Source: Lytechinus variegatus (Eukaryota; Echinodermata; Echinoidea; Temnopleuroida; Toxopneustidae). From it: 64,000 nt of DNA. Position 1 is the stretch's first letter, and each line of letters opens with the position of its first letter. A program made the position numbers and the translations under genes. The notes under the pieces are model-generated. The model did no database searches. It worked only from the letters and a program-made list of their open reading frames with translations, and was not told the origin of the DNA. Shown piece by piece: positions 1 to 64,000 of the stretch. Where the stretch lies: NCBI RefSeq assembly GCF_018143015.1, contig NC_054757.1:4822001-4886000 (forward strand), read 5' to 3'.

Positions 1-15
1 ATGCCTAGGTTCTAT

Positions 16-327
16 GGCCCGTATTCTGAAGTTGGGTTTAATTTAAACTCAGGTTTAAAGTTGTGGTTTAAGTATTGGTAGCCAATTGTTACATAAATCA
101 CTAACAGTATATATATCATAGTTCGGCTCATTTGGCCTCAAATCATTCATAATTATTTAGGAATTATAAATAGATGATTGTCTTCACCATCGATGAATCA
201 GGAAAGAGCACAGTAAATATAAAAAAAACATACATCTTAATAAAATTTTTGACACTTTCGGCTTCCCATAATTTTAGCACAGAGTTAGACCATGGTCTAA
301 GTTAAACCTGAGTTCAGAAAACGGGCC
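16..327. mobile_element. MITE with GGCCCGTATTCTGAA inverted ends
   Basis: The segment opens with GGCCCGTATTCTGAAGTTGG and closes with the inverted counterpart (…TTCAGAAAACGGGCC). The interior is AT-rich and non-coding. A second copy with the same ends lies at 4823-5131. The superfamily was not determined. Confidence 0.7.
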
Positions 328-329
328 TA

Positions 330-1049
330 TGTCTAAATCTGAAACACGCGCGAGCATGTTCATTCAATTATCAAGTTTCAGATCACAATATCAAAAACTT
401 TCTGCTCGCCCTTGGTGCTCGAATTATTAATGTAAGAATATCCCCTCTTACTCATTCTTTTCATTATTTACAAAACATGAAGAGTGTTCCGTTTTAGGTC
501 TAAAACTAGAATTTTTCCGCTCACGCTTCGCGCTCGCATCAATTGTTTAGTTATGTAGCTATCCTTTCATGATTACAAAAAATTATTTTCCATTCTTTAC
601 GTAGAAATGTCAAAAAATTTTCTGCTCGTAATTCGCGCTCGCCTTATTTGATTGTTGAAATATGTAGCAACTTGATGGCTAACTGCAAGCAGTCTTTAAC
701 AGGTAGGCCTACATTTCCTACCATTTCAAAACGTGTATAAACAATTTCTGCTCGCGCTTCGCGTTCGTAGTAATTATTGCAGGCACATCTTTTTTCAGAA
801 TGTTCAAATTTTAGGAAAAAATACATACAATAAAAAAAAAAATTTGCTCGCGCTTCACGCTCGCATTATTAAATAAAGATTACGATATTATATATTTACG
901 TTGATTTAAAGAATAAAGATAAGAAGTGACTCATAGAACTTCCCCCTCCAAAGAAACAAACAAAAAATCATCTTTGAGCGGCCGATCAGGGAAAATATGG
1001 CTGAAAAAAATTCCGGGACCCCTAATGGCGAAGGCTGGATCCGCCCCTG
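330..1049. mobile_element. Partial hAT-like element of the CGCTTCGCGCTCGC family
   Basis: Several copies of the GC cluster GCTCGCGCTTCGCGCTCGCA (some mutated) occur about 100-200 bp apart in AT-rich sequence. The right end, GGATCCGCCCCTG at about 1037-1049, resembles the ends of other hAT-like elements here. The same internal order is seen in the complete copy at 13715-15072. The left end is missing or hidden by the MITE at 16-327. No transposase reading frame is visible. Confidence 0.5.
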
Positions 1050-3027
1050 CCCCCTCTATACACACATTTGAATATCTATTTAGCGAGCGGTCGAAGCGAA
1101 CGAGCCATAAAAAAACCAATTTTCTCGCTTTTAATCACATTTCATGATATAAATTTTAAAATATTACGAGGGGGCGAAGCGAGCGACCCTAAAATAACCA
1201 CTGTTTTGGTTTTCAATCGCATTTTCAAATAGAAATTTTGAAGTACGTTTTTTTTTTACTAATTACTTAAAATATATGTTCTTCCCTAAAAAGCGTGTGG
1301 GGGTATTTGTACACGCCAACCGCCCACTCCAAAAAGTGAGTGTGTGGGGGCGGGGTTATATCCCCCATCCCCCGGGATTTACGCCAAGGGTTGAGTGTTC
1401 TGATGTACTGGCCAGCCTTTTTTTATTTAGAAGATTTTTTAAGTAGAATTTTTTTTTTTTTGCTTCTTTGAATGTTGTTCCCCGGTGTGGCCTTATACAG
1501 CATTCGCCAGGGTTAAACATTATTTTGAAAGAAATTCAAATATAACATGGGGTGGCACTTGGAGGTGAGCGTAGAAGCAAAGGAGAAAAAAAGATTATGT
1601 AGACAATGGAGAAACTCATAATATTAATATTGAGGCATAAGCGCCCCCTTCCCATTCGTAGTGTAAATGCATCAGATAATAAAAAGAGTCTTCTGACGGT
1701 TTAAATGTCACATTTTTCTGAAGCTCGTTCGCTTTGCTCCCCTCATTAATATATTTCGCTTCAGCATCTCATAAGATTTTTATAGCCTTTTAAAGGGCCT
1801 AGTTCAGGGTTTTAAAAAATGTAGTTGTTGCAGTTGTGGATGCTTTGCTCGCATATCATGTAAGCTTCATCTGCCCCTTGTTAATAGCGCACTTCAGCCC
1901 CTCCCCAATTTGGCCTAATACAGCATTTACAAAGAAAGAAATCGATACATTTTAATTGCCACATACTATTAAAATCAGCCCTTGACTATAGAGATTTCGA
2001 TAATTCTACTCCCAACTTTAAATTGAGAGAAAGAAAACTGTTTATAAATATCTTAGTTTAAGTTTACCGTGCACTTTCAGTGGTCAATTGCCAAATTTTC
2101 TGGGTGAGATGTGTTACGCATTAAAATGTTAAAAATTAGTATGAAAAGCATTTTTACAAACTATTTCCAGTCTAATGATACTCCAGCAGAAGCTGAAATG
2201 TTATCTATATATAAAAATGATGTTAAAAAGGGAATCTGTTAAAGAATAGTTGAGTGAATGAATGAATAACTAAATGAACAATTTATTACACCCTCGTAGC
2301 CCCCCCCCAAAAAAAAAAAACGCCAACCCCCCCCCCAAAAAAAGGGGGGAAACGTGAGCGAGAAAATACAAGTGTATAGGAGAACGTAAGACGAGCGAGA
2401 GCAGACAAGGAACAGTTCAAGAGACAGTCGCAGCTTCTCCCTCCTTGCACCCCCGTCCCCCCCCCCCCCCCGGGAACGCGTTTTGCGCGCTCAGTAAGTG
2501 TTTCACACACACGCTTCGTGTGCTGACTACCGCCCCCTTAATTAAATCCTAGCTTTGCCACTAATTTTAGACTTAGTAAACGGGAAGTTTTTTGTTGTGC
2601 CCCTCCCAATTTCAGGCAGAAAACGTAATAAGAGCGGATGCAGACTAGTGAACGATTCAAAGAAACGTCGGGGGTTCCGCAATTCGAAATTTGTCCCCCC
2701 CCCCTTCGTTAACAGGCAGAGGATGGATTAAGATGAGCGAGAGCAGCTAAGGAACAATTTAAAGAAACGTCGGACCTTCCTCGTATCTCGCGGGGGGGGG
2801 GGTAGGTACACTCCCCTCCCTGCACCCCCCCCCCCCGGAACGCGCTTCCCGTGCTCACTTCTGCTACCTAAACTGAAATCCTAGCAATTAATTCTAGACG
2901 GAATTACTCGGAAAATATTTGGCTCTGCCCCCCCCCCCGTCCCCTCTGATAACAAGTACATGTTACGCAGCTGCAACGAGGCGCCTTAAACTACTCGACC
3001 GCGGCAACCGATGAAGGGAAAAAAGTC
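1050..3027. other. Gene-free repeat debris rich in C and G runs
   Basis: No exon with splice signals or a recognisable protein was found. The stretch holds poly-C and poly-G runs near 2300, 2460, 2700, 2790, 2830 and 2930. A roughly 340-bp-spaced repeat recurs (GAGCGAGAGCAG near 2393 and 2735). Short reading frames here are driven by homopolymers. Confidence 0.6.
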
Positions 3028-3171
3028 GGTCTCGCGGACCTTCGGCCTCGCGGGCCTTCGGTCTCGCGGACCCTCGGTCTCGCGGACCTTCGGTCTAGCG
3101 GACCCTCGATCTCGCGGACCCTCGGTCTAGTGGACCCTCGGTCTCGCGGACCCTCGGTCTAGCGGGCTGTC
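3028..3171. repeat. 16-bp minisatellite, nine units, self-complementary unit
   Basis: There are nine 16-bp units of the form GGTCTCGCGGACCYTC. Each unit can pair GGTC with GACC around a TCGCG loop. In the second unit both arms changed to GGCC, which keeps the pairing. Units 6, 7 and 9 carry single changes. Confidence 0.85.
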
Positions 3172-4580
3172 ACCGTTTGTCATGATTGTATTCCCACATT
3201 TGACGCAGATTATAGTACATTGTGGGATTATATCGACTCGCGTGAGATGTTGATAACAAAATATATAGCCTTATGTTGTAATTCCATGATTATTGTCTTC
3301 TCAATATAATGAATAAATGTTTGTGTTCTGAACAATTTGGGGCAGGTATTCACATCAACCAAAGATTCCTTTAATGTTATTTATGATGTTAAACTGCTAT
3401 TCACATTTTTATTCCGGTCCATTTCCAGGCTGAAGAAAAGGGTTTGTTTAGCCCGGCCTGACTCATAACAATAATAACCATTAATGTTCCGGGATTTGCA
3501 TAACAATTAGTGAAATTTAATACTGAGGGATATGATTTAGGTCTGACTATTCATCCTACTACCATACCGTTTTGTTTGATATTTGGCTATATTACTTCGG
3601 ATTCGATAAAGTCTACAACGTTCGTTAGAGGGTGCAGTGCCGATGCGATTTTGAAAACATTTTTTTGTGCTTTTTTTTAATTTGTCGTTCTTTTTGCAAG
3701 TTTAAGTTAGAAAATCGTGGAATTGCTTGTCAATAAACTTGGAGTGAGTGATCTTTTTGGATTTTGTCAATGTTGATCCTGGTGCGGACCCAAAAAAAAT
3801 TATGAGTTACTGAAAAGCCGATTATAGACGCCTTGACACCTTATGGTTTTCATATATCAGGAATTTACCAGCAAAAAAATACAAATTTCATCTCGCCTGC
3901 TGTTGATTACCATCACGTTGACTGGTAAAAACATTAATGATTAAATGATGAAATAAATCAAATAGGTAACGTCCTTGTGGGATAATTTCGGGGGTCATTC
4001 TCCTATATAACCATGTGCACGACTGCGAACATGAAAAGTGTTAGGGAACATTGTTAGGGAGTGGTTTCTTGTGTCAAAACTGCCAAACTTCGTATAAAAT
4101 ATGCACTGGAATTTGAATGTTCGCAAGACACCCCATGTGTGTATTTTAGTCAATCTGATATCAGGGCATTTCTCCCTATCCCAACACCGGTCTTCGATAT
4201 TGTGTAGCAAAATGCTTAAAGGAATAATGATATTTGTTCATGGGTAAAATTTACCAGAAAATCTAGTAAAAATGTACGTGATAAGAATATACAAAATGCA
4301 AAGCAAGATCATGCAGTCAATGAAACTTCTGCTGAGGCGTCATTATTTGTTTTATTTTTGCTTCACCACATAAAATGATAATCACACTAACAACAAATGA
4401 AGTGTTACAATTGCAAATAATTTTTATAGGAATACATAGAAGGAACAAGGCATAACAAAAGAAAGAAAGAAAAAAAAATCATATATTTGGCTTGTCTGAA
4501 TAAAAACAATTCTGATTACCCCAAAACGATGTTCACGAACATTAGCAGCACACCCCCGGGCACCAAGGATATTGCCCTCG
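3172..4580. other. AT-rich upstream flank of the astacin gene
   Basis: I see no coding exon, repeat array or RNA gene in this stretch. It directly precedes the astacin gene and may hold its distal regulatory sequence, but no specific element can be named. Confidence 0.5.
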
Positions 4581-4588
4581 TTGAGGGG

Positions 4589-4595
4589 ATAAAAA
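4589..4595 (+). promoter_or_regulatory. TATA-like box upstream of the astacin gene
   Basis: ATAAAAA lies in a GC-flanked context 93 bp before the proposed start codon at 4682. A start of transcription about 30 bp downstream (near 4620) would leave a short 5' UTR. Position and sequence are the only support. Confidence 0.35.
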
Positions 4596-4681
4596 CGCCT
4601 GCATTTCAGCATTTTCTTTCATCGGCTATGTCGTACACGACTGGCAGACAGAGGGGACAAGGCCAACATATTATAGCCAAG

Positions 4682-4810
4682 ATGACTCTGAGAGGCAGCT
4701 TCTTCGGTCTTATCGTGGTGCTGTTATCCATCGCGATTCCGCTGACTCACTCCAACCCTCTCCCCCCTCCGAGTTTCTTCTTCACCAACGAAGCACCGGC
4801 TCCAGTGAAG
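4682..4810 (+). CDS. Astacin exon 1 (signal peptide)
   Basis: 43 codons starting MTLRG, then a hydrophobic core (FFGLIVVLLSIAIPL) typical of a secretory signal, then a proline-rich stretch. The donor is GTACGA, phase 0. A MITE begins only 12 bp after the exon end. Confidence 0.85.
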
Positions 4811-7800
4811 GTACGAACACTTGGGCCCGTATTCTGAACTCGGGTGTGAATTAAACCCTGGTTTATAGTTGTGTTGTAATCATGGAGAGCCAATTGGGGC
4901 ACACATTCCTAACAGTAGACATCCAATTTATTAACTCATATGATGCCAAAATTCTCTGGGAATGATAACTGAATTGTGATTATTTTTCTTCAATATGAAA
5001 GCAAAAGGAAACAGATTAGTAAATGTAAGAAATATACAATATAAGCAGAATTTTCGAATATTTGGCTCCCCATAATTTGAGACCAGACTTAGATCATGGT
5101 TTAAGTTCAACCCGACTTCAGAATACGGGCCATGAAGTTTATTTGTGGATTCGTAGAATTTAATAGTGGTGGCTTGGTAGCTAAACGCTGCAGTCAGGAA
5201 AGCCGCCATAAACTTCCCTGTTTTTATATACAGTGTCGATCCCTTCAGTGCATCTCACAGTGTGTTCACAGCTAGTGTGGAAAACCTTCACACTGTAAAT
5301 TAGACGATTTCAACACCTGACATATCATATTTTAGCAAGTGTAAACACTGTTAACACTAACTGATTTTCTAGTTCAAATTTAAACTAGGAAATCGGCACT
5401 CGTAGTGCAGTCACTATACAAGCGCTGTATAAGTGCTACGTTAACACTTCATTTTGTACAGTGTACCCGTTGCGTGTTTAAGAAATCATGGATTTAAGAA
5501 ACCCTAAGAGGCCTTTCCCTATATTAATTGCATTTCTTGTCGGCGGATTTGCCACCGTCTTCACAGAAACATTGGAAAAAGAATAAAATTGAAGAAAAAA
5601 TGCCATCCCTTTTCTTTCTATACCTTCTTCTATATCCACTATTTCGGCCTTCTCTCTCTCTCTTATTATTAATGGCAATTGCGAATTCGTCGACAGGAAT
5701 AGCGTCTTTTTGCACCAACTTCGTAGACGCTTTCCGGAACGTTGGGAATCTATTGATAATGTCCATCAAATCACACTGGACAGATTAGAGGTCATTGTCG
5801 AAAGCTGGTGGACCGGGACAGCACATGGTCTTAAGATTCGGACAAGACGAATAAGTGCAAATAATTGTCGTTTGTCCAGAGTCCAGGGGAGCGTTTCATG
5901 AAAGGACTTGTCGGACGTTTTATCCGACAAGTCCCATTTTATCTGACAGTTACCATAGGAACAGTGCCTCTCAGCCAATCAAAATCATGGAAAGATGTCA
6001 GATCTGACAACTTGTCGGATGAAAATATTGATGAAACGGTCCCCTGGACGACACTGCTGTTTTGAATCACCGTTTTACGACAAAGGCTTCTTTGTTGTGA
6101 AATGCAATTGACAATAGGTTTTCTGCGTTGTAAAAAGCGTCCGTGAAAAGTGATTGCCAAAATCCAAAAGTGCCCTATAATGGTTAGAGGACGGTGTCTA
6201 CACATGGTTTACAGAAATAGATAGCTCGTTGGAGTTGTCCCACATCCTCTCTAGTAACGCCCCCGTAACAACCCAGTTCTATGTGTGGAGGAGTCACCAC
6301 CTTTGGACGTTAAGAACCCACTGCACTATTCGTATAAGAGTAGGGAGAAACCCCGGTGTGGTGGTCCACCTGCATTCCCCCAATCAGTTATATCGGGCAT
6401 GTCGGGAGGAGAGACCTGCGGATCATAGTGATTCGGTTCGCCTTTCGCCTCCCAGGCACAGGTGACGCCAAACAAATAATAATAACAATAATAGTTCTTG
6501 AATTATCATCATCATTCCACTTTTTACAGACGGACATTGGTATTGACTATAACATCAAGAGAGAGAAAGGCAACCATGTTCAAAGTTTCGTCGACAATCA
6601 CAAAGACGTTTTGCATATGATCGGCGGTGACATGACCATGAAGACCAAATCGCAGCTTGTCGTCACACCCGGTTCAGACACATACTCTCAAACAGATGTA
6701 AGTATTCTTATTCGAACCACCCCTTTTGTACTCTACAGTGCGTATCAAGAAAAGTTTACACTTTGAAAAAATCCTGTAAAATTATGCATTTGTAATATCC
6801 TGAAGATTTTTCCACATTTTAACATTGGTACAGGTCCATTAAAGCAAATAACGATATAACTGTCAAAAAATATTTCCGCTTGAGTGAGCACCACTTACTT
6901 TTGAAAAGTTAGTGGAAAATGATTTGCGCAGAACATTGAAATAGTTGTGCGGATAAAAGTAGACCGTAATCATGAAGAACACATGGAATTTAGCTAGTAA
7001 AATTGATTTGAAGATATCTTCTACTTTGTTAGACTTGTTTCCTTGCCCAAAACACTTCGAAGAGTGCATTCCGCCCTACCCCACTCCCCCACATACCGAG
7101 CCCATCGTGACGATATTTGCTTTACACTGAGGTGTGATTTACATGGAATGGCTTAAGCTTGATTTTCTTTATGTTTATCATTGCTAAATTTGAGAAAAGT
7201 TTGGAGAAACAAGTATTAAATGAAAAATGAAATGTAAACCCACTTTCAATGATAAAAACTTAAAGAAAAAATGCTGGAGATGTCTGATATAAACTTTTCT
7301 TCAGATTCAGTTATGTCCTCAGATCCAGCTGGCACAAATAGGGTAAAGGTTGTGCTTAATAAGAGTTGAAATTTCACTATGGGTGGCAAAATTGTTACAA
7401 AATGCTGGTATGTATCCGTTTTATTTCAATTGACTAAAAGTGGAAGGGAAATGTATGATAAATGTTTCGTACGGTAAGTTAGATTTCGCCCTTTCCCCTT
7501 GACACAGCATGAAAACGAGCATTTCTGCGCAAACAGATTTCTGGGAGCTTTACAGAAATGGACAGTGCTCACTCAAGTGTAACATTCTGACAAAACTTTT
7601 ACTTTCATTGGATAGATGAGACTCAAACCCAAGATTATACGTGCAAAAATTACCCACATGTTGTATATTTTTAAATTCACAAGGCTTTTTCAAAGTGTAA
7701 ACTTTTTTTTTGATACGCACTGTATATGTAATTAGATCCTCTCCATCAGTAGAAACGTTCAAACTTAGACTGAACTAATCCCCTTAAATTATTTTTCCCC

Positions 7801-8026
7801 TTTTTCTAAGTTACACTTTTATCATTTATGTATATATTGTTATTTTATGTGAACAGGACCATGCTGAAAAACAGTCATTCTGAGCTTGTTATCCTGTATA
7901 AAGATATTTTAATAAGTAAATACGTAATTCTATATATGTTTTCAGGCATTTCATAAGCTCTAAATTACAGCGCAGTGGAATATATGCACATAGTTTCTGC
8001 GCTTTACAAATAAATATATTATTATT

Positions 8027-8070
<44 letters not shown>

Positions 8071-10042
8071 TATTATTATTATTACTACTCTACCGCAGGG
8101 TGGGTGGGGGCATGGACATCAGCGGGGGATGAGAGTGTCGACTAGGAAAGGAAATGGACAATGGTCATCCCCACCCCACCATACAGTCACTTTTGTCATT
8201 GAAATAAAATGCCATCTCATCTCCTTCAAGTCAGCCGTTATCATGTTACATTCGTTCATGACATTTCATGCTTTATCCAAAATTGCATTAGCTTTTTAAA
8301 TGTGAAGCCTTTTTAATGCATTTTACTTCTTTTTTTTACTGTGTAATTTGTTGTGCTAACATGACAAACCTGTAAACGTGAATTTTCCAGCTCCTTCTGT
8401 TTTTTTCATGGGTAATTTTCATTAACATGTTTGATTATTGATAAAGACCACTTTTTAATTGAATTTAATTGAATTTAGGGGGCACGTCCCATCCACTCAA
8501 AAATAAAGGGGGAACTCCAGATTGAAAATAATACACCCTAAATTTTTGCTGGGTAATTCTTTTCCTCAATATTTTCCAAAATGCATGTTTGAAGCCATCT
8601 CATCTCCTTCAAGTCAGCCGTTATCATGTTACATTCGTTCATGACATTTCATGCTTTATCCAAAATTGCATTAGCTTTTTAAATGTGAAGCCTTTTTAAT
8701 GCATTTTACTTCTTTTTTTACTGTGTAATTTGTTGTGCTAACATGACAAACCTGTAAACGTGAATTTTCCAGCTCCTTCTGTTTTTTTCATGGGTAATTT
8801 TCATTAACATGTTTGATTATTGATAAAGACCACTTTTTAATTGAATTTAATTGAATTTAGGGGGCACGTCCCATCCACTCAAAAATAAAGGGGGAACTCC
8901 AGATTGAAAATAATACACCCTAAATTTTTGCTGGGTAATTCTTTTCCTCAATATTTTGCAAAATGCATGTTTGAAGGTTAAATTTCAACGCAACATTGCG
9001 TAAAATTTACAAAATATTTAATATCTTTTTACCCAACATAAATGTATGTTCTCATTTTACCCAATATTGGGTAAACCTTTTTTTAAAAGAGTGTAAGGTT
9101 TAAGCAGACGGAGAAAAATCAAACAAAAAAATACAAAAAATTCATAAAAATCGGACAAGGAATAACAAAATTGCATTAATTCTCATTGTTTATACCTTAT
9201 TTCGATTGATGTACTTTGAATTTGACTATGTATTGTTTGATTTTGTTGTGCTTTGTGAACGGAAAATGAATAAAATCTAAATCTAAATCTAAATCTAAAA
9301 TCATGACATTTATAATGTTTACATTCCTGATAATCTGAAATTGTGTATTTTTTGAAAAGTGGGGACATCTACATTTATCAGCCTATTCATGATGGCGTGC
9401 ATCCAACTGTTTTCACGAAATATCATTCAGTTCTAAAATAACTGTTATTTGTTCTCAGATTTTGATGAAAGGGAGATACGGAACCTGTTTATGATTACAA
9501 AAATTGGTCCGAATATCAACATACAATCAGCTGGCGCATCGCGCTCTCATTATTTGATATTTTGATCAGTGAGGTACACCATATCTCTTCATGAATTCAT
9601 ATATACACTACGTAAACTTTCCCCCTTTTAGGTCAGTACATTTACAAGTTTTTATAATTATGTTACTAAGTAGCAAACAATTACTTTTCCTCTCAAAATA
9701 TTTTAGTTTTCTCTATACAAATACAATTATAGGTCAATTTATCCTCTGTAGCATTAGTATATATCTGAAAAAGCATATTTTAAGACTATGTATTTATAAC
9801 ACACAGTCAATTAGAGACCACACACAGTTCACTACCCCTTTAAAATAAGGTTTAAGCTTCATTTTACATGTTTTAGATTCAGCATATTCATCTCGCATTT
9901 CGTGCTCTCATCAATTTGTTTGTATCCTGGTTACGAGATGTACTCAATGACCCGTATATCCAGGTATGAATATCATCAGCTCGAGCTTTGCACGCATCAT
10001 TATATCGCCATCACCATCATCATCATCATCATCATCATCACC

Positions 10043-10074
<32 letters not shown>

Positions 10075-10200
10075 CAACATCATCATCATCATCATCTCTC
10101 TCTCTCTCCTGTGTTCTTCCTCCGCTAAGGTCGGAGATCAACGGCGCCGTTGGACGGGCCGCAATTCATTGAAGGAGGGATCGTCATCAGCATCATCACC

Positions 10201-10252
<52 letters not shown>

Positions 10253-10335
10253 ACATCATCATCACCATCACCACCACCATCATCATCATCATCATCATCA
10301 TCACCACCATCATCATCATCATCATCATCATCACC

Positions 10336-10367
<32 letters not shown>

Positions 10368-13300
10368 CACCATCATCATCATCACCATCATCATCATCAA
10401 CATCATCATCCTCATCATCTTCTTCAAAATGACAATATGAAGGGTACTAATAATATATGACCCCCCCATTTTCTTCTCCCCTCCCGATTTTACTCTCTCT
10501 CTCCCTCCCCCTGTCTCCCTTTCCCTCTCCCATTCTTCTCCCATCTCTCACTCTCTTCCCCAATTTCTTTCTCTCACCCTCTCCCATCTCTTTCTCAGAA
10601 ACACCCCCCTGATGAGAGACCAACCCCAGGCGCGTACCAATCCGATATCATGCTAACAGATGAGCAACGTGAACTCATTGTGAATTCATTACAAGTCACG
10701 CCGGATGCCGTAGAGCCACCCTCGTCTGACAACGATTACAATAACCACAACAACCACAACAACTTCCAATCCAACGACAACAACTGGAATGGCAGGAAAA
10801 AGAGGCAGTTGAATGCGAAGTCGGCGGCGTTGACGGGCAATTATTGGCCCATGGCAATTATCCCAGTCACCTTTAACGTAGATTGTAAGCATGGGCGGAA
10901 ATCCCAGGGGGGGTAGGGGGGGTCGTGTCCCCCCACTCAAAATAGTAGGGGGGACACAATATCAAATGTCCCCCCTACTTGGGTCTTTGGTGATGCTAAG
11001 AAATATATCACTGAAAATGGCAATAAAACGTGCATGCGTTTTGGGACGAGATGACCTTTTTTTTTGTTTTTTTTTTGCTTGTCACATTTTCCAGACCCTT
11101 GTCCCCCTACCTTTTGGGAGAGATTTCCGCCCCTGATTGTAAGAAAGAAACGCAGTATTATGATTACCTTCATATACCATCTGAAAATTACTGAAATTCT
11201 TTCGCGGATCTATAGATTCGGACCTTTACGGGGTACCGGCACCTTACTCCACCCCCACCGATCAGCGCCTAAAGTACGTGGGAACATGGCCGTAAGCAGC
11301 GGGGGGGGGGGGGTGCAGGTGCCCCCTCCCCCGAATATTTGAAAACTTGCATTTTTTTTACTGTAAATTTTCACAAAATTCTCCAGTGAAAAGAGCACAA
11401 ATCCTTCAATTTCACTTTACAAAGGGTGCTTTCGACTTTTTTTTAAAAAAGTTAACTCGTCCTACCCCCCCCCCCCCCGCCAAAAAATTCTTCCTGTATA
11501 CGGCCATGCGTGGTAAAAACCCTGTTTAAAATTTGTATACGACGGTGTTAACTATTATGTTCTATACAGTAATGTTCAAAAGTTTAACCAACTTGTTCAA
11601 TTTTTAGTATTAAATCATATCTTTGTTGAAACTGTTAAACTACTTTTGCAAATAGTAACATGCGTTATTTAAAATTGTAAACAGCGTTTTACTATGAAAC
11701 TATTAAAAAAAAACATTTCCACCAAATTTTCTCTCGCAAACTTTTATTATTGTATTACGTTCATAAGTTTCACATTCCTTTGAGTATGTATGGCCTATTT
11801 GGGTTACACGACATTTGCCCTGGAGACATTTGCTCCAGTCTTAATATCTCAGAGGGTATAGGGTTATAGTCGGGATAATAATATGATTTTTGCCTCAGGA
11901 TAATGTAAAGATACGGGTTAGGGTTTCATTAGTTTTGGAGGATAGGTTTTATGATTGGCCAACGTGCGGATTTGCCATCGGAGCAAATGTAATGGAACCC
12001 CGATTTGACTTTATCACACCAAATATTACAGAATTATTCACTAAAATGTTTCCTTTTTCGCCTTGTTCGCTTTGCTCACTACCTCACTCGCCAATTAAAA
12101 AAATATTGTATTCCAACATCAGCATTTAGACTGGAGAAGGGTAATGATTATTATGTTATGCAGGGCCCGCTGGTAGAGCAGTTTCCTAACTGAAGTGGAT
12201 ACACTGGTTAAATAAAACGTTATTATTACTATTATCATTATCATTATTCCTTCCGAATTGTTTGCCTTCTTACGTCATTGATGCCTGATTCTGAATTCAA
12301 TTGAATGTAATGACGAAGGATAGGAAAAGCGAATTTACATCTTAACGGAAAATGTTTCTTTTTTCCTTTTCACTGCAATAAATCACAGCGGCTACAATGG
12401 CGAACATCATAAACGCAATTGTACACTACAGCGTCAACACTTGCTTACTGTTCGTAGAATACAACTGGGACGTGGGAGAATCCCTGGGGCACCACTCGCA
12501 TCTAGATTTCCGAGACGACCTCCCTGGTTGTTGGTCTTACGTTGGACGAGTTGCTGGTGAAAATCAGACAGTCTCACTCGCCCCGGAATGTAATCAGGTA
12601 TAATAACTTTGTATTTATTGAGAAAAAGAGGAAAAGATATATATATACTAATATTAAAAAGATTAAAGATTTACTTCATTTGGGTTAACGCCAGGGATTA
12701 GTCAGCGATTTTCATTTTCGTTAATTGATTTCCTTAAAAACACGTACCATAGTCGAGTGTTTTACGAAGAATGAATGACAAATTTGTATTTTCGCCACCC
12801 TCTTCAAAGGTATTTGAGAATATATTTATAAAAATAATGAAACACAAAATTTCCATCGCCGTGAGTGATTGCCGAACATACACACGTGATTAACTATTGA
12901 CCAATCCTGAGCAAGATATTTAAGTAAGTAAAATATTAATTATTAAAGCTGTTAACAATTAAAACAGTGACGCGAGTGCATCAAATAGAGGAAACATGGG
13001 TTTTGTATCAAAATTATAAAAAGTAAAATTACTTGTTTCTTTGTTACTAATCAGATGGTGTCAGATGTGGAAATTAAAGCAGTTAGAAACTCCTCTTGAT
13101 TTCAAGTAACGAGGCAAACTAGCATACACTCAACAAGCTGGGTTAATTGACATTTGAAATTGATATCAAATGGAGGATTCTAATGAGTTAATGTCGATAA
13201 CAAAGATGGGACTGATTTAAATAGTCTTTCTCTCTCATAATTAACACGATTAATCCCCTTTTGAATTACTTTTCTCGCCCCACCCCTTACCCTCCCCTCT

Positions 13301-16300
13301 CTTCTCATAGTTCGGAACGATTTTACACGAGATCGGGCACGCCATCGGTTTACACCATGAACAGTCTCGTCCAGATCGAGACTTTTACGTCACGGTAGAG
13401 TATGACGAAATACCCATGGATATGAGAGGCCAATTTCTGAGATATTCGAAAGACGTTGTGACGACATTTGGGGCAAGCTACGATATGAGTAGCATCATGC
13501 ATTACGGGGCTTATGTGAGTAAATTCATTGAGGCAAAAGTCTTTCAAGAACATGGAAAATGTGTTTTGAAATACCCTTCATGACAAAGAGCAAACAAGAA
13601 GTCTTTGTCGAGAATTGGTGAATCGAAACTGCAGTTCCGTCCTCGGACTCTAGACAAACTACATTTCTTGGGGTGAGGTTTTCGTCAGCTCCGAAACATA
13701 TAACGACACTTACTCAGTGGCGTAGCTACGGGGGGGGGGGGGGCTGGGGGGGGGGGGCACGTGCCCCCCTGAGATTTGGTGTGCCCCCCCTGGTGCCCCC
13801 CAGAAAAAAATTGGCAGAGCAAAAAAAAAAGAAAAGAAAAAAGGAGAAAGAAGAAAGAAAAAGGAAAAGAAGAAAGACAGAAGAAAAAAAGAAGAGGAAA
13901 ATAAGAGGAGGAAGACGAGTGAATGAAATAATGTGAGAGGATGACTTGAAATTAAAAGAAATCTTTTCATGTTACTATATAAAATTTTTGCTGGCGCTTC
14001 GCGCCATAATTGCCTGTTCGATGGGATTCATATCTTGCTCAATAGGCTGATGTGGAGCAAGTTTTGAAGTCAATATGCAAAACATATTTTAGCTCGGACA
14101 TCGAGCTTTCATTATTTTTTTTTTCATTTACAAATTTAAGTGCTCTGTAAAATGTCCGTTTTATGGTCTACATATCAGCATTTTAAGCTCACGCTGCGTG
14201 GTCACATTGTTTGATTTGCCAAGTTCATATTGTCTACGTGTATTCCATAATGTTCCATTAAACAAATGTATTCAGAATGCCCAGATTTTAGGTCTAAATT
14301 TAAAACATGCGCGATGGCGTGCATGTTCTTTATTTAAAATGTATTTAAATTATCCAGTTTTACATCAGAATATTTATTGTCTGCTCACGCTTCACGATCG
14401 CATTATTAATGATACCCAATTGACTATATCCTATTTATGACTTACAAAATACGAATAGAGTGTCCCGCTTTTAGGTCTAAAATCTCAATTTTCTTCCTCT
14501 CGCGCTTCGCGCTCGCATCAATTGTTTAGTTACATACCTATCCCATTAATATACAAAAAGTGCTTAGAATGACCATTTTTTTTTAGGTCGGAATGCAAAA
14601 AAATTTGCTCGCGCTTCGCGCTCGCATTATTGAAATATATACCGTCTTCGTGGGTATCTGTAAGCAGTCCTTAACAGGTCCCTCTTCGATAATGCTAGAA
14701 CAGTTGATAAAAATTTCTGTTCGCGCTTGGGGGTACATACGAATCTTGTTCAGGATCACACATAACATTGCCCAGAAAATTAAATTTCAGGAAAAAATAC
14801 ATTTAAGTAAAAAAAAAAATCGCTCGCGCTTCGCGCTCGCACTTTTTATAAGGCTTATGAGATTATTTTATGTTTATGTTGTTTTATAAGAATAAAACTA
14901 ACAAGTGACTGATATAGGTGAAGATAATTTTGGGCCCCGTCCCCTATTGGCGAAAGTCGGATCCGCCCTTGTGGACACATACACACACACACCGGAAAAA
15001 TGTCCGGTGCCCCCCTGAAAAAGCAAGGACCCCCCAGTGCCCCCCGGGAAAAAAATCCTAGCTACGCCACTGCACTTACTGATGTTCCGGTTGACAAATT
15101 TTCGACAAAGACCAGCCAGCTATTCATTGTCATTTGACAGGCATTTTCAATACATTTACTGTGTTCCTGAATTCGTTCTGCGACTCGGTGAAGTGAAAAT
15201 CCCCAGGGTCCCGTAACACAAAGGTTAGCGATTAATCGCACGCTTGATTTTTTACAATTCATTGTACATTGTAGCCAACGGAATCAATAGTAGAAAATTG
15301 TTCTACGATCATTGCTAAGTTTTGTGTTACGGGGGACTGGTCCGCCCACTTAGTGATCTTACGCTGTGGGATGGTTAGATGATTCGTTTATTAATGTATA
15401 AACGCCCCACCCCCACTTCAGCCGTGGCCGAGTGGTCTAAGGCGCCCGACTATACCATGAAAGTCCGGGGTTCGATTCCCAGTACTGCCCTTGACCAAGG
15501 CATTTTTTTTATCTAATTGTTCTTTTATATTGCATCAAATAAATTAAAATGCTTTATGCATTATTAATATCAAAGTGTGAATGTGTTTAAGGGAAAACAC
15601 ACACACGCGTAAGAAGAAACAAAAGAAAAAGGTATTTACTCTTAAAGTAAATAAGAGCGACATTTCTATTTAAGATCCGTGAAATACAGTTTTTCACCAT
15701 TTACAATTTTTTACATTTACCTTTAAGTATGTATGAAGATAGAGTAACTTCTTATGATCTAAAAGTATGATGTATATTGAAATAATATGTCGTCAGCCTT
15801 TCGTCAGCAAGTCACTTAGATTTTACCCCAAAAGATCGTTGTCTGTTGACAAGGGGTAGTTCGGCCATTTTCGAGGGGGCATGCATATACCTCTTTAGGC
15901 AGGCTTGCCTCACCTGCTGCGGGGCGAATTCGTCTCCGAGAAGAAGGGTGTCTATAGTGGTGGGAGGAGGGGAGGGGCGGGAATCGTGGTAGTGCCTTAA
16001 AAAATAAAAAAAAGTGCATAAAAAGAGAAAAGGGGGCATAAGAGGAAGTAGTGTATTAATGTGGTGTTGCAAGAAACTTGCAATCAGTTGCAAGTCAATT
16101 TTTGGTCCCTAAATCAAGCATATGTCTTGCAGTTAATTGCATTTTGCAAAACTCGGTCGCTTTGCTTCCTCGCACGATTCTTCTTTGGATAAAAAGTTAT
16201 TGTTTGCCTCTGTCATGGTTCTGAAAGCATCTTTTAATGTCACGGTCAGTGTCAACCTTAATTTGGAAGAAATGTTGCAATAGCGGAAATTCGCGGGGCA

Positions 16301-17009
16301 TAGAAAACGGAAAAGAGAAAAAAGAATAAAAGGAGAAAAATCAATAAAAAATGGGACATTTGAAATACACAAGATATATGCACCAGCAATCCAGCTTTTG
16401 AGGGTTAATCCCAATATAATCATCTGGATCTCCCACGCTTCACTCTCTCGCGTGAATATTTTCCATCAGGATCTGAAAATTAAGGTTTAAATAAATTGTA
16501 AAAGTTGAACAACCTGTTACTACCGCTGATCAAACTTTAGGACTTGACTATATTGTCAAGGATTTTGTGACTTACTTCCATTCTTTAAACTGAGAAAACA
16601 AATAAAGAAAAAAAGTTCATTATATTGGACCCTCTTTCTCTTTTGATCTGAGTGTTAAAAGATGCGTATAAAATACCTTTAGCGAAGTAAATTTTGATTT
16701 GAATTTCGACGCTCGGTCGCTTCATCCCTTGCTAATGCCATACTGGAGAGGCGCTCTTGCAGTTTGGGAGGGGAAACGGGTGGTCCTCTCTCGGGAAACC
16801 AACTGGTGTCAGTTTTCACAACCAAGTGGTTACCATGGTTACGGTGTTTGATTTGATTTCAGGCTTTCACTTTAAATGGCGAAGCAACGATCAAGACGCT
16901 GAATCCTGCATACCAAGACGTCATCGGCCAACGCGAAGGACTGTCTCAAGGAGATATTGATGGCATAGCCGAAATGTATGACTGCGCGAAGGGCTTCACT
17001 TGGTATTGA
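4682..17009 (+). CDS. Astacin-family (M12A) zinc metalloprotease, six exons, complete
   Basis: Exons join as 4682-4810, 6530-6697, 10599-10884, 12389-12597, 13311-13514 and 16863-17009, all with GT-AG borders and matching phases: 1143 nt, 380 residues. Residues 1-24 look like a signal peptide. The propeptide has GGDM at 75-78, resembling the aspartate-switch FxGD motif of astacin zymogens. An Asn/His-rich stretch (about 143-160) precedes a furin-type RKKR at 165-168. The catalytic domain has HEIGHAIGLHHE at 270-281 (zinc ligands H270, H274, H280; catalytic E271) and the Met-turn SIMHYG at 325-330 with the zinc-side tyrosine Y329. The four conserved cysteines are C213, C242, C262 and C373. The chain ends seven residues after C373, so there are no EGF or CUB domains. 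It should be a secreted, zymogen-activated endopeptidase; the substrate is unknown. In-frame upstream Met codons at 4487 and 4628 exist, but 4682 places the signal peptide at the N-terminus. Confidence 0.93.
4823..5131. mobile_element. MITE with GGGCCCGTATTCTGAA ends, in astacin intron 1
   Basis: Inverted ends GGGCCCGTATTCTGAACT and …CTTCAGAATACGGGCC. Same family as 16-327. It starts 12 bp downstream of the exon-1 splice junction. Confidence 0.75.
5228..5465. mobile_element. MITE with TACAGTGT ends, in astacin intron 1
   Basis: It runs from TACAGTGTCG to TTGTACAGTGTA. The inner core (TTTTCTAGTTCAAATTTAAA followed by a CAGTCACTATACAAGC segment) is shared with the insert at 31737-31905 inside the foldback arm, so the two are one family. 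Confidence 0.6.
5882..6048. mobile_element. Short MITE with TCCAGGGGA inverted ends
   Basis: Ends TCCAGGGGAGCGTTTCATGA and inverted …ATGAAACGGTCCCCTGGA. The inner arms repeat CTTGTCGGA in inverted copies. Decayed relatives lie at 17022-17153 and about 54600-54720. Confidence 0.75.
6530..6697 (+). CDS. Astacin exon 2 (propeptide with aspartate-switch-like motif)
   Basis: 56 codons, phase 0 at both ends, acceptor TTTTTACAG and donor GTAAGT. It carries the GGDM motif at residues 75-78, taken as the propeptide residue that caps the zinc. Confidence 0.8.
6736..7722. mobile_element. Tc1/mariner-like non-autonomous element in intron 2
   Basis: Terminal inverted repeats of about 40 bp start CAGTGCGTATCA and continue through AGTTTACACTTTGAAAAA at both ends. 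A TA dinucleotide flanks each side (6734-6735, 7723-7724), as expected for Tc1/mariner. No transposase frame remains. Confidence 0.75.
7725..8095 (+). mobile_element. Probable retroelement 3' tails ending in ATT/ATC repeat
   Basis: AT-rich sequence ends with AATAAATA-type tails. The last segment, ending GCGCTTTACAAATAAATA, runs into an ATT/ATC microsatellite (about 8018-8083). This resembles the 3' ends of LINEs and SINEs. No protein-coding part is clear. Confidence 0.35.
8211..8976. repeat. 383-bp tandem duplication in astacin intron 2
   Basis: Two consecutive copies, 8211-8593 and 8594-8976. They are almost identical: one T-run length difference, and TTTTCCAAAA versus TTTTGCAAAA near the ends. 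The unit is non-coding. Confidence 0.9.
9640..9845. repeat. Dispersed repeat also present at 61254-61452
   Basis: Shares long stretches with 61254-61452, including CTTTTCCTCTCAAAA, CTCTATACAAATACAATTAT and CAGTTCACTACCCCTTTAA. The ends and class are unclear. It lies in the astacin intron; the partner lies in the kinase intron. Confidence 0.7.
10005..10425. repeat. CAT/ATC microsatellite in astacin intron 2
   Basis: Two blocks of CAT-type trinucleotides (about 10005-10097 and 10187-10425), with CAC and AAC variants, flank a short unique segment. Reading frames here give only Ser, Ile, Met or Asp runs and are not genes. Confidence 0.95.
10470..10598 (+). promoter_or_regulatory. Long polypyrimidine tract before the exon-3 acceptor
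   Basis: About 130 nt of nearly pure C/T with few purines leads directly into the CAG acceptor at 10596-10598. It is much longer than a usual pyrimidine tract. An effect on exon-3 recognition is inferred. Confidence 0.55.
10599..10884 (+). CDS. Astacin exon 3 (propeptide end, furin site, start of mature enzyme)
   Basis: 95 codons plus 1 nt (phase 1 end). It contains an Asn/His-rich linker, the RKKR cleavage site, and YWPMAIIPV, which matches the start of mature astacin domains. The acceptor follows an unusually long pyrimidine tract. The donor GTAAGC lies inside a target-site duplication of a hAT-like insertion. Confidence 0.9.
10890..11135. mobile_element. hAT-like MITE inserted at the exon-3 splice donor
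   Basis: Ends CATGGGCGGAAATC and …GATTTCCGCCCCTG are inverted repeats of the CAnnGGCG type. Perfect 8-bp target duplications ATTGTAAG lie at 10882-10889 and 11136-11143. The duplicated octamer contains the exon-3 donor GTAAG, so a second donor-like copy exists at 11139. The interior includes C and G runs and no transposase. Confidence 0.88.
11285..11508. mobile_element. hAT-like MITE with CATGGCCGTA ends
   Basis: Ends CATGGCCGTAAGCAGC and …TATACGGCCATG. Flanking octamers CGTGGGAA (11277-11284) and CGTGGTAA (11509-11516) form an 8-bp target duplication with one mismatch. The interior has C and G runs. Confidence 0.75.
12160..12255 (+). mobile_element. SINE 3' end fragment in intron 3
   Basis: CAGGGCCCGCTGGTAGAGCA, then a segment like AACTGAAGTGG and a TTATTATTA/ATC tail, match the 3' part of the tRNA-derived SINE at 61506-61791. 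Only the tail half is present. Confidence 0.5.
12389..12597 (+). CDS. Astacin exon 4 (N-terminal catalytic subdomain)
   Basis: Codes residues 195-264, including C213, the GCWSYVGR segment with C242, and the VSLAPEC segment with C262. These are the usual astacin disulfide cysteines. It ends in phase 0 before GTATAA. Confidence 0.9.
13311..13514 (+). CDS. Astacin exon 5 (zinc site and Met-turn)
   Basis: 68 codons, phase 0 both sides. It carries HEIGHAIGLHHEQSRPDRD and SIMHYG, the two defining motifs of the family, with no missing ligand. The acceptor is CTCATAG and the donor GTGAGT. Confidence 0.95.
13715..15072. mobile_element. Complete 1.36-kb hAT-like non-autonomous element in intron 5
   Basis: Ends CAGTGGCGTAGCTACGG and …CCTAGCTACGCCACTG. 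Perfect 8-bp target duplications CACTTACT lie at 13707-13714 and 15073-15080, the hallmark size of hAT insertions. The interior has poly-G, a purine-rich AAGAAAG block, and several copies of the CGCTTCGCGCTCGC cluster. No transposase is evident. Confidence 0.88.
15206..15335. mobile_element. MITE with GGGTCCCGTAACACAAA ends
   Basis: Inverted ends GGTCCCGTAACACAAAGGTT and …TTTTGTGTTACGGGGG, about 130 bp long. A second copy lies at 43857-43980 with ends GGGCCCGTAACACAAAAC. Confidence 0.75.
15418..15585 (+). mobile_element. tRNA-derived SINE, copy 1
   Basis: The head has an A-box-like TGGCCGAGTGGTCTAAGGCG and a B-box GGGTTCGATTCCC, but no variable arm and no paired acceptor stem, so it is not a working tRNA. 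The body (CTTGACCAAGGCATT and AATGCTTTATGCATTATTAA) matches the minus-strand copy at 33106-33314. Confidence 0.75.
16863..17009 (+). CDS. Astacin exon 6 (C-terminus and stop)
   Basis: 48 codons plus TGA. It includes IGQREGLSQGDI and MYDC, the conserved end of the astacin domain, then KGFTWY and stop. There is no additional domain. Confidence 0.92.
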   Translation, partial: AFTLNGEATIKTLNPAYQDVIGQREGLSQGDIDGIAEMYDCAKGFTWY

Positions 17010-17021
17010 AGCAGATACGAA

Positions 17022-17153
17022 CCAGTGGAGCGTTTCATCATTGAAAGGTCTTGTCGGACAGTTACCATGGCAACAGTGCATCTTAGCCAGTTAAAATCAA
17101 GTAGAGTTAACAGACTCGACAAGATGAATATAAAGTTTAGGATGAAATAAATC
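17022..17153 (+). mobile_element. Decayed MITE forming the astacin 3' UTR, with AATAAA
   Basis: Beginning about 13 bp after the stop codon, CCAGTGGAGCGTTTCATCA and CAGTTACCATGGCAACAGTG match the MITE at 5882-6048. The right end has mutated to GATGAAATAAATC. This creates AATAAA at 17148-17153, the first plausible poly(A) signal. Confidence 0.55.
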
Positions 17154-18768
17154 AGAATTGTTTATGTTTAATCAATGATGATTTTATGAGATATCGATTG
17201 GTGTATGTACGTTTTAGATTTTATTTTTCTGGAGAAGCTTATCGTTTAGACTCTTATATCGCTCGTTTAAAATTACTTTGTTCGACTTACTACTGAAAGT
17301 TATTATTCGTTTAAACTTGAAAGCAGACACAGTAGAACATTAGAGATAACGTAGCTATATGAATTTATTTTTTCACGAAACCACATATGTTAACACGTCT
17401 TTGGGTTAACACTACTGCATCAACCCCTCAATTTTTATTTTCCGTATTATATATTACAATTAAATATAAGCAAATTGGGAAGTATTGATTTCAGAAAAGC
17501 ACATTTTCAAAGTATCTACATAAAGTGGAAATTCTGACTTTGATTCCAGAAAATGCCAATTCAAATATTGTATTCAGGTTGAATGTGTATTGCTATTCAA
17601 AAGGAACTAAATGATAAGTCAGATGAGGCACCAATGTATCCTTATATTTAACCAATTAAGAAAAATATATTTACATGTACTTGATTTCGCTATAATAATC
17701 ACGATATATTACTTAGTTTATAGTACACAACGGGTTTTCGCATTGTTTGATTGGTATGTGTTATTGTATTCTTGGTAGAATGGAATAAAAAAAAATTGAC
17801 TGAAATTCTCAGCTCTTTACTCTTTCGCAATTTGCAATGCCGAAGTCACACGAACGAAACCGAATCCAAGCCGAACGAAGCCGAACGTAGGGTATAATAA
17901 TTTTAGTTGGTCTGGAGTCGGTGTCGCCAGTGTATGGCCCGTCACATTTTGATCTACGGCGGCCGTACGGGGAGTCGAAAACAGTCGTTTTAACATTTTT
18001 TTTTGCAATAGTTACAATTATATGTGGTTTCAATAACAATTAATATAACGCCTGTTTTCGTCTCGCCGTACATCAAATGTGACTAGGTATAAGAGTAGAA
18101 TATGAGAGTAGCGAATTGTGAATGACGATTTGTGGTTTTGAAGTAATGGAGGCGCATACTGTAATATCATAATAGAAATTGATTCCTTACTTGGCAATTT
18201 CCTCTGATTTTCACATTGGGCACCCCCAAAGAGAGAGAGAGAGAGGGAGAGTGAGAAGAGTAGAAGGCTGATCGTCTCTCACACAAGTTTGCTATTCCCC
18301 TTTGATCTTCTGCTTGGCACCGCCGTAAAACAATGTACTACGACGGTAAGATGAATTGAGCGAATGAACTATCGAACGAGGGGCGGTGCCTTAGCTGCAG
18401 GGGTGACCTCGGGCGAGGGGAGCCAGAGGGCAGGGTGAGAGGAATCTAGAGATGTAAATCTTTGGGGAAAAAAGGATGTGCGTGAGGGGGAGTGAGGCCG
18501 AGTATGTGTACGGAAGGTTCCGTGTTGACATACTTCCCTGGTAGTCTAATAACACTTGAACTGTACCCATTTGATCGAGACTACTCTAAATTTGGCCTAA
18601 ATTACATTGGACTAATCCACTAGTCCATTTCTCATTTAGTCTACAATGCTCAGTTGGTCTAATTTCCACTTTTTCTCTTTGTTACCCCCTGTCAAATTGA
18701 AATGTGGTTCATAAACATTTCATATAGACTGTAGACCAAATGAATATTGAGCAACGGGAATTTGACAA
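17154..18768. other. Gene-free intergenic stretch
   Basis: AT-rich, with no exon, RNA gene or clear element. There is a short GA run at about 18232-18250. Short frames near 17809-18039 have no recognisable domain. Confidence 0.5.
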
Positions 18769-19560
18769 ATGAAGAGTTTGGTTGCAAAAGGGGTTAGGTC
18801 CACTTTGGACCATTCCGAGAAAAATCGTGTTTTTAATTCTCACTTATTGCAATATTCTTATGATAAACTATATTGTTATGACGTACTACCCTATCATGTG
18901 AACATAAAATTGGGTATGAAAGAAATCTACCCGTCATTTTTTTCTACATATTTTTTCACAAATTGTAATTGTGGCCCTAACCCCTTTTGCAAGCAAACTG
19001 AAATGAATCCAATCTCTATTGAATACTCATTTGAAATAAAAAAAGTGATTTTCTTTGCCACTTTTAATCACGTTTTAATGTGAATTTCAAATTTTCTTGG
19101 TATCATCAGAGCGACCAAAAAAAAAAAGGTTTTGAGCCAGAAAACACTAAAAATTTATTAAAATTGGATCTAAACCTCTTTTTACAAATGAGCTCTTCAG
19201 AAGAGTTTGGTTGCAAAAGGGTTAGGTCCATTCCAAGAAATTCATGTTTTTTTATTCTCCCATATTGCAATATTCTTATGCAAAACTAAATTTTTATGAT
19301 ACCCAACCATGTGAACATAAAATTGGGTATAAAAAAAAATCTGTCTTCATATTTTTAAAATATTTTTTTTTCAAAAAAAATTCTCTGAATTTTTTTTAAA
19401 AAAAAAGGTGATCTTTTGCCATTTTGTTCACTTTTTAATGGGAAAATTCAACTTTTCTTTGGTATTATCTTATAGAGCTACTAAAAGTCCATACATTGAA
19501 ATCACAAAAATCAAATTTGATGACAAATGGATCTCACCCTTTTGCAACTGAGCTCTTCAA
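18769..19560. repeat. Diverged tandem duplication, unit about 430 bp
   Basis: Copy 1 starts GAAGAGTTTGGTTGCAAAAG near 18771 and copy 2 starts with the same words near 19200. Both continue with CATGTGAACATAAAATTGGG and end with GAGCTCTTCA. Many substitutions and indels separate them. Confidence 0.8.
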
Positions 19561-19580
19561 AATAGGTGAATGGGTTTAAA

Positions 19581-20140
19581 GGGATGGTCCGGGCTGAAAA
19601 TATTTATATCTTAATACATAGAGTAGAATTCACTGAGCAAAATGTCGAAAATTTCATCAAAATCGGATAACAAATAATAAAGTTATTGAAGTTTAAAGTT
19701 AAGCAATATTTTGTGAAAACAGTTTCATGAATATTCATTAGGTGGGCTGATGATGTCACATCTCCACTTTCCGTTTCCTTATGTTATTTCATAAAATCTT
19801 TTTTTTTTCATTATTTCATATACTTGTGTGAATAATGTCTCCCTTGTATTGAAATAAGTTGCAGTAATAAATATCTAAGTTGTCAATCCAATTTTTACAG
19901 TTCTTGGAGGAAAAAAATTGAATAAACCTATTTTCATATAATAAAATACAAAAGAACAAGTGGGGATGTGACATCATCAGCCAACCTCATGAATATTCAT
20001 GACGACTGTTTTTACAAAATATTGCTAAACTTTAAAATTCAATAACTTTTTTATCCGATTTTGATGAAATTCTCGGCATTTTGCTCAGTGAATTCTCAGT
20101 GAATTTATTAAGCTATAAATACTTCAGCCCGGACCATCCC
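19581..20140. mobile_element. MITE with GGGATGGTCCGGGCTGAA ends
   Basis: Terminal GGGATGGTCCGGGCTGAA is inverted at the right end (TTCAGCCCGGACCATCCC). The inner arms repeat CATGAATATTCAT and TGATGATGTCACATC in inverted form. TTTAAA and TTCAAA flank it, suggesting a TTAA target. Confidence 0.85.
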
Positions 20141-20143
20141 TTC

Positions 20144-20738
20144 AAAGGGGAATCCAACCCAAATCAAAACTTGTTTTTATAAGAAAAAGAAAAATCAGAC
20201 AAGTTGATTGGTGAAAGTTTGAACAATATTGGACAAACAACAAGTTATGAATTTTTAAAAGTTGTGAATATTGGTAATCACTATACACATGGAGACTTCA
20301 AATTGGCAGCATATGGGATGTCATAGTGATGTAAGGCAAGGACTACTCTTTCATGTACTCCACTACATATAATGGCTAAAATGTAATTTTTCCCAAAAGT
20401 TTTATTTTCAAATTATATTTTTCTTTCATGAGGACATAAACAATATACTACCAGGATTATATTTAGATTACTGCACCAGGGGAAGGGGTACTTATAAGAA
20501 AAACACAAATCCCAGATTATAAAGTACATGGCCTATGGGAAAGTTGTCCTTGCCCCTTGTCATAATTTACTTACACAGTTGCCAATTTGAAATCTACATA
20601 GTATTAGTGATCTCAATTTTAAAGCAGCTATAACTTTCTTATTCCTTGTCCGATTTCTTTCAAACTTTCACCATTCTGTTTAATTTATTTTTCTCCTTCC
20701 CAACATAACATTTCATGGCTAAGGCTGGATTCCCCTTT
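20144..20738. mobile_element. MITE with AAAGGGGAATCCA ends, abutting the previous one
   Basis: Ends AAAGGGGAATCCAACCC and …GGCTGGATTCCCCTTTAA. It begins 4 bp after the preceding MITE. The right flank TTTAA fits a TTAA-type target. Confidence 0.8.
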
Positions 20739-20874
20739 AATAGGATTGAGACAGTAGTGAACGAACGGTAGTCAGACTCTGTGGGATGAAACCAAATGGG
20801 AAATAGGCGAAGTGGGTGTGGACCAATCAGCAATTTTAATAGCCCTTCCCTTCCCAACAACAGGATTGGGTAGT

Positions 20875-21150
20875 TTTTGCTCCACAACGCACGACGGCTT
20901 CAGAAACAAAGAAAATGTTGTGTCAAGTACCCTTCATGAACTACGAAGTCTTAGTCAAAACATTGATGGATCAGAGTCCGAGACTGGACATACAATATAA
21001 TATTTTGCATTTTTTACACCAGATCCGGCCGAACTGAGGACAAAACGACAAAACCGTTCTGGTTCATTAATTTTCGACAAAGACCATCAAGCTGCTCATT
21101 GTCATTTGATGGGCATTTTCAATACATTTTCTATGTTCTTGAAAAAACTT
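20875..21150. repeat. Dispersed repeat, copy 1 of a local pair
   Basis: Matches 21430-21720 over most of its length (GCTCCACAA, CTACGAAGTCTTAGTC, CCAGATCCGGCCG, AATTTTCGACAAAGA, CATTGTCATTTGATGG). A partial third copy lies at about 15085-15182. It is non-coding. Confidence 0.7.
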
Positions 21151-21151
21151 A

Positions 21152-21396
21152 TTAACAAGCATATACCGTAAGAGGTATGGTGTACTGAATGGACAAATAC
21201 ATTACTTCATTCACACTTTATAATTCATTTTATTTCAATAATTCTATCCAATTTTTCTTTTTGCCAATTGAAGCAAGACTCTTATCTGTAACCATTAAAT
21301 ATTCCTTCATTCGGAATAAAACAATATAAACTCTTTATAAAATAAAGTACACATCAAAAATACAGAATGGAATGACGTCGCTTCATAAATATATAA
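21152..21396. repeat. 245-bp direct repeat, left copy
   Basis: TTAACAAGCATATACCG through GCTTCATAAATATATAAATT is repeated at 22339-22588 with few differences, including GAATGGAATGACGTCGCTTC-type text in both. Confidence 0.9.
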
Positions 21397-21429
21397 ATTT
21401 ATCATTATATTATCATCATCATTAGTATT

Positions 21430-21720
21430 ATTTTGCTCCACAAAGTACGACGGCTCTTGGAACATAGAAAATGTGTCAAATACGCATGAACAACTACGAA
21501 GTCTTAGTCGAAAAATTATTGATGAATTAGAGTCGGGATCAGAGTCTTTTTATATATAGACTGTACATACGAAATGATATTCTGCATTTTTTCGCCAGAT
21601 CCGGCCGCACTGAGGACAAAACTGCTGTTCCGGTTCATTAATTTTCGACAAAGATCCTCCAAGCTGTTCATTGTCATTTGATGGACATTTTTAATACATG
21701 GTCTATGTTCTTGAAAGCGT
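21430..21720. repeat. Dispersed repeat, copy 2 of a local pair
   Basis: Second copy of 20875-21150. Together with the 245-bp direct repeat this suggests a segmental duplication of about 0.5 kb, later split by a MITE. Confidence 0.65.
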
Positions 21721-21751
21721 TCTGCATCGCGATGCGAAAACTCTTTTATTT

Positions 21752-22340
21752 TAAAGCTCAAGTCCACTCCAGACAAAGAAAAAAAAATCTAACTAGCATA
21801 ATGCTGAAAATTTCATCAAAATCAGATACAATATAAGCTGTGATATTTCAAAGTTTCGCTTATTTTCCTCAGAACAGTTATATGCACAACTCAGTAATAT
21901 GTAAATGAGAGAGTCGATGATGTCCATCACTCACTATTATGTTTTTTATTGTTTGAATTATACAATATTTCAAACTTTACAAAATTGACAATAATGTAAA
22001 ACTTGACTGAATAACATAATGTTAAACAATGTTAAATTCCACATGTTCAGCATGTTCAGAGAGGAATAAAACTCGATTTCACATGACAAGGGGAGAAGAT
22101 TAGAATATTTCATATTTCAAATAGTAGAATACAAAAGAAATAGTAAGTGGGTGATGTCATCGGTCCCCTCATTTGCATACCGATCAGGATGTGCCTATAA
22201 CTGTTTTGTGAAATTTAGCAAAAGTTTAAAATGTCATAACTTTCTTATATTTATTCCGATTTTGATGAAATTTTCAGTGTTATGCTTGTTTTTTTTTCTT
22301 TTTATTCAAATCAACATTTTTCTGGGATGGACTTGTCCTT
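21752..22340. mobile_element. TTAA-flanked MITE of the CAAGTCCACYCC family
   Basis: Left end TTAAAGCTCAAGTCCACTCC and right end GGGATGGACTTGTCCTTAA. TTAA at both borders fits a piggyBac-like target choice. Inner segments AAAATTTCATCAAAATC and CATCATCGACTCTC-type text recur inverted. Related copies: 45688-46291 and 46892-47486. Confidence 0.85.
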
Positions 22341-22588
22341 AACAAGCATATACCGCAAGAGGTATGGTGTACTGAATGGACAAATACATTACTTCATTCA
22401 CACTTTATAATTCATTTTATTTCAATGATTCTATCCATTTTTCTGTTTGCCAATCAGAGCAAGACTCTAATCTGTGACCATTAAATATTCATTCAAATGT
22501 TTGGAATAAAACAATAGAAACTCTTTAGAAAAAAGTACACATCAAAAATACAGAATGGAATGACGTCGCTTCATAAATATATAAATTG
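22339..22588. repeat. 245-bp direct repeat, right copy
   Basis: Partner of 21152-21396. It starts exactly at the TTAA border of the MITE, so the MITE landed at the junction preceding this copy. Confidence 0.9.
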
Positions 22589-23448
22589 TGGAACTGAGAT
22601 GAGACGAGAACGAAATTAAAAGAAACGTATATCGTCCGTTATCCCCAATGTTACGTTTTGCCCTTTGTATAGACCTGAGCATTGTAACAAATCACTATCA
22701 TAGTTCTTATCATTTATAATCATCATTAAAATTATTATGTAGTATTACTATCATTATTATCTTTATATTCTTATCATTTCATTATCTGCCTAAAAGACTT
22801 TAGAGAGAAACCAAGGAGAATATAGATTTATTCCATAAACAATGCAAATCTTCATTAGGGGGAATTTCGAATGGGAAATAACAAAAGAATTACCCCTTAC
22901 AATTCATGCATGATTATTTCTTATCACTATCCTTTTATTATCATTGTAATTATCATTATCTATATTATTATTAATATTATCATTAAGATAATTATTATAA
23001 CTATAATCATCATTTACATTGTTTTTACTATCATTACTCTTGATGGAGTTCGACTAAACTTCCTAAATTTCCTATCCTAAATTACATTTGGATGTTTGTA
23101 AAGAATTTCAATCTTTATGCAGAAAAATGTTGTTTAAAAGTTTATACAATGCTATTTACTATAAACACCTTAACCATTCAACAAGAAAATAAATTTTCTT
23201 GTTGAAGATTTAAACACTTGTTCAAACTGCTTAAACAACTACTGTTACATATAGGTTTATGGTAATCAATGTATAAAAACTTTATACAGCGTTTTTACTG
23301 AGTAAACTTTGGATTTCAACTTTTGCTGATGGAATCAAAATAATTAAATACCTAATTTGGCAATCAAGAAGAGGTAATCATTCATGCTATAAATTGTACA
23401 AATGAATTATGATATTTCATTAACATCACATTCAATTCAATCATTCCT

Positions 23449-23805
23449 CTACATTTTGATACTTAGTATGTGACAAGTTTAAAACTTAATATCAAAATCA
23501 GAATGAGCAGAAAATTTAGACAAGATTGATTCGTGACATGACAACCGTGCTTATTTGATGAATGACTCATTAGCATTTCTTTTGTATTCTTTGTTAAGTT
23601 TCTCTTGCTGATCCCTGAAATGAGTGTTTCTGCGCAAATTGTTTCTGATAGGCCTCAATATTTATTGTTTGTTACCTGCTATGCGTGAATGATTTGCTAA
23701 GCTTTGGGTCTCAAATTAAAGGTGAGATTACCAAAAGTATCAAATTCATAGTAATAGTTTAATAATTGTGCAATCTATCTCTGTGAGACGCACTGTATAT
23801 TACTG
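23449..23805. mobile_element. Tc1-like element remnant, partner of 62985-63512
   Basis: Shares CCTCTACATTTTGATAC, CTCATTAGCATTTCTTTTGT, GTTTCTGCGCAAAT and AATCTATCTCTG with 62985-63512. It ends GACGCACTGTA, resembling inverted Tc1/mariner CAGTGCG termini. No coding capacity. Confidence 0.6.
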
Positions 23806-24289
23806 GTATACACAGCCTGATACACATTACACATATATATATGTATGATTTCATAATTAAACAGTAATATGTCTTCAACAAATTGAATAAAATTTCTGAC
23901 CTAAAACAAATATGTATTGTAATCTCATGAAAAATAAAATTGATTTTCTGCACAAATAATCAAAACATAATAAAAGTATAAAAATTCAAACACTTCAACT
24001 AAAATATCAAGGCAAACATTTCATTTAGAAATTCATTAGAAATGTCAAAAGGAAATTGTGCTTTCTAAATAATGGAAGAACATTAATCAATAAAGTACAC
24101 ATTTTGATATTTACAACTCAATATTCTGAGCTGAAATAGAACATACACGTAAATATACAATTTTTTAAAACAACTGACAAAGCACATACTTCACTAAACA
24201 TGTCATCAGCTTGTAAACCTTTTTGTTCAGTTATCTCTTAAATCATGACTAGAAAGCAACTTAGAAATATTAATATATGAAGAAATTTA
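23806..24289. other. AT-rich, no feature recognised
   Basis: No exon, repeat array or RNA gene could be identified. It borders the LINE tail that starts at 24290. Confidence 0.5.
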
Positions 24290-24890
24290 TAATAATAATA
24301 ATAGTACATTTCTTAAATACGCATAACACCTACAGGTCTCTATGCGCGAGTGACTAAATCAAACATTCTGAAAAAGGTGGGTTTTTAATTGAACTTTGAA
24401 TTTCTCAAGCTGGGTAATATTTCTTAATGTCGATGGAAGAGAATTCCATTGTGCTGGTGCAGCTTTCTGGAAAGCCCGATCCCCATAAGATTTGGTCTTG
24501 ACAGTAATTTCAGAGAGAAGATTTTGTGAGCCAGAACGGAGATTACGCTTAGGTTTATGAATCTGGACAAGTTCTTGAAGATAAGCAGGGGCAATACCAT
24601 GAATACATTTGAATGTTAATATGAGAAGTTTATATTTGATCCTTGATCGAATGGGTAGCCAATGAAGGTCAGATAAGATAGGGAGATGTGTTCAAATTTT
24701 CCTTTTCGAGTTATAAGTCTTGCAGCAGAATTTTGGATATGTTGTAATTTATCGAGAAGCGATTCCGGTATTCCGAATAGTAAACTATTATTATTATCTA
24801 AGTGACTTAAGATGAAGGCATGTACTAATTTTTCTATTATATGACATTTAGATAGATCTTTGGCATTTGATTGGTTGATTGATATCAATC
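24290..24890 (-). mobile_element. LINE 3' end (CR1/L2-like reverse transcriptase C-terminus), broken
   Basis: Read on the minus strand, 24888 down to about 24690 encodes a typical RT tail: LVHAFILSHLDNNNSLLFG and LDKLQHIQNSAARLITR. After a frameshift near 24685 the frame continues with the LHWLP-type block, YLQEL, RNLRSGSQ, WNSLP and FKVQLKTHLF, then stops near 24361. An AAT-repeat tail at 24290-24305 marks the 3' end. It is 5'-truncated and inactive. Confidence 0.8.
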
Positions 24891-25090
24891 ATTCAGACCA
24901 TTTAGATCCATTCATCATGCAATATTGGACCATACGATTTTGTCCATTGCACTCAGGCATTATACGTGACATACGAGACAATCAACAGACCGAGCGCGCA
25001 TTGCATGATCATATTTTGCATCGAAATTGATACATTTCCTATGAAAAATAATCTTGTGTCATATAAACCAAATAATAAATGTTCCTTCGT

Positions 25091-25216
25091 TCGTGCAATG
25101 GGCAGAATACTTCTTGAGGTGAAAGATGAAATGAATGATCCATTCAACTCGGCTATGCCTCGTTGAATGGATCTTTTCATCTTTCACCTTATGAAGTATT
25201 CTGTCCAATTGCACTC
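25091..25216. repeat. Near-perfect hairpin, arms about 55-58 nt
   Basis: Left arm 25091-25148 and right arm 25162-25216 are inverted copies with a few mismatches and one small indel, around a 13-nt loop (TCGGCTATGCCTC). It could be a short inverted-repeat element or a long hairpin RNA. Confidence 0.8.
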
Positions 25217-25743
25217 ATAAACCATGAAGTCAATCTCAATCTTTTTGTGCGTGTGTGTGGGGAGGGGGTTGAAAGTGTCACACTCCTTAGAAAAGAATAC
25301 ATTAAATATTACAACAATATAGAAAAACAATGAGTATTTGCATTATCAGCCTTGCAACAAACAGGTTTACAAAAATACATAAAACAATATGCACACACAT
25401 TCATCAGCCTTACAAATCATAATGTCGTTCAGCATTGGCCTTATGTCACATAAACAAATCTTGAGATTTTTTTTAAACTGTGCTGGTCGGTGAAACCCTG
25501 CTCTTCATGCTTGCTAAGTAATATGACACTGATTATCTTCTACTGAAAAAAAATAAATACAAAAATCTCGAAATTTACATTTAAATAATTGTAAAATATA
25601 AAAGATAGCAAGTACTGAAGTATGGAAGAACATTGTAATAAAACAAGAAATTATCGCAATAAAACTTTCAATGTCATATAATATAAGAATGATAGTTACA
25701 TTGTATGCTTATTACACTGTTTTTAAGCGTTTTACATTGCAAT
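25217..25743. other. AT-rich spacer, no feature recognised
   Basis: No splice-bordered coding or repeat structure seen. There is a short GTGTGTGTGG run near 25245. Confidence 0.5.
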
Positions 25744-25960
25744 TATTATTACCCCAGTCATCGGATCCTGGCAAGCCCGCACACAATGTATGCACTTTCT
25801 CCACTCCCTGGGAGCATTCCAACAAGAGTTCCAAGACTCAATTGCTAGGCATACTACATAGGCTTTCGCATCCTACCGGGTACCCATTTAACACCTGGGT
25901 GGAGAGTGGCAAAGTGTGGATTAACGCCTTGCCAAAGGACGCTAGGCTGCTATATTCAAA
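25744..25960 (-). mobile_element. tRNA-derived SINE body, minus strand
   Basis: On the minus strand it reads CCTTTGGCAAGGCGTTAATC, then AATGGGTACCCGGTAGGA (shared with the SINE at 61506-61791), and ends in a GGGGTAATAATAATT tail. The tRNA-like head is lost or too diverged. Confidence 0.55.
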
Positions 25961-26249
25961 TATCATTAATTGAATAGCATCCATCTAAATATTTTAATTT
26001 CTATCAAAATAAATTATAATTATATTTGTGAAAGAGAAGTATGAAAGTTTTGACCTGATATTTAAATTGAAAAACATTACTGAACCACAGATTGGCATAA
26101 AAAATGAACAAACTGACCTTGAGGGGGGTGAACAGACTTAAAAAAAATAAAAGTAGAAAGACTGTTTTGAGAGGTATGAAGATGAGAGGTACATGTAGGC
26201 CTATGCCAAATCTCTTCCATGTACAAGTTTAATGAAAAGTCCCCAAAAC

Positions 26250-29200
26250 GGGGTCCACCCGCCAGTCATAAGGACCACTGGTCATAATACCCGCTAGTTA
26301 TAAGGACCGCTAGTCATAATAGTCATAAGGGTCGCTATTCATAAGGGGCTTTGTTCATAGAGGTCGCAAGTCATAATCAACGATGGGGTTCGCCATTCAT
26401 AATCAAACAAGAGGGTCGCTAGTCATAATAAAGGAAGAGGGTCGCCAGTCATAAGGAGGAAAAGGGTTCGTTGATCATAAGGGTCGCCATTCATAATAGT
26501 GGATGAGGGTCGCCAGTCATAATAGTAGAAGGGGTTCGCCAGTCATAATGGTAGATGAGGGTCGCTATTCATAATAGTAGAAAGGGTTCGCCAATCATAA
26601 TAATGGATGAGGGTCGCCAGTCATAATAGTAGAAGGGGTTCGCCAGTCATAATGGTAGATGAGGGTCGTTAGTCATAATAGTAGATGGGGTTCGCCAGTC
26701 ATAATAATGGATGAGGGTCGCCAGTCATAATATTAGAAGGGGTTCGCCAGTCATAATGGCAGATGAGGGTCGCTAGTTATAATAGTAGATGGGGTTCGCC
26801 AGTCATAATAATAGATGAGGGTCGCCAGTCATAATATTAGAAGGGGTTCGCCAGTCATAATGGCAGATGAGGGTCGCTAGTCATAACAGTAGATGGGGTT
26901 CGCCAGTCATAATGGTAGATGAGGGTCGCTATTCATAATAGTAGAAAGGGTTCGCCAATTATAATAATGGATGAGGGTTGCCAGTCATAATAGTAGAAGG
27001 GGTTCGCCAGTCATAATGGTAGAGGAGGGTCGCTATTCATAATAGTAGAAAGGGTTCGCCAATCATAATAATGGATGAGGGTCGCCAGTCATAATAGTAG
27101 AAGGGGTTCGCCAGTCATAATGGTAGATGAGGGTCGTTAGTCATAATAGTAGATGGGGTTCGCCAGTCATAATAATGGATGAGGGTCGCCAGTCATAATA
27201 TTAGAAGGGGTTCGCCAGTCATAATGGCAGATGAGGGTCGCTAGTTATAATAGTAGATGGGGTTCGCCAGTCATAATAATAGATGAGGGTCGCCAGTCAT
27301 AATATTAGAAGGGGTTCGCCAGTCATAATGGCAGATGAGGGTCGCTAGTCATAACAGTAGATGGGGTTCGCCAGTCATAATGGTAGATGAGGGTCGCTAT
27401 TCATAATAGTAGAAAGGGTTCGCCAATTATAATAATGGATGAGGGTCGCCAGTCATAATAGTAGAAGGGGTTCGCCAGTCATAATGGTAGATGAGGGTCG
27501 TTAGTCATAATAGTAGATGGGGTTCGCCAGTCATAATAATGGATGAGGGTCGCCAGTCATAATATTAGAAGGGGTTCGCCAGTCATAATGGCAGATGAGG
27601 GTCGCTAGTCATAATAGTAGATGGGGTTCGCCAGTCATAATAATAGATGAGGGTCGCCAGTCATAATATTAGAAGGGGTTCGCCAGTCATAATGGCAGAT
27701 GAGGGTCGCTAGTCATAATAGTAGATGGGGTTCGCCAGTCATAATAGTGGATGAGGGTCGCTATTCATAATAGTAGAAAGGGTTCGCTAGTCATAATAAT
27801 GGATGAGGGTCGCCAGTCATAATATTAAAAGGGGTTCGCCAGTCATAATGGCAGATGAGGGTCGCCAGTCATAATAGTAGAAGGGGTTCGCCAGTCATAA
27901 TGGTTGATGAGGGTCGCTATTCATAATAGTAGAAAGGGTTCGCCAGTCATAATAATGGATGAGGGTCGCCAGTCATAATAGTAGAAGGGGTTCGCCAGTC
28001 ATAATGGTAGATGAGGGTCGTTAGTCATAATAGTAGATGGGGTTCGCCAGTCATAATAATGGATGAGGGTCGCCAGTCATAATATTAGAAGGGGTTCGCC
28101 AGTCATAATGGCAGATGAGGGTCGCTAGTCATAATAGTAGATGGGGTTCGCCAGTCATAATAATAGATGAGGGTCGCCAGTCATAATATTAGAAGGGGTT
28201 CGCCAGTCATAATGGCTGATGAGGGTCGCTAGTCGTAATAGTAGATGGGGTTCGCAAGTCATAATAATAGATGAGGGTCGCCAGTCATAATATTAGAAGG
28301 GGTTCGCCTGACATAATGGCAGATGAGGGTCGCTAGTCATAACAGTAGATGGGGTTCGCCAGTCATAATAGTGGATGAGGGTCGCTGTTCATAATAGTAG
28401 AAAGGGTTCGCCAGTCATAATAATGGATGAGGGTCGCCAGTCATAATAGTAAAAGGGGTTCGCCAGTCATAATGGTAGATGAGGGTCGCTCGTCATAATA
28501 GTAGCTGGGGTTCGCCAGTCATAATGGTAGATGAGGGTCGCTATTCATAATAGTAGAAAGGGTTCGCCAATCATAATAATGGATGAGGGTCGCCAGTCAT
28601 AATAGTAGAAGGGGTTCGCCAGTCATAATGGTAGATGAGGGTCGTTAGTCATAATAGTAGATGGGGTTCGCCAGTCATAATAATGGATGAGGGTCGCCAG
28701 TCATAATATTAGAAGGGGTTCGCCAGTCATAATGGCAGATGAGGGTCGATAGTTATAATAGTAGATGGGGTTCGCCAGTCATAATAATAGATGAGGGTCG
28801 CCAGTCATAATATTAGAAGGGGTTCGCCAGTCATAATGGCAGATGAGGGTCGCTAGTCATAACAGTAGATGGGGTTCGCCAGTCATAATAATAGATGAGG
28901 GTCGCCAGTCATAATATTAGAAGGGGTTCGCCAGTCATAATGGCAGATGAGGGTCGCTAGTCATAACAGTAGATGGGGTTCGCCAGTCATAATAGTGGAT
29001 GAGGGTCGCTATTCATAATAGTAAAAAAGGGTTCGCCAGTTATAATAATGGATGAGGGTCGCCAGTCATAATATTAAAAGGGGTTCGTTAGTCATAATGG
29101 TAGATGAGGGTCGCTATTCATAATAGTAGAAAGGGTTCGCCAGTCATAATAATGGATGAGGGTCGCCAGTCATAATAGTAGAAGGGGTTCGCCAGTCATA

Positions 29201-32004
29201 ATGGTAGATGAGGGTCGTTAGTCATAATAGTAGATGGGGTTCGCCAGTCATAATAATGGATGAGGGTCGCCAGTCATAATATTAGAAGGGGTTCGCCAGT
29301 CATAATGGCAGATGAGGGTCGCTAGTCATAATAGTAGATGGGGTTCGCCAGTCATAATAGTGGATGAGGGTCGCTATTCATAATAGTAAAAAGGGTTCGC
29401 CAGTTATAATAATGGATGAGGGTCGCCAGTCATAATATTAAAAGGGGTTCGCTAGTCATAATGGTAGATGAGGGTCGCTATTCATAATAGTAGAAAGGGT
29501 TCGCCAGTCATAATAATGGATGAGGGTCGCCAGTCATAATAGTAGAAGGGGTTCGCCAGTCATAATGGTAGATCAGGGTCGTTAGTCATAATAGTAGATG
29601 GGGTTCGCCAGTCATAATAATGGATGAGGGTCGCCAGTCATAATATTAGAAGGGGTTCGCCAGTCATAATGGCAGATGAGGGTCGCTAGTCATAATAGTA
29701 GATGGGGTTCGCCAGTCATAATAATAGATGAGGGTCGCCAGTCATAATATTAGAAGGGGTTCGCCAGTCATAATGGCAGATGAGGGTCGCTAGTCGTAAT
29801 AGTAGATGGGGTTCGCAAGTCGTAATAATAGATGAGGGTCGCCAGTCATAATATTAGAAGGGGTTCGCCTGACATAATGGCAGATGAGGGTCGCTAGTCA
29901 TAATAGTAGATGGGGTTCGCCAGTCATAATAGTGGATGAGGGTCGCTATTCATAATAGTAGAAAGGATTCGCCAGTCATAATAATGGATGAGGGTCGCCA
30001 GTCATAATATTAAAAGGGGTTCGCCAGTCATAATGGTAGATGAGGGTTTCTCGTCATAATAGTAGCTGGGGTTCGCCAGTCATAATAATGGATGAGGGTC
30101 GCCATTCATAATCAAACAAGAGGGTCGCTAGTCATAATAAAGGAAGAGGGTCGCCAGTCATAAGGAGGAAAAGGGTTCGTTGATCATAAGGGTCGCCATT
30201 CATAATAGTGGATGAGGGTCACCAGTCATAATAGTAGAAGGGGTTTGCCAGTCATAATGGTAGATGAGGGTCGCTATTCATAATAGTAGAAATGGTTCGC
30301 CAGTCATAATAATGGATGAGGGTCTCTAGTCATAATATTAGAAGGGGTTCGCCAGTCATAATGGCAGATGAGGGTCGCTACTCATAATAGTAGAAGGGGT
30401 TCGCCAGTCATAATAGTGGATGAGGGTCGCTATTCATAATAATAGAAAGGGTTCGCCAGTCATAATAATGGATGAGGGTCGCCAGTCATAATATTAGAAG
30501 GGGTTCGCCAGTCATAATGGCAGATGAGGGTCGCTAGTCATAATAGTAGAAGGGGTTCGCCAGTCATAATGGTAGATGAGGGTCGTTAGTCATAATAGTA
30601 GATGGGGTTCGCCAGTCATAATAATGGATGAGGGTCGCCAGTCATAATAGTAGAAGGGGTTCGCCAGTCATAATGGTAGATGAGGGTCGTTAGTCATAAT
30701 AGTAGATGGGGTTCGCCAGTCATAATAATGGATGAGGGTCGCCAGTCATAATATTAGAAGGGGTTCGCCAGTCATAATGGCAGATGAGGGTCGCTAGTTA
30801 TAATAGTAGATGGGGTTCGCCAGTCATAATAATAGATGAGGGTCGCCAGTCATAATATTAGAAGGGGTTCGCCAGTCATAATGGCAGATGAGGGTCGCTA
30901 GTCATAACAGTAGATGGGGTTCGCCAGTCATAATAATAGATGAGGGTCGCCAGTCATAATATTAGAAGGGGTTCGCCAGTCATAATGGCAGATGAGGGTC
31001 GCTAGTCATAATAGTAGATGGGGTTCGCCAGTCATAATGGTAGATGAGGGTCGCTATTCATAATAGTAGAAAGGGTTCGCCAGTCATAATAATGGATGAG
31101 GGTCGCCAGTCATAATAGTAGAAGGGGTTCGCCAGTCATAATGGTAGATGAGGGTCGTTAGTCATAATAGTAGATGGGGTTCGCCAGTCATAATAATAGA
31201 TGAGGGTCGCCAGTCATAATATTAGAAGGGGTTCGCCAGTCATAATGGCAGATGAGGGTCGCTAGTCATAATAGTAGATGGGGTTCGCCAGTCATAATAG
31301 TGGATGAGGGTCGCTATTCATAATAGTAAAAAAGGGTTCGCTAGTCATAATAATAGATGAGGGTCGCCAGTCATAATAGTTGAAGGGGTACGCCAGTCAT
31401 AATGGTAGATGAGGGTCGCTATTCATAATAATAGAAAGGGTTCGTCAGTCATAATAATGGATGAGGGTCGCCAGTCATAATAGTAGAAGGGGTTCGCCAG
31501 TCATAATGGTAGATGAGGGTCGCTAGTCATAATAGTAGATGGGGTTCGCCAGTCATAATGGTGGATAAGGGTCGCTATTCATAATAGTAGAAAGGGTTCG
31601 CCAGTCATAATAATGGTCGCCAGTCATAATAGGAGAAAGGGTTCGCCAGTCATAATGGTAGATGAGGGTCGCTAGTCATAATAGTAGATGGGGTTCGCCA
31701 GTCATAATAATGGATGAGGGTCGCCAGTCATAATAGTACATTGTAAAAAATAAGGTGCTAATTTAGCGCTTACAGTGATTGTATAGTGATTGCACTGGGA
31801 GTGTTGGTTTTCTAGTTTAAATTTGAACTAGAAAATCAGCACTAGTAGTACAGTCACTATACAAGCACTGTAAGTGCTGAATTAGCAATTAATTTTTACA
31901 GTGTAGTAGGGGTTTGCTAGTCATAATAGTAGATGAGGGTCGCAAGTCTTATTAGTAGAAGAGGGTCGCTAACCATGATAGTGGAAGGGGTTCGCCTGTC
32001 AGTT
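26250..32004 (+). repeat. Left foldback arm: tandem array, unit about 26 bp
   Basis: Roughly 220 units of the form GGGTYCGCCAGTCATAATNN plus a TAGAWG-type end (count from length divided by period). Higher-order repeats of about 470 bp occur (for example CATAACAGTAGATGGGG at about 26883 and 27352). A tip-proximal block at 26392 recurs at 30101. All frames are closed by stops. A MITE interrupts the array at 31737-31905. Confidence 0.95.
31737..31905. mobile_element. MITE inserted in the left foldback arm
   Basis: Inverted ends ACATTGTAAAAAAT and …ATTTTTACAGTGT. TAGTA occurs at both borders as a possible target duplication. The core matches the MITE at 5228-5465. Array units resume immediately on the far side. 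Confidence 0.75.
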
Positions 32005-32659
32005 GAAGGGAACTTTGCTACATAATAGCTGAGGTGGGCGCAAAGCGTGAGAACACAAAAAAATGTGATTTTCAAGCCTAATATGTATTATATTGTAGTT
32101 CAAAAAGGGTATTTAATTTCGAATAAGAGCACATTTTTATTTTGAAAAATGGGATTTTTTTTAAATCATAACCAGCAGGAGCTATTAAAAATGACACCCT
32201 TTAGAAAGATAAATTATCTCATGTTATTGACATTACTTTTGAAAAAAGAGCACATTTCATTTTGCCAAAAGGCTTTTTCCTTTTGAAAAAGGGCATTTTT
32301 TTTTACCTACGGCGATTTTTTTTTCATCATAACCAGCAGAAGTTGTTAGAAATGACACCCTCCCCTAAAAAAAAATCAAATTATCTTTAGGCGAAAAGGT
32401 GTAGATTGTGAATGATTCCAATAACAAGGAAATCTTCTTTGAATATATGCATTTAAGATAGTGTTGACCTAAACCTGTACCACAGTATTTTCTAAAAGCC
32501 TTTTTTTTTTAATAGAGGTTTTTTTTTAAGAAAAATGTCTTTTCTATCTATATTATACTTTTTTTTAGTTGATGTTGAATATGATATGAGCATGAAATTA
32601 TTCCTTCATATTATATATTTCATTTTTGAAAAGGAAAAAAAACAAATATTCATTGTTTA
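32005..32659. other. T-rich inner spacer of the foldback element
   Basis: Two imperfect copies of an ATCATAACCAGCAG-type segment (about 32165 and 32327) with T and A runs. No coding evidence. It separates the left arm from the LINE remnant. Confidence 0.45.
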
Positions 32660-33105
32660 CAGGACACTCATTTTGTAAAGGATTTGGAAGAAAGCATCTT
32701 AAAGGAGTGGGAGGAAGGTTTTTTTCTCATATATATCATCTAATGCAATGCTATATTATTTGATAAAAACATACAACTTGTTATTAAGAGAGTAAAATGC
32801 GACACTGATGGAAAGTATGTTCCTTATTTCATTGATTTCATTGTATGGGCAAAATGACCCTAAATTTTTTAGATGTATTGAAAGTATCTTATTGGACTAT
32901 GATGATCCTCATAAAATCCTATGTGGTGATTGGAACCTGGTCCAAAGTTTTGAGTCAGTGAGTTAATTTAGTTGATCCATGGCGTCAGTTAAATCCAAAT
33001 CCAAAATGTTATACTTGGAGACAGCCCACACCATTGAAGCAAAGTAGAAAACATTATTTTTTTGATATCTTCAGATATTATTTCTTTGGTTAGAAAATGT
33101 GATAT

Positions 33106-33314
33106 TTTTATTTATTTATTTTTTTTTTTTTAAACAAGTGCACACCTAGTTACCAATAATGCATACAGCATTTCCATTTATTTGAAAGCAGGATAAAAGA
33201 GCATTGTAGATTAAATGCCTTGCTCACGGGCATAGCTGCTGCGGCCGGGGATCGAACCCCGGACTTTCCATGTATAGCCAGGCGCCTTAGACCACTCGGC
33301 CACGGCACCTCCAC
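33106..33314 (-). mobile_element. tRNA-derived SINE, copy 2, inside the LINE endonuclease
   Basis: On the minus strand: A-box TGGCCGAGTGGTCTAAGGCG, B-box GGGTTCGATCCCC, then AAGGCATTTAATCTACAATG and a body ending in an A/T-rich tail. GATAT occurs at both borders (33101-33105 and 33315-33319). Removing the insert rejoins the endonuclease frame. It lacks a tRNA-Leu/Ser variable arm, so it is not a working tRNA. Confidence 0.8.
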
Positions 33315-34770
33315 GATATCCTAAATATTGATTTAGGATATCGTACCGATCACACAATGATCAGTTTAGAGATTGTGTTAGCTAAATGTTTTTACAGTAT
33401 CTTGATATTGTCTTCATGGTAAAGCTTTTGAAACTGTTAGAAAAGAGAAACTCAGATTTATTATTGATTATCAGTTGTTTTTTTATACACTGTTCATAGG
33501 CGGATCTAGGGGTCCGAGGGGCCCACCCCCCCCCCCCATTGGCGGAGCAAAAATATTAAAAGGGGGAAGAAAGAAAGAAAGAAAGAGAGAAAAAAAAGAA
33601 AAAGAAGGGAAAAGAGAGGAGAAAAAAAGAAGGGGAAACACAAGAAGAGGAAGACGAGTGAATAAAATAAGATGAGGGGAAGCCTAGGAAAATGATTTTT
33701 AAAATCCTTAATGTCACTATAAAAAAAAATCTCTTGCGCTTCTCGCTTGCATTGCATGTAAGGTGATTTACATATCAATATGGAGATTGAAATATTAAAA
33801 TTTGAAGTCAACATAGAAAACATATTTCAGCTTAGAAATCGGACTTTCATTATTTTGTTTGATTTACAAAGTGATTTTTAAAAAGTGCTCAGCAAAACTT
33901 TTTGTTTTATGGTCTGAATTTTTAAAAATTTCGGCTCGCGATTATAGCTCGCATTGATTGTTGAAAATCTATCAACTCATGCATCTTCTTCATAAATCAT
34001 AAATACAAAAGTGCTTTAAATGTATAGTTTTCAGGTCATAATATTAATAGATTTCACGCTCTCACATTAGGCTTATTAGGTTAATAAATAAGATATTAAT
34101 TTAAGAATCAAATTGTCCCTTTTTTTCTTATAGTCATAATTTTCATATGATGACACAATGCTCTTGGAATGTCCTGGTCCTATGTCAAAACTCAAAGTAA
34201 TAATAATGAAACTTTTGAATGAAATTAAAATAATGAAACTCTTTTTTTTAAATCTCATCCATATCCACCTCACAATTTTTCCTACAAAGTGCTTGAAATA
34301 CAGAGCTTAAATTGACCCTTTTCAGATCGGAATATCAAATGTTTTAAGCTCGCGCTTCGCGCTCACACTTTATCGATTTTAACGATGACAAAAGGTATTT
34401 AGAATGCCCACTCAGATTCTAGGTCTAAATCTGAAACACGCGCGCGTTTATTCAGATACGCAGCTTGTTCTCTGTATAAATCATTATCCAGTTTTATTCC
34501 ACAATATAAAAAAAATTGTGCTCGCGCTTTGCGCTCAATGTAGAAAGATATCCAATTACTCATCCTTTTCATGATTTACAAAACATGAATGGAGTGTCCC
34601 GTTTTTAGGTGTAAACAGCGGCGTAACAGGGGTCGGTGGCCAAGGGAGGGGGGGGGGCAAGAGACAAAAATTTCCCGGTCATATCATGGAATAAACAGGC
34701 GCAATGGTGTAATTAGGCGACGATTTCGAAAGGGCAAGACATTGTGTATCAGGCAGAATTTATCTTTTAA

Positions 34771-35541
34771 CCCTATCTAGGCCGGGGTATTTTGGGAGTT
34801 CCTATGGCCGGGGGGGGGGGCCTCCCAGGCCCCCCCCCCTAAGATCTCGGCCGTCGACCGCGCGATCGCGCCGAAAATTGGCACGCGGGTTGCCTGGGGC
34901 ATAATCTACAAGATTGTATAGTAATTTATTTCATGCGAATCGCTATTAAGTGATTATGCTAATTTATGCGTAATTAGTATGCGAAATCATACTTTTCCCT
35001 CTAACTCCCTAAATAAAGCTCTAAATGTACTAATTTTTGGTATAGAAACTCTTTGTGGTGTCCTTAGCAAGCGTACATGAAAAAAATTGTGATATCAAAT
35101 CATTTTCTTATGTATTATATTGTTTTTTGCAATTTCTTATGTATTTCTTTGTTTTTTGGGCCTTTTGTTTTTCATTGTTTTTTCAATGAAATTTGTTGGG
35201 GACTCTTCTGTGATCATTAAAAGCATAAAATGAATACATTTAGACTAGAAAAACAATAAATAATCATACATTTATGAATTTTGGTTGAAAACACAATTTG
35301 CATTGACTTTGTACACGAAATCACGTTTTTGAGCAATTTTCGGTCTGACATGCACTTACATAATGTTGCGTAATTTCGGAACCACGTACCCGGGTGATGC
35401 AAAATTGGTCTCAAAAGTTGTGCAAGACTTGAAAGTAAAAAGTCAGCGAGCGGTGCGGTCAAAAAATTTCGCACGGCGAAAATATCGCGCGATTCGTTGA
35501 GGGGGGGGGCCTCCGAGGCCCCCCCCCCGGCCTAGATAGGG
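34771..35541. mobile_element. piggyBac-like MITE with TTAA borders
   Basis: Ends CCCTATCTAGGCCGGGG and …CCCCGGCCTAGATAGGG are inverted repeats flanked by TTAA on each side (34767-34770, 35542-35545). Next to each end lies a GC-rich block (GGGGCCTCCCAGGCCCC-like). No transposase. Confidence 0.85.
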
Positions 35542-36811
35542 TTAAAAAAAAGTTGCGAGAGAGCGATGCGAGCGAGCAAAAATTTTGACATTTTTAATTC
35601 AAAAATCCAATTTTGTGATAGATTTTGACATGATATCCAGAGAATATATTTCACTCTTCTCTCTTTCCATCCCTTTTTTGTGATCTGTACGCCACTGTTA
35701 ACAGGATTATTTGCGGCAGTAGCGTGCAGAGTAAAGAAAACCAAAATCAAGGGGCGCAGTATGGCGCATGTGCTAAAAAAGCTGCTTAATATAAGTCCCG
35801 AGCGAGCGAAGCGAGAAAAAAATCACCTTTTCATGAGAATCTAAATTTGAGATATCTTTTTTTACATGGTAAAACTTTTGGGGACCATGGCCCAACCCTT
35901 CCATACTCATATACGGCAGTGCTATGCGTTTGGGGTCTGGGGCGTAGCCCCCGGAACTTCTTGATATCAAAGCCATTTAAACCTCGCAGATTGCCGCTAT
36001 TTAATCAAATTGCGGGTATATACAGAATATAGCTTTTACACAACACATTTATTCAACCCAGTTGAACCAAATATTTTGAGGGGGCAAAACATAGCAATGT
36101 GGGGGGAAGTCGCCAGCGAGCAAGCGAGCTGGAAAAAAATGCCTATTGAAATTAAATTCTAATTATGTGATAGATTTCTCCATTATATTCAGCAAATAAC
36201 ACATTTAATTGTTTCCATTCATTTCATTATACGTTGTCTCCCATAAATTCTTTAATTTCCTCTTGGGAGTTGAACCAAGACCCCCCCTGCGCCTGTACGC
36301 CAGTGATTGAAAGTAAAGCTTAATGTAGGAAGGGTCCCTAAAGGGGGGGGGGGCGTAATAGAGCCATTTGAAGGTCATAGATGAAGAGCCCCTACTGCTT
36401 GGGGTCTGGGGCAAAGCCCCGGTAGCTTTTTTTGCATAAAATTTAGCAAGCTAATAGCACAATGTTGTATGCAGTTCCTCTTTCTTCTCGCTCTTTATTT
36501 TCTATCCTCGTCAGCCCGGTCGTGTTATTAAGTTTTTATTTCTTGTCCCTTTTCTTTATTTTCCAATTTAGCTTTTGACTAATTCCATTCTACCTTCATT
36601 TCCCGCTATTGTTTGCCATCTTTTAATTTATTTCCCATCATGCTATTGCACTATATAGGTCTATTTCAGAATGATTTGTTCTTTCTCAAATGTTTTTCTT
36701 TCGTTCTTCCCGCTTTCCTTCCTTTTCCATTTCAAAAAATATATTTTTCCTTGTTTTCTTTTTAATATATTATATTAACAATTTCTGCTCGCGCTTTGCG
36801 CTCGCTATATT

Positions 36812-37225
36812 AAAGGAAACCAAAACCCAAGAAGAAAAGCAATTTCACTTGAAAGAGTAAAATGAAAGGATCAATTTAAAAAAAGTTTCATCAAAATCGG
36901 TTATGAAATAAGCAAGTTATGGGAGTTTGAAAACTCTTGTTGTACTTTCTAAGGGCATCCTTAAATTGGCAAACGTGCTTCAATATGGCTGATTTTGTGG
37001 ACAACTCTCCATTTGTTTTGTACACAAATTTTCAGATTTTCCTCATTATCTTTCAAGTTGCATCTTGCCTCCTTCTGAGCACAACATATGTCATGGGAAA
37101 ATATAATCCACACAATATATGTCAAGGTCAGGAGGTGATAATGTGAAATATGTAAAATAAAGGGGAAAATCTGAAAATATGTGTACAAAACAAATGGAGA
37201 GTTGTCCACAAAATCAGCCATTCAG
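36812..37225. mobile_element. MITE fragment with inverted inner arms
   Basis: GGCTGATTTTGTGGACAACT at about 36985 returns inverted near 37200 (AGTTGTCCACAAAATCAGCC). It begins AAAGGAAACCAAAACCC. The right terminus is unclear. It lies between GC clusters of the hAT-like element. Confidence 0.55.
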
Positions 37226-38479
37226 TCAATTCTGCTCGCGCTTCACGTTCGTAGTAGTTATTTGCATGCACATCTTTTTCAGAAAAAATACAAAGGATTT
37301 CCAAAAAATTAGCTCGCGCTTCGCGCTCACATTATATAAATAAAGATGATATTGTCTATAAATGTTCATTCATAGGAATAAAGCTAAGAAGTGAGTATTA
37401 GGATTACCCCTTCAAAGAAACCAAAAATTATCTTCGAGTGGCCGATCGGGGAAAATATGTCTGAAAAAAATTCCGCCCCCCCCCTATTCAACATTTGTTG
37501 AATTGATTCATGATAATGGTACAGTATTGCAAGAACAAACAGACATCTTAAGAGAAATTGGGTCATATAATGAACAGTTATATAAATATAAATATCATGG
37601 AAATAGTGATGCTGAAGAACTTTTTTTTATCTTATTAGAGAAGAGAGTTTCCATAGTCTTACAGAGGAAAACGATTCTTCTTTAGGAGAAATATCTTACA
37701 GTGAAGTTGATTTTGCATTAAAAAAATATGAAAAATAATAAGCCTCCTGGACGAGATGGATTTACAACTGATTTTTTTAAAGCATTCTTTCAGGACTTAG
37801 GTATATTCTTGGTACGAAGTATGAATTTTGCTTATATTTCTGGAAAATTATCCATCTCACAAACAATAATGGCTTGATAACATTAATTCCTTAAGGTGAC
37901 AAAGTAAGACATTTCATCAAAAATTGGAGATCAGTTTCATTGTTGAATGTTGTTTGTAAACTGTTGTAAAGTTGTATTGCTCACAGACTTTAAAAAGTAT
38001 TACCATATAATTATTCATGTTAATCAATCAGGATTCTTGTCTGGACGATTTATTGGTGAAAATAGGAAAATTTTGTATTATTTAATTGTGTATATGGAGA
38101 AGAAACATATTCCTGATTTCTGATTTTTCATGATTTTTTGTTTAAAACGCTTTCCATTTTTAAATTTGGCAAATCTTTCATGACATGAATAAAAATACTT
38201 GATCAGAATGCATTTTCTAGTGTTATAGTCAATGGGCAAATGACATTAAGATTCGTTTTTGTTAAGCGCTAGAAGTCTTGGGTTGTTAATTCGAAATTCA
38301 CACTCTGCCAAACGAATTTATGTTGGCTTAAAAGAATACAAAGTTCTTTAAAATGCGGATGACACAGTTTATTTCTCAATGGTGCAGCTGCCAGTTTCTG
38401 TAATGTACTAAATATTTTGGATTCATTTGCTAAATGTAGTGGGTTGAAGGTCAATACGCAAAATCTACCATATACCTCA

Positions 38480-41400
38480 GCTACCATTTTGACTGGCGAA
38501 CCCCTTCTACTATTATGAAAATCGACCCCCATCTACTATTATGACTGGCGAACCCTTTCTTCTATTATGACTGGCGACCCCAATCCATTATTATGATTGG
38601 CGAACCCTTTCTACTATTATGAATAGCGACCCTCATCTACCATTATGACTGGCGAACCCCTTCTACTGTTGACTGGCGAACCCCTTTTAGTATTATGACT
38701 GGTGACCCTCATCCATTATTATGACTGGCGAACCCTTTCTGCTATTATGAATAGCGACCCTCATCTACCATTATGACTGGCGAACCCCTTCTACTTTTAT
38801 GAATAGCGACCCTAATCTACCATTATGACTGGCGAACCCCTTCTACTTTTATGACGGGCGAACCCCTTTTAGTATTTTGACTGGCGACCCTCATCCATTT
38901 TTATGACTGGCGAACCCATTCTCCTATTATGACCGGCGACCCTCATTCATTATTATGACTTCCGAACCCTTTCTACTATTATTAATAGCGACTCTCATCT
39001 ACCATTATGACTGGCGAACCCCTTTTATTATTATGACTGGCGACCCTGATCTATTATTATGACTGGCGAACCCTTTCTACTATTATGAATAGCGACCCTC
39101 ATCTACCATTATGACTGGCGAACCCCTTCTACTGTTATGACTGGCGAACCCCTTTTAGTATTATGACTGGTGACCCTCATCCATTATTATGACTGGCGAA
39201 CCCTTTCTGCTATTATAAATAGCGACAGTCATCTACCATTATGACTGGCGAACCCCTTCTACTTTTATGAATAGCGACCTTAATCTACCATTATGACTGG
39301 CGAACCCCTTCTACTTTTATGACGGGCGAACCCCTTTTAGTATTTTGACTGGCGACCCTCATCCATTATTATGACTGGCGACCCTCATCCATTATTATGA
39401 CTGGCGAACCCTTTCTACTATTATGAATAGCGACCCCTATCTACCATTATGACTTGCGAACCCCTTCTACCATTATGACTGGCGAACCCCTTCTACTTTT
39501 ATGACTGGCGAACCCTTTCTACTATTATGAATAGCGACCCCCATCTACCATTATGACTGGCGAACCCCTTCTACTTTTATGACGGGCGAACCCCTTTTAG
39601 TATTTTGACTGGCGACCCTCATCCATTATTATGACTGGCGACCCTCATCCATTATTATGACTGGCGAACCCTTTCTACTATTATGAATAGCGACCCCTAT
39701 CTACCATTATGACTTGCGAACCCCTTCTACTTTTATGACTGGCGAACCCTTTCTACTATTATGAATAGCGACCCCCATCTACCATTATGACTTGCGAACC
39801 CCTTCTACCATTATGACTGGCGAACCCCTTCTACTTTTATGACTGGCGAACCCTTTTTAGTATTATGACTGGCGACCCTCATCCATTATTATGACTGGCG
39901 AACCCTTTCTCCTATTATGACTGGCGACCCTCATTCCTTATTATGACTGGCGAACCCTTTCTACTATTATGAATAGCGACCCTCATCTACCATTATGACT
40001 GGCGAACCCCTTCTACTATTATGAATAGCGACCCTCATCTACCATTATGACTGGCGAACCCCTTCTACTATTATGAATAGCGACCCTCATCTACCATTAT
40101 GACTTGCGAACCCCTTCTACTATTATGACTGGCGAACCCCTTTTAGTATTATAACTGGCGACCCTCATCCATTATTATGACTGGCGAACCCTTTCTCCTA
40201 TTATGACTGGCGACCCTCATCCATTATTATGACTGGCGACCCTCATTCCTTATTATGACTGGCGAACCCTTTCTACTATTATGAATAGCGACCCTCATCT
40301 ACCATTATGACTGGCGAACCCCTTCTACTATTATGAATAGCGACCCTCATCTACCATTATGACTGGCGAACCCCTTCTACTATTATGAATAGCGACCCTC
40401 ATCTACCATTATGACTGGCGAACCCCTTCTACTTTTATGTCTGGCGAACCCCTTTTAGTATTATGACTGGCGACCCTCATCCATTATTATGACTGGCGAA
40501 CCCTTTCTCCTATTATGACTGGCGACCCTCATCCATTATTATGACTGGCGAACCCTTTCTACTATTATGAATAGCGACCCTCATCAACCATTATGACTTG
40601 CGAACCCCTTCTACTATTATGACTAGCGAACCCCTTTTAGTATTATGACTGGCGACCCTCATCCATTATTATGACTGGCGAACCCTTTCTCCTATTATGA
40701 CTGGCGACCCTCATCCATTATTATGACTGGCGACCCTCATCCATTATTATGACTGGCGAACCCTTTCTACTATTATGAATAGCGACCCCCATCTACCATT
40801 ATGACTTGCGAACCCCTTCTACCATTATGACTGGCGAACCCCTTCTACTTTTATGACTGGCGAACCCTTTTTAGTATTATGACTGGCGACCCTCATCCAT
40901 TATTATGACTGGCGAACCCTTTCTCCTATTATGACTGGCGACCCTCATTCCTTATTATGACTGGCGAACCCTTTCTACTATTATGAATAGCGACCCTCAT
41001 CTACCATTATGACTGGCGAACCCCTTCTACTATTATGAATAGCGACCCTCATCTACCATTATGACTGGCGAACCCCTTCTACTATTATGAATAGCGACCC
41101 TCATCTACCATTATGACTTGCGAACCCCTTCTACTATTATGACTGGCAAACCCCTTTTAGTATTATAACTGGCGACCCTCATCCATTATTATGACTGGCG
41201 AACCCTTTCTCCTATTATGACTGGCGACCCTCATCCATTATTATGACTGGCGACCCTCATTCCTTATTATGACTGGCGAACCCTTTCTACTATTATGAAT
41301 AGCGACCCTCATCTACCATTATGACTGGCGAACCCCTTCTACTATTATGAATAGCGACCCTCATCTACCATTATGACTGGCGAACCCTTTCTACTATTAT

Positions 41401-43448
41401 GAATAGCGACCCTCATCTACCATTATGACTGGCGAACCCCTTCTACTATTATGAATGGCGACCCTCATCTACCATTATGACTGGCGAACCCCTTCTACTT
41501 TTATGTCTGGCGAACCCCTTTTAGTATTATGACTGGCGACCCTCATCCATTATTATGACTGGCGAACCCTTTCTCCTATTATGACTGGCGACCCTCATCC
41601 ATTATTATGACTGGCGAACCCTTTCTACTATTATGAATAGCGACCCTCATCTACCATTATGACTTGCGAACCCCTTCTACTATTATGACTAGCGAACCCC
41701 TTTTAGTATTATGACTGGCGACCCTCATCCATTATTATGACTGGCGAACCCTTTCTCCTATTATGACTGGCGACCCTCATCCATTATTATGACTGGCGAC
41801 CCTCATCCATTATTATGACTGGCGAACCCTTTCTACTATTATGAATAGCGACCCCCATCTACCATTATGACTTGCGAACCCCTTCTACCATTATGACTGG
41901 CGAACCCCTTCTACTTTTATGACTGGCGAACCCTTTTTAGTATTATGACTGGCGACCCTCATCCATTATTATGACTGGCGAACCCTTTCTCCTATTATGA
42001 CTGGCGACCCTCATTCCTTATTATGACTGGCGAACCCTTTCTACTATTATGAATAGCGACCCTCATCTACCATTATGACTGGCGAACCCCTTCTACTATT
42101 ATGAATAGCGACCCTCATCTACCATTATGACTGGCGAACCCCTTCTACTATTATGAATAGCGACCCTCATCTACCATTATGACTTGCGAACCCCTTCTAC
42201 TATTATGACTGGCGAACCCCTTCTACTATTATGAATAGCGACTCTCATCTACCATTATGACTGGCGAACCCCTTTTACTATTATGACTGGCGACCCTGAT
42301 CTATTATTATGACTGGCGAACCCTTTCTACTATTATGAATAGCGACCCTCATCTACCATTATGACTGGCGAACCCCTTCTACTATTATGAATAGCGACCC
42401 TCATCTACCATTATGACTGGCGAACCCCTTCTACTATTATGAATAGCGACCCTCATCTACCATTATGACTGGCGAACCCCTTCTACTATTATGAATAGCG
42501 ACCCTCATCTACCATTATGACTGGCGAACCCCTTCTACTTTTATGATTGGCGAACCCCTTTTAGTATTATGACTGGCGACCCTCATCCATTATTATGACT
42601 GGCGAACCCTTTCTCCTATTATGACTGGCGACCCTCATCCGTTATTATGACTGGCGACCCTCATCCATTATTATGACTGACGAACCCTTTCTCCTATTAT
42701 GACTGGCGACCCTCATCTACCATTATGACTGGCGAACCCCTTCTACTATTATGAATAGCGACCCTCAGTTACCATTATGACTGGCGAACCCCTTCTACTA
42801 TTATGAATAGCGACCCTCATCTACCATTATGACTGGCGAACCCCTTCTACTTTTATGACTGGCGAACCCCTTTTATTATTATGACTGGCGACCCTCATCC
42901 ATTATTATGACTGGCGACCCTCATCCATTATTATGACTGGCGAACCCTTTCTACTATTATGAATAGCGACCCTCATCTACCATTATGACTTGCGAACCCC
43001 TTCTACAATTATGACTGGCGAACCCCTTTTATTATTATGACTGGCGACCCTCATGTATTATTATGACTGACGAACCCCTTCTACTATTATGACTGGCGAC
43101 CCTCATCACCTATTATGACTGGCGACCCTTATGATTAATGTAGCCTCTTCCTTTTTATGACTAGCGACCCTTATCTAGTATTATGAATACCGACCCTCGT
43201 TGTTGATTATGACTAGCGATCCTTATGATCAATTACCCTTATGGTCCATTATGAATAGCGACCCTTATCTTGCATTATGAAAATCGGACCTTATGACCCA
43301 TGGTCCTTATGACCTTATGACTAGCGACCCCTTTTGCCTATTATGACTAGCGAGCTTTTGGGTATAGGATTTTACACGTTATGACTAGCGGTCCTTATGA
43401 CCAGTCAGTATTATGACTTATGGTCCTTATGACTGACGGGCTTACCCC
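38480..43448 (-). repeat. Right foldback arm: tandem array, unit about 26 bp
   Basis: About 190 units that read, on the minus strand, like those of the left arm (on plus: ATTATGACTGGCGAACCCCT). Higher-order repeats are about 1.02-1.07 kb (for example TTATAACTGGCGACC at 40148 and 41164; TTATGTCTGGCG at 40435 and 41510), different from the left arm. Tip-proximal units past 43100 diverge. Confidence 0.95.
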
Positions 43449-43453
43449 AAAAC

Positions 43454-43856
43454 AGGGGAGGTGGAAGGTATAAAATTGCAAGAAGAAGTATGCATTAAGT
43501 GCGCAACCTGTAAAGTGAGCGATCACTTTTTTGTCAACACTTTCATGGACGAAAATCCACCTGTTACTGATGACCCCCCCCCCCCTGTGTGATAACGGAA
43601 CTGTTTTAACAAGATGGCAGTCATTACTTCTCTAAGGGTGTGTTAAATGTTAATTTTCAAATTTAAACAGCAACATGAATTCTGATTGAAAACTCAATTA
43701 CAAAATGCAGAATACAATTACAAGCACGATCAGCATGGAAAATATAGAGACAATTGTTTGTCGATCATCCCGGCGATCATCTCAAATTTCCTTTTGTTAG
43801 TGCAGCTTATTGTGCACAGTTTAACCCATCACAAGAAAGGTCAATTCTGGCACCTG
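43454..43856. other. Flank of the foldback element, no feature recognised
   Basis: AT-rich with one C-run near 43577. No coding evidence. Confidence 0.45.
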
Positions 43857-43980
43857 GGGCCCGTAACACAAAACTTAGCAACGTAGATTATTTTCTACGA
43901 TCGATTCCATGGTCTACAATGTACAATCAATCGTGAAAATCGAGTGTACGATTAATTGCTAAACTTTGTGTTACGGGACC
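43857..43980. mobile_element. MITE with GGGCCCGTAACACAAA ends
   Basis: Inverted ends GGGCCCGTAACACAAAACTT and …AACTTTGTGTTACGGGACC. Same family as 15206-15335. Confidence 0.8.
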
Positions 43981-44320
43981 CTGCTTTGTACTGTAGGCTT
44001 CTACTGCGAGAGAAAATTTAAAGACGTTTCAAAACTCAATCGTATACAGTGTCCCATTCGTGATGCTGAAGGTCGTAAAATCTGAGGTTATCGCGATTAC
44101 AAACATATATTTTACAACGTTTAAATTTTTTTCCAATTGTGATTTCATTGATAGACTTTTACAACCAGTAATGAAGGACATCGAACACACCCTTTGTTTT
44201 CTCATTATATCTGCGTTTGTCATCAAGTTTTCAATCAGGATTGAAGCTGCCTTTTATATTTGGAAACCGACATTGAACATACCCTAAAAAGGCGACAAAC
44301 TATCAAGAGTTTGCCATATA

Positions 44321-44690
44321 CAGTGCGTCCCACAAAAAGGAAATCCATTTTCAGAGATACATGTACATGTAGATTTTACAATTATATTTGATACTCATGA
44401 AAAGATTAGAATCTCATCTCATCTCTAATTTGAAATGAACAGCTTATCAAATTGTCCCCCGTCCACCCCTTGTATGTATGCTGGTGATTGCTGATGCTGT
44501 GTGTTTATTTTTCATTTGATCTTCATATGTATTTTTTGTTATTGTTTGGGAGCTACAACTCACAAGTTCTCATGAACTTTTAAGTAGTTTTCCTTTTTTC
44601 TCTTTTCGTGTAATTTTTACTCATGTACATATTGTTTTTTTATATTGATGAGAGAATAAATTAACTGAACTGAACTAGATTTTTTATGAT
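44321..44690. mobile_element. Tc1-like end and probable retroelement tail
   Basis: TACAGTGCGTCCCACAAAAA near 44321 resembles inverted Tc1-like ends at 23795 and 63500. The stretch ends with an AATAAATTAACTGAACTGAA-type tail at about 44655-44677, as in LINE 3' ends. The boundary between the two is uncertain. Confidence 0.35.
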
Positions 44691-45419
44691 TTCACAAAGT
44701 TCAGTTAACGTCCACTGTAACTGTACCAAATCTAGATCTGGTGACAAACATCATTGCTTTCACAGACTTTCTCATGACATAAGTGTGAACTACTTTCATT
44801 ACCTAAATTAAAGTGAAGTTTTATATTAAATCTTTAACAAAGTAATCAACATCAACACCATTAATGTTGACTAAGAAAACATAATATACAGTTTACAAAA
44901 TGGATCTACATCTACAAACATTTCACATAAAAAAATAAAATCTTGTCACAATGACTGTTTTCAACCTCAGAAAATAAAATATACAGTATCAAGGGAAAAT
45001 AACAAATAGGCCTATAGAAGCTCTTAACCTATTTTCATAATATCACTAGACTTAATTTTTCGACCTCTTATACAATAACATAATATATGTATACAATGCA
45101 TTGGAAGATAGCAACAATGGAAGCTTAAAACTTCATTTCAAAATATTTAGACCACAAGAATACAAATATCATACCACAGCAATATTTTATAAGAAACTGG
45201 AAAGCACTAGGATATTAAAGTTATTGCAAACTTAATAGCAAAGCAAAATATAAATACATACATGTAATAATAATTTAGAGGCGCTAAAAACTAAAGTACA
45301 ATAGCACGTACAATTTATGAATAACAATTTAACATTTGCAATGATTACTACAATTAATTCAAGATAAAAAGGGAAATTATTGAAGAAAAAGGTATGTCTT
45401 AAGGGAAGATTTGAAGCCA
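44691..45419. other. AT-rich, no feature recognised
   Basis: No splice-bordered exon or clear repeat seen. Confidence 0.45.
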
Positions 45420-45687
45420 AGAACACTGGAAGCATTTCTTATTGAAAGAGGGATAGCATCCTAAGTCTTGGCAGGTGCTATGTACAGCAAAATGTTTTTC
45501 AGCAGAGGAGTTTTGACAAGGGAATGCAAAGTCTGCATGTGTCAGTGATTGAACAAAGATTACGAGAGGGTGTGTATAATTTGATGGTATTAAGATATTC
45601 AGGTGCCAATTGATTTAGAGCTTTGTATACATATAAACAGACTTTAGACTGAATATGTTGGAATAGAGGTAGGCAGTGGAGTTCCTT
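45420..45687 (-). mobile_element. LINE 3' fragment (CR1/L2-like C-terminus)
   Basis: Minus-strand translation gives ELHCLPLFQHIQSKVCLYVY, ALNQLAPEYL and SRNLCSI, the conserved tail after the RT domain, then frameshifts. The TTAA MITE at 45688-46291 interrupts it on its upstream side. Confidence 0.65.
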
Positions 45688-46291
45688 AAAGGTCAAGTCC
45701 ACCTCAGAAAACTGTTGATTTGAATCAATAGAGAAAAATCAGACAAGCACAATGCTGAAAATTTCATCAAAATCCGATGTAAAATGAGAAAGTTATGACA
45801 TTTCAAAGTTTCGCTTATTTTCAACAAAATAGTTATATGAACGAGCCAGTTACATCCAAATGAGAGAGTCGATGATGTCACTCACTCACTATTTCTTTTG
45901 TTTTTTTATTGTTTGAATTATACAATATTTCAATTTTTGCGAATTTGATGATTAGGACCTCCTTGCCTGAATCACAAAATGTTAAAATAATGGAATTCCA
46001 GTGTTCAGGGAGGAATGAAACTTCATTTCACATGACAATGATGAGAAAATAAAAATATTTCATATTTCATATAATAAAATACAAAAGAAATAGTGAGTGA
46101 TGTCATCAGTTTCCTCATTTGCATACCGACTGAGATGTGCATATAACTGTTTTGTGAAATGAAGTGAAACTTTAAAATGTCATAACTTTCTTATTTTACA
46201 TCCGATTTTGATAAAATTTTCAGTGTTATGCTTGTTGAATTTTTCTATTTTTATTCAAATCAAGTTTTTGTTGGGGTGGACTTGTCCTTTA
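45688..46291. mobile_element. TTAA-flanked MITE of the CAAGTCCACYCC family
   Basis: Ends TTAAAGGTCAAGTCCACCTC and …GGGGTGGACTTGTCCTTTAA, with TTAA on both sides. Inner arms share AAAATTTCATCAAAATCCGA with other copies. Confidence 0.85.
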
Positions 46292-46507
46292 AGTAGGGGT
46301 GTATATGACATTGTGATTGATGTATATTGGAGATTATAGAATATCTAAGCCACATCATTTAAAAATTTTGTTCATGAATTAAAAAATGAGATGGAATGCG
46401 GATCTAACAGTGCAGAGTCCTAAAAATTGTAAGAAGGGTTGCAACCGCCAATGCTGTAGCTGATAGAGGCAACCAATCAATACAAAAATGGGCAGTGTGG
46501 TCCACAT

Positions 46508-46740
46508 GGGCCCTGTGGTCCAGTGGTTCGAGCATTGGACTCATTATCGCAAGGTTGTGGGTTTGAATGAATCCCAACTCTGCCATTGTCTCCACTTTTA
46601 TGAAAAGGCCTGAGAGTGAAATCTGTCATCTATAATGCAGCTACTATGACAAAATGTTTCCTATAGGTGATTGATTATATACCAGCTTGGCGTTTACCAG
46701 CAAAACGCTGTCCTGCCGAGTTCCTACAGGAGTTACCACA
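46508..46740 (+). mobile_element. tRNA-derived SINE, second family
   Basis: Head GGCCCTGTGGTCCAGTGGTT and B-box-like GTGGGTTTGAAT, carrying a 4-bp duplication (GAATGAATCCC) that breaks the tRNA T-arm. A non-tRNA body follows (ACTTTTATGAAAAGGCCTGA, TTGGCGTTTACCAGC). Not a functional tRNA. Confidence 0.6.
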
Positions 46741-46891
46741 AACAGAAACTACAACTTCCTTTATTGTTTTGCTCGTGATATATTTTGTAATAAATTGTTT
46801 ATTGTACTATCTTTGTTAATTTGTTCATGAACAAGTTGCAGAAATCAGTAGATGAAATAAATGGACTAGGTTATTCTGGTCATCGACCTTT

Positions 46892-47486
46892 AAAGGACAA
46901 GTCCACCCCAACAAAAAGTTGATTTGAAAAAAAGGAGAAAAATCCAACACGCAAAACACTGAAAATTTCATCGGATGTCAAATAAGAAAGTTATGACATT
47001 TTAAAGTTTCGCTTAATTTCACAAAACAGTTAAATGCACATCCTGGTCGGTATGCAAATTGGCAGACTGATGACATCACCCACTCACTATTTCTTTTGTT
47101 TTTTATTATATGAAATATTCTAATTTTCTCCTCCTTGTCAAGTGAAACAAAGTTTTATTTCTCCCTGAACATGTGGAATTATGATTATTTTAACAGTTTA
47201 TGGTTAAGTCAAGTTGGTCCTTATTGTCAATTCTGTAAAAATTGAAATATTGAATTATTCACACAATATAAAACAAAAAAAGAAATAGTGAGTGATGGAC
47301 ATCATCGACTCTCTCATTTGCATATCGCTGAGTTGTGCATTTAAATTGTGAAAAATAAGCGAAACTTAAAAATGTCATAACTTTCTTATTTCAAATCCGA
47401 TTTCGATGAAATTTTGCACCGTTATGTTTGTGTGATTTTCTCTATCGATTGAAATCAACAATTTTCTGGGGTGACTTGACCTTTAA
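46892..47486. mobile_element. TTAA-flanked MITE of the CAAGTCCACYCC family
   Basis: Ends TTTAAAGGACAAGTCCACCC and …GGGGTGACTTGACCTTTAA. Inner text CATCATCGACTCTC and its inverted partner TGATGACATCACCCACTC are present. Confidence 0.85.
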
Positions 47487-49108
47487 TGAAATTAGCCACA
47501 TTCAATCCGCATCCAATATTTATCCACAAACTCATGAAAGGGGGTTTCAGTGACCCAATGGGAATGTCAGCCAGTATCTGTAATAAATATTCAAACAATT
47601 GATGAAAACAAAATCAGCAACTAAATCCTTTTAATCTTGAGAAGGAAAATGGCCAATCTAACCCAGAACCAGACCTACCAACCTTTGGGAATGAAAAATT
47701 GTATTCTGTGATAAAAAAAATATTCCCCCCCCCAAAAAAATGTATTTCATAATAAAATGATTGGCGCACTCGCTCATAGCAGCGCTCAAGAAGCATGAAA
47801 GCTAAAATGCGCACTGCTCTTGCAGATGAAAAAAAACATTGATACATGTGTATATCTCACCCTGGTTTTAACAAAATGATTGAAAAAAAACAAGTTACCT
47901 GAAATTACATTGATCTAATTACCAAATTTGTGTAAGTTTTATGAAATAGAGACATATTGAGGTGATGTTTTTTTTTTACGAAAACATATTATTAAAGAAA
48001 AATCGTACTGCCGTATTTTGGTTATAAAAACGTACTGGTTAGCAGGTCTGCACAACCATCAAGGATGAACTATGAGACCGGTACTGGCAAGTCTTTGTAT
48101 GTGATTCGACCCCAGGCTAAGGGGCCAACTTTTGAAAATGCGGCATCAAGGATATTACATGTAATAGCATACCTTCTATTAATTCTGAATTTCTGTAAAA
48201 ATTGAAATGCATAATTCAAATTGAAATGTAGAGTATAATTTATATATTCATAACATACTATCCTTTAAAGTCACTATAAAAATGTACACATTCCGAGTTA
48301 AGGCAAATAAGTCACATTAAAATTTCTTATCTCAATTTTTTTTTTAATGCGCTCTAGGCAGTTTGATGACTCATGGTGCTCTTGAAACTCTCATAAGAAT
48401 AGTGCTTGGCAAATACACCCTGTTATTAACCTTGATTGCTATTTTTATTCATAGATGATTAGGTCTTTTGTGTAAGGTGTTTAAGGCTTGGCTGCCTGTA
48501 GGTATTAGTTAGGCATCACATTGAAAAAAAAGTCCAGTAATGCAAAATGCAAAGAGTTATTTCTAATTCTATTGACCAAAACAGGATAAAATGAACAGAT
48601 TTTTGGCCTGAATATAATGTACTGTACAAGGAGGATTTGGAATACATGTTGTAAAACCATGGTTGATTTCATAAATAAGTTAAGCCTAGTTCAGCCTATT
48701 TTAAAAAGAAATTGTACAATAATGATTGCATGTACATTTACTTCTTTGTTTAATACTTTTTTCCTACAGTTAAAGCATTATGAATTTTGTGAGCCGATTG
48801 TAATCTGTTAATGAATACTGGCTTAGTACTGCAGTGACCTTCCCAAAAGCATGAATTTGGCATCCTGTAACAGATGGGCGTTTTCATGATTACCGTAGAC
48901 TTTTACTCAATACATGTATATATGCAATGAATGAAGCGTAATTACATGTAAATTATAAAATTTGTAAATAAGAGTAAATAAGAGTAAATATATTCAAAAC
49001 AAGTGACCTGGCCTCAGACATGTAACCGTTGATGCCGAGTCACAAGTTCTATACTTTTTATGAAAATAAATCTATGTAAAGGCATAAGTTTACGAGAACT
49101 GACCGAAG
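47487..49108. other. Intergenic, 3' of the SLC35D gene
   Basis: AT-rich with short homopolymers. No exon or clear element. The transporter 3' UTR should start at 49108 and run leftward; no single convincing poly(A) signal could be chosen. Confidence 0.45.
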
Positions 49109-49710
49109 TCATGAAGAAGGTGGGTGACCGTTTGACATCCGATGCATGCGCTTTTGCTCAGTTGCAGTTGTAGGAACCTCGCCCATTTCACTCATGGAGA
49201 TGGCGGATCCGATTCGCTTGATGTGCTTGACCAGACTCTCCCTGTACTTGGCAAACGTATACCAGAAAGCCCCGACGATGTTCATGGATATACCCAGCAC
49301 CATGTTCGTCGTCAACGTCACGCCCCCGAACGCGAAGATGCCGACGATCGTCGTCACGACACTCTTGACGACACCCACGATGCTCGTCGTCAGCGCGGAG
49401 TTCATCGTGGTGCAGAGGAATTGAGAGTAGTTGAGGACGCAGCCTGCCGTCACGACGAATATGAGGATGAGATAAACTTGAAGGGTTGCCGAGTGAAAGA
49501 ACAGGATGCACTCCTTGAACTCGGATGTGAGGAGAGAATAAATGATGAGGAACGGGAGACAGTTGAGGCTGTTGATGTAGAGGATGCCGTTGGTCGACAT
49601 CTCGTCTTTGAGGCCGAGTCGTTGGACCAGAGTTAGGTAGATCCCTTGCAGGAATATACTGCAGATCCCAAACAGGTATGCTTTGGGATCAAATGATATA
49701 TCACCAAGGC
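49109..49710 (-). CDS. SLC35D-like exon (C-terminal half)
   Basis: Starts 2 nt into a codon after the acceptor TTCATGTACAG, codes GLGDISFDPKAYLFG through the last helices, and ends with TEQKRMHRMSNGHPPSS and a stop. Confidence 0.92.
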
Positions 49711-51776
49711 CTGTACATGAACAATAGTGAAAATAATTTATAGTAGTGATGATGATCATAAAACAACTATAATGATGTTGATGATGATAAAAATGGCATC
49801 AATGACTATACTTAAACTAATAAACTATCTATGATGATGATTATTGTTATCAATGATCAGTGATAATGATGATATGATAATCAGATGATGATATGATAAT
49901 CAGATGATTATGATAATCATTACCATTATTATTATAATTGTTGTTTTTATCATCATCATCAATGTCATCACCATCATCATCATCATCATCATCATCATCC
50001 ATATCATCATCATTATCATAAAGCACAAATAAAAAATATTAGAATAAATATTACACTCTGCAAATTTTTCCAGCAATCAAAATGCAGTGCAAAGTTCTAT
50101 TAATTGAACTATCATAAGAAATGAGTGAATATCCCTTCTTCTGTTCTTCAAGATTATTTGCATGAAGCGAAGTCAAGGTTTTAATACTGATTATGGTAAT
50201 AAAGTCTGAATGAAAATAATGGCACACCAACAGACCCCATGATTTCAATCCATTCTTTATACAGTATGATAAATAGAACAGTAATAGCAGTTGGCACAGG
50301 AAATGCATACCCTTGGCATTTGGCAAGAGTTGGCAAAGACTCAATATTTTAATAGGTGAAGATAATACATCCAATGATGAATTGTGTACAATTATCATTA
50401 GGGTCACTGGCGGATCAAAGGGGGGGGGGGGCAAAGCTGGCCTGTGGCCCCCCCTTTTGAGAGGCACAATTAAAATTTGTAATGTAAAACCACTGTTAAA
50501 ACAGGAGCCTGCCTCCCCCCTGTTGAAAGTGAAGACCTTTTTTTCTTCTTTTTTTTGCTTGTTAAACTTTTACGTGGACAAAATGTCCTTAAATTTTTGT
50601 TAAAAACCCTTTTTTTTGCTTGTCAAACTTTTCCTCTGGAAAATGTGCCCATCCCCCTCCTTTATGAAAATCCTGGATCCACCCCTGATTAAGGTAATTG
50701 AACAGACTTCTGAGTGAAACCATGTACATTGTAAAGGTGTCCAGTACAATTTAAGAAAAAGCTTAATTTTTGGATTTGGCAACCCATATTGTCAACTAAT
50801 CAAGGTTTACCTAATAAACTAGGGGAAAATAACATTTTCCAACTTATGCTCATTGTAATCATACATTTACTATTTTTTCATAAAGAGAGTGAGAGAGATT
50901 CTATGTGCAAATCTGTGAAAAATTAATATCTTGAATTGAATTTCATATACCTGGTAGTACAATACATTTTATAGAATAAAAACAAAATTTACGGTGCACT
51001 TGAAAGCTGACATCATTAGCTCATGCATTGCACATGCATAGAATAATTTCAATATTCATGTTCTAATATTTATTACAACTTTTTTTACTGGAAAACAGAT
51101 CAAAGAACATTGTACACTACAGTCCTGTAAAAAAAATCCTGTAGATATAGCACACAAAACACATTTGTGTAGCACTTTGCTAGTACATGTACTTGTAGTC
51201 ATATAAAAAGTTAAGTTATAAAGCAATACATGTGCATAATGAAATACATAGAAATTCCATGGTTTTGCTATTTATGTCATCTTTAGTTGTACACCTACTC
51301 TATATAATTGAATAAAGTTAGACTGAAGTAATCCATAATTCATCTTGAGGAACATCATACTTACCAGCAACGACGCACCCAGCTGATGTTAAACTGACAG
51401 CTCCAATGATAGAAGCCGATGGCCAGCCTTTCTTCAGAATACACACAGCCAAGAAGACGTAAAACAATGGCCCCGTTCTCTTCAAAACATTGTACATCGG
51501 AATATTCATCCCGCTGAGTGCGCTCAGAGCAAAGGTCGAGTTCAGGACGTAAAAGAGCGAGGGCAAGAAACAAAGCCGAGCGTTATCCCGGGTATAGTTT
51601 GGTAGATCCGTCTTTCCTAGGAGGTGAATGAGTTTCAAGGCTGCCACAGTAACGCTCATTTGAGCAAGCATGATGATCTCAGGGTAGTTGAACCCGTAGG
51701 TGTTCATGGCCAATTTGTTGATGAATGACATGGACCCTGAGCAGAGCCCGTAGAATCCGGCCGCTGCTAAACTCAT
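49109..51776 (-). CDS. SLC35D-family nucleotide-sugar transporter, two coding exons, complete
   Basis: Coding exons 51365-51776 and 49109-49710 (minus) join with GT-AG borders, phase 1, to give 337 residues plus stop. The chain is almost entirely hydrophobic helices, as expected for the roughly ten-helix Golgi/ER nucleotide-sugar transporters of the drug/metabolite transporter fold. Landmarks are SGSMSFINKLAM in helix 1, IPMYNVLKRTGPLF before helix 4, AGLGDISFDPKAYLFG across the splice, and NSALTTSIVGVVKSVVTT near the C-terminus. The last two fit SLC35D3 better than SLC35D1/D2 as I recall those families, and the two-exon layout also fits; subfamily is inferred. The Ser/Pro-containing tail after about residue 300 is cytosolic. 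An in-frame TGA lies 18 nt upstream of the ATG, supporting this start. The intron carries a hAT-like MITE and a CAT repeat. Confidence 0.9.
49918..50018. repeat. ATC/ATT microsatellite in the SLC35D intron
   Basis: Runs of CATCATCAT and ATTATTAT with interruptions, mostly 49950-50018. Confidence 0.85.
50405..50687. mobile_element. hAT-like MITE in the SLC35D intron
   Basis: Ends CACTGGCGGATCAAAGGGG and …CCTGGATCCACCCCTG. Flanking octamers ATTAGGGT (50397-50404) and ATTAAGGT (50688-50695) are an 8-bp target duplication with one mismatch. The interior has G and C runs. Confidence 0.75.
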
Positions 51777-51798
51777 CTTGGCAGATATTATTCAAGAC
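51365..51798 (-). CDS. SLC35D-like exon with start codon (coding 51365-51776)
   Basis: Acceptor TATTTTCAG at 51799 leaves a 22-nt 5' UTR before ATG at 51776-51774. It encodes the first 137 residues plus 1 nt, donor GTAAGTATG. The acceptor implies an upstream non-coding exon. Confidence 0.88.
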
Positions 51799-53441
51799 CT
51801 GAAAATAAGACAGACACAAAAGTGAGCAAAATATATCCAAGAACTTAACCGACTGGAAAGGACAAACTTTTATACATTTAAACTCAAAAGTAGAGTCTTG
51901 ACTCTACCATGTACATGTAACGTTACTTCCTATCAAAAGTATTTTTCATCTATTGATTTTATTCAAATAAAAAAAATACCCTCTTGAGCTCTATTGACTC
52001 ATTTTTTCCATGTTCTTATAGAAAAAGTCAATTTTGAACAACATAAATTTCAATCATATATGTTAATCTCGTTTGTAGGATGAGTGTCATATGTTTGATT
52101 GGGCACTCCCACTTCAGTAATAGATTCAGTAGTGGATGCAAGGAGGGAGGGACAAAAAAAATGAACATTTGGAAAATATACAATTTAGAAATCTATATTG
52201 ATCCTCTACAAATTTGTTTTGACCAGCCCTGACCCCCACATCCCTGGTGTTATTAGGCCAAGTAGTAAAAAAAGAAAGTAGTTGAAAAAAGAAAGTAGTT
52301 GATCGTCCTCGCGCGCATCAATTTTGGCCGCCGCATGAAAATTTTTTATATTTACTATTTTCTAAGAAAAAAAAATAAAAAAAATGTGCTGTTTCTCGTC
52401 CACACACTCTTCCCTTTTTAATTGCAGCATAAATTTTCTTGATATTTACTATTATTATGGCTGCTGAATAGCAAGAAAATTCACAAGATTGGCGAGCGCT
52501 TTGCTCTCATGTGCTTTGGGGTCTCTCTCACAACTTCAAAAATAATTGCATAGTCGATATCGCTGTAACTGGAAGAAAGAAAAAAATCTGATTTGTTTTT
52601 TTATTGGAATTTTGAAGATACCTTCATAATTTAGCGAGAAAATAATAAAGTTTGCAAACTCGGAAAAGATCACATATTCCTTCATTTTTAGTGCATTTTC
52701 GGAGACCCCACTTCCTCAATCTGAACTAATCTGTCGCGTGCTTTGGAAATATGGCGCAGATAAATCAATTTCAATGACATAATTTGTATTTCAGTGGGTT
52801 TTTGGTGAGTGATAGGCCGATATCGCCTGTACTTACATGTAGATGTGTGTTTAATACGGTGATTGTCTGTGTGCTTGTGACTGAGCTCTGTTGGATGAAT
52901 GCATGTGTGCTGGGATGATGTGATCGACTGTGCTGGCGCGACATGTGAATTTGTGAAATGAATTGAATTTTCTGGCGAGTTTTCAAACATCAGCATATTG
53001 AATATTCAATTATGGATTTAATGTTCAATATCAATTTAAAAAATGAATAGAAGTTGAACAGTAATAAACATTATGTTAACGAACAAGCAGCTAGAAACTG
53101 CGATGCGAAACCAAGCCCAAAGCTAAAAAAGAGATTGGCTCTGGAAAACTGAACATGGCTCCATCATAATAAAAATGACCCCCCATGCATTTTTTTTATC
53201 CTTACAAGTATATTAAATATAATTTTACTTGGCCTTAGTGGTTGCTGCCATGTTGGTGATTGCTTATCTTTTTCATGAATTAATCCCCCCTCCCCCAATC
53301 CCCACAAAAGACTGCAAAGAATGTGAAAATGTAAATTAAAATGGGAATTGATTGTCGTTGGTGACAAATTCTATAATTAAGTTTAGGCCTAGAAGTAGAA
53401 CAAGTCAACTTTTGCTAAAACACTTTTACATGTAGTCTCAC
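51799..53441. other. Probable first intron of the SLC35D gene
   Basis: No coding exon seen. AT-rich with short unrelated frames near 52690-52990 that lack domains. It is bordered by the acceptor at 51799 and a donor-like GTGAGA (minus strand) at 53441. Confidence 0.4.
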
Positions 53442-53600
53442 CACGTCTCCCAGCTGAAAGTGAAATGATCCTTATTACCTCAGCCTCAAGATCTACTCAG
53501 CTCACGTCACTCAGGTCAAGGCCTTACAGTCAAGATACAGTAACAGAGAGCGAGCAGAGACGGCGCCGGAGCTGCAGGCGTTGCTGGTGGTGTAGTACGG
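53442..53600 (-). other. Candidate 5' UTR exon of the SLC35D gene
   Basis: On the minus strand the sequence ends GGAGACGTG followed by GTGAGACT, a good donor. The upstream part is GC- and CpG-richer than its surroundings. It would join the acceptor at 51798/51799. The start of transcription (somewhere near 53560-53620) is not defined. Confidence 0.35.
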
Positions 53601-53640
53601 TACGGAACGTTTCGCTTCACTGGTCGACGACGTGGCAACA
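53450..53640. promoter_or_regulatory. Candidate bidirectional promoter of SLC35D and adenosine kinase
   Basis: A short interval with clustered CpG (GGCGCCGGAG, GGTCGACGACG) sits between the proposed SLC35D 5' UTR exon (minus) and the proposed kinase start codon at 53640 (plus). No TATA box is seen. The inference rests on gene order. Confidence 0.35.
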
Positions 53641-53707
53641 TGCAGTTCAAAGGCGATTGTATTGAAGGTTCAGAATATGTGTTTTTGCTCAAAATGGGTC
53701 TAGAAAG
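53640..53707 (+). CDS. Candidate first coding exon of adenosine kinase
   Basis: ATG at 53640 opens 22 codons (MQFKGDCIEG…) plus AG, followed by the donor GTATAAG. Joined to 57068 this gives AG|A = Arg and an N-terminus of about 28 residues before GFGIPLL, close to the length of long animal ADK forms. There is no protein similarity to rely on in this part, so it is a phase- and position-based proposal. Confidence 0.4.
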
Positions 53708-56700
53708 GTATAAGAATGGTATTATCACACTTGGTCCAGTTATTAAATCTTGACAGCAACAACCAAAGCTTTGAAAAATGAAAACGGAGAAGCGTCTACT
53801 ATTTGTCTATTTGTCCTCGCTCGCGTCAAATACGATCTCGAGTGCAATTTGCAACATATGCAAACACACTGCCAGGCTTTTTCATTCGCATCTTATTATT
53901 TATCATATCTAAAAAAAACCTCTAAGGAGTGTAATTTGTTCATATAAAATACTGTGGTTGTAATTTGATAATAAGATTAAAATAAACTTTATTCATCTTG
54001 TTAAAAATAAAAAATTGTGATGATTTTTTTTTTTACACCAAAACCAAAGAAGTTTTACATTGAAAGTTAAAAAAGCGACTAATCTGGCAGAGGTCACCTG
54101 ATACAATCCATGGATGATCACATGATTGAATGCAACATCAACAGAGCTGTGGAAGTAGGGACTGTTATTTCGTTTCTTCAATAAAACATCATGGCAAACG
54201 TTATTAGGTGAGGATTCCTTGGAATATTTATTTCCATATTGCAGTAGGCATAGTGCAATAACCAAATCCATGAAAATGTTAACTCTTGATACATGAAAGT
54301 ATGAAACATGAAAGTTGAAATGTAGAATAACTCAAAATCAGATGTCATTTGATTTTGAGTACCATATTATCAGGGCCAGCATGGCCAGGGCAGGGCAGTG
54401 GGCGCGGGGCGTACGTTTTATGAGAGTTATTTAATTACCACTTCTGTCCAACAAGTTGTCACTGACAAATTCCCTTGATTTTGAGGCCAAATCGTGGTTT
54501 TGGAAACCACTCATAGATTTGTGTACGCGCATTTGTGTACAAAGTGAATGGAGGTGGAAATAGGGAACCGTGCGTGCGACTGAATAAAGCGCTGCTGTAT
54601 GAAGTGAACGGTGGTTACCTATATCACGATAATGCCGATTTTGATGGGTTTAGAAGCACTGTTGCTATGGTAACTGTTGGATAAAACGTCCAAGTCCTTT
54701 CATGAAAGTGAACGCTCCTCCACTGACTGAGCTCAGACTCTCATTCTTTGAATCTTTCTCAGTCAGACTCGGAGTGATTGAAAGTTACACTAGACTGTGT
54801 AAGCTAGATCTTAAACTGAATAGTTTGACCATTTTATTTGCTTATTGCCTTATTTATTTATCTCTTTATGTAGAACTATTTATCTACCCATTTATTTATT
54901 CATTTATTTTGGTGAGAATGACTTTGTTTATCAAGTGACAGCGTGCACAGTCATGGGAGTTTTAAAAATAGAATTCTTTGCTCACTTGAACTTTGAAGCA
55001 GCTAGATTATGATATTCATCACAGATAGTGGTTAAAATGGTAAGGTACGATAATACGCCAGTGGCGGACTGTACCAGCCTGGAAGAAGAAGAAATGTTAG
55101 CTTTTTGTTCATAAAGGCATTTGACAATTCATGTATACATTGGCAGGAATAACCATTGGGGGATTTATTTCAATATTTCTGATATTTTCCAAATACAATG
55201 TAGGTTATTGGATTGTCCCCCATCCTCTATTTTGTTATTTTTCTTCTTCTTTTTCTTCTTCTTCTTCTCCTTCTTTTTCTTCTTCTTATTTCCTTTTCTT
55301 TTGTTCTTCGTCTTCTTCTCCTCCTCCTCTTACTTCTTCTTTTTTTGTTCTTCTTCCTCTTCTTCTTCTCTCTCCTCATCCTCCTCTTTTCTTATTTTCT
55401 CCCCCTCCTTGTTCTCCTATCTCTTCCCTTTACTCTTGCTCTTCTCTCCCCTCCTCTTTTTTTCTTCCCTTCGTCTTCTTCGTCTGCTCATAATACTTGT
55501 TCTTCTTATTGTTATATTTCTTATTCTTCTCATCATACTTCTTTCCAACCGCGTAGCCAGGATTTCATTTTGGAGGGGGCGGTCAATGCACGCGAAGCGT
55601 GCCAACACTTACAGAGCACGCGAAGCGCGCTCCCTAGGGGGTGGGTGCAGGGAGGGGGAGTTTCCCCCTCCCGCGCGAAGCTTTTAGTGTTTCATAAATT
55701 AAAATGAAAAGGAGCCGTTTCTCTTGTATCTAGTACCTCCAATTTGGTTGACTATATTGCGATTTTTGAACCTTGTTTTCAAAAGTGATTGTGAACGCAC
55801 AAAAGAGGTATACAATGGAGGAAATCAAAATGATAATAACTCCGCGCGAAGCGCGGAAGCTAAAGTGTTTTATCAATTTTTCTTGCCATAAAAAGGTCCC
55901 GAGAAAAGGGTATTCTCAAAGATATATTGAAACTTTCTTTGGAAAGATCAGATTTGATTACAAACAATTAAGCATCAGTGCATATTTTTAACTCGCAAAA
56001 CAGAGGAGAAGATTGGTAGAGGAAGATATTCCTCCCCGCGCAGAGCAATGAAACTCTGAAATTTCAAAGGGCGGACGTTTCATCAAATGTAGATATCTCT
56101 AATACCCAATCGTCTCTAATTCAATTGATTTTCTAAGATTATTGAACTTCATTACAAGGAAAATAGTGCGCATGAAGTTGAAACTTCTGTGATTTATTGA
56201 AATTATCTATCTATATAATAAAGGATGATTAATTTTTTTTACTTATCCTGAAGCGCTTCATTTTGAATACAAAGAAACTTAAGTGTCATTCAAAATTTCA
56301 AACTGAGGGCGCAAAACAGGACAGGAGATGAATGTATACAGGGAAATGACATGAAGTTTAATACAATTTGATAAAAAAATATTGTACTTTTTTATTAAAT
56401 ACGACACGAATTCCATACCTTTCTCTTTTTAAATTAGGAACCTGTTTGCCCCCAAATTATGGTTGTTTATAGTAATGAGCTGAAAAGCGGGAGAAGCTGA
56501 CTTTATGGAGGTGACGGCAGAAAGTGATATAAAGATTTTACCCGCTCGGAGCCGACCAGACCAGAAGTTGCGCGATCAATTGAAAAAAAAGATAACTTCA
56601 TATATTTACTTCGGCCTAACCTTACTCAAATTCATGTCCTAATGTATACAATTTGAACTTTAACTGGCAAGAAGCACATAGCTGAGGTGGAAAAACAGGG

Positions 56701-59700
56701 TTAGAGAAAAGGTGGGGGACCAATGGAGAACTTCAATATTGTCATTTAACCGCGCGCAGCGCGGAAGCAAAATTCATATATGAATTTAGAGCAAGAAGGG
56801 TGAAGGAGTTTCTCTTTTGAGAAAAAAATAAAGAATAGAAAGAAAAAACACAAAGCTATCTTCCCTATCCTCCCTTCCCTTTTCCTTTTCTCCTCTCTTT
56901 TTTCCCTTCTTTTTTTTTCTTTTTGGGGACTTTTTTTGGGGGGTGACCGCCCCCACCGCCCCCCCCCCTGGCTACGCGCCTGCTTCTTTCCCCTTTTGTC
57001 ATAATCGTCTTCTTACCAAGTACTGGTAAAATAATTTTTATTGTTATTCAAATTTATTTTCATCCAGACCAGGTAAAATTGCAGGATTTGGGATACCTCT
57101 CCTTGATTTCATAGCAGATGTTGATGACAAATTACTTATGAGGTAAGTTTTACTTTTTGTCATTGATTTTTTTTTATTTACCAAATAAACTAATTTGTTC
57201 CAAAAGGAACTGATCAAAATTTAGAGCACTGCACAAATTCTGTGCAAAATGTCAAAATGAACAATATTTTAACACAGGCTAGCTTAAATTTATCTTTTCT
57301 AAAGCACATGTCTATAATTATAAAAGATTGCTTCAATTACAGGGAGGCTATATAGCCACTCACATCAATTGGTTTCGGAATCCAAAGTCATAAAATTACA
57401 AAAGAAAGCCCAACAAAAATGGAATTGGAAACAAACGTCCCAGGAGATGCAGTTCCGAATGCTCTAAGAATCAGCCAGATAGGCCTACGTCGTGTGTGTT
57501 AGAACCTTAAAGGAGGTTTGCATCATATTTTTCAAAATTGGTAACTGTGGTATAATTGGTAGGCCCTATTTCATATTACCATTAAAGGGGAAGTTCACCC
57601 TGACAAAAAGTTTATTGTAAAAATAGCAGAAAAAATAATGAAAAATATTGCCGAAGGTTTGAGAAAAATTCATCAAATAATTGAAAAGTTATTAGAATTT
57701 CAATTATTTGATTTGTGACGTCATATGCGAGCAGCATTCCTACATAGCGAATGGAAAAAAATCAATGAAATGTCATTTTCTCAGAAAATTGAAAATGGTT
57801 TTTACCTTACCTTTTGTATATCAATAGAAAAATCATTTCACACCCGATCATGAATAGAAAACAAAATCAAGTCATCAGGAACCATATAAAATTTGAAATT
57901 CATGCGTTTTATATTACATAACACATGGGGCAGCTGCTCGTTTATGACGTCACAAATCCAAAACTTTGAACTCTAATAACTTTCTTACTCTTTAACAGAT
58001 TTTCCTCAAACCTTCAATGTTTTTTACTATTTTTCTGCTATTTTTACAACAAAGTCTTCTTCAGGGTGAACTTCCACTTTAAAGTGCAAATTAATCTATT
58101 AAGCTAGTGCCTTTTGATTAAACAAAATTATTTGTAAAATGTCAACCATAGGCATTGTGATGACCGCGGCTGATCCAGGGTGGGCCACACCCCCCCCCTT
58201 CATCCCGCAAGAAAAAGGTAAAAATATTCAAACAAACAAACACAAAAGCATGTACAATTTTTTGGATATGGATATGGCTCCCCCCCACCATGCTAAGCAG
58301 GAGGGCATGCATTAAGTTCATAGTGATGATGGGTTTTTTTGCTTTCAAAGAGCAGTGGTGACCATATTTATTTTTTTTATTCTCAGATATGGCCTAGAAT
58401 GTAACGGTTCAAACCAAGCAACTCAAGATCAGAAAGGAATATATGATGAGCTGTCACATCATCCTGGAGTTCAGATCATCCCAGGAGGTGCAGTTCCTAA
58501 TGCTCTAAGAATCGCCCAGGTAGGCCTAAGACACAGTTCTCACTACGTTCCTAAAACTGGTTAACTGGAAACTAGTTTAACATGTAGTGAGAATGGCCGA
58601 AGCGGTCTTGCATGGAAGCAGTATTCCAAACCAGTTCGGAAAACCACCTCGTGATGTACGGTAGTTTTCAAGATCGCTTTGCCTCTTTAAACTGGCTTTA
58701 GCATAATTGAGGACACAACCGTTTTTCAGGAAGCGATCTTCGCACATTTTGAGCGTGCTACTCCACACGACGTGTGGAATGCCTACGCTGTGGTTTCGAA
58801 TTTTGCAGGAAACGTGTCTCCCCACTGAGAGCATTTCCATATCAACAAGATCGCTTTACGTGAAGTGATTTTGAAAACCACTTTCGTGTGATAAGGTGGG
58901 AATGCTAGCAAAGCGGTCTTCCAAGCTGGTTTCCTGAATCGGTTTTTAGTAAACTAATTTTAGAAAACGTAATGAGAACGGCCTGTATGCATCTGTGTTA
59001 GAGGAGGTTTGTGTCATCTCTGTCTGCTTGCAGATGGCCTAATTGTCAGATCATCTAACACCATCATGGCTACTTTTTGATCCAACCATCCAGTAGCGGA
59101 CCGTGACCCGGCGGAGACAAAGCATTGGGGGGGGGCACTGCATTGTTTGTGAACAATGCTGTGCCCCCCAATTTTACCAAAATAACAACATGATATGTAG
59201 TAGTAGTAGTATGGTGTTTATTGAAAGAAGAATAACCCGGAAAATCATTCTTTTTGCTGAAGTTATATTGTATGACATTTAAGAAAGCTGATAACAGGAC
59301 AAAACAGAAAGCTGCTCGCATGTTGTATCACAAATTAAATTCAATATTTCAAGACTAGATTATTCTTTTATCAGTTTTTACAAACCTTCAGGGATATATT
59401 TTCCCCCTATTTTTTTTAATTCCTTTTAAAACCAACTTGATGCCAGCCTTGTTAGGGTGGACTTCCCCTTTCATCCTGACAAAAATTTATTGAAAAATAG
59501 CAGAAATAATGATAAAAAGTATTACTGAACGTTTGTGAAAAATTCATCAAAAAATGAAATACTTGTTAGAGATTTGATAGTTTGATTTTTTACATCATAT
59601 GCGAGCAGCTTCCCTACACATGGTATGGTAAAAAAATAACATAAAATATCATTTTCTCAGAAAATTGAAAATGGTTTTGACAGTTCGTTCAGTATATCAA

Positions 59701-60254
59701 TTGATATTCTTATCACACCCATTCCAAAAATATAGTAATCATGAACTATTACAAAATTAAAATTCATGGATTTTATATTACATAATTGAAACAGGGGCAG
59801 TTGCTCGTTTATGACATCAAAAATTCCAAACTTCAAATCCTTATAACTTTCTTAATCTCTAATGGATTTTCCTCAAATGTTTAGCATTATTTTTATAATT
59901 TTTTCTGCTATTTTCAGAACAAACTTTTCTTCAGGTTGAACTACCCCTTTAATTTAAGTTCAATCTGTATATAGGCCTACTGTGACCTTGCTATGAAATA
60001 CATACATGTAGTAGGATTTTTCTGTGACAGAATGTCTAATGATTTCAACACACAGTGGCTTCTGGGCATTCCTAACATTACAATGTCCTTTGGATGTATT
60101 GGAAATGATGCTTTTGGTGAGGTGCTGACTGATAAGTCTCGATCAGAGGGAGTTTGTGTGCAGTATCAGGTCCACACGACATATCCGACAGGAACATGTG
60201 CAGTACTGATTACAGGACAGAACAGGTACTGTGTATACACAGGGTCATTAAGAA

Positions 60255-60296
<42 letters not shown>

Positions 60297-63200
60297 CCAA
60301 CCAATCAATCAACCAATTGATGATAGTTTTATATCGCCTGAGATTGGTTGATTGATAGATAATTGATTGATTGATTGAATGATTGATTGGTTGATTGATT
60401 GATTGACTGGTTGATTGATTGAATGACTGGTTGATTGATTGATTGATTGATTGACTGGTTGATTGATTGACTGGTTGATTGATTGATTGACTGGTTGATT
60501 GATTGATTGATTGACTGATTGATTGACTGGTTGATTGATTGATTTAATTGATTGATTGATTGACCGGTTGATTGATTGATTGACTGGTTGATTGATTGAT
60601 TTAATTGATTGATTGATTGACCGGTTGATTGATTGATTGACTGGTTGATTGAGTGATTGATTGATTGACCGGTTGATTGATTGATTGAATGATTTATTCA
60701 TTGATTGGCTGGTTAATTGATTGACGGACTGAATGATTGAATGATTGATTGTTTGATTGATTGACTGATTGACCAATAACTTGATTGGGGTGCATAATTG
60801 ATTGCTTGATTGTTTATTGTTTGATGCATTTGTTAGTTGACTGATTGATTGATGATAAATCAATACATGGATACATTAGCATGTTCATGTTTGATTTTGG
60901 ATTAGGGAAAGTGAGTAATAAGTCTTCTTGTTCTGTTTAGCTGCGCATTCCCCTTTCCTGTCATATTTTAGGTGCCTGGTGGCAAACTTCGCAGCAGCCA
61001 GGCACCTGTCGTCAGATTTTATTTTCAAGGATGAGACTTGGAGCAATATCACAAGTGCCTCATACTTCTATTTGGTGGTAAGTCGAACACATTCTTCCAA
61101 ACCATTTTAAAGCAGATACGTACCAATAGCGCCATCTCGAGTCCTCAACTACTCATACCTGGCCAGTTTCCTGACCCATAATGCTAGTGTAGTCTAGTAA
61201 TATAGACTCACTTGAATGATGACATGTTAATTAACTACTTAATACATTTGTACCGCAATAATTATGTTTCCAAGTAGCAAAACGTTTACTTTTCCTCTCA
61301 AAACATTTTAGTTTCTCTATACAAATACAATTATACATGTAGGTCAATTTATTCTCTGTAGTATTAGTAGATATGTGAAAATGTATATTTAAGACTATTT
61401 ATTCATAACACACATTCAATGAGAGACCACACAGTTCACTACCCCTTTAATATCATATTGAACAAATTAAAAGAAACCCAACTACTCTTAACTTTCTTGG
61501 AGCGTTGCGGCCCAGTTGATTAGTCTTCTGACTTTGAAACAGAGGATTGTGGGTTCGAATCCCAGCCATGGCGTAATTTCCTTCAGCAAGAAATTTATCC
61601 ACACTGTGCTTCACTAGACCCAAGTGAGGTGAATGGGTACCCGGTAGGAAGAAATTCCTTCAATGCTTTGAGCACCTAGGCAGCCCAGCTAAAGCCGGGG
61701 TAATAATAATAGCAGGGCCTACTGGGAGAACACTTTTTCGGAACTGAAGTGGCTTCCTGGGTAAATATACCTATATTATTATTATTAACTCAGTCCTGTC
61801 CATTGTGAAACCCATAGCTGCAGGTAGACAATGCGGAGGTGGTGTGTCCAATCTTACAAATGATGGTAATTTTACTTTGCGAATTTAATCTTTAAATAGG
61901 CAATGAAACAAAATATTATAAGATTAGAGGGAAAATGTTTTCATTGCGATCAATGGACATATTTATTTTGTTTTCATGTAGAGTTTATACCAGAGTTGAC
62001 AGCAGCGTGCCAGCATCAGTGACTAGTTGACTGTTAGGCTATTTAACCCTGGGAAGAATGTTGGATTTTGCCAGTTTGTCCTTGCAAACATTCGCAAAAC
62101 ATTTGTAAGCCCCGTGAAAACGCCAATTCAGGTATACAGTATATATATTATTCCTTCTTTTTCCTCTATTTCAGGGCTACTTCATCCATACATACCCATC
62201 CATTAGCAGAGATATAGCAGACTTCACAAGGAGAGAACACAAAGTATTAACAGTGAACCTATCCGCTGTCTATGTCTGTGAGCAGTCGGCAGATCTCTTA
62301 ACGCAGATCATAGAATGTGCTCAGTACGTCTTTGGAAATGAAGCAGTAAGAAACATTTTCTCTCTTCCATTTTATTGCCCAGTCAAAAATCTTGAAAGCA
62401 AAAATAGCACTCAAAATCCCCCCCCCCCCCCCCCGTCCATACATGTAGAACATGGTTGCCCTCCTCTTTTCTTGACAACCAATATTCCTTCCCCCCCTTT
62501 AATAACAAGATATCATATAGTGCAATTCGTAATCTTAAAGCTTAGAGGAAAGCTAAAAATAAGTGAAGGAAATCTAATAAGAAAATTAACTTGAATTTTT
62601 TTACTCTTTATATTCTGTTAACCTCATTTGTTGATCTATTGTTGCAAATTAATTCAACTTTATGAAGAGTTTAAGTAAAAAATATATATACCTGTATTCT
62701 TTAATCATAGGAACTGCAAGCTTATGCCAAGGCATCTGGTTGGCAGGTGAGAAATGTGTCTGTTTTCTGTTGTACAGTTCTTTTTTATTTCCCAGTCTCC
62801 TTTTCATGATTAGGACAGATTAGACTTTAGATGAAGTGTTATGATGTGTGAGAATTTTCAGTACCTCCCACTGTACTGTAAAACAACCATTATTTTTTGG
62901 TAATTTTTTTCTACTATACATCTTTTGACTTCAAAGACAAATTAGTTTTATATTTCATTTACATTATCGTACAATTCATTTATTCCTCTACATTTTGATA
63001 CCTATGTGGTATGTATGTGACAAGCACAAACAGGAGGCGCGATAGCTCAGTCGGCAGAGTGTGGGAATTCGTATGCTTTCTTAGCAATCAGGTTAAAAAA
63101 AAAAAAATCACCACTTCACACATTAATGGGCAAGACGAGTTTGAAATTTTAATGTCAAAATCAGGTTGTGCAGAAATATTGGATAAGATTGGTTCCTGAT

Positions 63201-63837
63201 ACGACGACCGTGGGTATTCGACGATTGGCTCATTAGCATTTCTTTTGTATTCTTTGATAGATTCTCTCACTGATCTCTGAGATGAGAAGGAATTCAGATT
63301 CACACGTTTCTGCGCAAATCGTTTCTGATATGCCGTGATATTTATTGTTTGTATTCTGCCATGCGTGAACGATTTGCTTAGCTGTTAGTTTCAAATTAGA
63401 GACGAAATTCCACTCTTGACACGAGTATCTTATTTATATTCAAACATATTTAATAGTTGTGAAATCTATCTCTGAAAACAGGCTTCCTTTCTTTGTGGGA
63501 GGCACTGTTTACCAAGAAAATATGAATCAGAAAAAAAATCAGAAGTGAATACCTATGTTCACAATTGTTATGATATGTTCAATTTGTTATTTGAATGTGA
63601 GTCGCAGATTTTTATATACCATTTCAGACAAAATCGATTCAAAACATTGTAAGCACCATATAAATGTTGCATATTATTATACCATTATCATAATTATTAA
63701 TTATGATTCTTTCCATATGTTGTAGGACAATGAGGAATCGGTTATGACGAAGATGAGCAAACTTCCATCAAAATCTGGGACCACCCCAAGACATGTTATC
63801 ATCACGCACGGTTCACAGCCAACTCTATGGTGTAATG
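53640..63837 (+). CDS. ADK: Adenosine kinase (PfkB family), 3' end beyond window
   Basis: Supported exons: 57068-57142, 58387-58519, 60056-60225, 60972-61077, 62175-62345, 62711-62746, 63726-63837, all GT-AG and phase-consistent. A candidate first exon at 53640-53707 matches in phase. The enzyme phosphorylates adenosine to AMP with ATP, a purine-salvage step in cytosol or nucleus. Landmarks typical of the family: GFGIPLLD at the N-terminal strand, IPGGAVPNALRIAQW (substrate-site GG), FGCIGNDAFGE, PTGTCAVLITGQNR, LVANFAAA, LTVNLSA, YVFGNEAE and HVIITHGS. These align in order with animal adenosine kinases, although the first exons are rather divergent, so an adenosine-kinase-like paralogue is possible. 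The DTNGAGD-type catalytic motif is still downstream of the window and cannot be checked. Confidence 0.85.
53708..55229. other. Proposed first kinase intron, left part
   Basis: A decayed copy of the TCCAGGGGA MITE lies at about 54600-54720 (CTATGGTAACTGTTGGATAA and CCTTTCATGAAAGTGAACGC). Otherwise AT-rich, with no exon seen. Confidence 0.45.
55230..55530. repeat. CTT-rich microsatellite
   Basis: About 300 bp of TTC/CTT/CCT repeats in the proposed first kinase intron. Frames read as Ser, Phe or Leu runs and are not genes. Confidence 0.95.
55546..56982. mobile_element. 1.44-kb hAT-like non-autonomous element
   Basis: Ends CAACCGCGTAGCCAGG and …CCTGGCTACGCGCCTG. Perfect 8-bp target duplications CTTCTTTC lie at 55538-55545 and 56983-56990 (in CT-rich sequence, so some chance of coincidence). 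The interior has CGCGCGAAGCGCG clusters like those of the other hAT-like elements and no transposase. Confidence 0.8.
57068..57142 (+). CDS. Adenosine kinase exon (GFGIPLLD strand)
   Basis: Acceptor CATCCAG, donor GTAAGT. Encodes PGKIAGFGIPLLDFIADVDD and the next residues, matching the GxGNPLLDI segment of the family with Ile in place of Asn. Confidence 0.85.
57436..57540 (+). pseudogene. Decayed duplicate of the 3' part of kinase exon 58387-58519
   Basis: 57436-57489 matches the exon end and donor region at 58486-58527 and beyond (CCCAGGAGATGCAGTTCC versus CCCAGGAGGTGCAGTTCC; GCTCTAAGAATC in both). The donor GT has become AT. Downstream, GTGTTAGA and GGAGGTTTG match sequence at about 58997 that lies beyond a MITE, so this copy lacks the MITE. 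Confidence 0.8.
57592..58083. mobile_element. TTAA-flanked MITE with AAGTTCACCCTGA ends
   Basis: Ends TTAAAGGGGAAGTTCACCC and …CAGGGTGAACTTCCACTTTAA. The inner motif GACGTCATATGCGAGCAGC is mirrored by GCTGCTCGTTTATGACGTC. Sister copy at about 59450-59953. Confidence 0.85.
58387..58519 (+). CDS. Adenosine kinase exon (substrate-site GG block)
   Basis: Completes Arg, then encodes YGLECNGSNQATQDQKGIYD through PGGAVPNALRIAQ. Donor GTAGGC. A MITE begins 13 bp beyond the exon. Confidence 0.9.
58533..58982. mobile_element. MITE with GTTCTCACTACGTT ends, in kinase intron
   Basis: Ends CAGTTCTCACTACGTTCCTA and inverted …AACGTAATGAGAACGG. The interior carries inverted AAAGCGGTCTT/AAGATCGCTTT-type segments. 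It lies 13 bp after a splice donor. Confidence 0.75.
59091..59170. mobile_element. Possible hAT-like end fragment
   Basis: CAGTAGCGGACCGTGACCC followed by a G-run and GTGCCCCCCAA resembles the poly-G hAT-like ends here. No matching right end was found. Confidence 0.3.
59450..59953. mobile_element. MITE, sister of 57592-58083
   Basis: Shares CATCCTGACAAAAATTTATT, CATATGCGAGCAGC, TTGCTCGTTTATGACATC and the right end TTCAGGTTGAACTACCCCTT. The left end is partly degraded. Confidence 0.7.
60056..60225 (+). CDS. Adenosine kinase exon (GCIGNDAFGE, PTGTCAV)
   Basis: The acceptor is CAACACACAG rather than the earlier GTGACAG, because only this keeps phase 0 and gives AQ|WLLGIPN. Encodes FGCIGNDAFGE and YPTGTCAVLITGQN. 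Donor GTACTG. Confidence 0.9.
60258..60880. repeat. Inverted tetranucleotide arrays, AATC then TTGA, in kinase intron
   Basis: About 15 AATC units (60258-60318) are followed after a short spacer by roughly 500 bp of TTGA/GATT units (60343-60850), with CTGG and CCGG variants at regular spacing. The two arrays are complementary. The Asn-Gln-Ser frames here are products of the repeat. Confidence 0.95.
60972..61077 (+). CDS. Adenosine kinase exon (LVANFAAA)
   Basis: Starts with G completing Arg. Encodes CLVANFAAARHLSSDFIFKD and YFYLV, then GTAAGT. Matches the SLVANLAAA block of the family. Confidence 0.88.
61254..61452. repeat. Dispersed repeat, partner of 9640-9845
   Basis: Same words as 9640-9845 (CTTTTCCTCTCAAAA, CAGTTCACTACCCCTTTAA), with an insertion of CATGTA near 61335. 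Confidence 0.7.
61506..61791 (+). mobile_element. tRNA-derived SINE, third family, with ATT tail
   Basis: Head GCGGCCCAGTTGATTAGTCT and B-box GTGGGTTCGAATCCCAGCC. Body includes AATGGGTACCCGGTAGGA and GCTTCCTGGGTAAATATACC, ending in ATTATTATTATTA. Not a tRNA: the acceptor stem does not close. Confidence 0.7.
62175..62345 (+). CDS. Adenosine kinase exon (LTVNLSA, VFGNEA)
   Basis: 57 codons, phase 0 both sides, GGYFIHTYPS-like start (read GYFIHTYPS), VLTVNLSAVYVCEQSAD and YVFGNEA. Donor GTAAGA. Confidence 0.92.
62711..62746 (+). CDS. Adenosine kinase 36-nt micro-exon
   Basis: 12 codons ELQAYAKASGWQ between ATCATAG and GTGAGA. It continues FGNEA|E as in the family and keeps phase 0. Confidence 0.85.
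62985..63512. mobile_element. Tc1-like remnant carrying a tRNA-like insert
   Basis: Copy of 23449-23805. After CCTCTACATTTTGATAC a segment starting GGCGCGATAGCTCAGTCGGC (A-box-like, about 63036-63110) is inserted, then homology resumes at GTCAAAATCAGG. The right end GGAGGCACTG resembles Tc1-like termini. Confidence 0.6.
63726..63837 (+). CDS. Adenosine kinase exon (HVIITHGS strand), last in window
   Basis: Acceptor TGTTGTAG, donor GTAAGT, phase 1 end. Encodes DNEESVMTKMSKLPSKSG and HVIITHGSQPTLWCNG. The next exon, with the catalytic Asp motif, is outside the window. Confidence 0.88.
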
Positions 63838-64000
63838 GTAAGTAAATGAAATGTGTCGAACATTTTGACCCAATTTCATAGTGGTGCACTAAATATCAAT
63901 AAATAAAGTTATACAATGGGGCCCAGACTATTCAGAGAGAACAAGGAAAGCCCAAAGTTCAAGATAGCTTAGGTAGACAGTATCACTCGAGCATTTAGCA

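Follow-up and report, generated by a model that had tools for sequence, protein, structure and literature searches.

TU elements of Strongylocentrotus purpuratus combine heterogeneous middles with long inverted arms that are built of tandem repeats, and they make 8-bp target duplications. Their arms are under 1 kb long and consist of 15-bp units. FB has foldback arms with internal tandem repeats, and both of its terminal inverted repeats (TIRs) vary in length independently. Galileo of Drosophila has a P-type transposase, 7-bp duplications and TIRs of up to ~1.2 kb (PMC3573991, PMC3688188). Tetris of Drosophila virilis is a foldback element in which TIR tandem repeats with a unit of ~220 bp form satellite-like arrays. 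Its TIRs are up to 1,735 bp long, and the cited passages report three structurally complete copies and no transposase (PMC4079207). Tm1 of Meloidogyne, a Mutator/Foldback element, carries composite TIRs of 13-15-bp tandem repeats in varying number and unlike 7-bp tips. Its duplications are 8-10 bp long, mostly 9, and its copies are mostly without transposase, although a transposase-bearing member is known (PMC3169594). Merlin elements start with GG, have TIRs of 24-462 bp and duplicate 8 or 9 bp of target sequence; some of them combine very imperfect TIRs with internal tandem repeats (PMC8101967).

Here, we analyzed a stretch of 64,000 nucleotides from the sea urchin Lytechinus variegatus (the window), in which two arrays with a period of 26 bp face each other across a core of ~6.5 kb. 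Foldback transposons are a known kind of element, and the family to which this copy belongs is an extreme variant of it. Judged by description and not by sequence, it is like TU in its sea urchin host, its long inverted tandem-repeat arms, its heterogeneous middles and its 8-bp duplications. It is unlike TU in its 26-bp units (16 bp at the tips), in its arm length (1.2 to 6.4 kb in the elements read), and in its two unlike ends, which are always paired with each other among the pairs listed. The foldback arms, the internal tandem repeats and the independent length changes of the two TIRs are shared with Galileo, whereas duplications of 8 or 9 bp and arms of up to 6.4 kb are not (PMC3573991, PMC3688188). 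Satellite-like TIR arrays and the lack of a detected transposase are common to Tetris and this family, which differs in its 26-bp unit and its at least 82 pairs (PMC4079207). Composite TIRs of varying repeat number, asymmetric tips and members mostly without transposase are features of Tm1 as well, and 8- or 9-bp duplications lie within its range; the unit here is 26 bp, the arms are of kilobase size, and no transposase-bearing member was found in the cores read or near the listed elements (PMC3169594). Merlin is similar in its GG termini, in the length of its duplications and, in some families, in imperfect TIRs with internal tandem repeats, but the Lytechinus ends have no linked Merlin transposase on C1-C8 (PMC8101967). 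Among the open-access papers searched for TU, foldbacks and Lytechinus repeats, no title or abstract describes this family.

Ends, copies and target sites

The element and its parts were placed in the window as follows.

26241..26249, + strand: left candidate target-site duplication CCCCAAAAC
26250..43448, + strand: whole element (17,199 bp), A end left and B end right; tips as in family members, limits from the ends of other copies
26250..26480, + strand: A-end subterminal domain, 16-bp units followed by irregular 26-bp units, from end alignment
26482..31738, + strand: A-arm array, its 26-bp units mostly organised into 52/104-bp higher-order units
31738..31905, no strand: hairpin MITE-like insert in the A-arm array, inverted self-match of 82% over 170 bp
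31919..32015, + strand: inner degenerate units of the A arm
32640..33100, + strand: probable LINE endonuclease remnant with broken frames, weak and by eye
33130..33306, - strand: dispersed repeat, by eye similar to a tRNA-headed SINE, with a relative at 15421-15590
34771..35541, no strand: nested inverted-repeat element with TTAA target
36985..37221, no strand: palindromic insert, arms 83% complementary
37430..38475, + strand: decayed LINE reverse-transcriptase remnant, truncated by the B-arm array
38481..43130, - strand: B-arm array, its 26-bp units facing the opposite way
43125..43448, - strand: B-end subterminal domain, from end alignment
43445..43453, + strand: right candidate duplication CCCCAAAAC, its first four bases overlapping the B tip

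The limits are fixed by 10 A ends and 7 B ends whose flanking sequences are unrelated. These match 26250 and 43448 exactly, so that the boundaries given by the first-pass annotation are the first and the last base of the element. The left tip (A) starts with GGGGTCCACCCG and occurs 203 times genome-wide, the right tip (B) starts with GGGATAAGCCCG and occurs 181 times (both with up to 2 mismatches), compared to 0 genome-wide matches of reversed-tip control sequences. The concern raised in that annotation, that no other copies might share the tips, is removed by these counts. The aligned A and B ends start with GGGG and GGGA, and GG termini are therefore present. The B tip of the window copy is GGGGTAAG, while six other aligned B ends have GGGATAAG.

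Among the 200 tips listed, all of them exact tips on C1-C8, 164 form 82 facing pairs of 8.1 to 35.9 kb (median 14.4 kb), and 36 stand outside such pairs. All 82 listed pairs join unlike ends (44 AB, 38 BA), with 0 AA and 0 BB. A ends show a mean identity of 96.2% over 230 bp (45 comparisons, 10 ends) and B ends one of 96.7%, against 81.2% between A and B (70 comparisons), so the ends are not equivalent as they would be in a palindrome. The copies make up a dispersed family whose two ends are defined and distinct.

Target sites were read in 27 elements, namely 20 drawn at random from the 77 pairs not yet read, six on C1 and the window element. Exact duplications are present in 20 of the 27 (8 bp in 14, 9 bp in 6) and one-mismatch duplications in three more, while three elements have none even with up to one mismatch. 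Exact 7-bp duplications, as in Galileo, were found in 0/27 in strict register. The mispaired-flank control gave 0/702 duplications at 8 bp (up to one mismatch). For the window element, strict register leaves a duplication of only 5 bp, AAAAC. As a family rule this was rejected because the duplications of other copies are 8 or 9 bp long, and it is with these lengths that the family inserts. Since only AB and BA pairing occurs among the 82 listed pairs and the target duplications are exact in 20/27 elements, the element is a foldback-architecture DNA transposon with non-interchangeable ends and no plain palindrome. Unlike ends do not bar it from the foldback class, because Tm1 also has unlike tips.

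Arms and core of the element

The left arm was parsed into 217 units, 205 of them exactly 26 bp long, and the right arm into 189 units (180 exactly 26 bp). A 16-bp motif, GGTCGCCAGTCATAAT, searched with up to 4 mismatches, matches the left arm 212 times on the + and 0 times on the - strand, and the right arm 187 times on the - and 0 times on the + strand. In the rest of the window it occurs once, with 4 mismatches. The oppositely oriented 26-bp arrays around a 6.5-kb core, as first annotated, are confirmed by these strand-pure counts and unit numbers. Rare unit variants are not depleted at motif positions (left 27 motif vs 16 other, right 20 vs 23), and selection on the motif, judged in this way, is unsupported. 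The hairpin MITE-like insert of the A arm has a relative at 5361-5466 of the window.

The outermost ~95 bp of both tips align to each other with a score of 90, above every interior stretch tried (best scores 69 in 91 windows and 42 in 104 windows). Alignment scores do not set apart the zone ~110-260 bp from the tip, since 38/650 interior-right and 5/740 interior-left windows score as high; a 15-mer marker of this zone is found once in the right and twice in the left arm. In both arms, unit classes follow a single direction starting at the tip (ABC 11 and 19 times, CBA 0 and 0 times). Over the whole arrays, however, unit order compared between the arms scored 10.5, the reversed order also 10.5 and 20 shuffles 6.0 to 12.0, and there is no colinearity. 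The first-pass annotation had seen the same marker order from each tip; this holds for the outermost sequence and for unit order at short range, but not for the interior arrays. The longest exact repeats measure 422 and 561 bp inside the arms, compared to 89 bp between them. Because unit order is no better than shuffled or reversed and exact repeats are longer within than between arms, the arms are no simple mirror duplication. Nor are the arrays strictly tied to their own end type. In the B arm of C1:1108037-1125372, the inner part read has an A-like unit spectrum (cosine 0.90-0.94), and three A arms (C1:25692643, 864239 and 3599227) stand outside the cluster of the other A arms (0.55-0.68). 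A 22-bp unit pattern has 39,948 matches. Chance occurrence was rejected: the unit pattern has 0 matches in viral contigs and single matches in 3 prokaryotic records, and a 1-kb array query gave no matches to phages and plasmids.

The core in the window is non-coding and consists of a decayed LINE with nested inserts. Pfam was applied to 15 core pieces, 5 flank-gene pieces and 2 composites and returned inside the core only LINE matches and noise below the cut-off; no transposase was seen in the window core. RVT_1 matched the read-through composite with E 3.6e-05 and 24 bits, under the Pfam cut-off of 29.6, and gave no match on single core pieces. Exo_endo_phos_2 reached only E 0.036 on one endonuclease-region piece and had no match on the read-through composite. 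For the SINE-like repeat at 33130..33306, ARAGORN found no tRNA gene. The nested TTAA element is missing from the copy C1:30772737-30789173, which represents an empty site. A 3-kb core has no open frame of at least 90 residues in 3/4 copies, and the fourth has one of 107. At least two recurring core types occur in the family, neither with a recognisable transposase where read.

A 34-bp core tag was found at 42 places in the genome; on C1-C8, 19/24 lie inside and 5/24 outside listed pairs. The window core is 99.3% and 99.1% identical to two other copies over 1.5 kb, with substitutions at 3/1496 and 1/1489 aligned bases. Because of this small number of substitutions and the 42 places, the passenger core appears to have moved recently.

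The missing colinearity of interior unit order could point to two unrelated satellites, or to one array turned by a chromosomal inversion. This has next to no probability and was rejected, given the 82 listed facing pairs, the target duplications and the core orientation relative to A and B, which is identical in all 19 tagged places inside listed pairs; the same results uphold the initial view of one inverted structure. An assembly artefact from mirrored or collapsed reads is very improbable as well. Long arrays are difficult to assemble and their copy numbers in the assembly may be inexact, but the arms differ in length and in private variants, whereas equal arms would be expected from a mirrored read, and ends and duplications are consistent across independent loci. 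This explanation was therefore also rejected.

Candidate transposases and proposed mechanism

Long inverted tandem-repeat arms around a variable middle are present in this family, and so are dispersed copies with common tips and target duplications. The first-pass annotation had read the locus as a foldback transposon, and the 203 A and 181 B tips, the listed facing pairs and the exact duplications in 20/27 elements bear this out. We consider the element to be a non-autonomous, cut-and-paste foldback-architecture DNA transposon, with a probability of roughly 0.88.

It is doubtful, though possible, that it belongs to the TU family itself, with 26-bp units replacing the classic ones. Animal class and architecture are alike, as are inverted tandem-repeat arms and 8-bp duplications, but the short TU arms and the 15-bp units argue against it. 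As to the enzyme that mobilises the family, Merlin is the best match to the GG tips and the 8/9-bp duplications, and a Merlin-type foldback is a tentative assignment that falls somewhat short of even odds. The genome contains 51 DDE_Tnp_IS1595 matches, several of them in long open frames, and GG starts, duplications of this length and, in some elements, very imperfect TIRs with internal tandem repeats are described for Merlin (PMC8101967). Against it, none of the 29 Merlin matches on C1-C8 comes within 5 kb of any of the 82 listed exact-tip pairs, the closest listed tip is at a distance of 0.9 Mb, and one open gene read with its flanks (2.5 kb, L090) shows no A or B tips and no motif run. A Mutator (MULE) type transposase, as in Tm1 of root-knot nematodes, has a smaller chance and is unlikely. 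Tm1 offers composite TIRs, unlike tips and mostly 9-bp duplications (PMC3169594), and the genome has 31 PF10551 matches, several in long open frames. However, 8 bp (14/27) is commoner than 9 bp (6/27) in this family; target duplications are 9-11 bp long in MULE groups (PMC6446971) and 8-10 bp in Tm1. None of the 21 MULE matches on C1-C8 comes within 5 kb of a listed pair, the nearest being 60 kb from a listed tip. Around the 36 listed tips that have no partner, the same search on C1-C8, extended to a distance of 50 kb, gave 0/29 for Merlin and 0/21 for MULE.

For the non-autonomous foldback transposon, we propose that a transposase made elsewhere would recognise the tips and probably also the stacked motif GGTCGCCAGTCATAAT, a putative binding site. 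Transposase-binding sites in the TIR tandem repeats are known for Galileo (PMC3688188). The enzyme would bring together one A and one B end, and everything between them, the dead LINE core included, would move; excision, and thus cut-and-paste movement, is suggested by the target duplications. Exchange within each array may lengthen the arms and make their units more uniform; arm length would then vary freely, and the tips would be kept by selection for mobility. The fuller picture of a still-mobile foldback with A-B-only pairing, one-way stacks of up to ~200 putative transposase-docking sites and a Merlin-type enzyme acting in trans is possible but on the unlikely side. To our knowledge, there is no earlier foldback of the Merlin superfamily. 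If this picture is true, a Merlin-moved A-B foldback would be naturally suited to transporting 17 kb of dead passenger DNA.

In this one genome, kilobase-armed foldback elements are moving units with exact ends. The strict occurrence of two kinds of ends speaks against a plain palindrome, and also against an origin of the arms by copying of one end. With 39,948 matches to the 22-bp unit pattern, the family clearly illustrates the spread of a satellite-like repeat by a transposon. The purpose of the repeat stacks becomes testable, as there are many natural copies with varied arm lengths, common tips and near-identical cores within a subfamily.

Unlike ends and target-site duplications

The genome of Lytechinus variegatus (869.6 Mb on 33 contigs, with the window at C18:4822001-4886000) was searched with a 22-bp unit pattern. 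With at most 2 mismatches, 21,172 forward and 18,776 reverse matches were identified, and none for the reversed control. On contig 1, the ends of nearby copies fall into two kinds, A (GGGGTCCACCCGCCAGTC...) or B (GGGATAAGCCCGTCAGTC...), and their flanking sequences are unrelated. The subterminal domains of 10 A ends and 7 B ends, including those of the window, were aligned. Mean identity was 96.2% among A ends (45 comparisons) and 96.7% among B ends (21), versus 81.2% between A and B (70). The window's element has its A end at position 26250 and its B end at position 43448, in exact agreement with the limits set in the first-pass annotation, which had also proposed a search for further copies with the same tips. 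Such tips are present in the whole genome in 203 (A) and 181 (B) places (≤2 mismatches).

The ends are exact and pair with the unlike kind. The pairing analysis covers the first 100 A and the first 100 B tips (the listed tips), all exact and all located on the contigs C1 to C8. 164 of these 200 tips form 82 facing pairs (≤50 kb apart), of which 44 are AB and 38 are BA, with no AA or BB pair. The listed pairs span 8,085 to 35,909 bp with a median of 14.4 kb. A random draw of ends would give all-unlike pairing with a chance of ~2e-25. An extreme of arm length was observed at C1:25775323-25792860, where a plus-strand stack of ~13.6 kb stands against a short minus-strand array with an A tip; no tip is visible at the opposite end within the part that was read.

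Insertion occurs with target duplication. The flanks of 27 elements were examined, namely 20 taken at random from 77 unseen pairs, 6 on contig 1 and the window's own. Exact duplications of 8 bp were found in 14 and of 9 bp in 6 elements, and 3 more show one mismatch (8 bp twice, 9 bp once). Three of the 27 have no duplication with at most one mismatch. In the random subset alone, the duplication is exact in 16 of 20 elements. Of 702 mispaired flank combinations, none matched over 8 bp even with one mismatch allowed (only 8-bp matches were counted), and random pairs of 25-bp stretches shared a word of at least 9 in 43 of 20,000 cases. In strict register, the flanks of the window's element share AAAAC only; assigning the last four bases of its altered B tip to the target instead gives a duplication of CCCCAAAAC.

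The element sits among genes, as can be seen from two exons of a UDP-sugar-transporter-like gene at 49109-51791 (minus strand), whose spliced product matches a Lytechinus variegatus protein at 100% identity, and a pfkB-kinase-like exon at 59975-60355 (plus strand; adenosine kinase by eye). Also found in the window are a near-perfect tandem duplication (8211-8976, two copies of a 382-bp unit, 99%), a 4-bp microsatellite (CAAT/GATT, 60258-60772, ~0.5 kb) and several kindred inverted-repeat elements of ~0.6 kb (45682-47490 and 21775-22587, 66-93% alike). One of the latter group also occurs inside another copy, C8:12094622, where it lies in the core (92.6%).

Composition and separate expansion of the arms

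The ~6.5-kb core of the window's element is flanked by two opposite-facing arrays with a strict 26-bp period. 217 units were parsed in the left (A) arm and 189 in the right (B) arm, of which 205 and 180, respectively, are exactly 26 bp long. When up to 4 mismatches are allowed, the left arm contains the 16-bp motif GGTCGCCAGTCATAAT 212 times, always on the plus strand, and the right arm 187 times, always on the minus strand. By eye, the unit consists of this motif and a 10-bp purine-rich spacer. The period of the outermost units is 16 bp. A hairpin MITE-like element (31738-31905, with a relative at 5361-5466) lies within the A-arm array, where a TA duplication would, by eye, preserve the 26-bp register.

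Marker variants had been described as following the same order from both tips. This holds for the outer 95 bp, where the match between the arms exceeds every interior stretch tried, and for the direction of the unit classes (order ABC 11 and 19 times, CBA 0 and 0), but not for the whole arrays, in which the likeness of unit order between the arms is no greater than after shuffling. In the next 150 bp inward, the alignment score between the arms is not special. The two arms expanded separately, since their unit order resembles shuffled order, each contains private variants, exact repeats are up to 422 and 561 bp long inside the arms versus 89 bp between them, and the left arm carries a second, internal copy of its outer zone ~3.7 kb inward.

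The unit spectra of A arms in four elements have cosines of 0.91-0.98 and those of B arms in three elements 0.85-0.97, versus 0.56-0.77 for the A and B arms of the same element (three elements). The B arm of C1:1108037-1125372, read in part, shows an A-like spectrum (0.90-0.94), and the A arms of C1:25692643, 864239 and 3599227 fall outside the A group (0.55-0.68). Therefore, array sequence can drift or cross between arms, while the tips remain distinct. The window's arms belong to a different, more diverged set, the B arm being closest to C1:859509 (0.83).

Core and recent spread

The core contains a broken LINE. A read-through of its reverse transcriptase matches RVT_1 at E 3.6e-05, slightly short of the Pfam cut-off, and its endonuclease part matches more weakly. 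No transposase was seen in the window's core by Pfam queries, and no continuation of the LINE is visible beyond the right tip in the three plus-strand frames of 43400-44700. The core also carries:

34771-35541: nested inverted-repeat element with TTAA target and 23-bp perfect ends
36985-37221: palindromic insert

The TTAA target suggests a piggyBac or Kolobok type. A core repeat at 33130-33306 and its relative at 15421-15590 are dispersed and resemble, by eye, a tRNA-headed SINE; ARAGORN called no tRNA on them.

Genome-wide, a 34-bp tag of the window's core was found in 42 places, with an exact match in 32. Of the 24 places on C1-C8, listed A/B pairs enclose 19, always with the core in one orientation with respect to A and B; the other 5 lie outside such pairs. 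Twelve elements, selected for their length rather than at random, were sampled at their middle. Two of them contain the window's core, with identities of 99.3% and 99.1% across 1.5 kb, and one contains it at 94-97% without the insert at 34771-35541, of which it represents the natural empty site. Partial matches were found in two (617 bp at 95.8%, 427 bp at 97.9%), and four share a different 3-kb core (95.5-99.3%) without long open frames. The rest were still in array (2) or gave no match (1). Compared base by base with the window, the two closest cores show 3/1496 and 1/1489 substitutions, the remainder being indels. The element C1:835003-859509 matches the window's core at 88.7-94.5% in five stretches. 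The core is thus shared and oriented. Its near-identity at other copies indicates that the element already carried the fossil LINE when it began to spread and that it spread recently, with gene conversion among the copies as a possible alternative.

Possible mechanism and nature of the family

A transposase acting in trans may dock on the repeat stacks and excise the element, and the arms, which grew separately, could lengthen via unequal exchange. The transposase-binding sites in the TIR tandem repeats of Galileo (PMC3688188) are a precedent. Variation within the window's element gives no support to the binding idea, because the 16-bp motif is not depleted of rare unit variants. According to PMC8101967, Merlin elements are characterized by GG ends and 8- and 9-bp duplications, a combination also found in this family, and in some Merlin families the TIRs are very unequal and tandem repeats are present. 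Mutator-type elements such as Tm1 are likewise similar in their unlike tips and varying tandem repeats (PMC3169594).

The Merlin-type transposase domain has 51 matches in the genome and the MULE domain has 31, several of each in open frames. On C1-C8, none of the 29 Merlin-type and none of the 21 MULE matches comes closer than 5 kb to any listed pair or closer than 50 kb to any listed tip that is unpaired. One Merlin-type gene (L090, C12:5602843-5604291) has a 483-residue open frame with a Merlin-type DDE domain. No A/B-like tips were found in this gene with its flanks, and clear inverted repeats are absent from the 2.5 kb read. It is perhaps a domesticated gene.

The foldback-type transposon suggested in the first-pass annotation is supported by the 82 listed facing pairs, the target duplications and the shared oriented core. 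It belongs to a sea-urchin family of foldback-type transposons that is real, abundant and recently active. The family is of a known kind and is unusual in its rule of unlike ends, the size of its arms and its fossil-LINE cargo.
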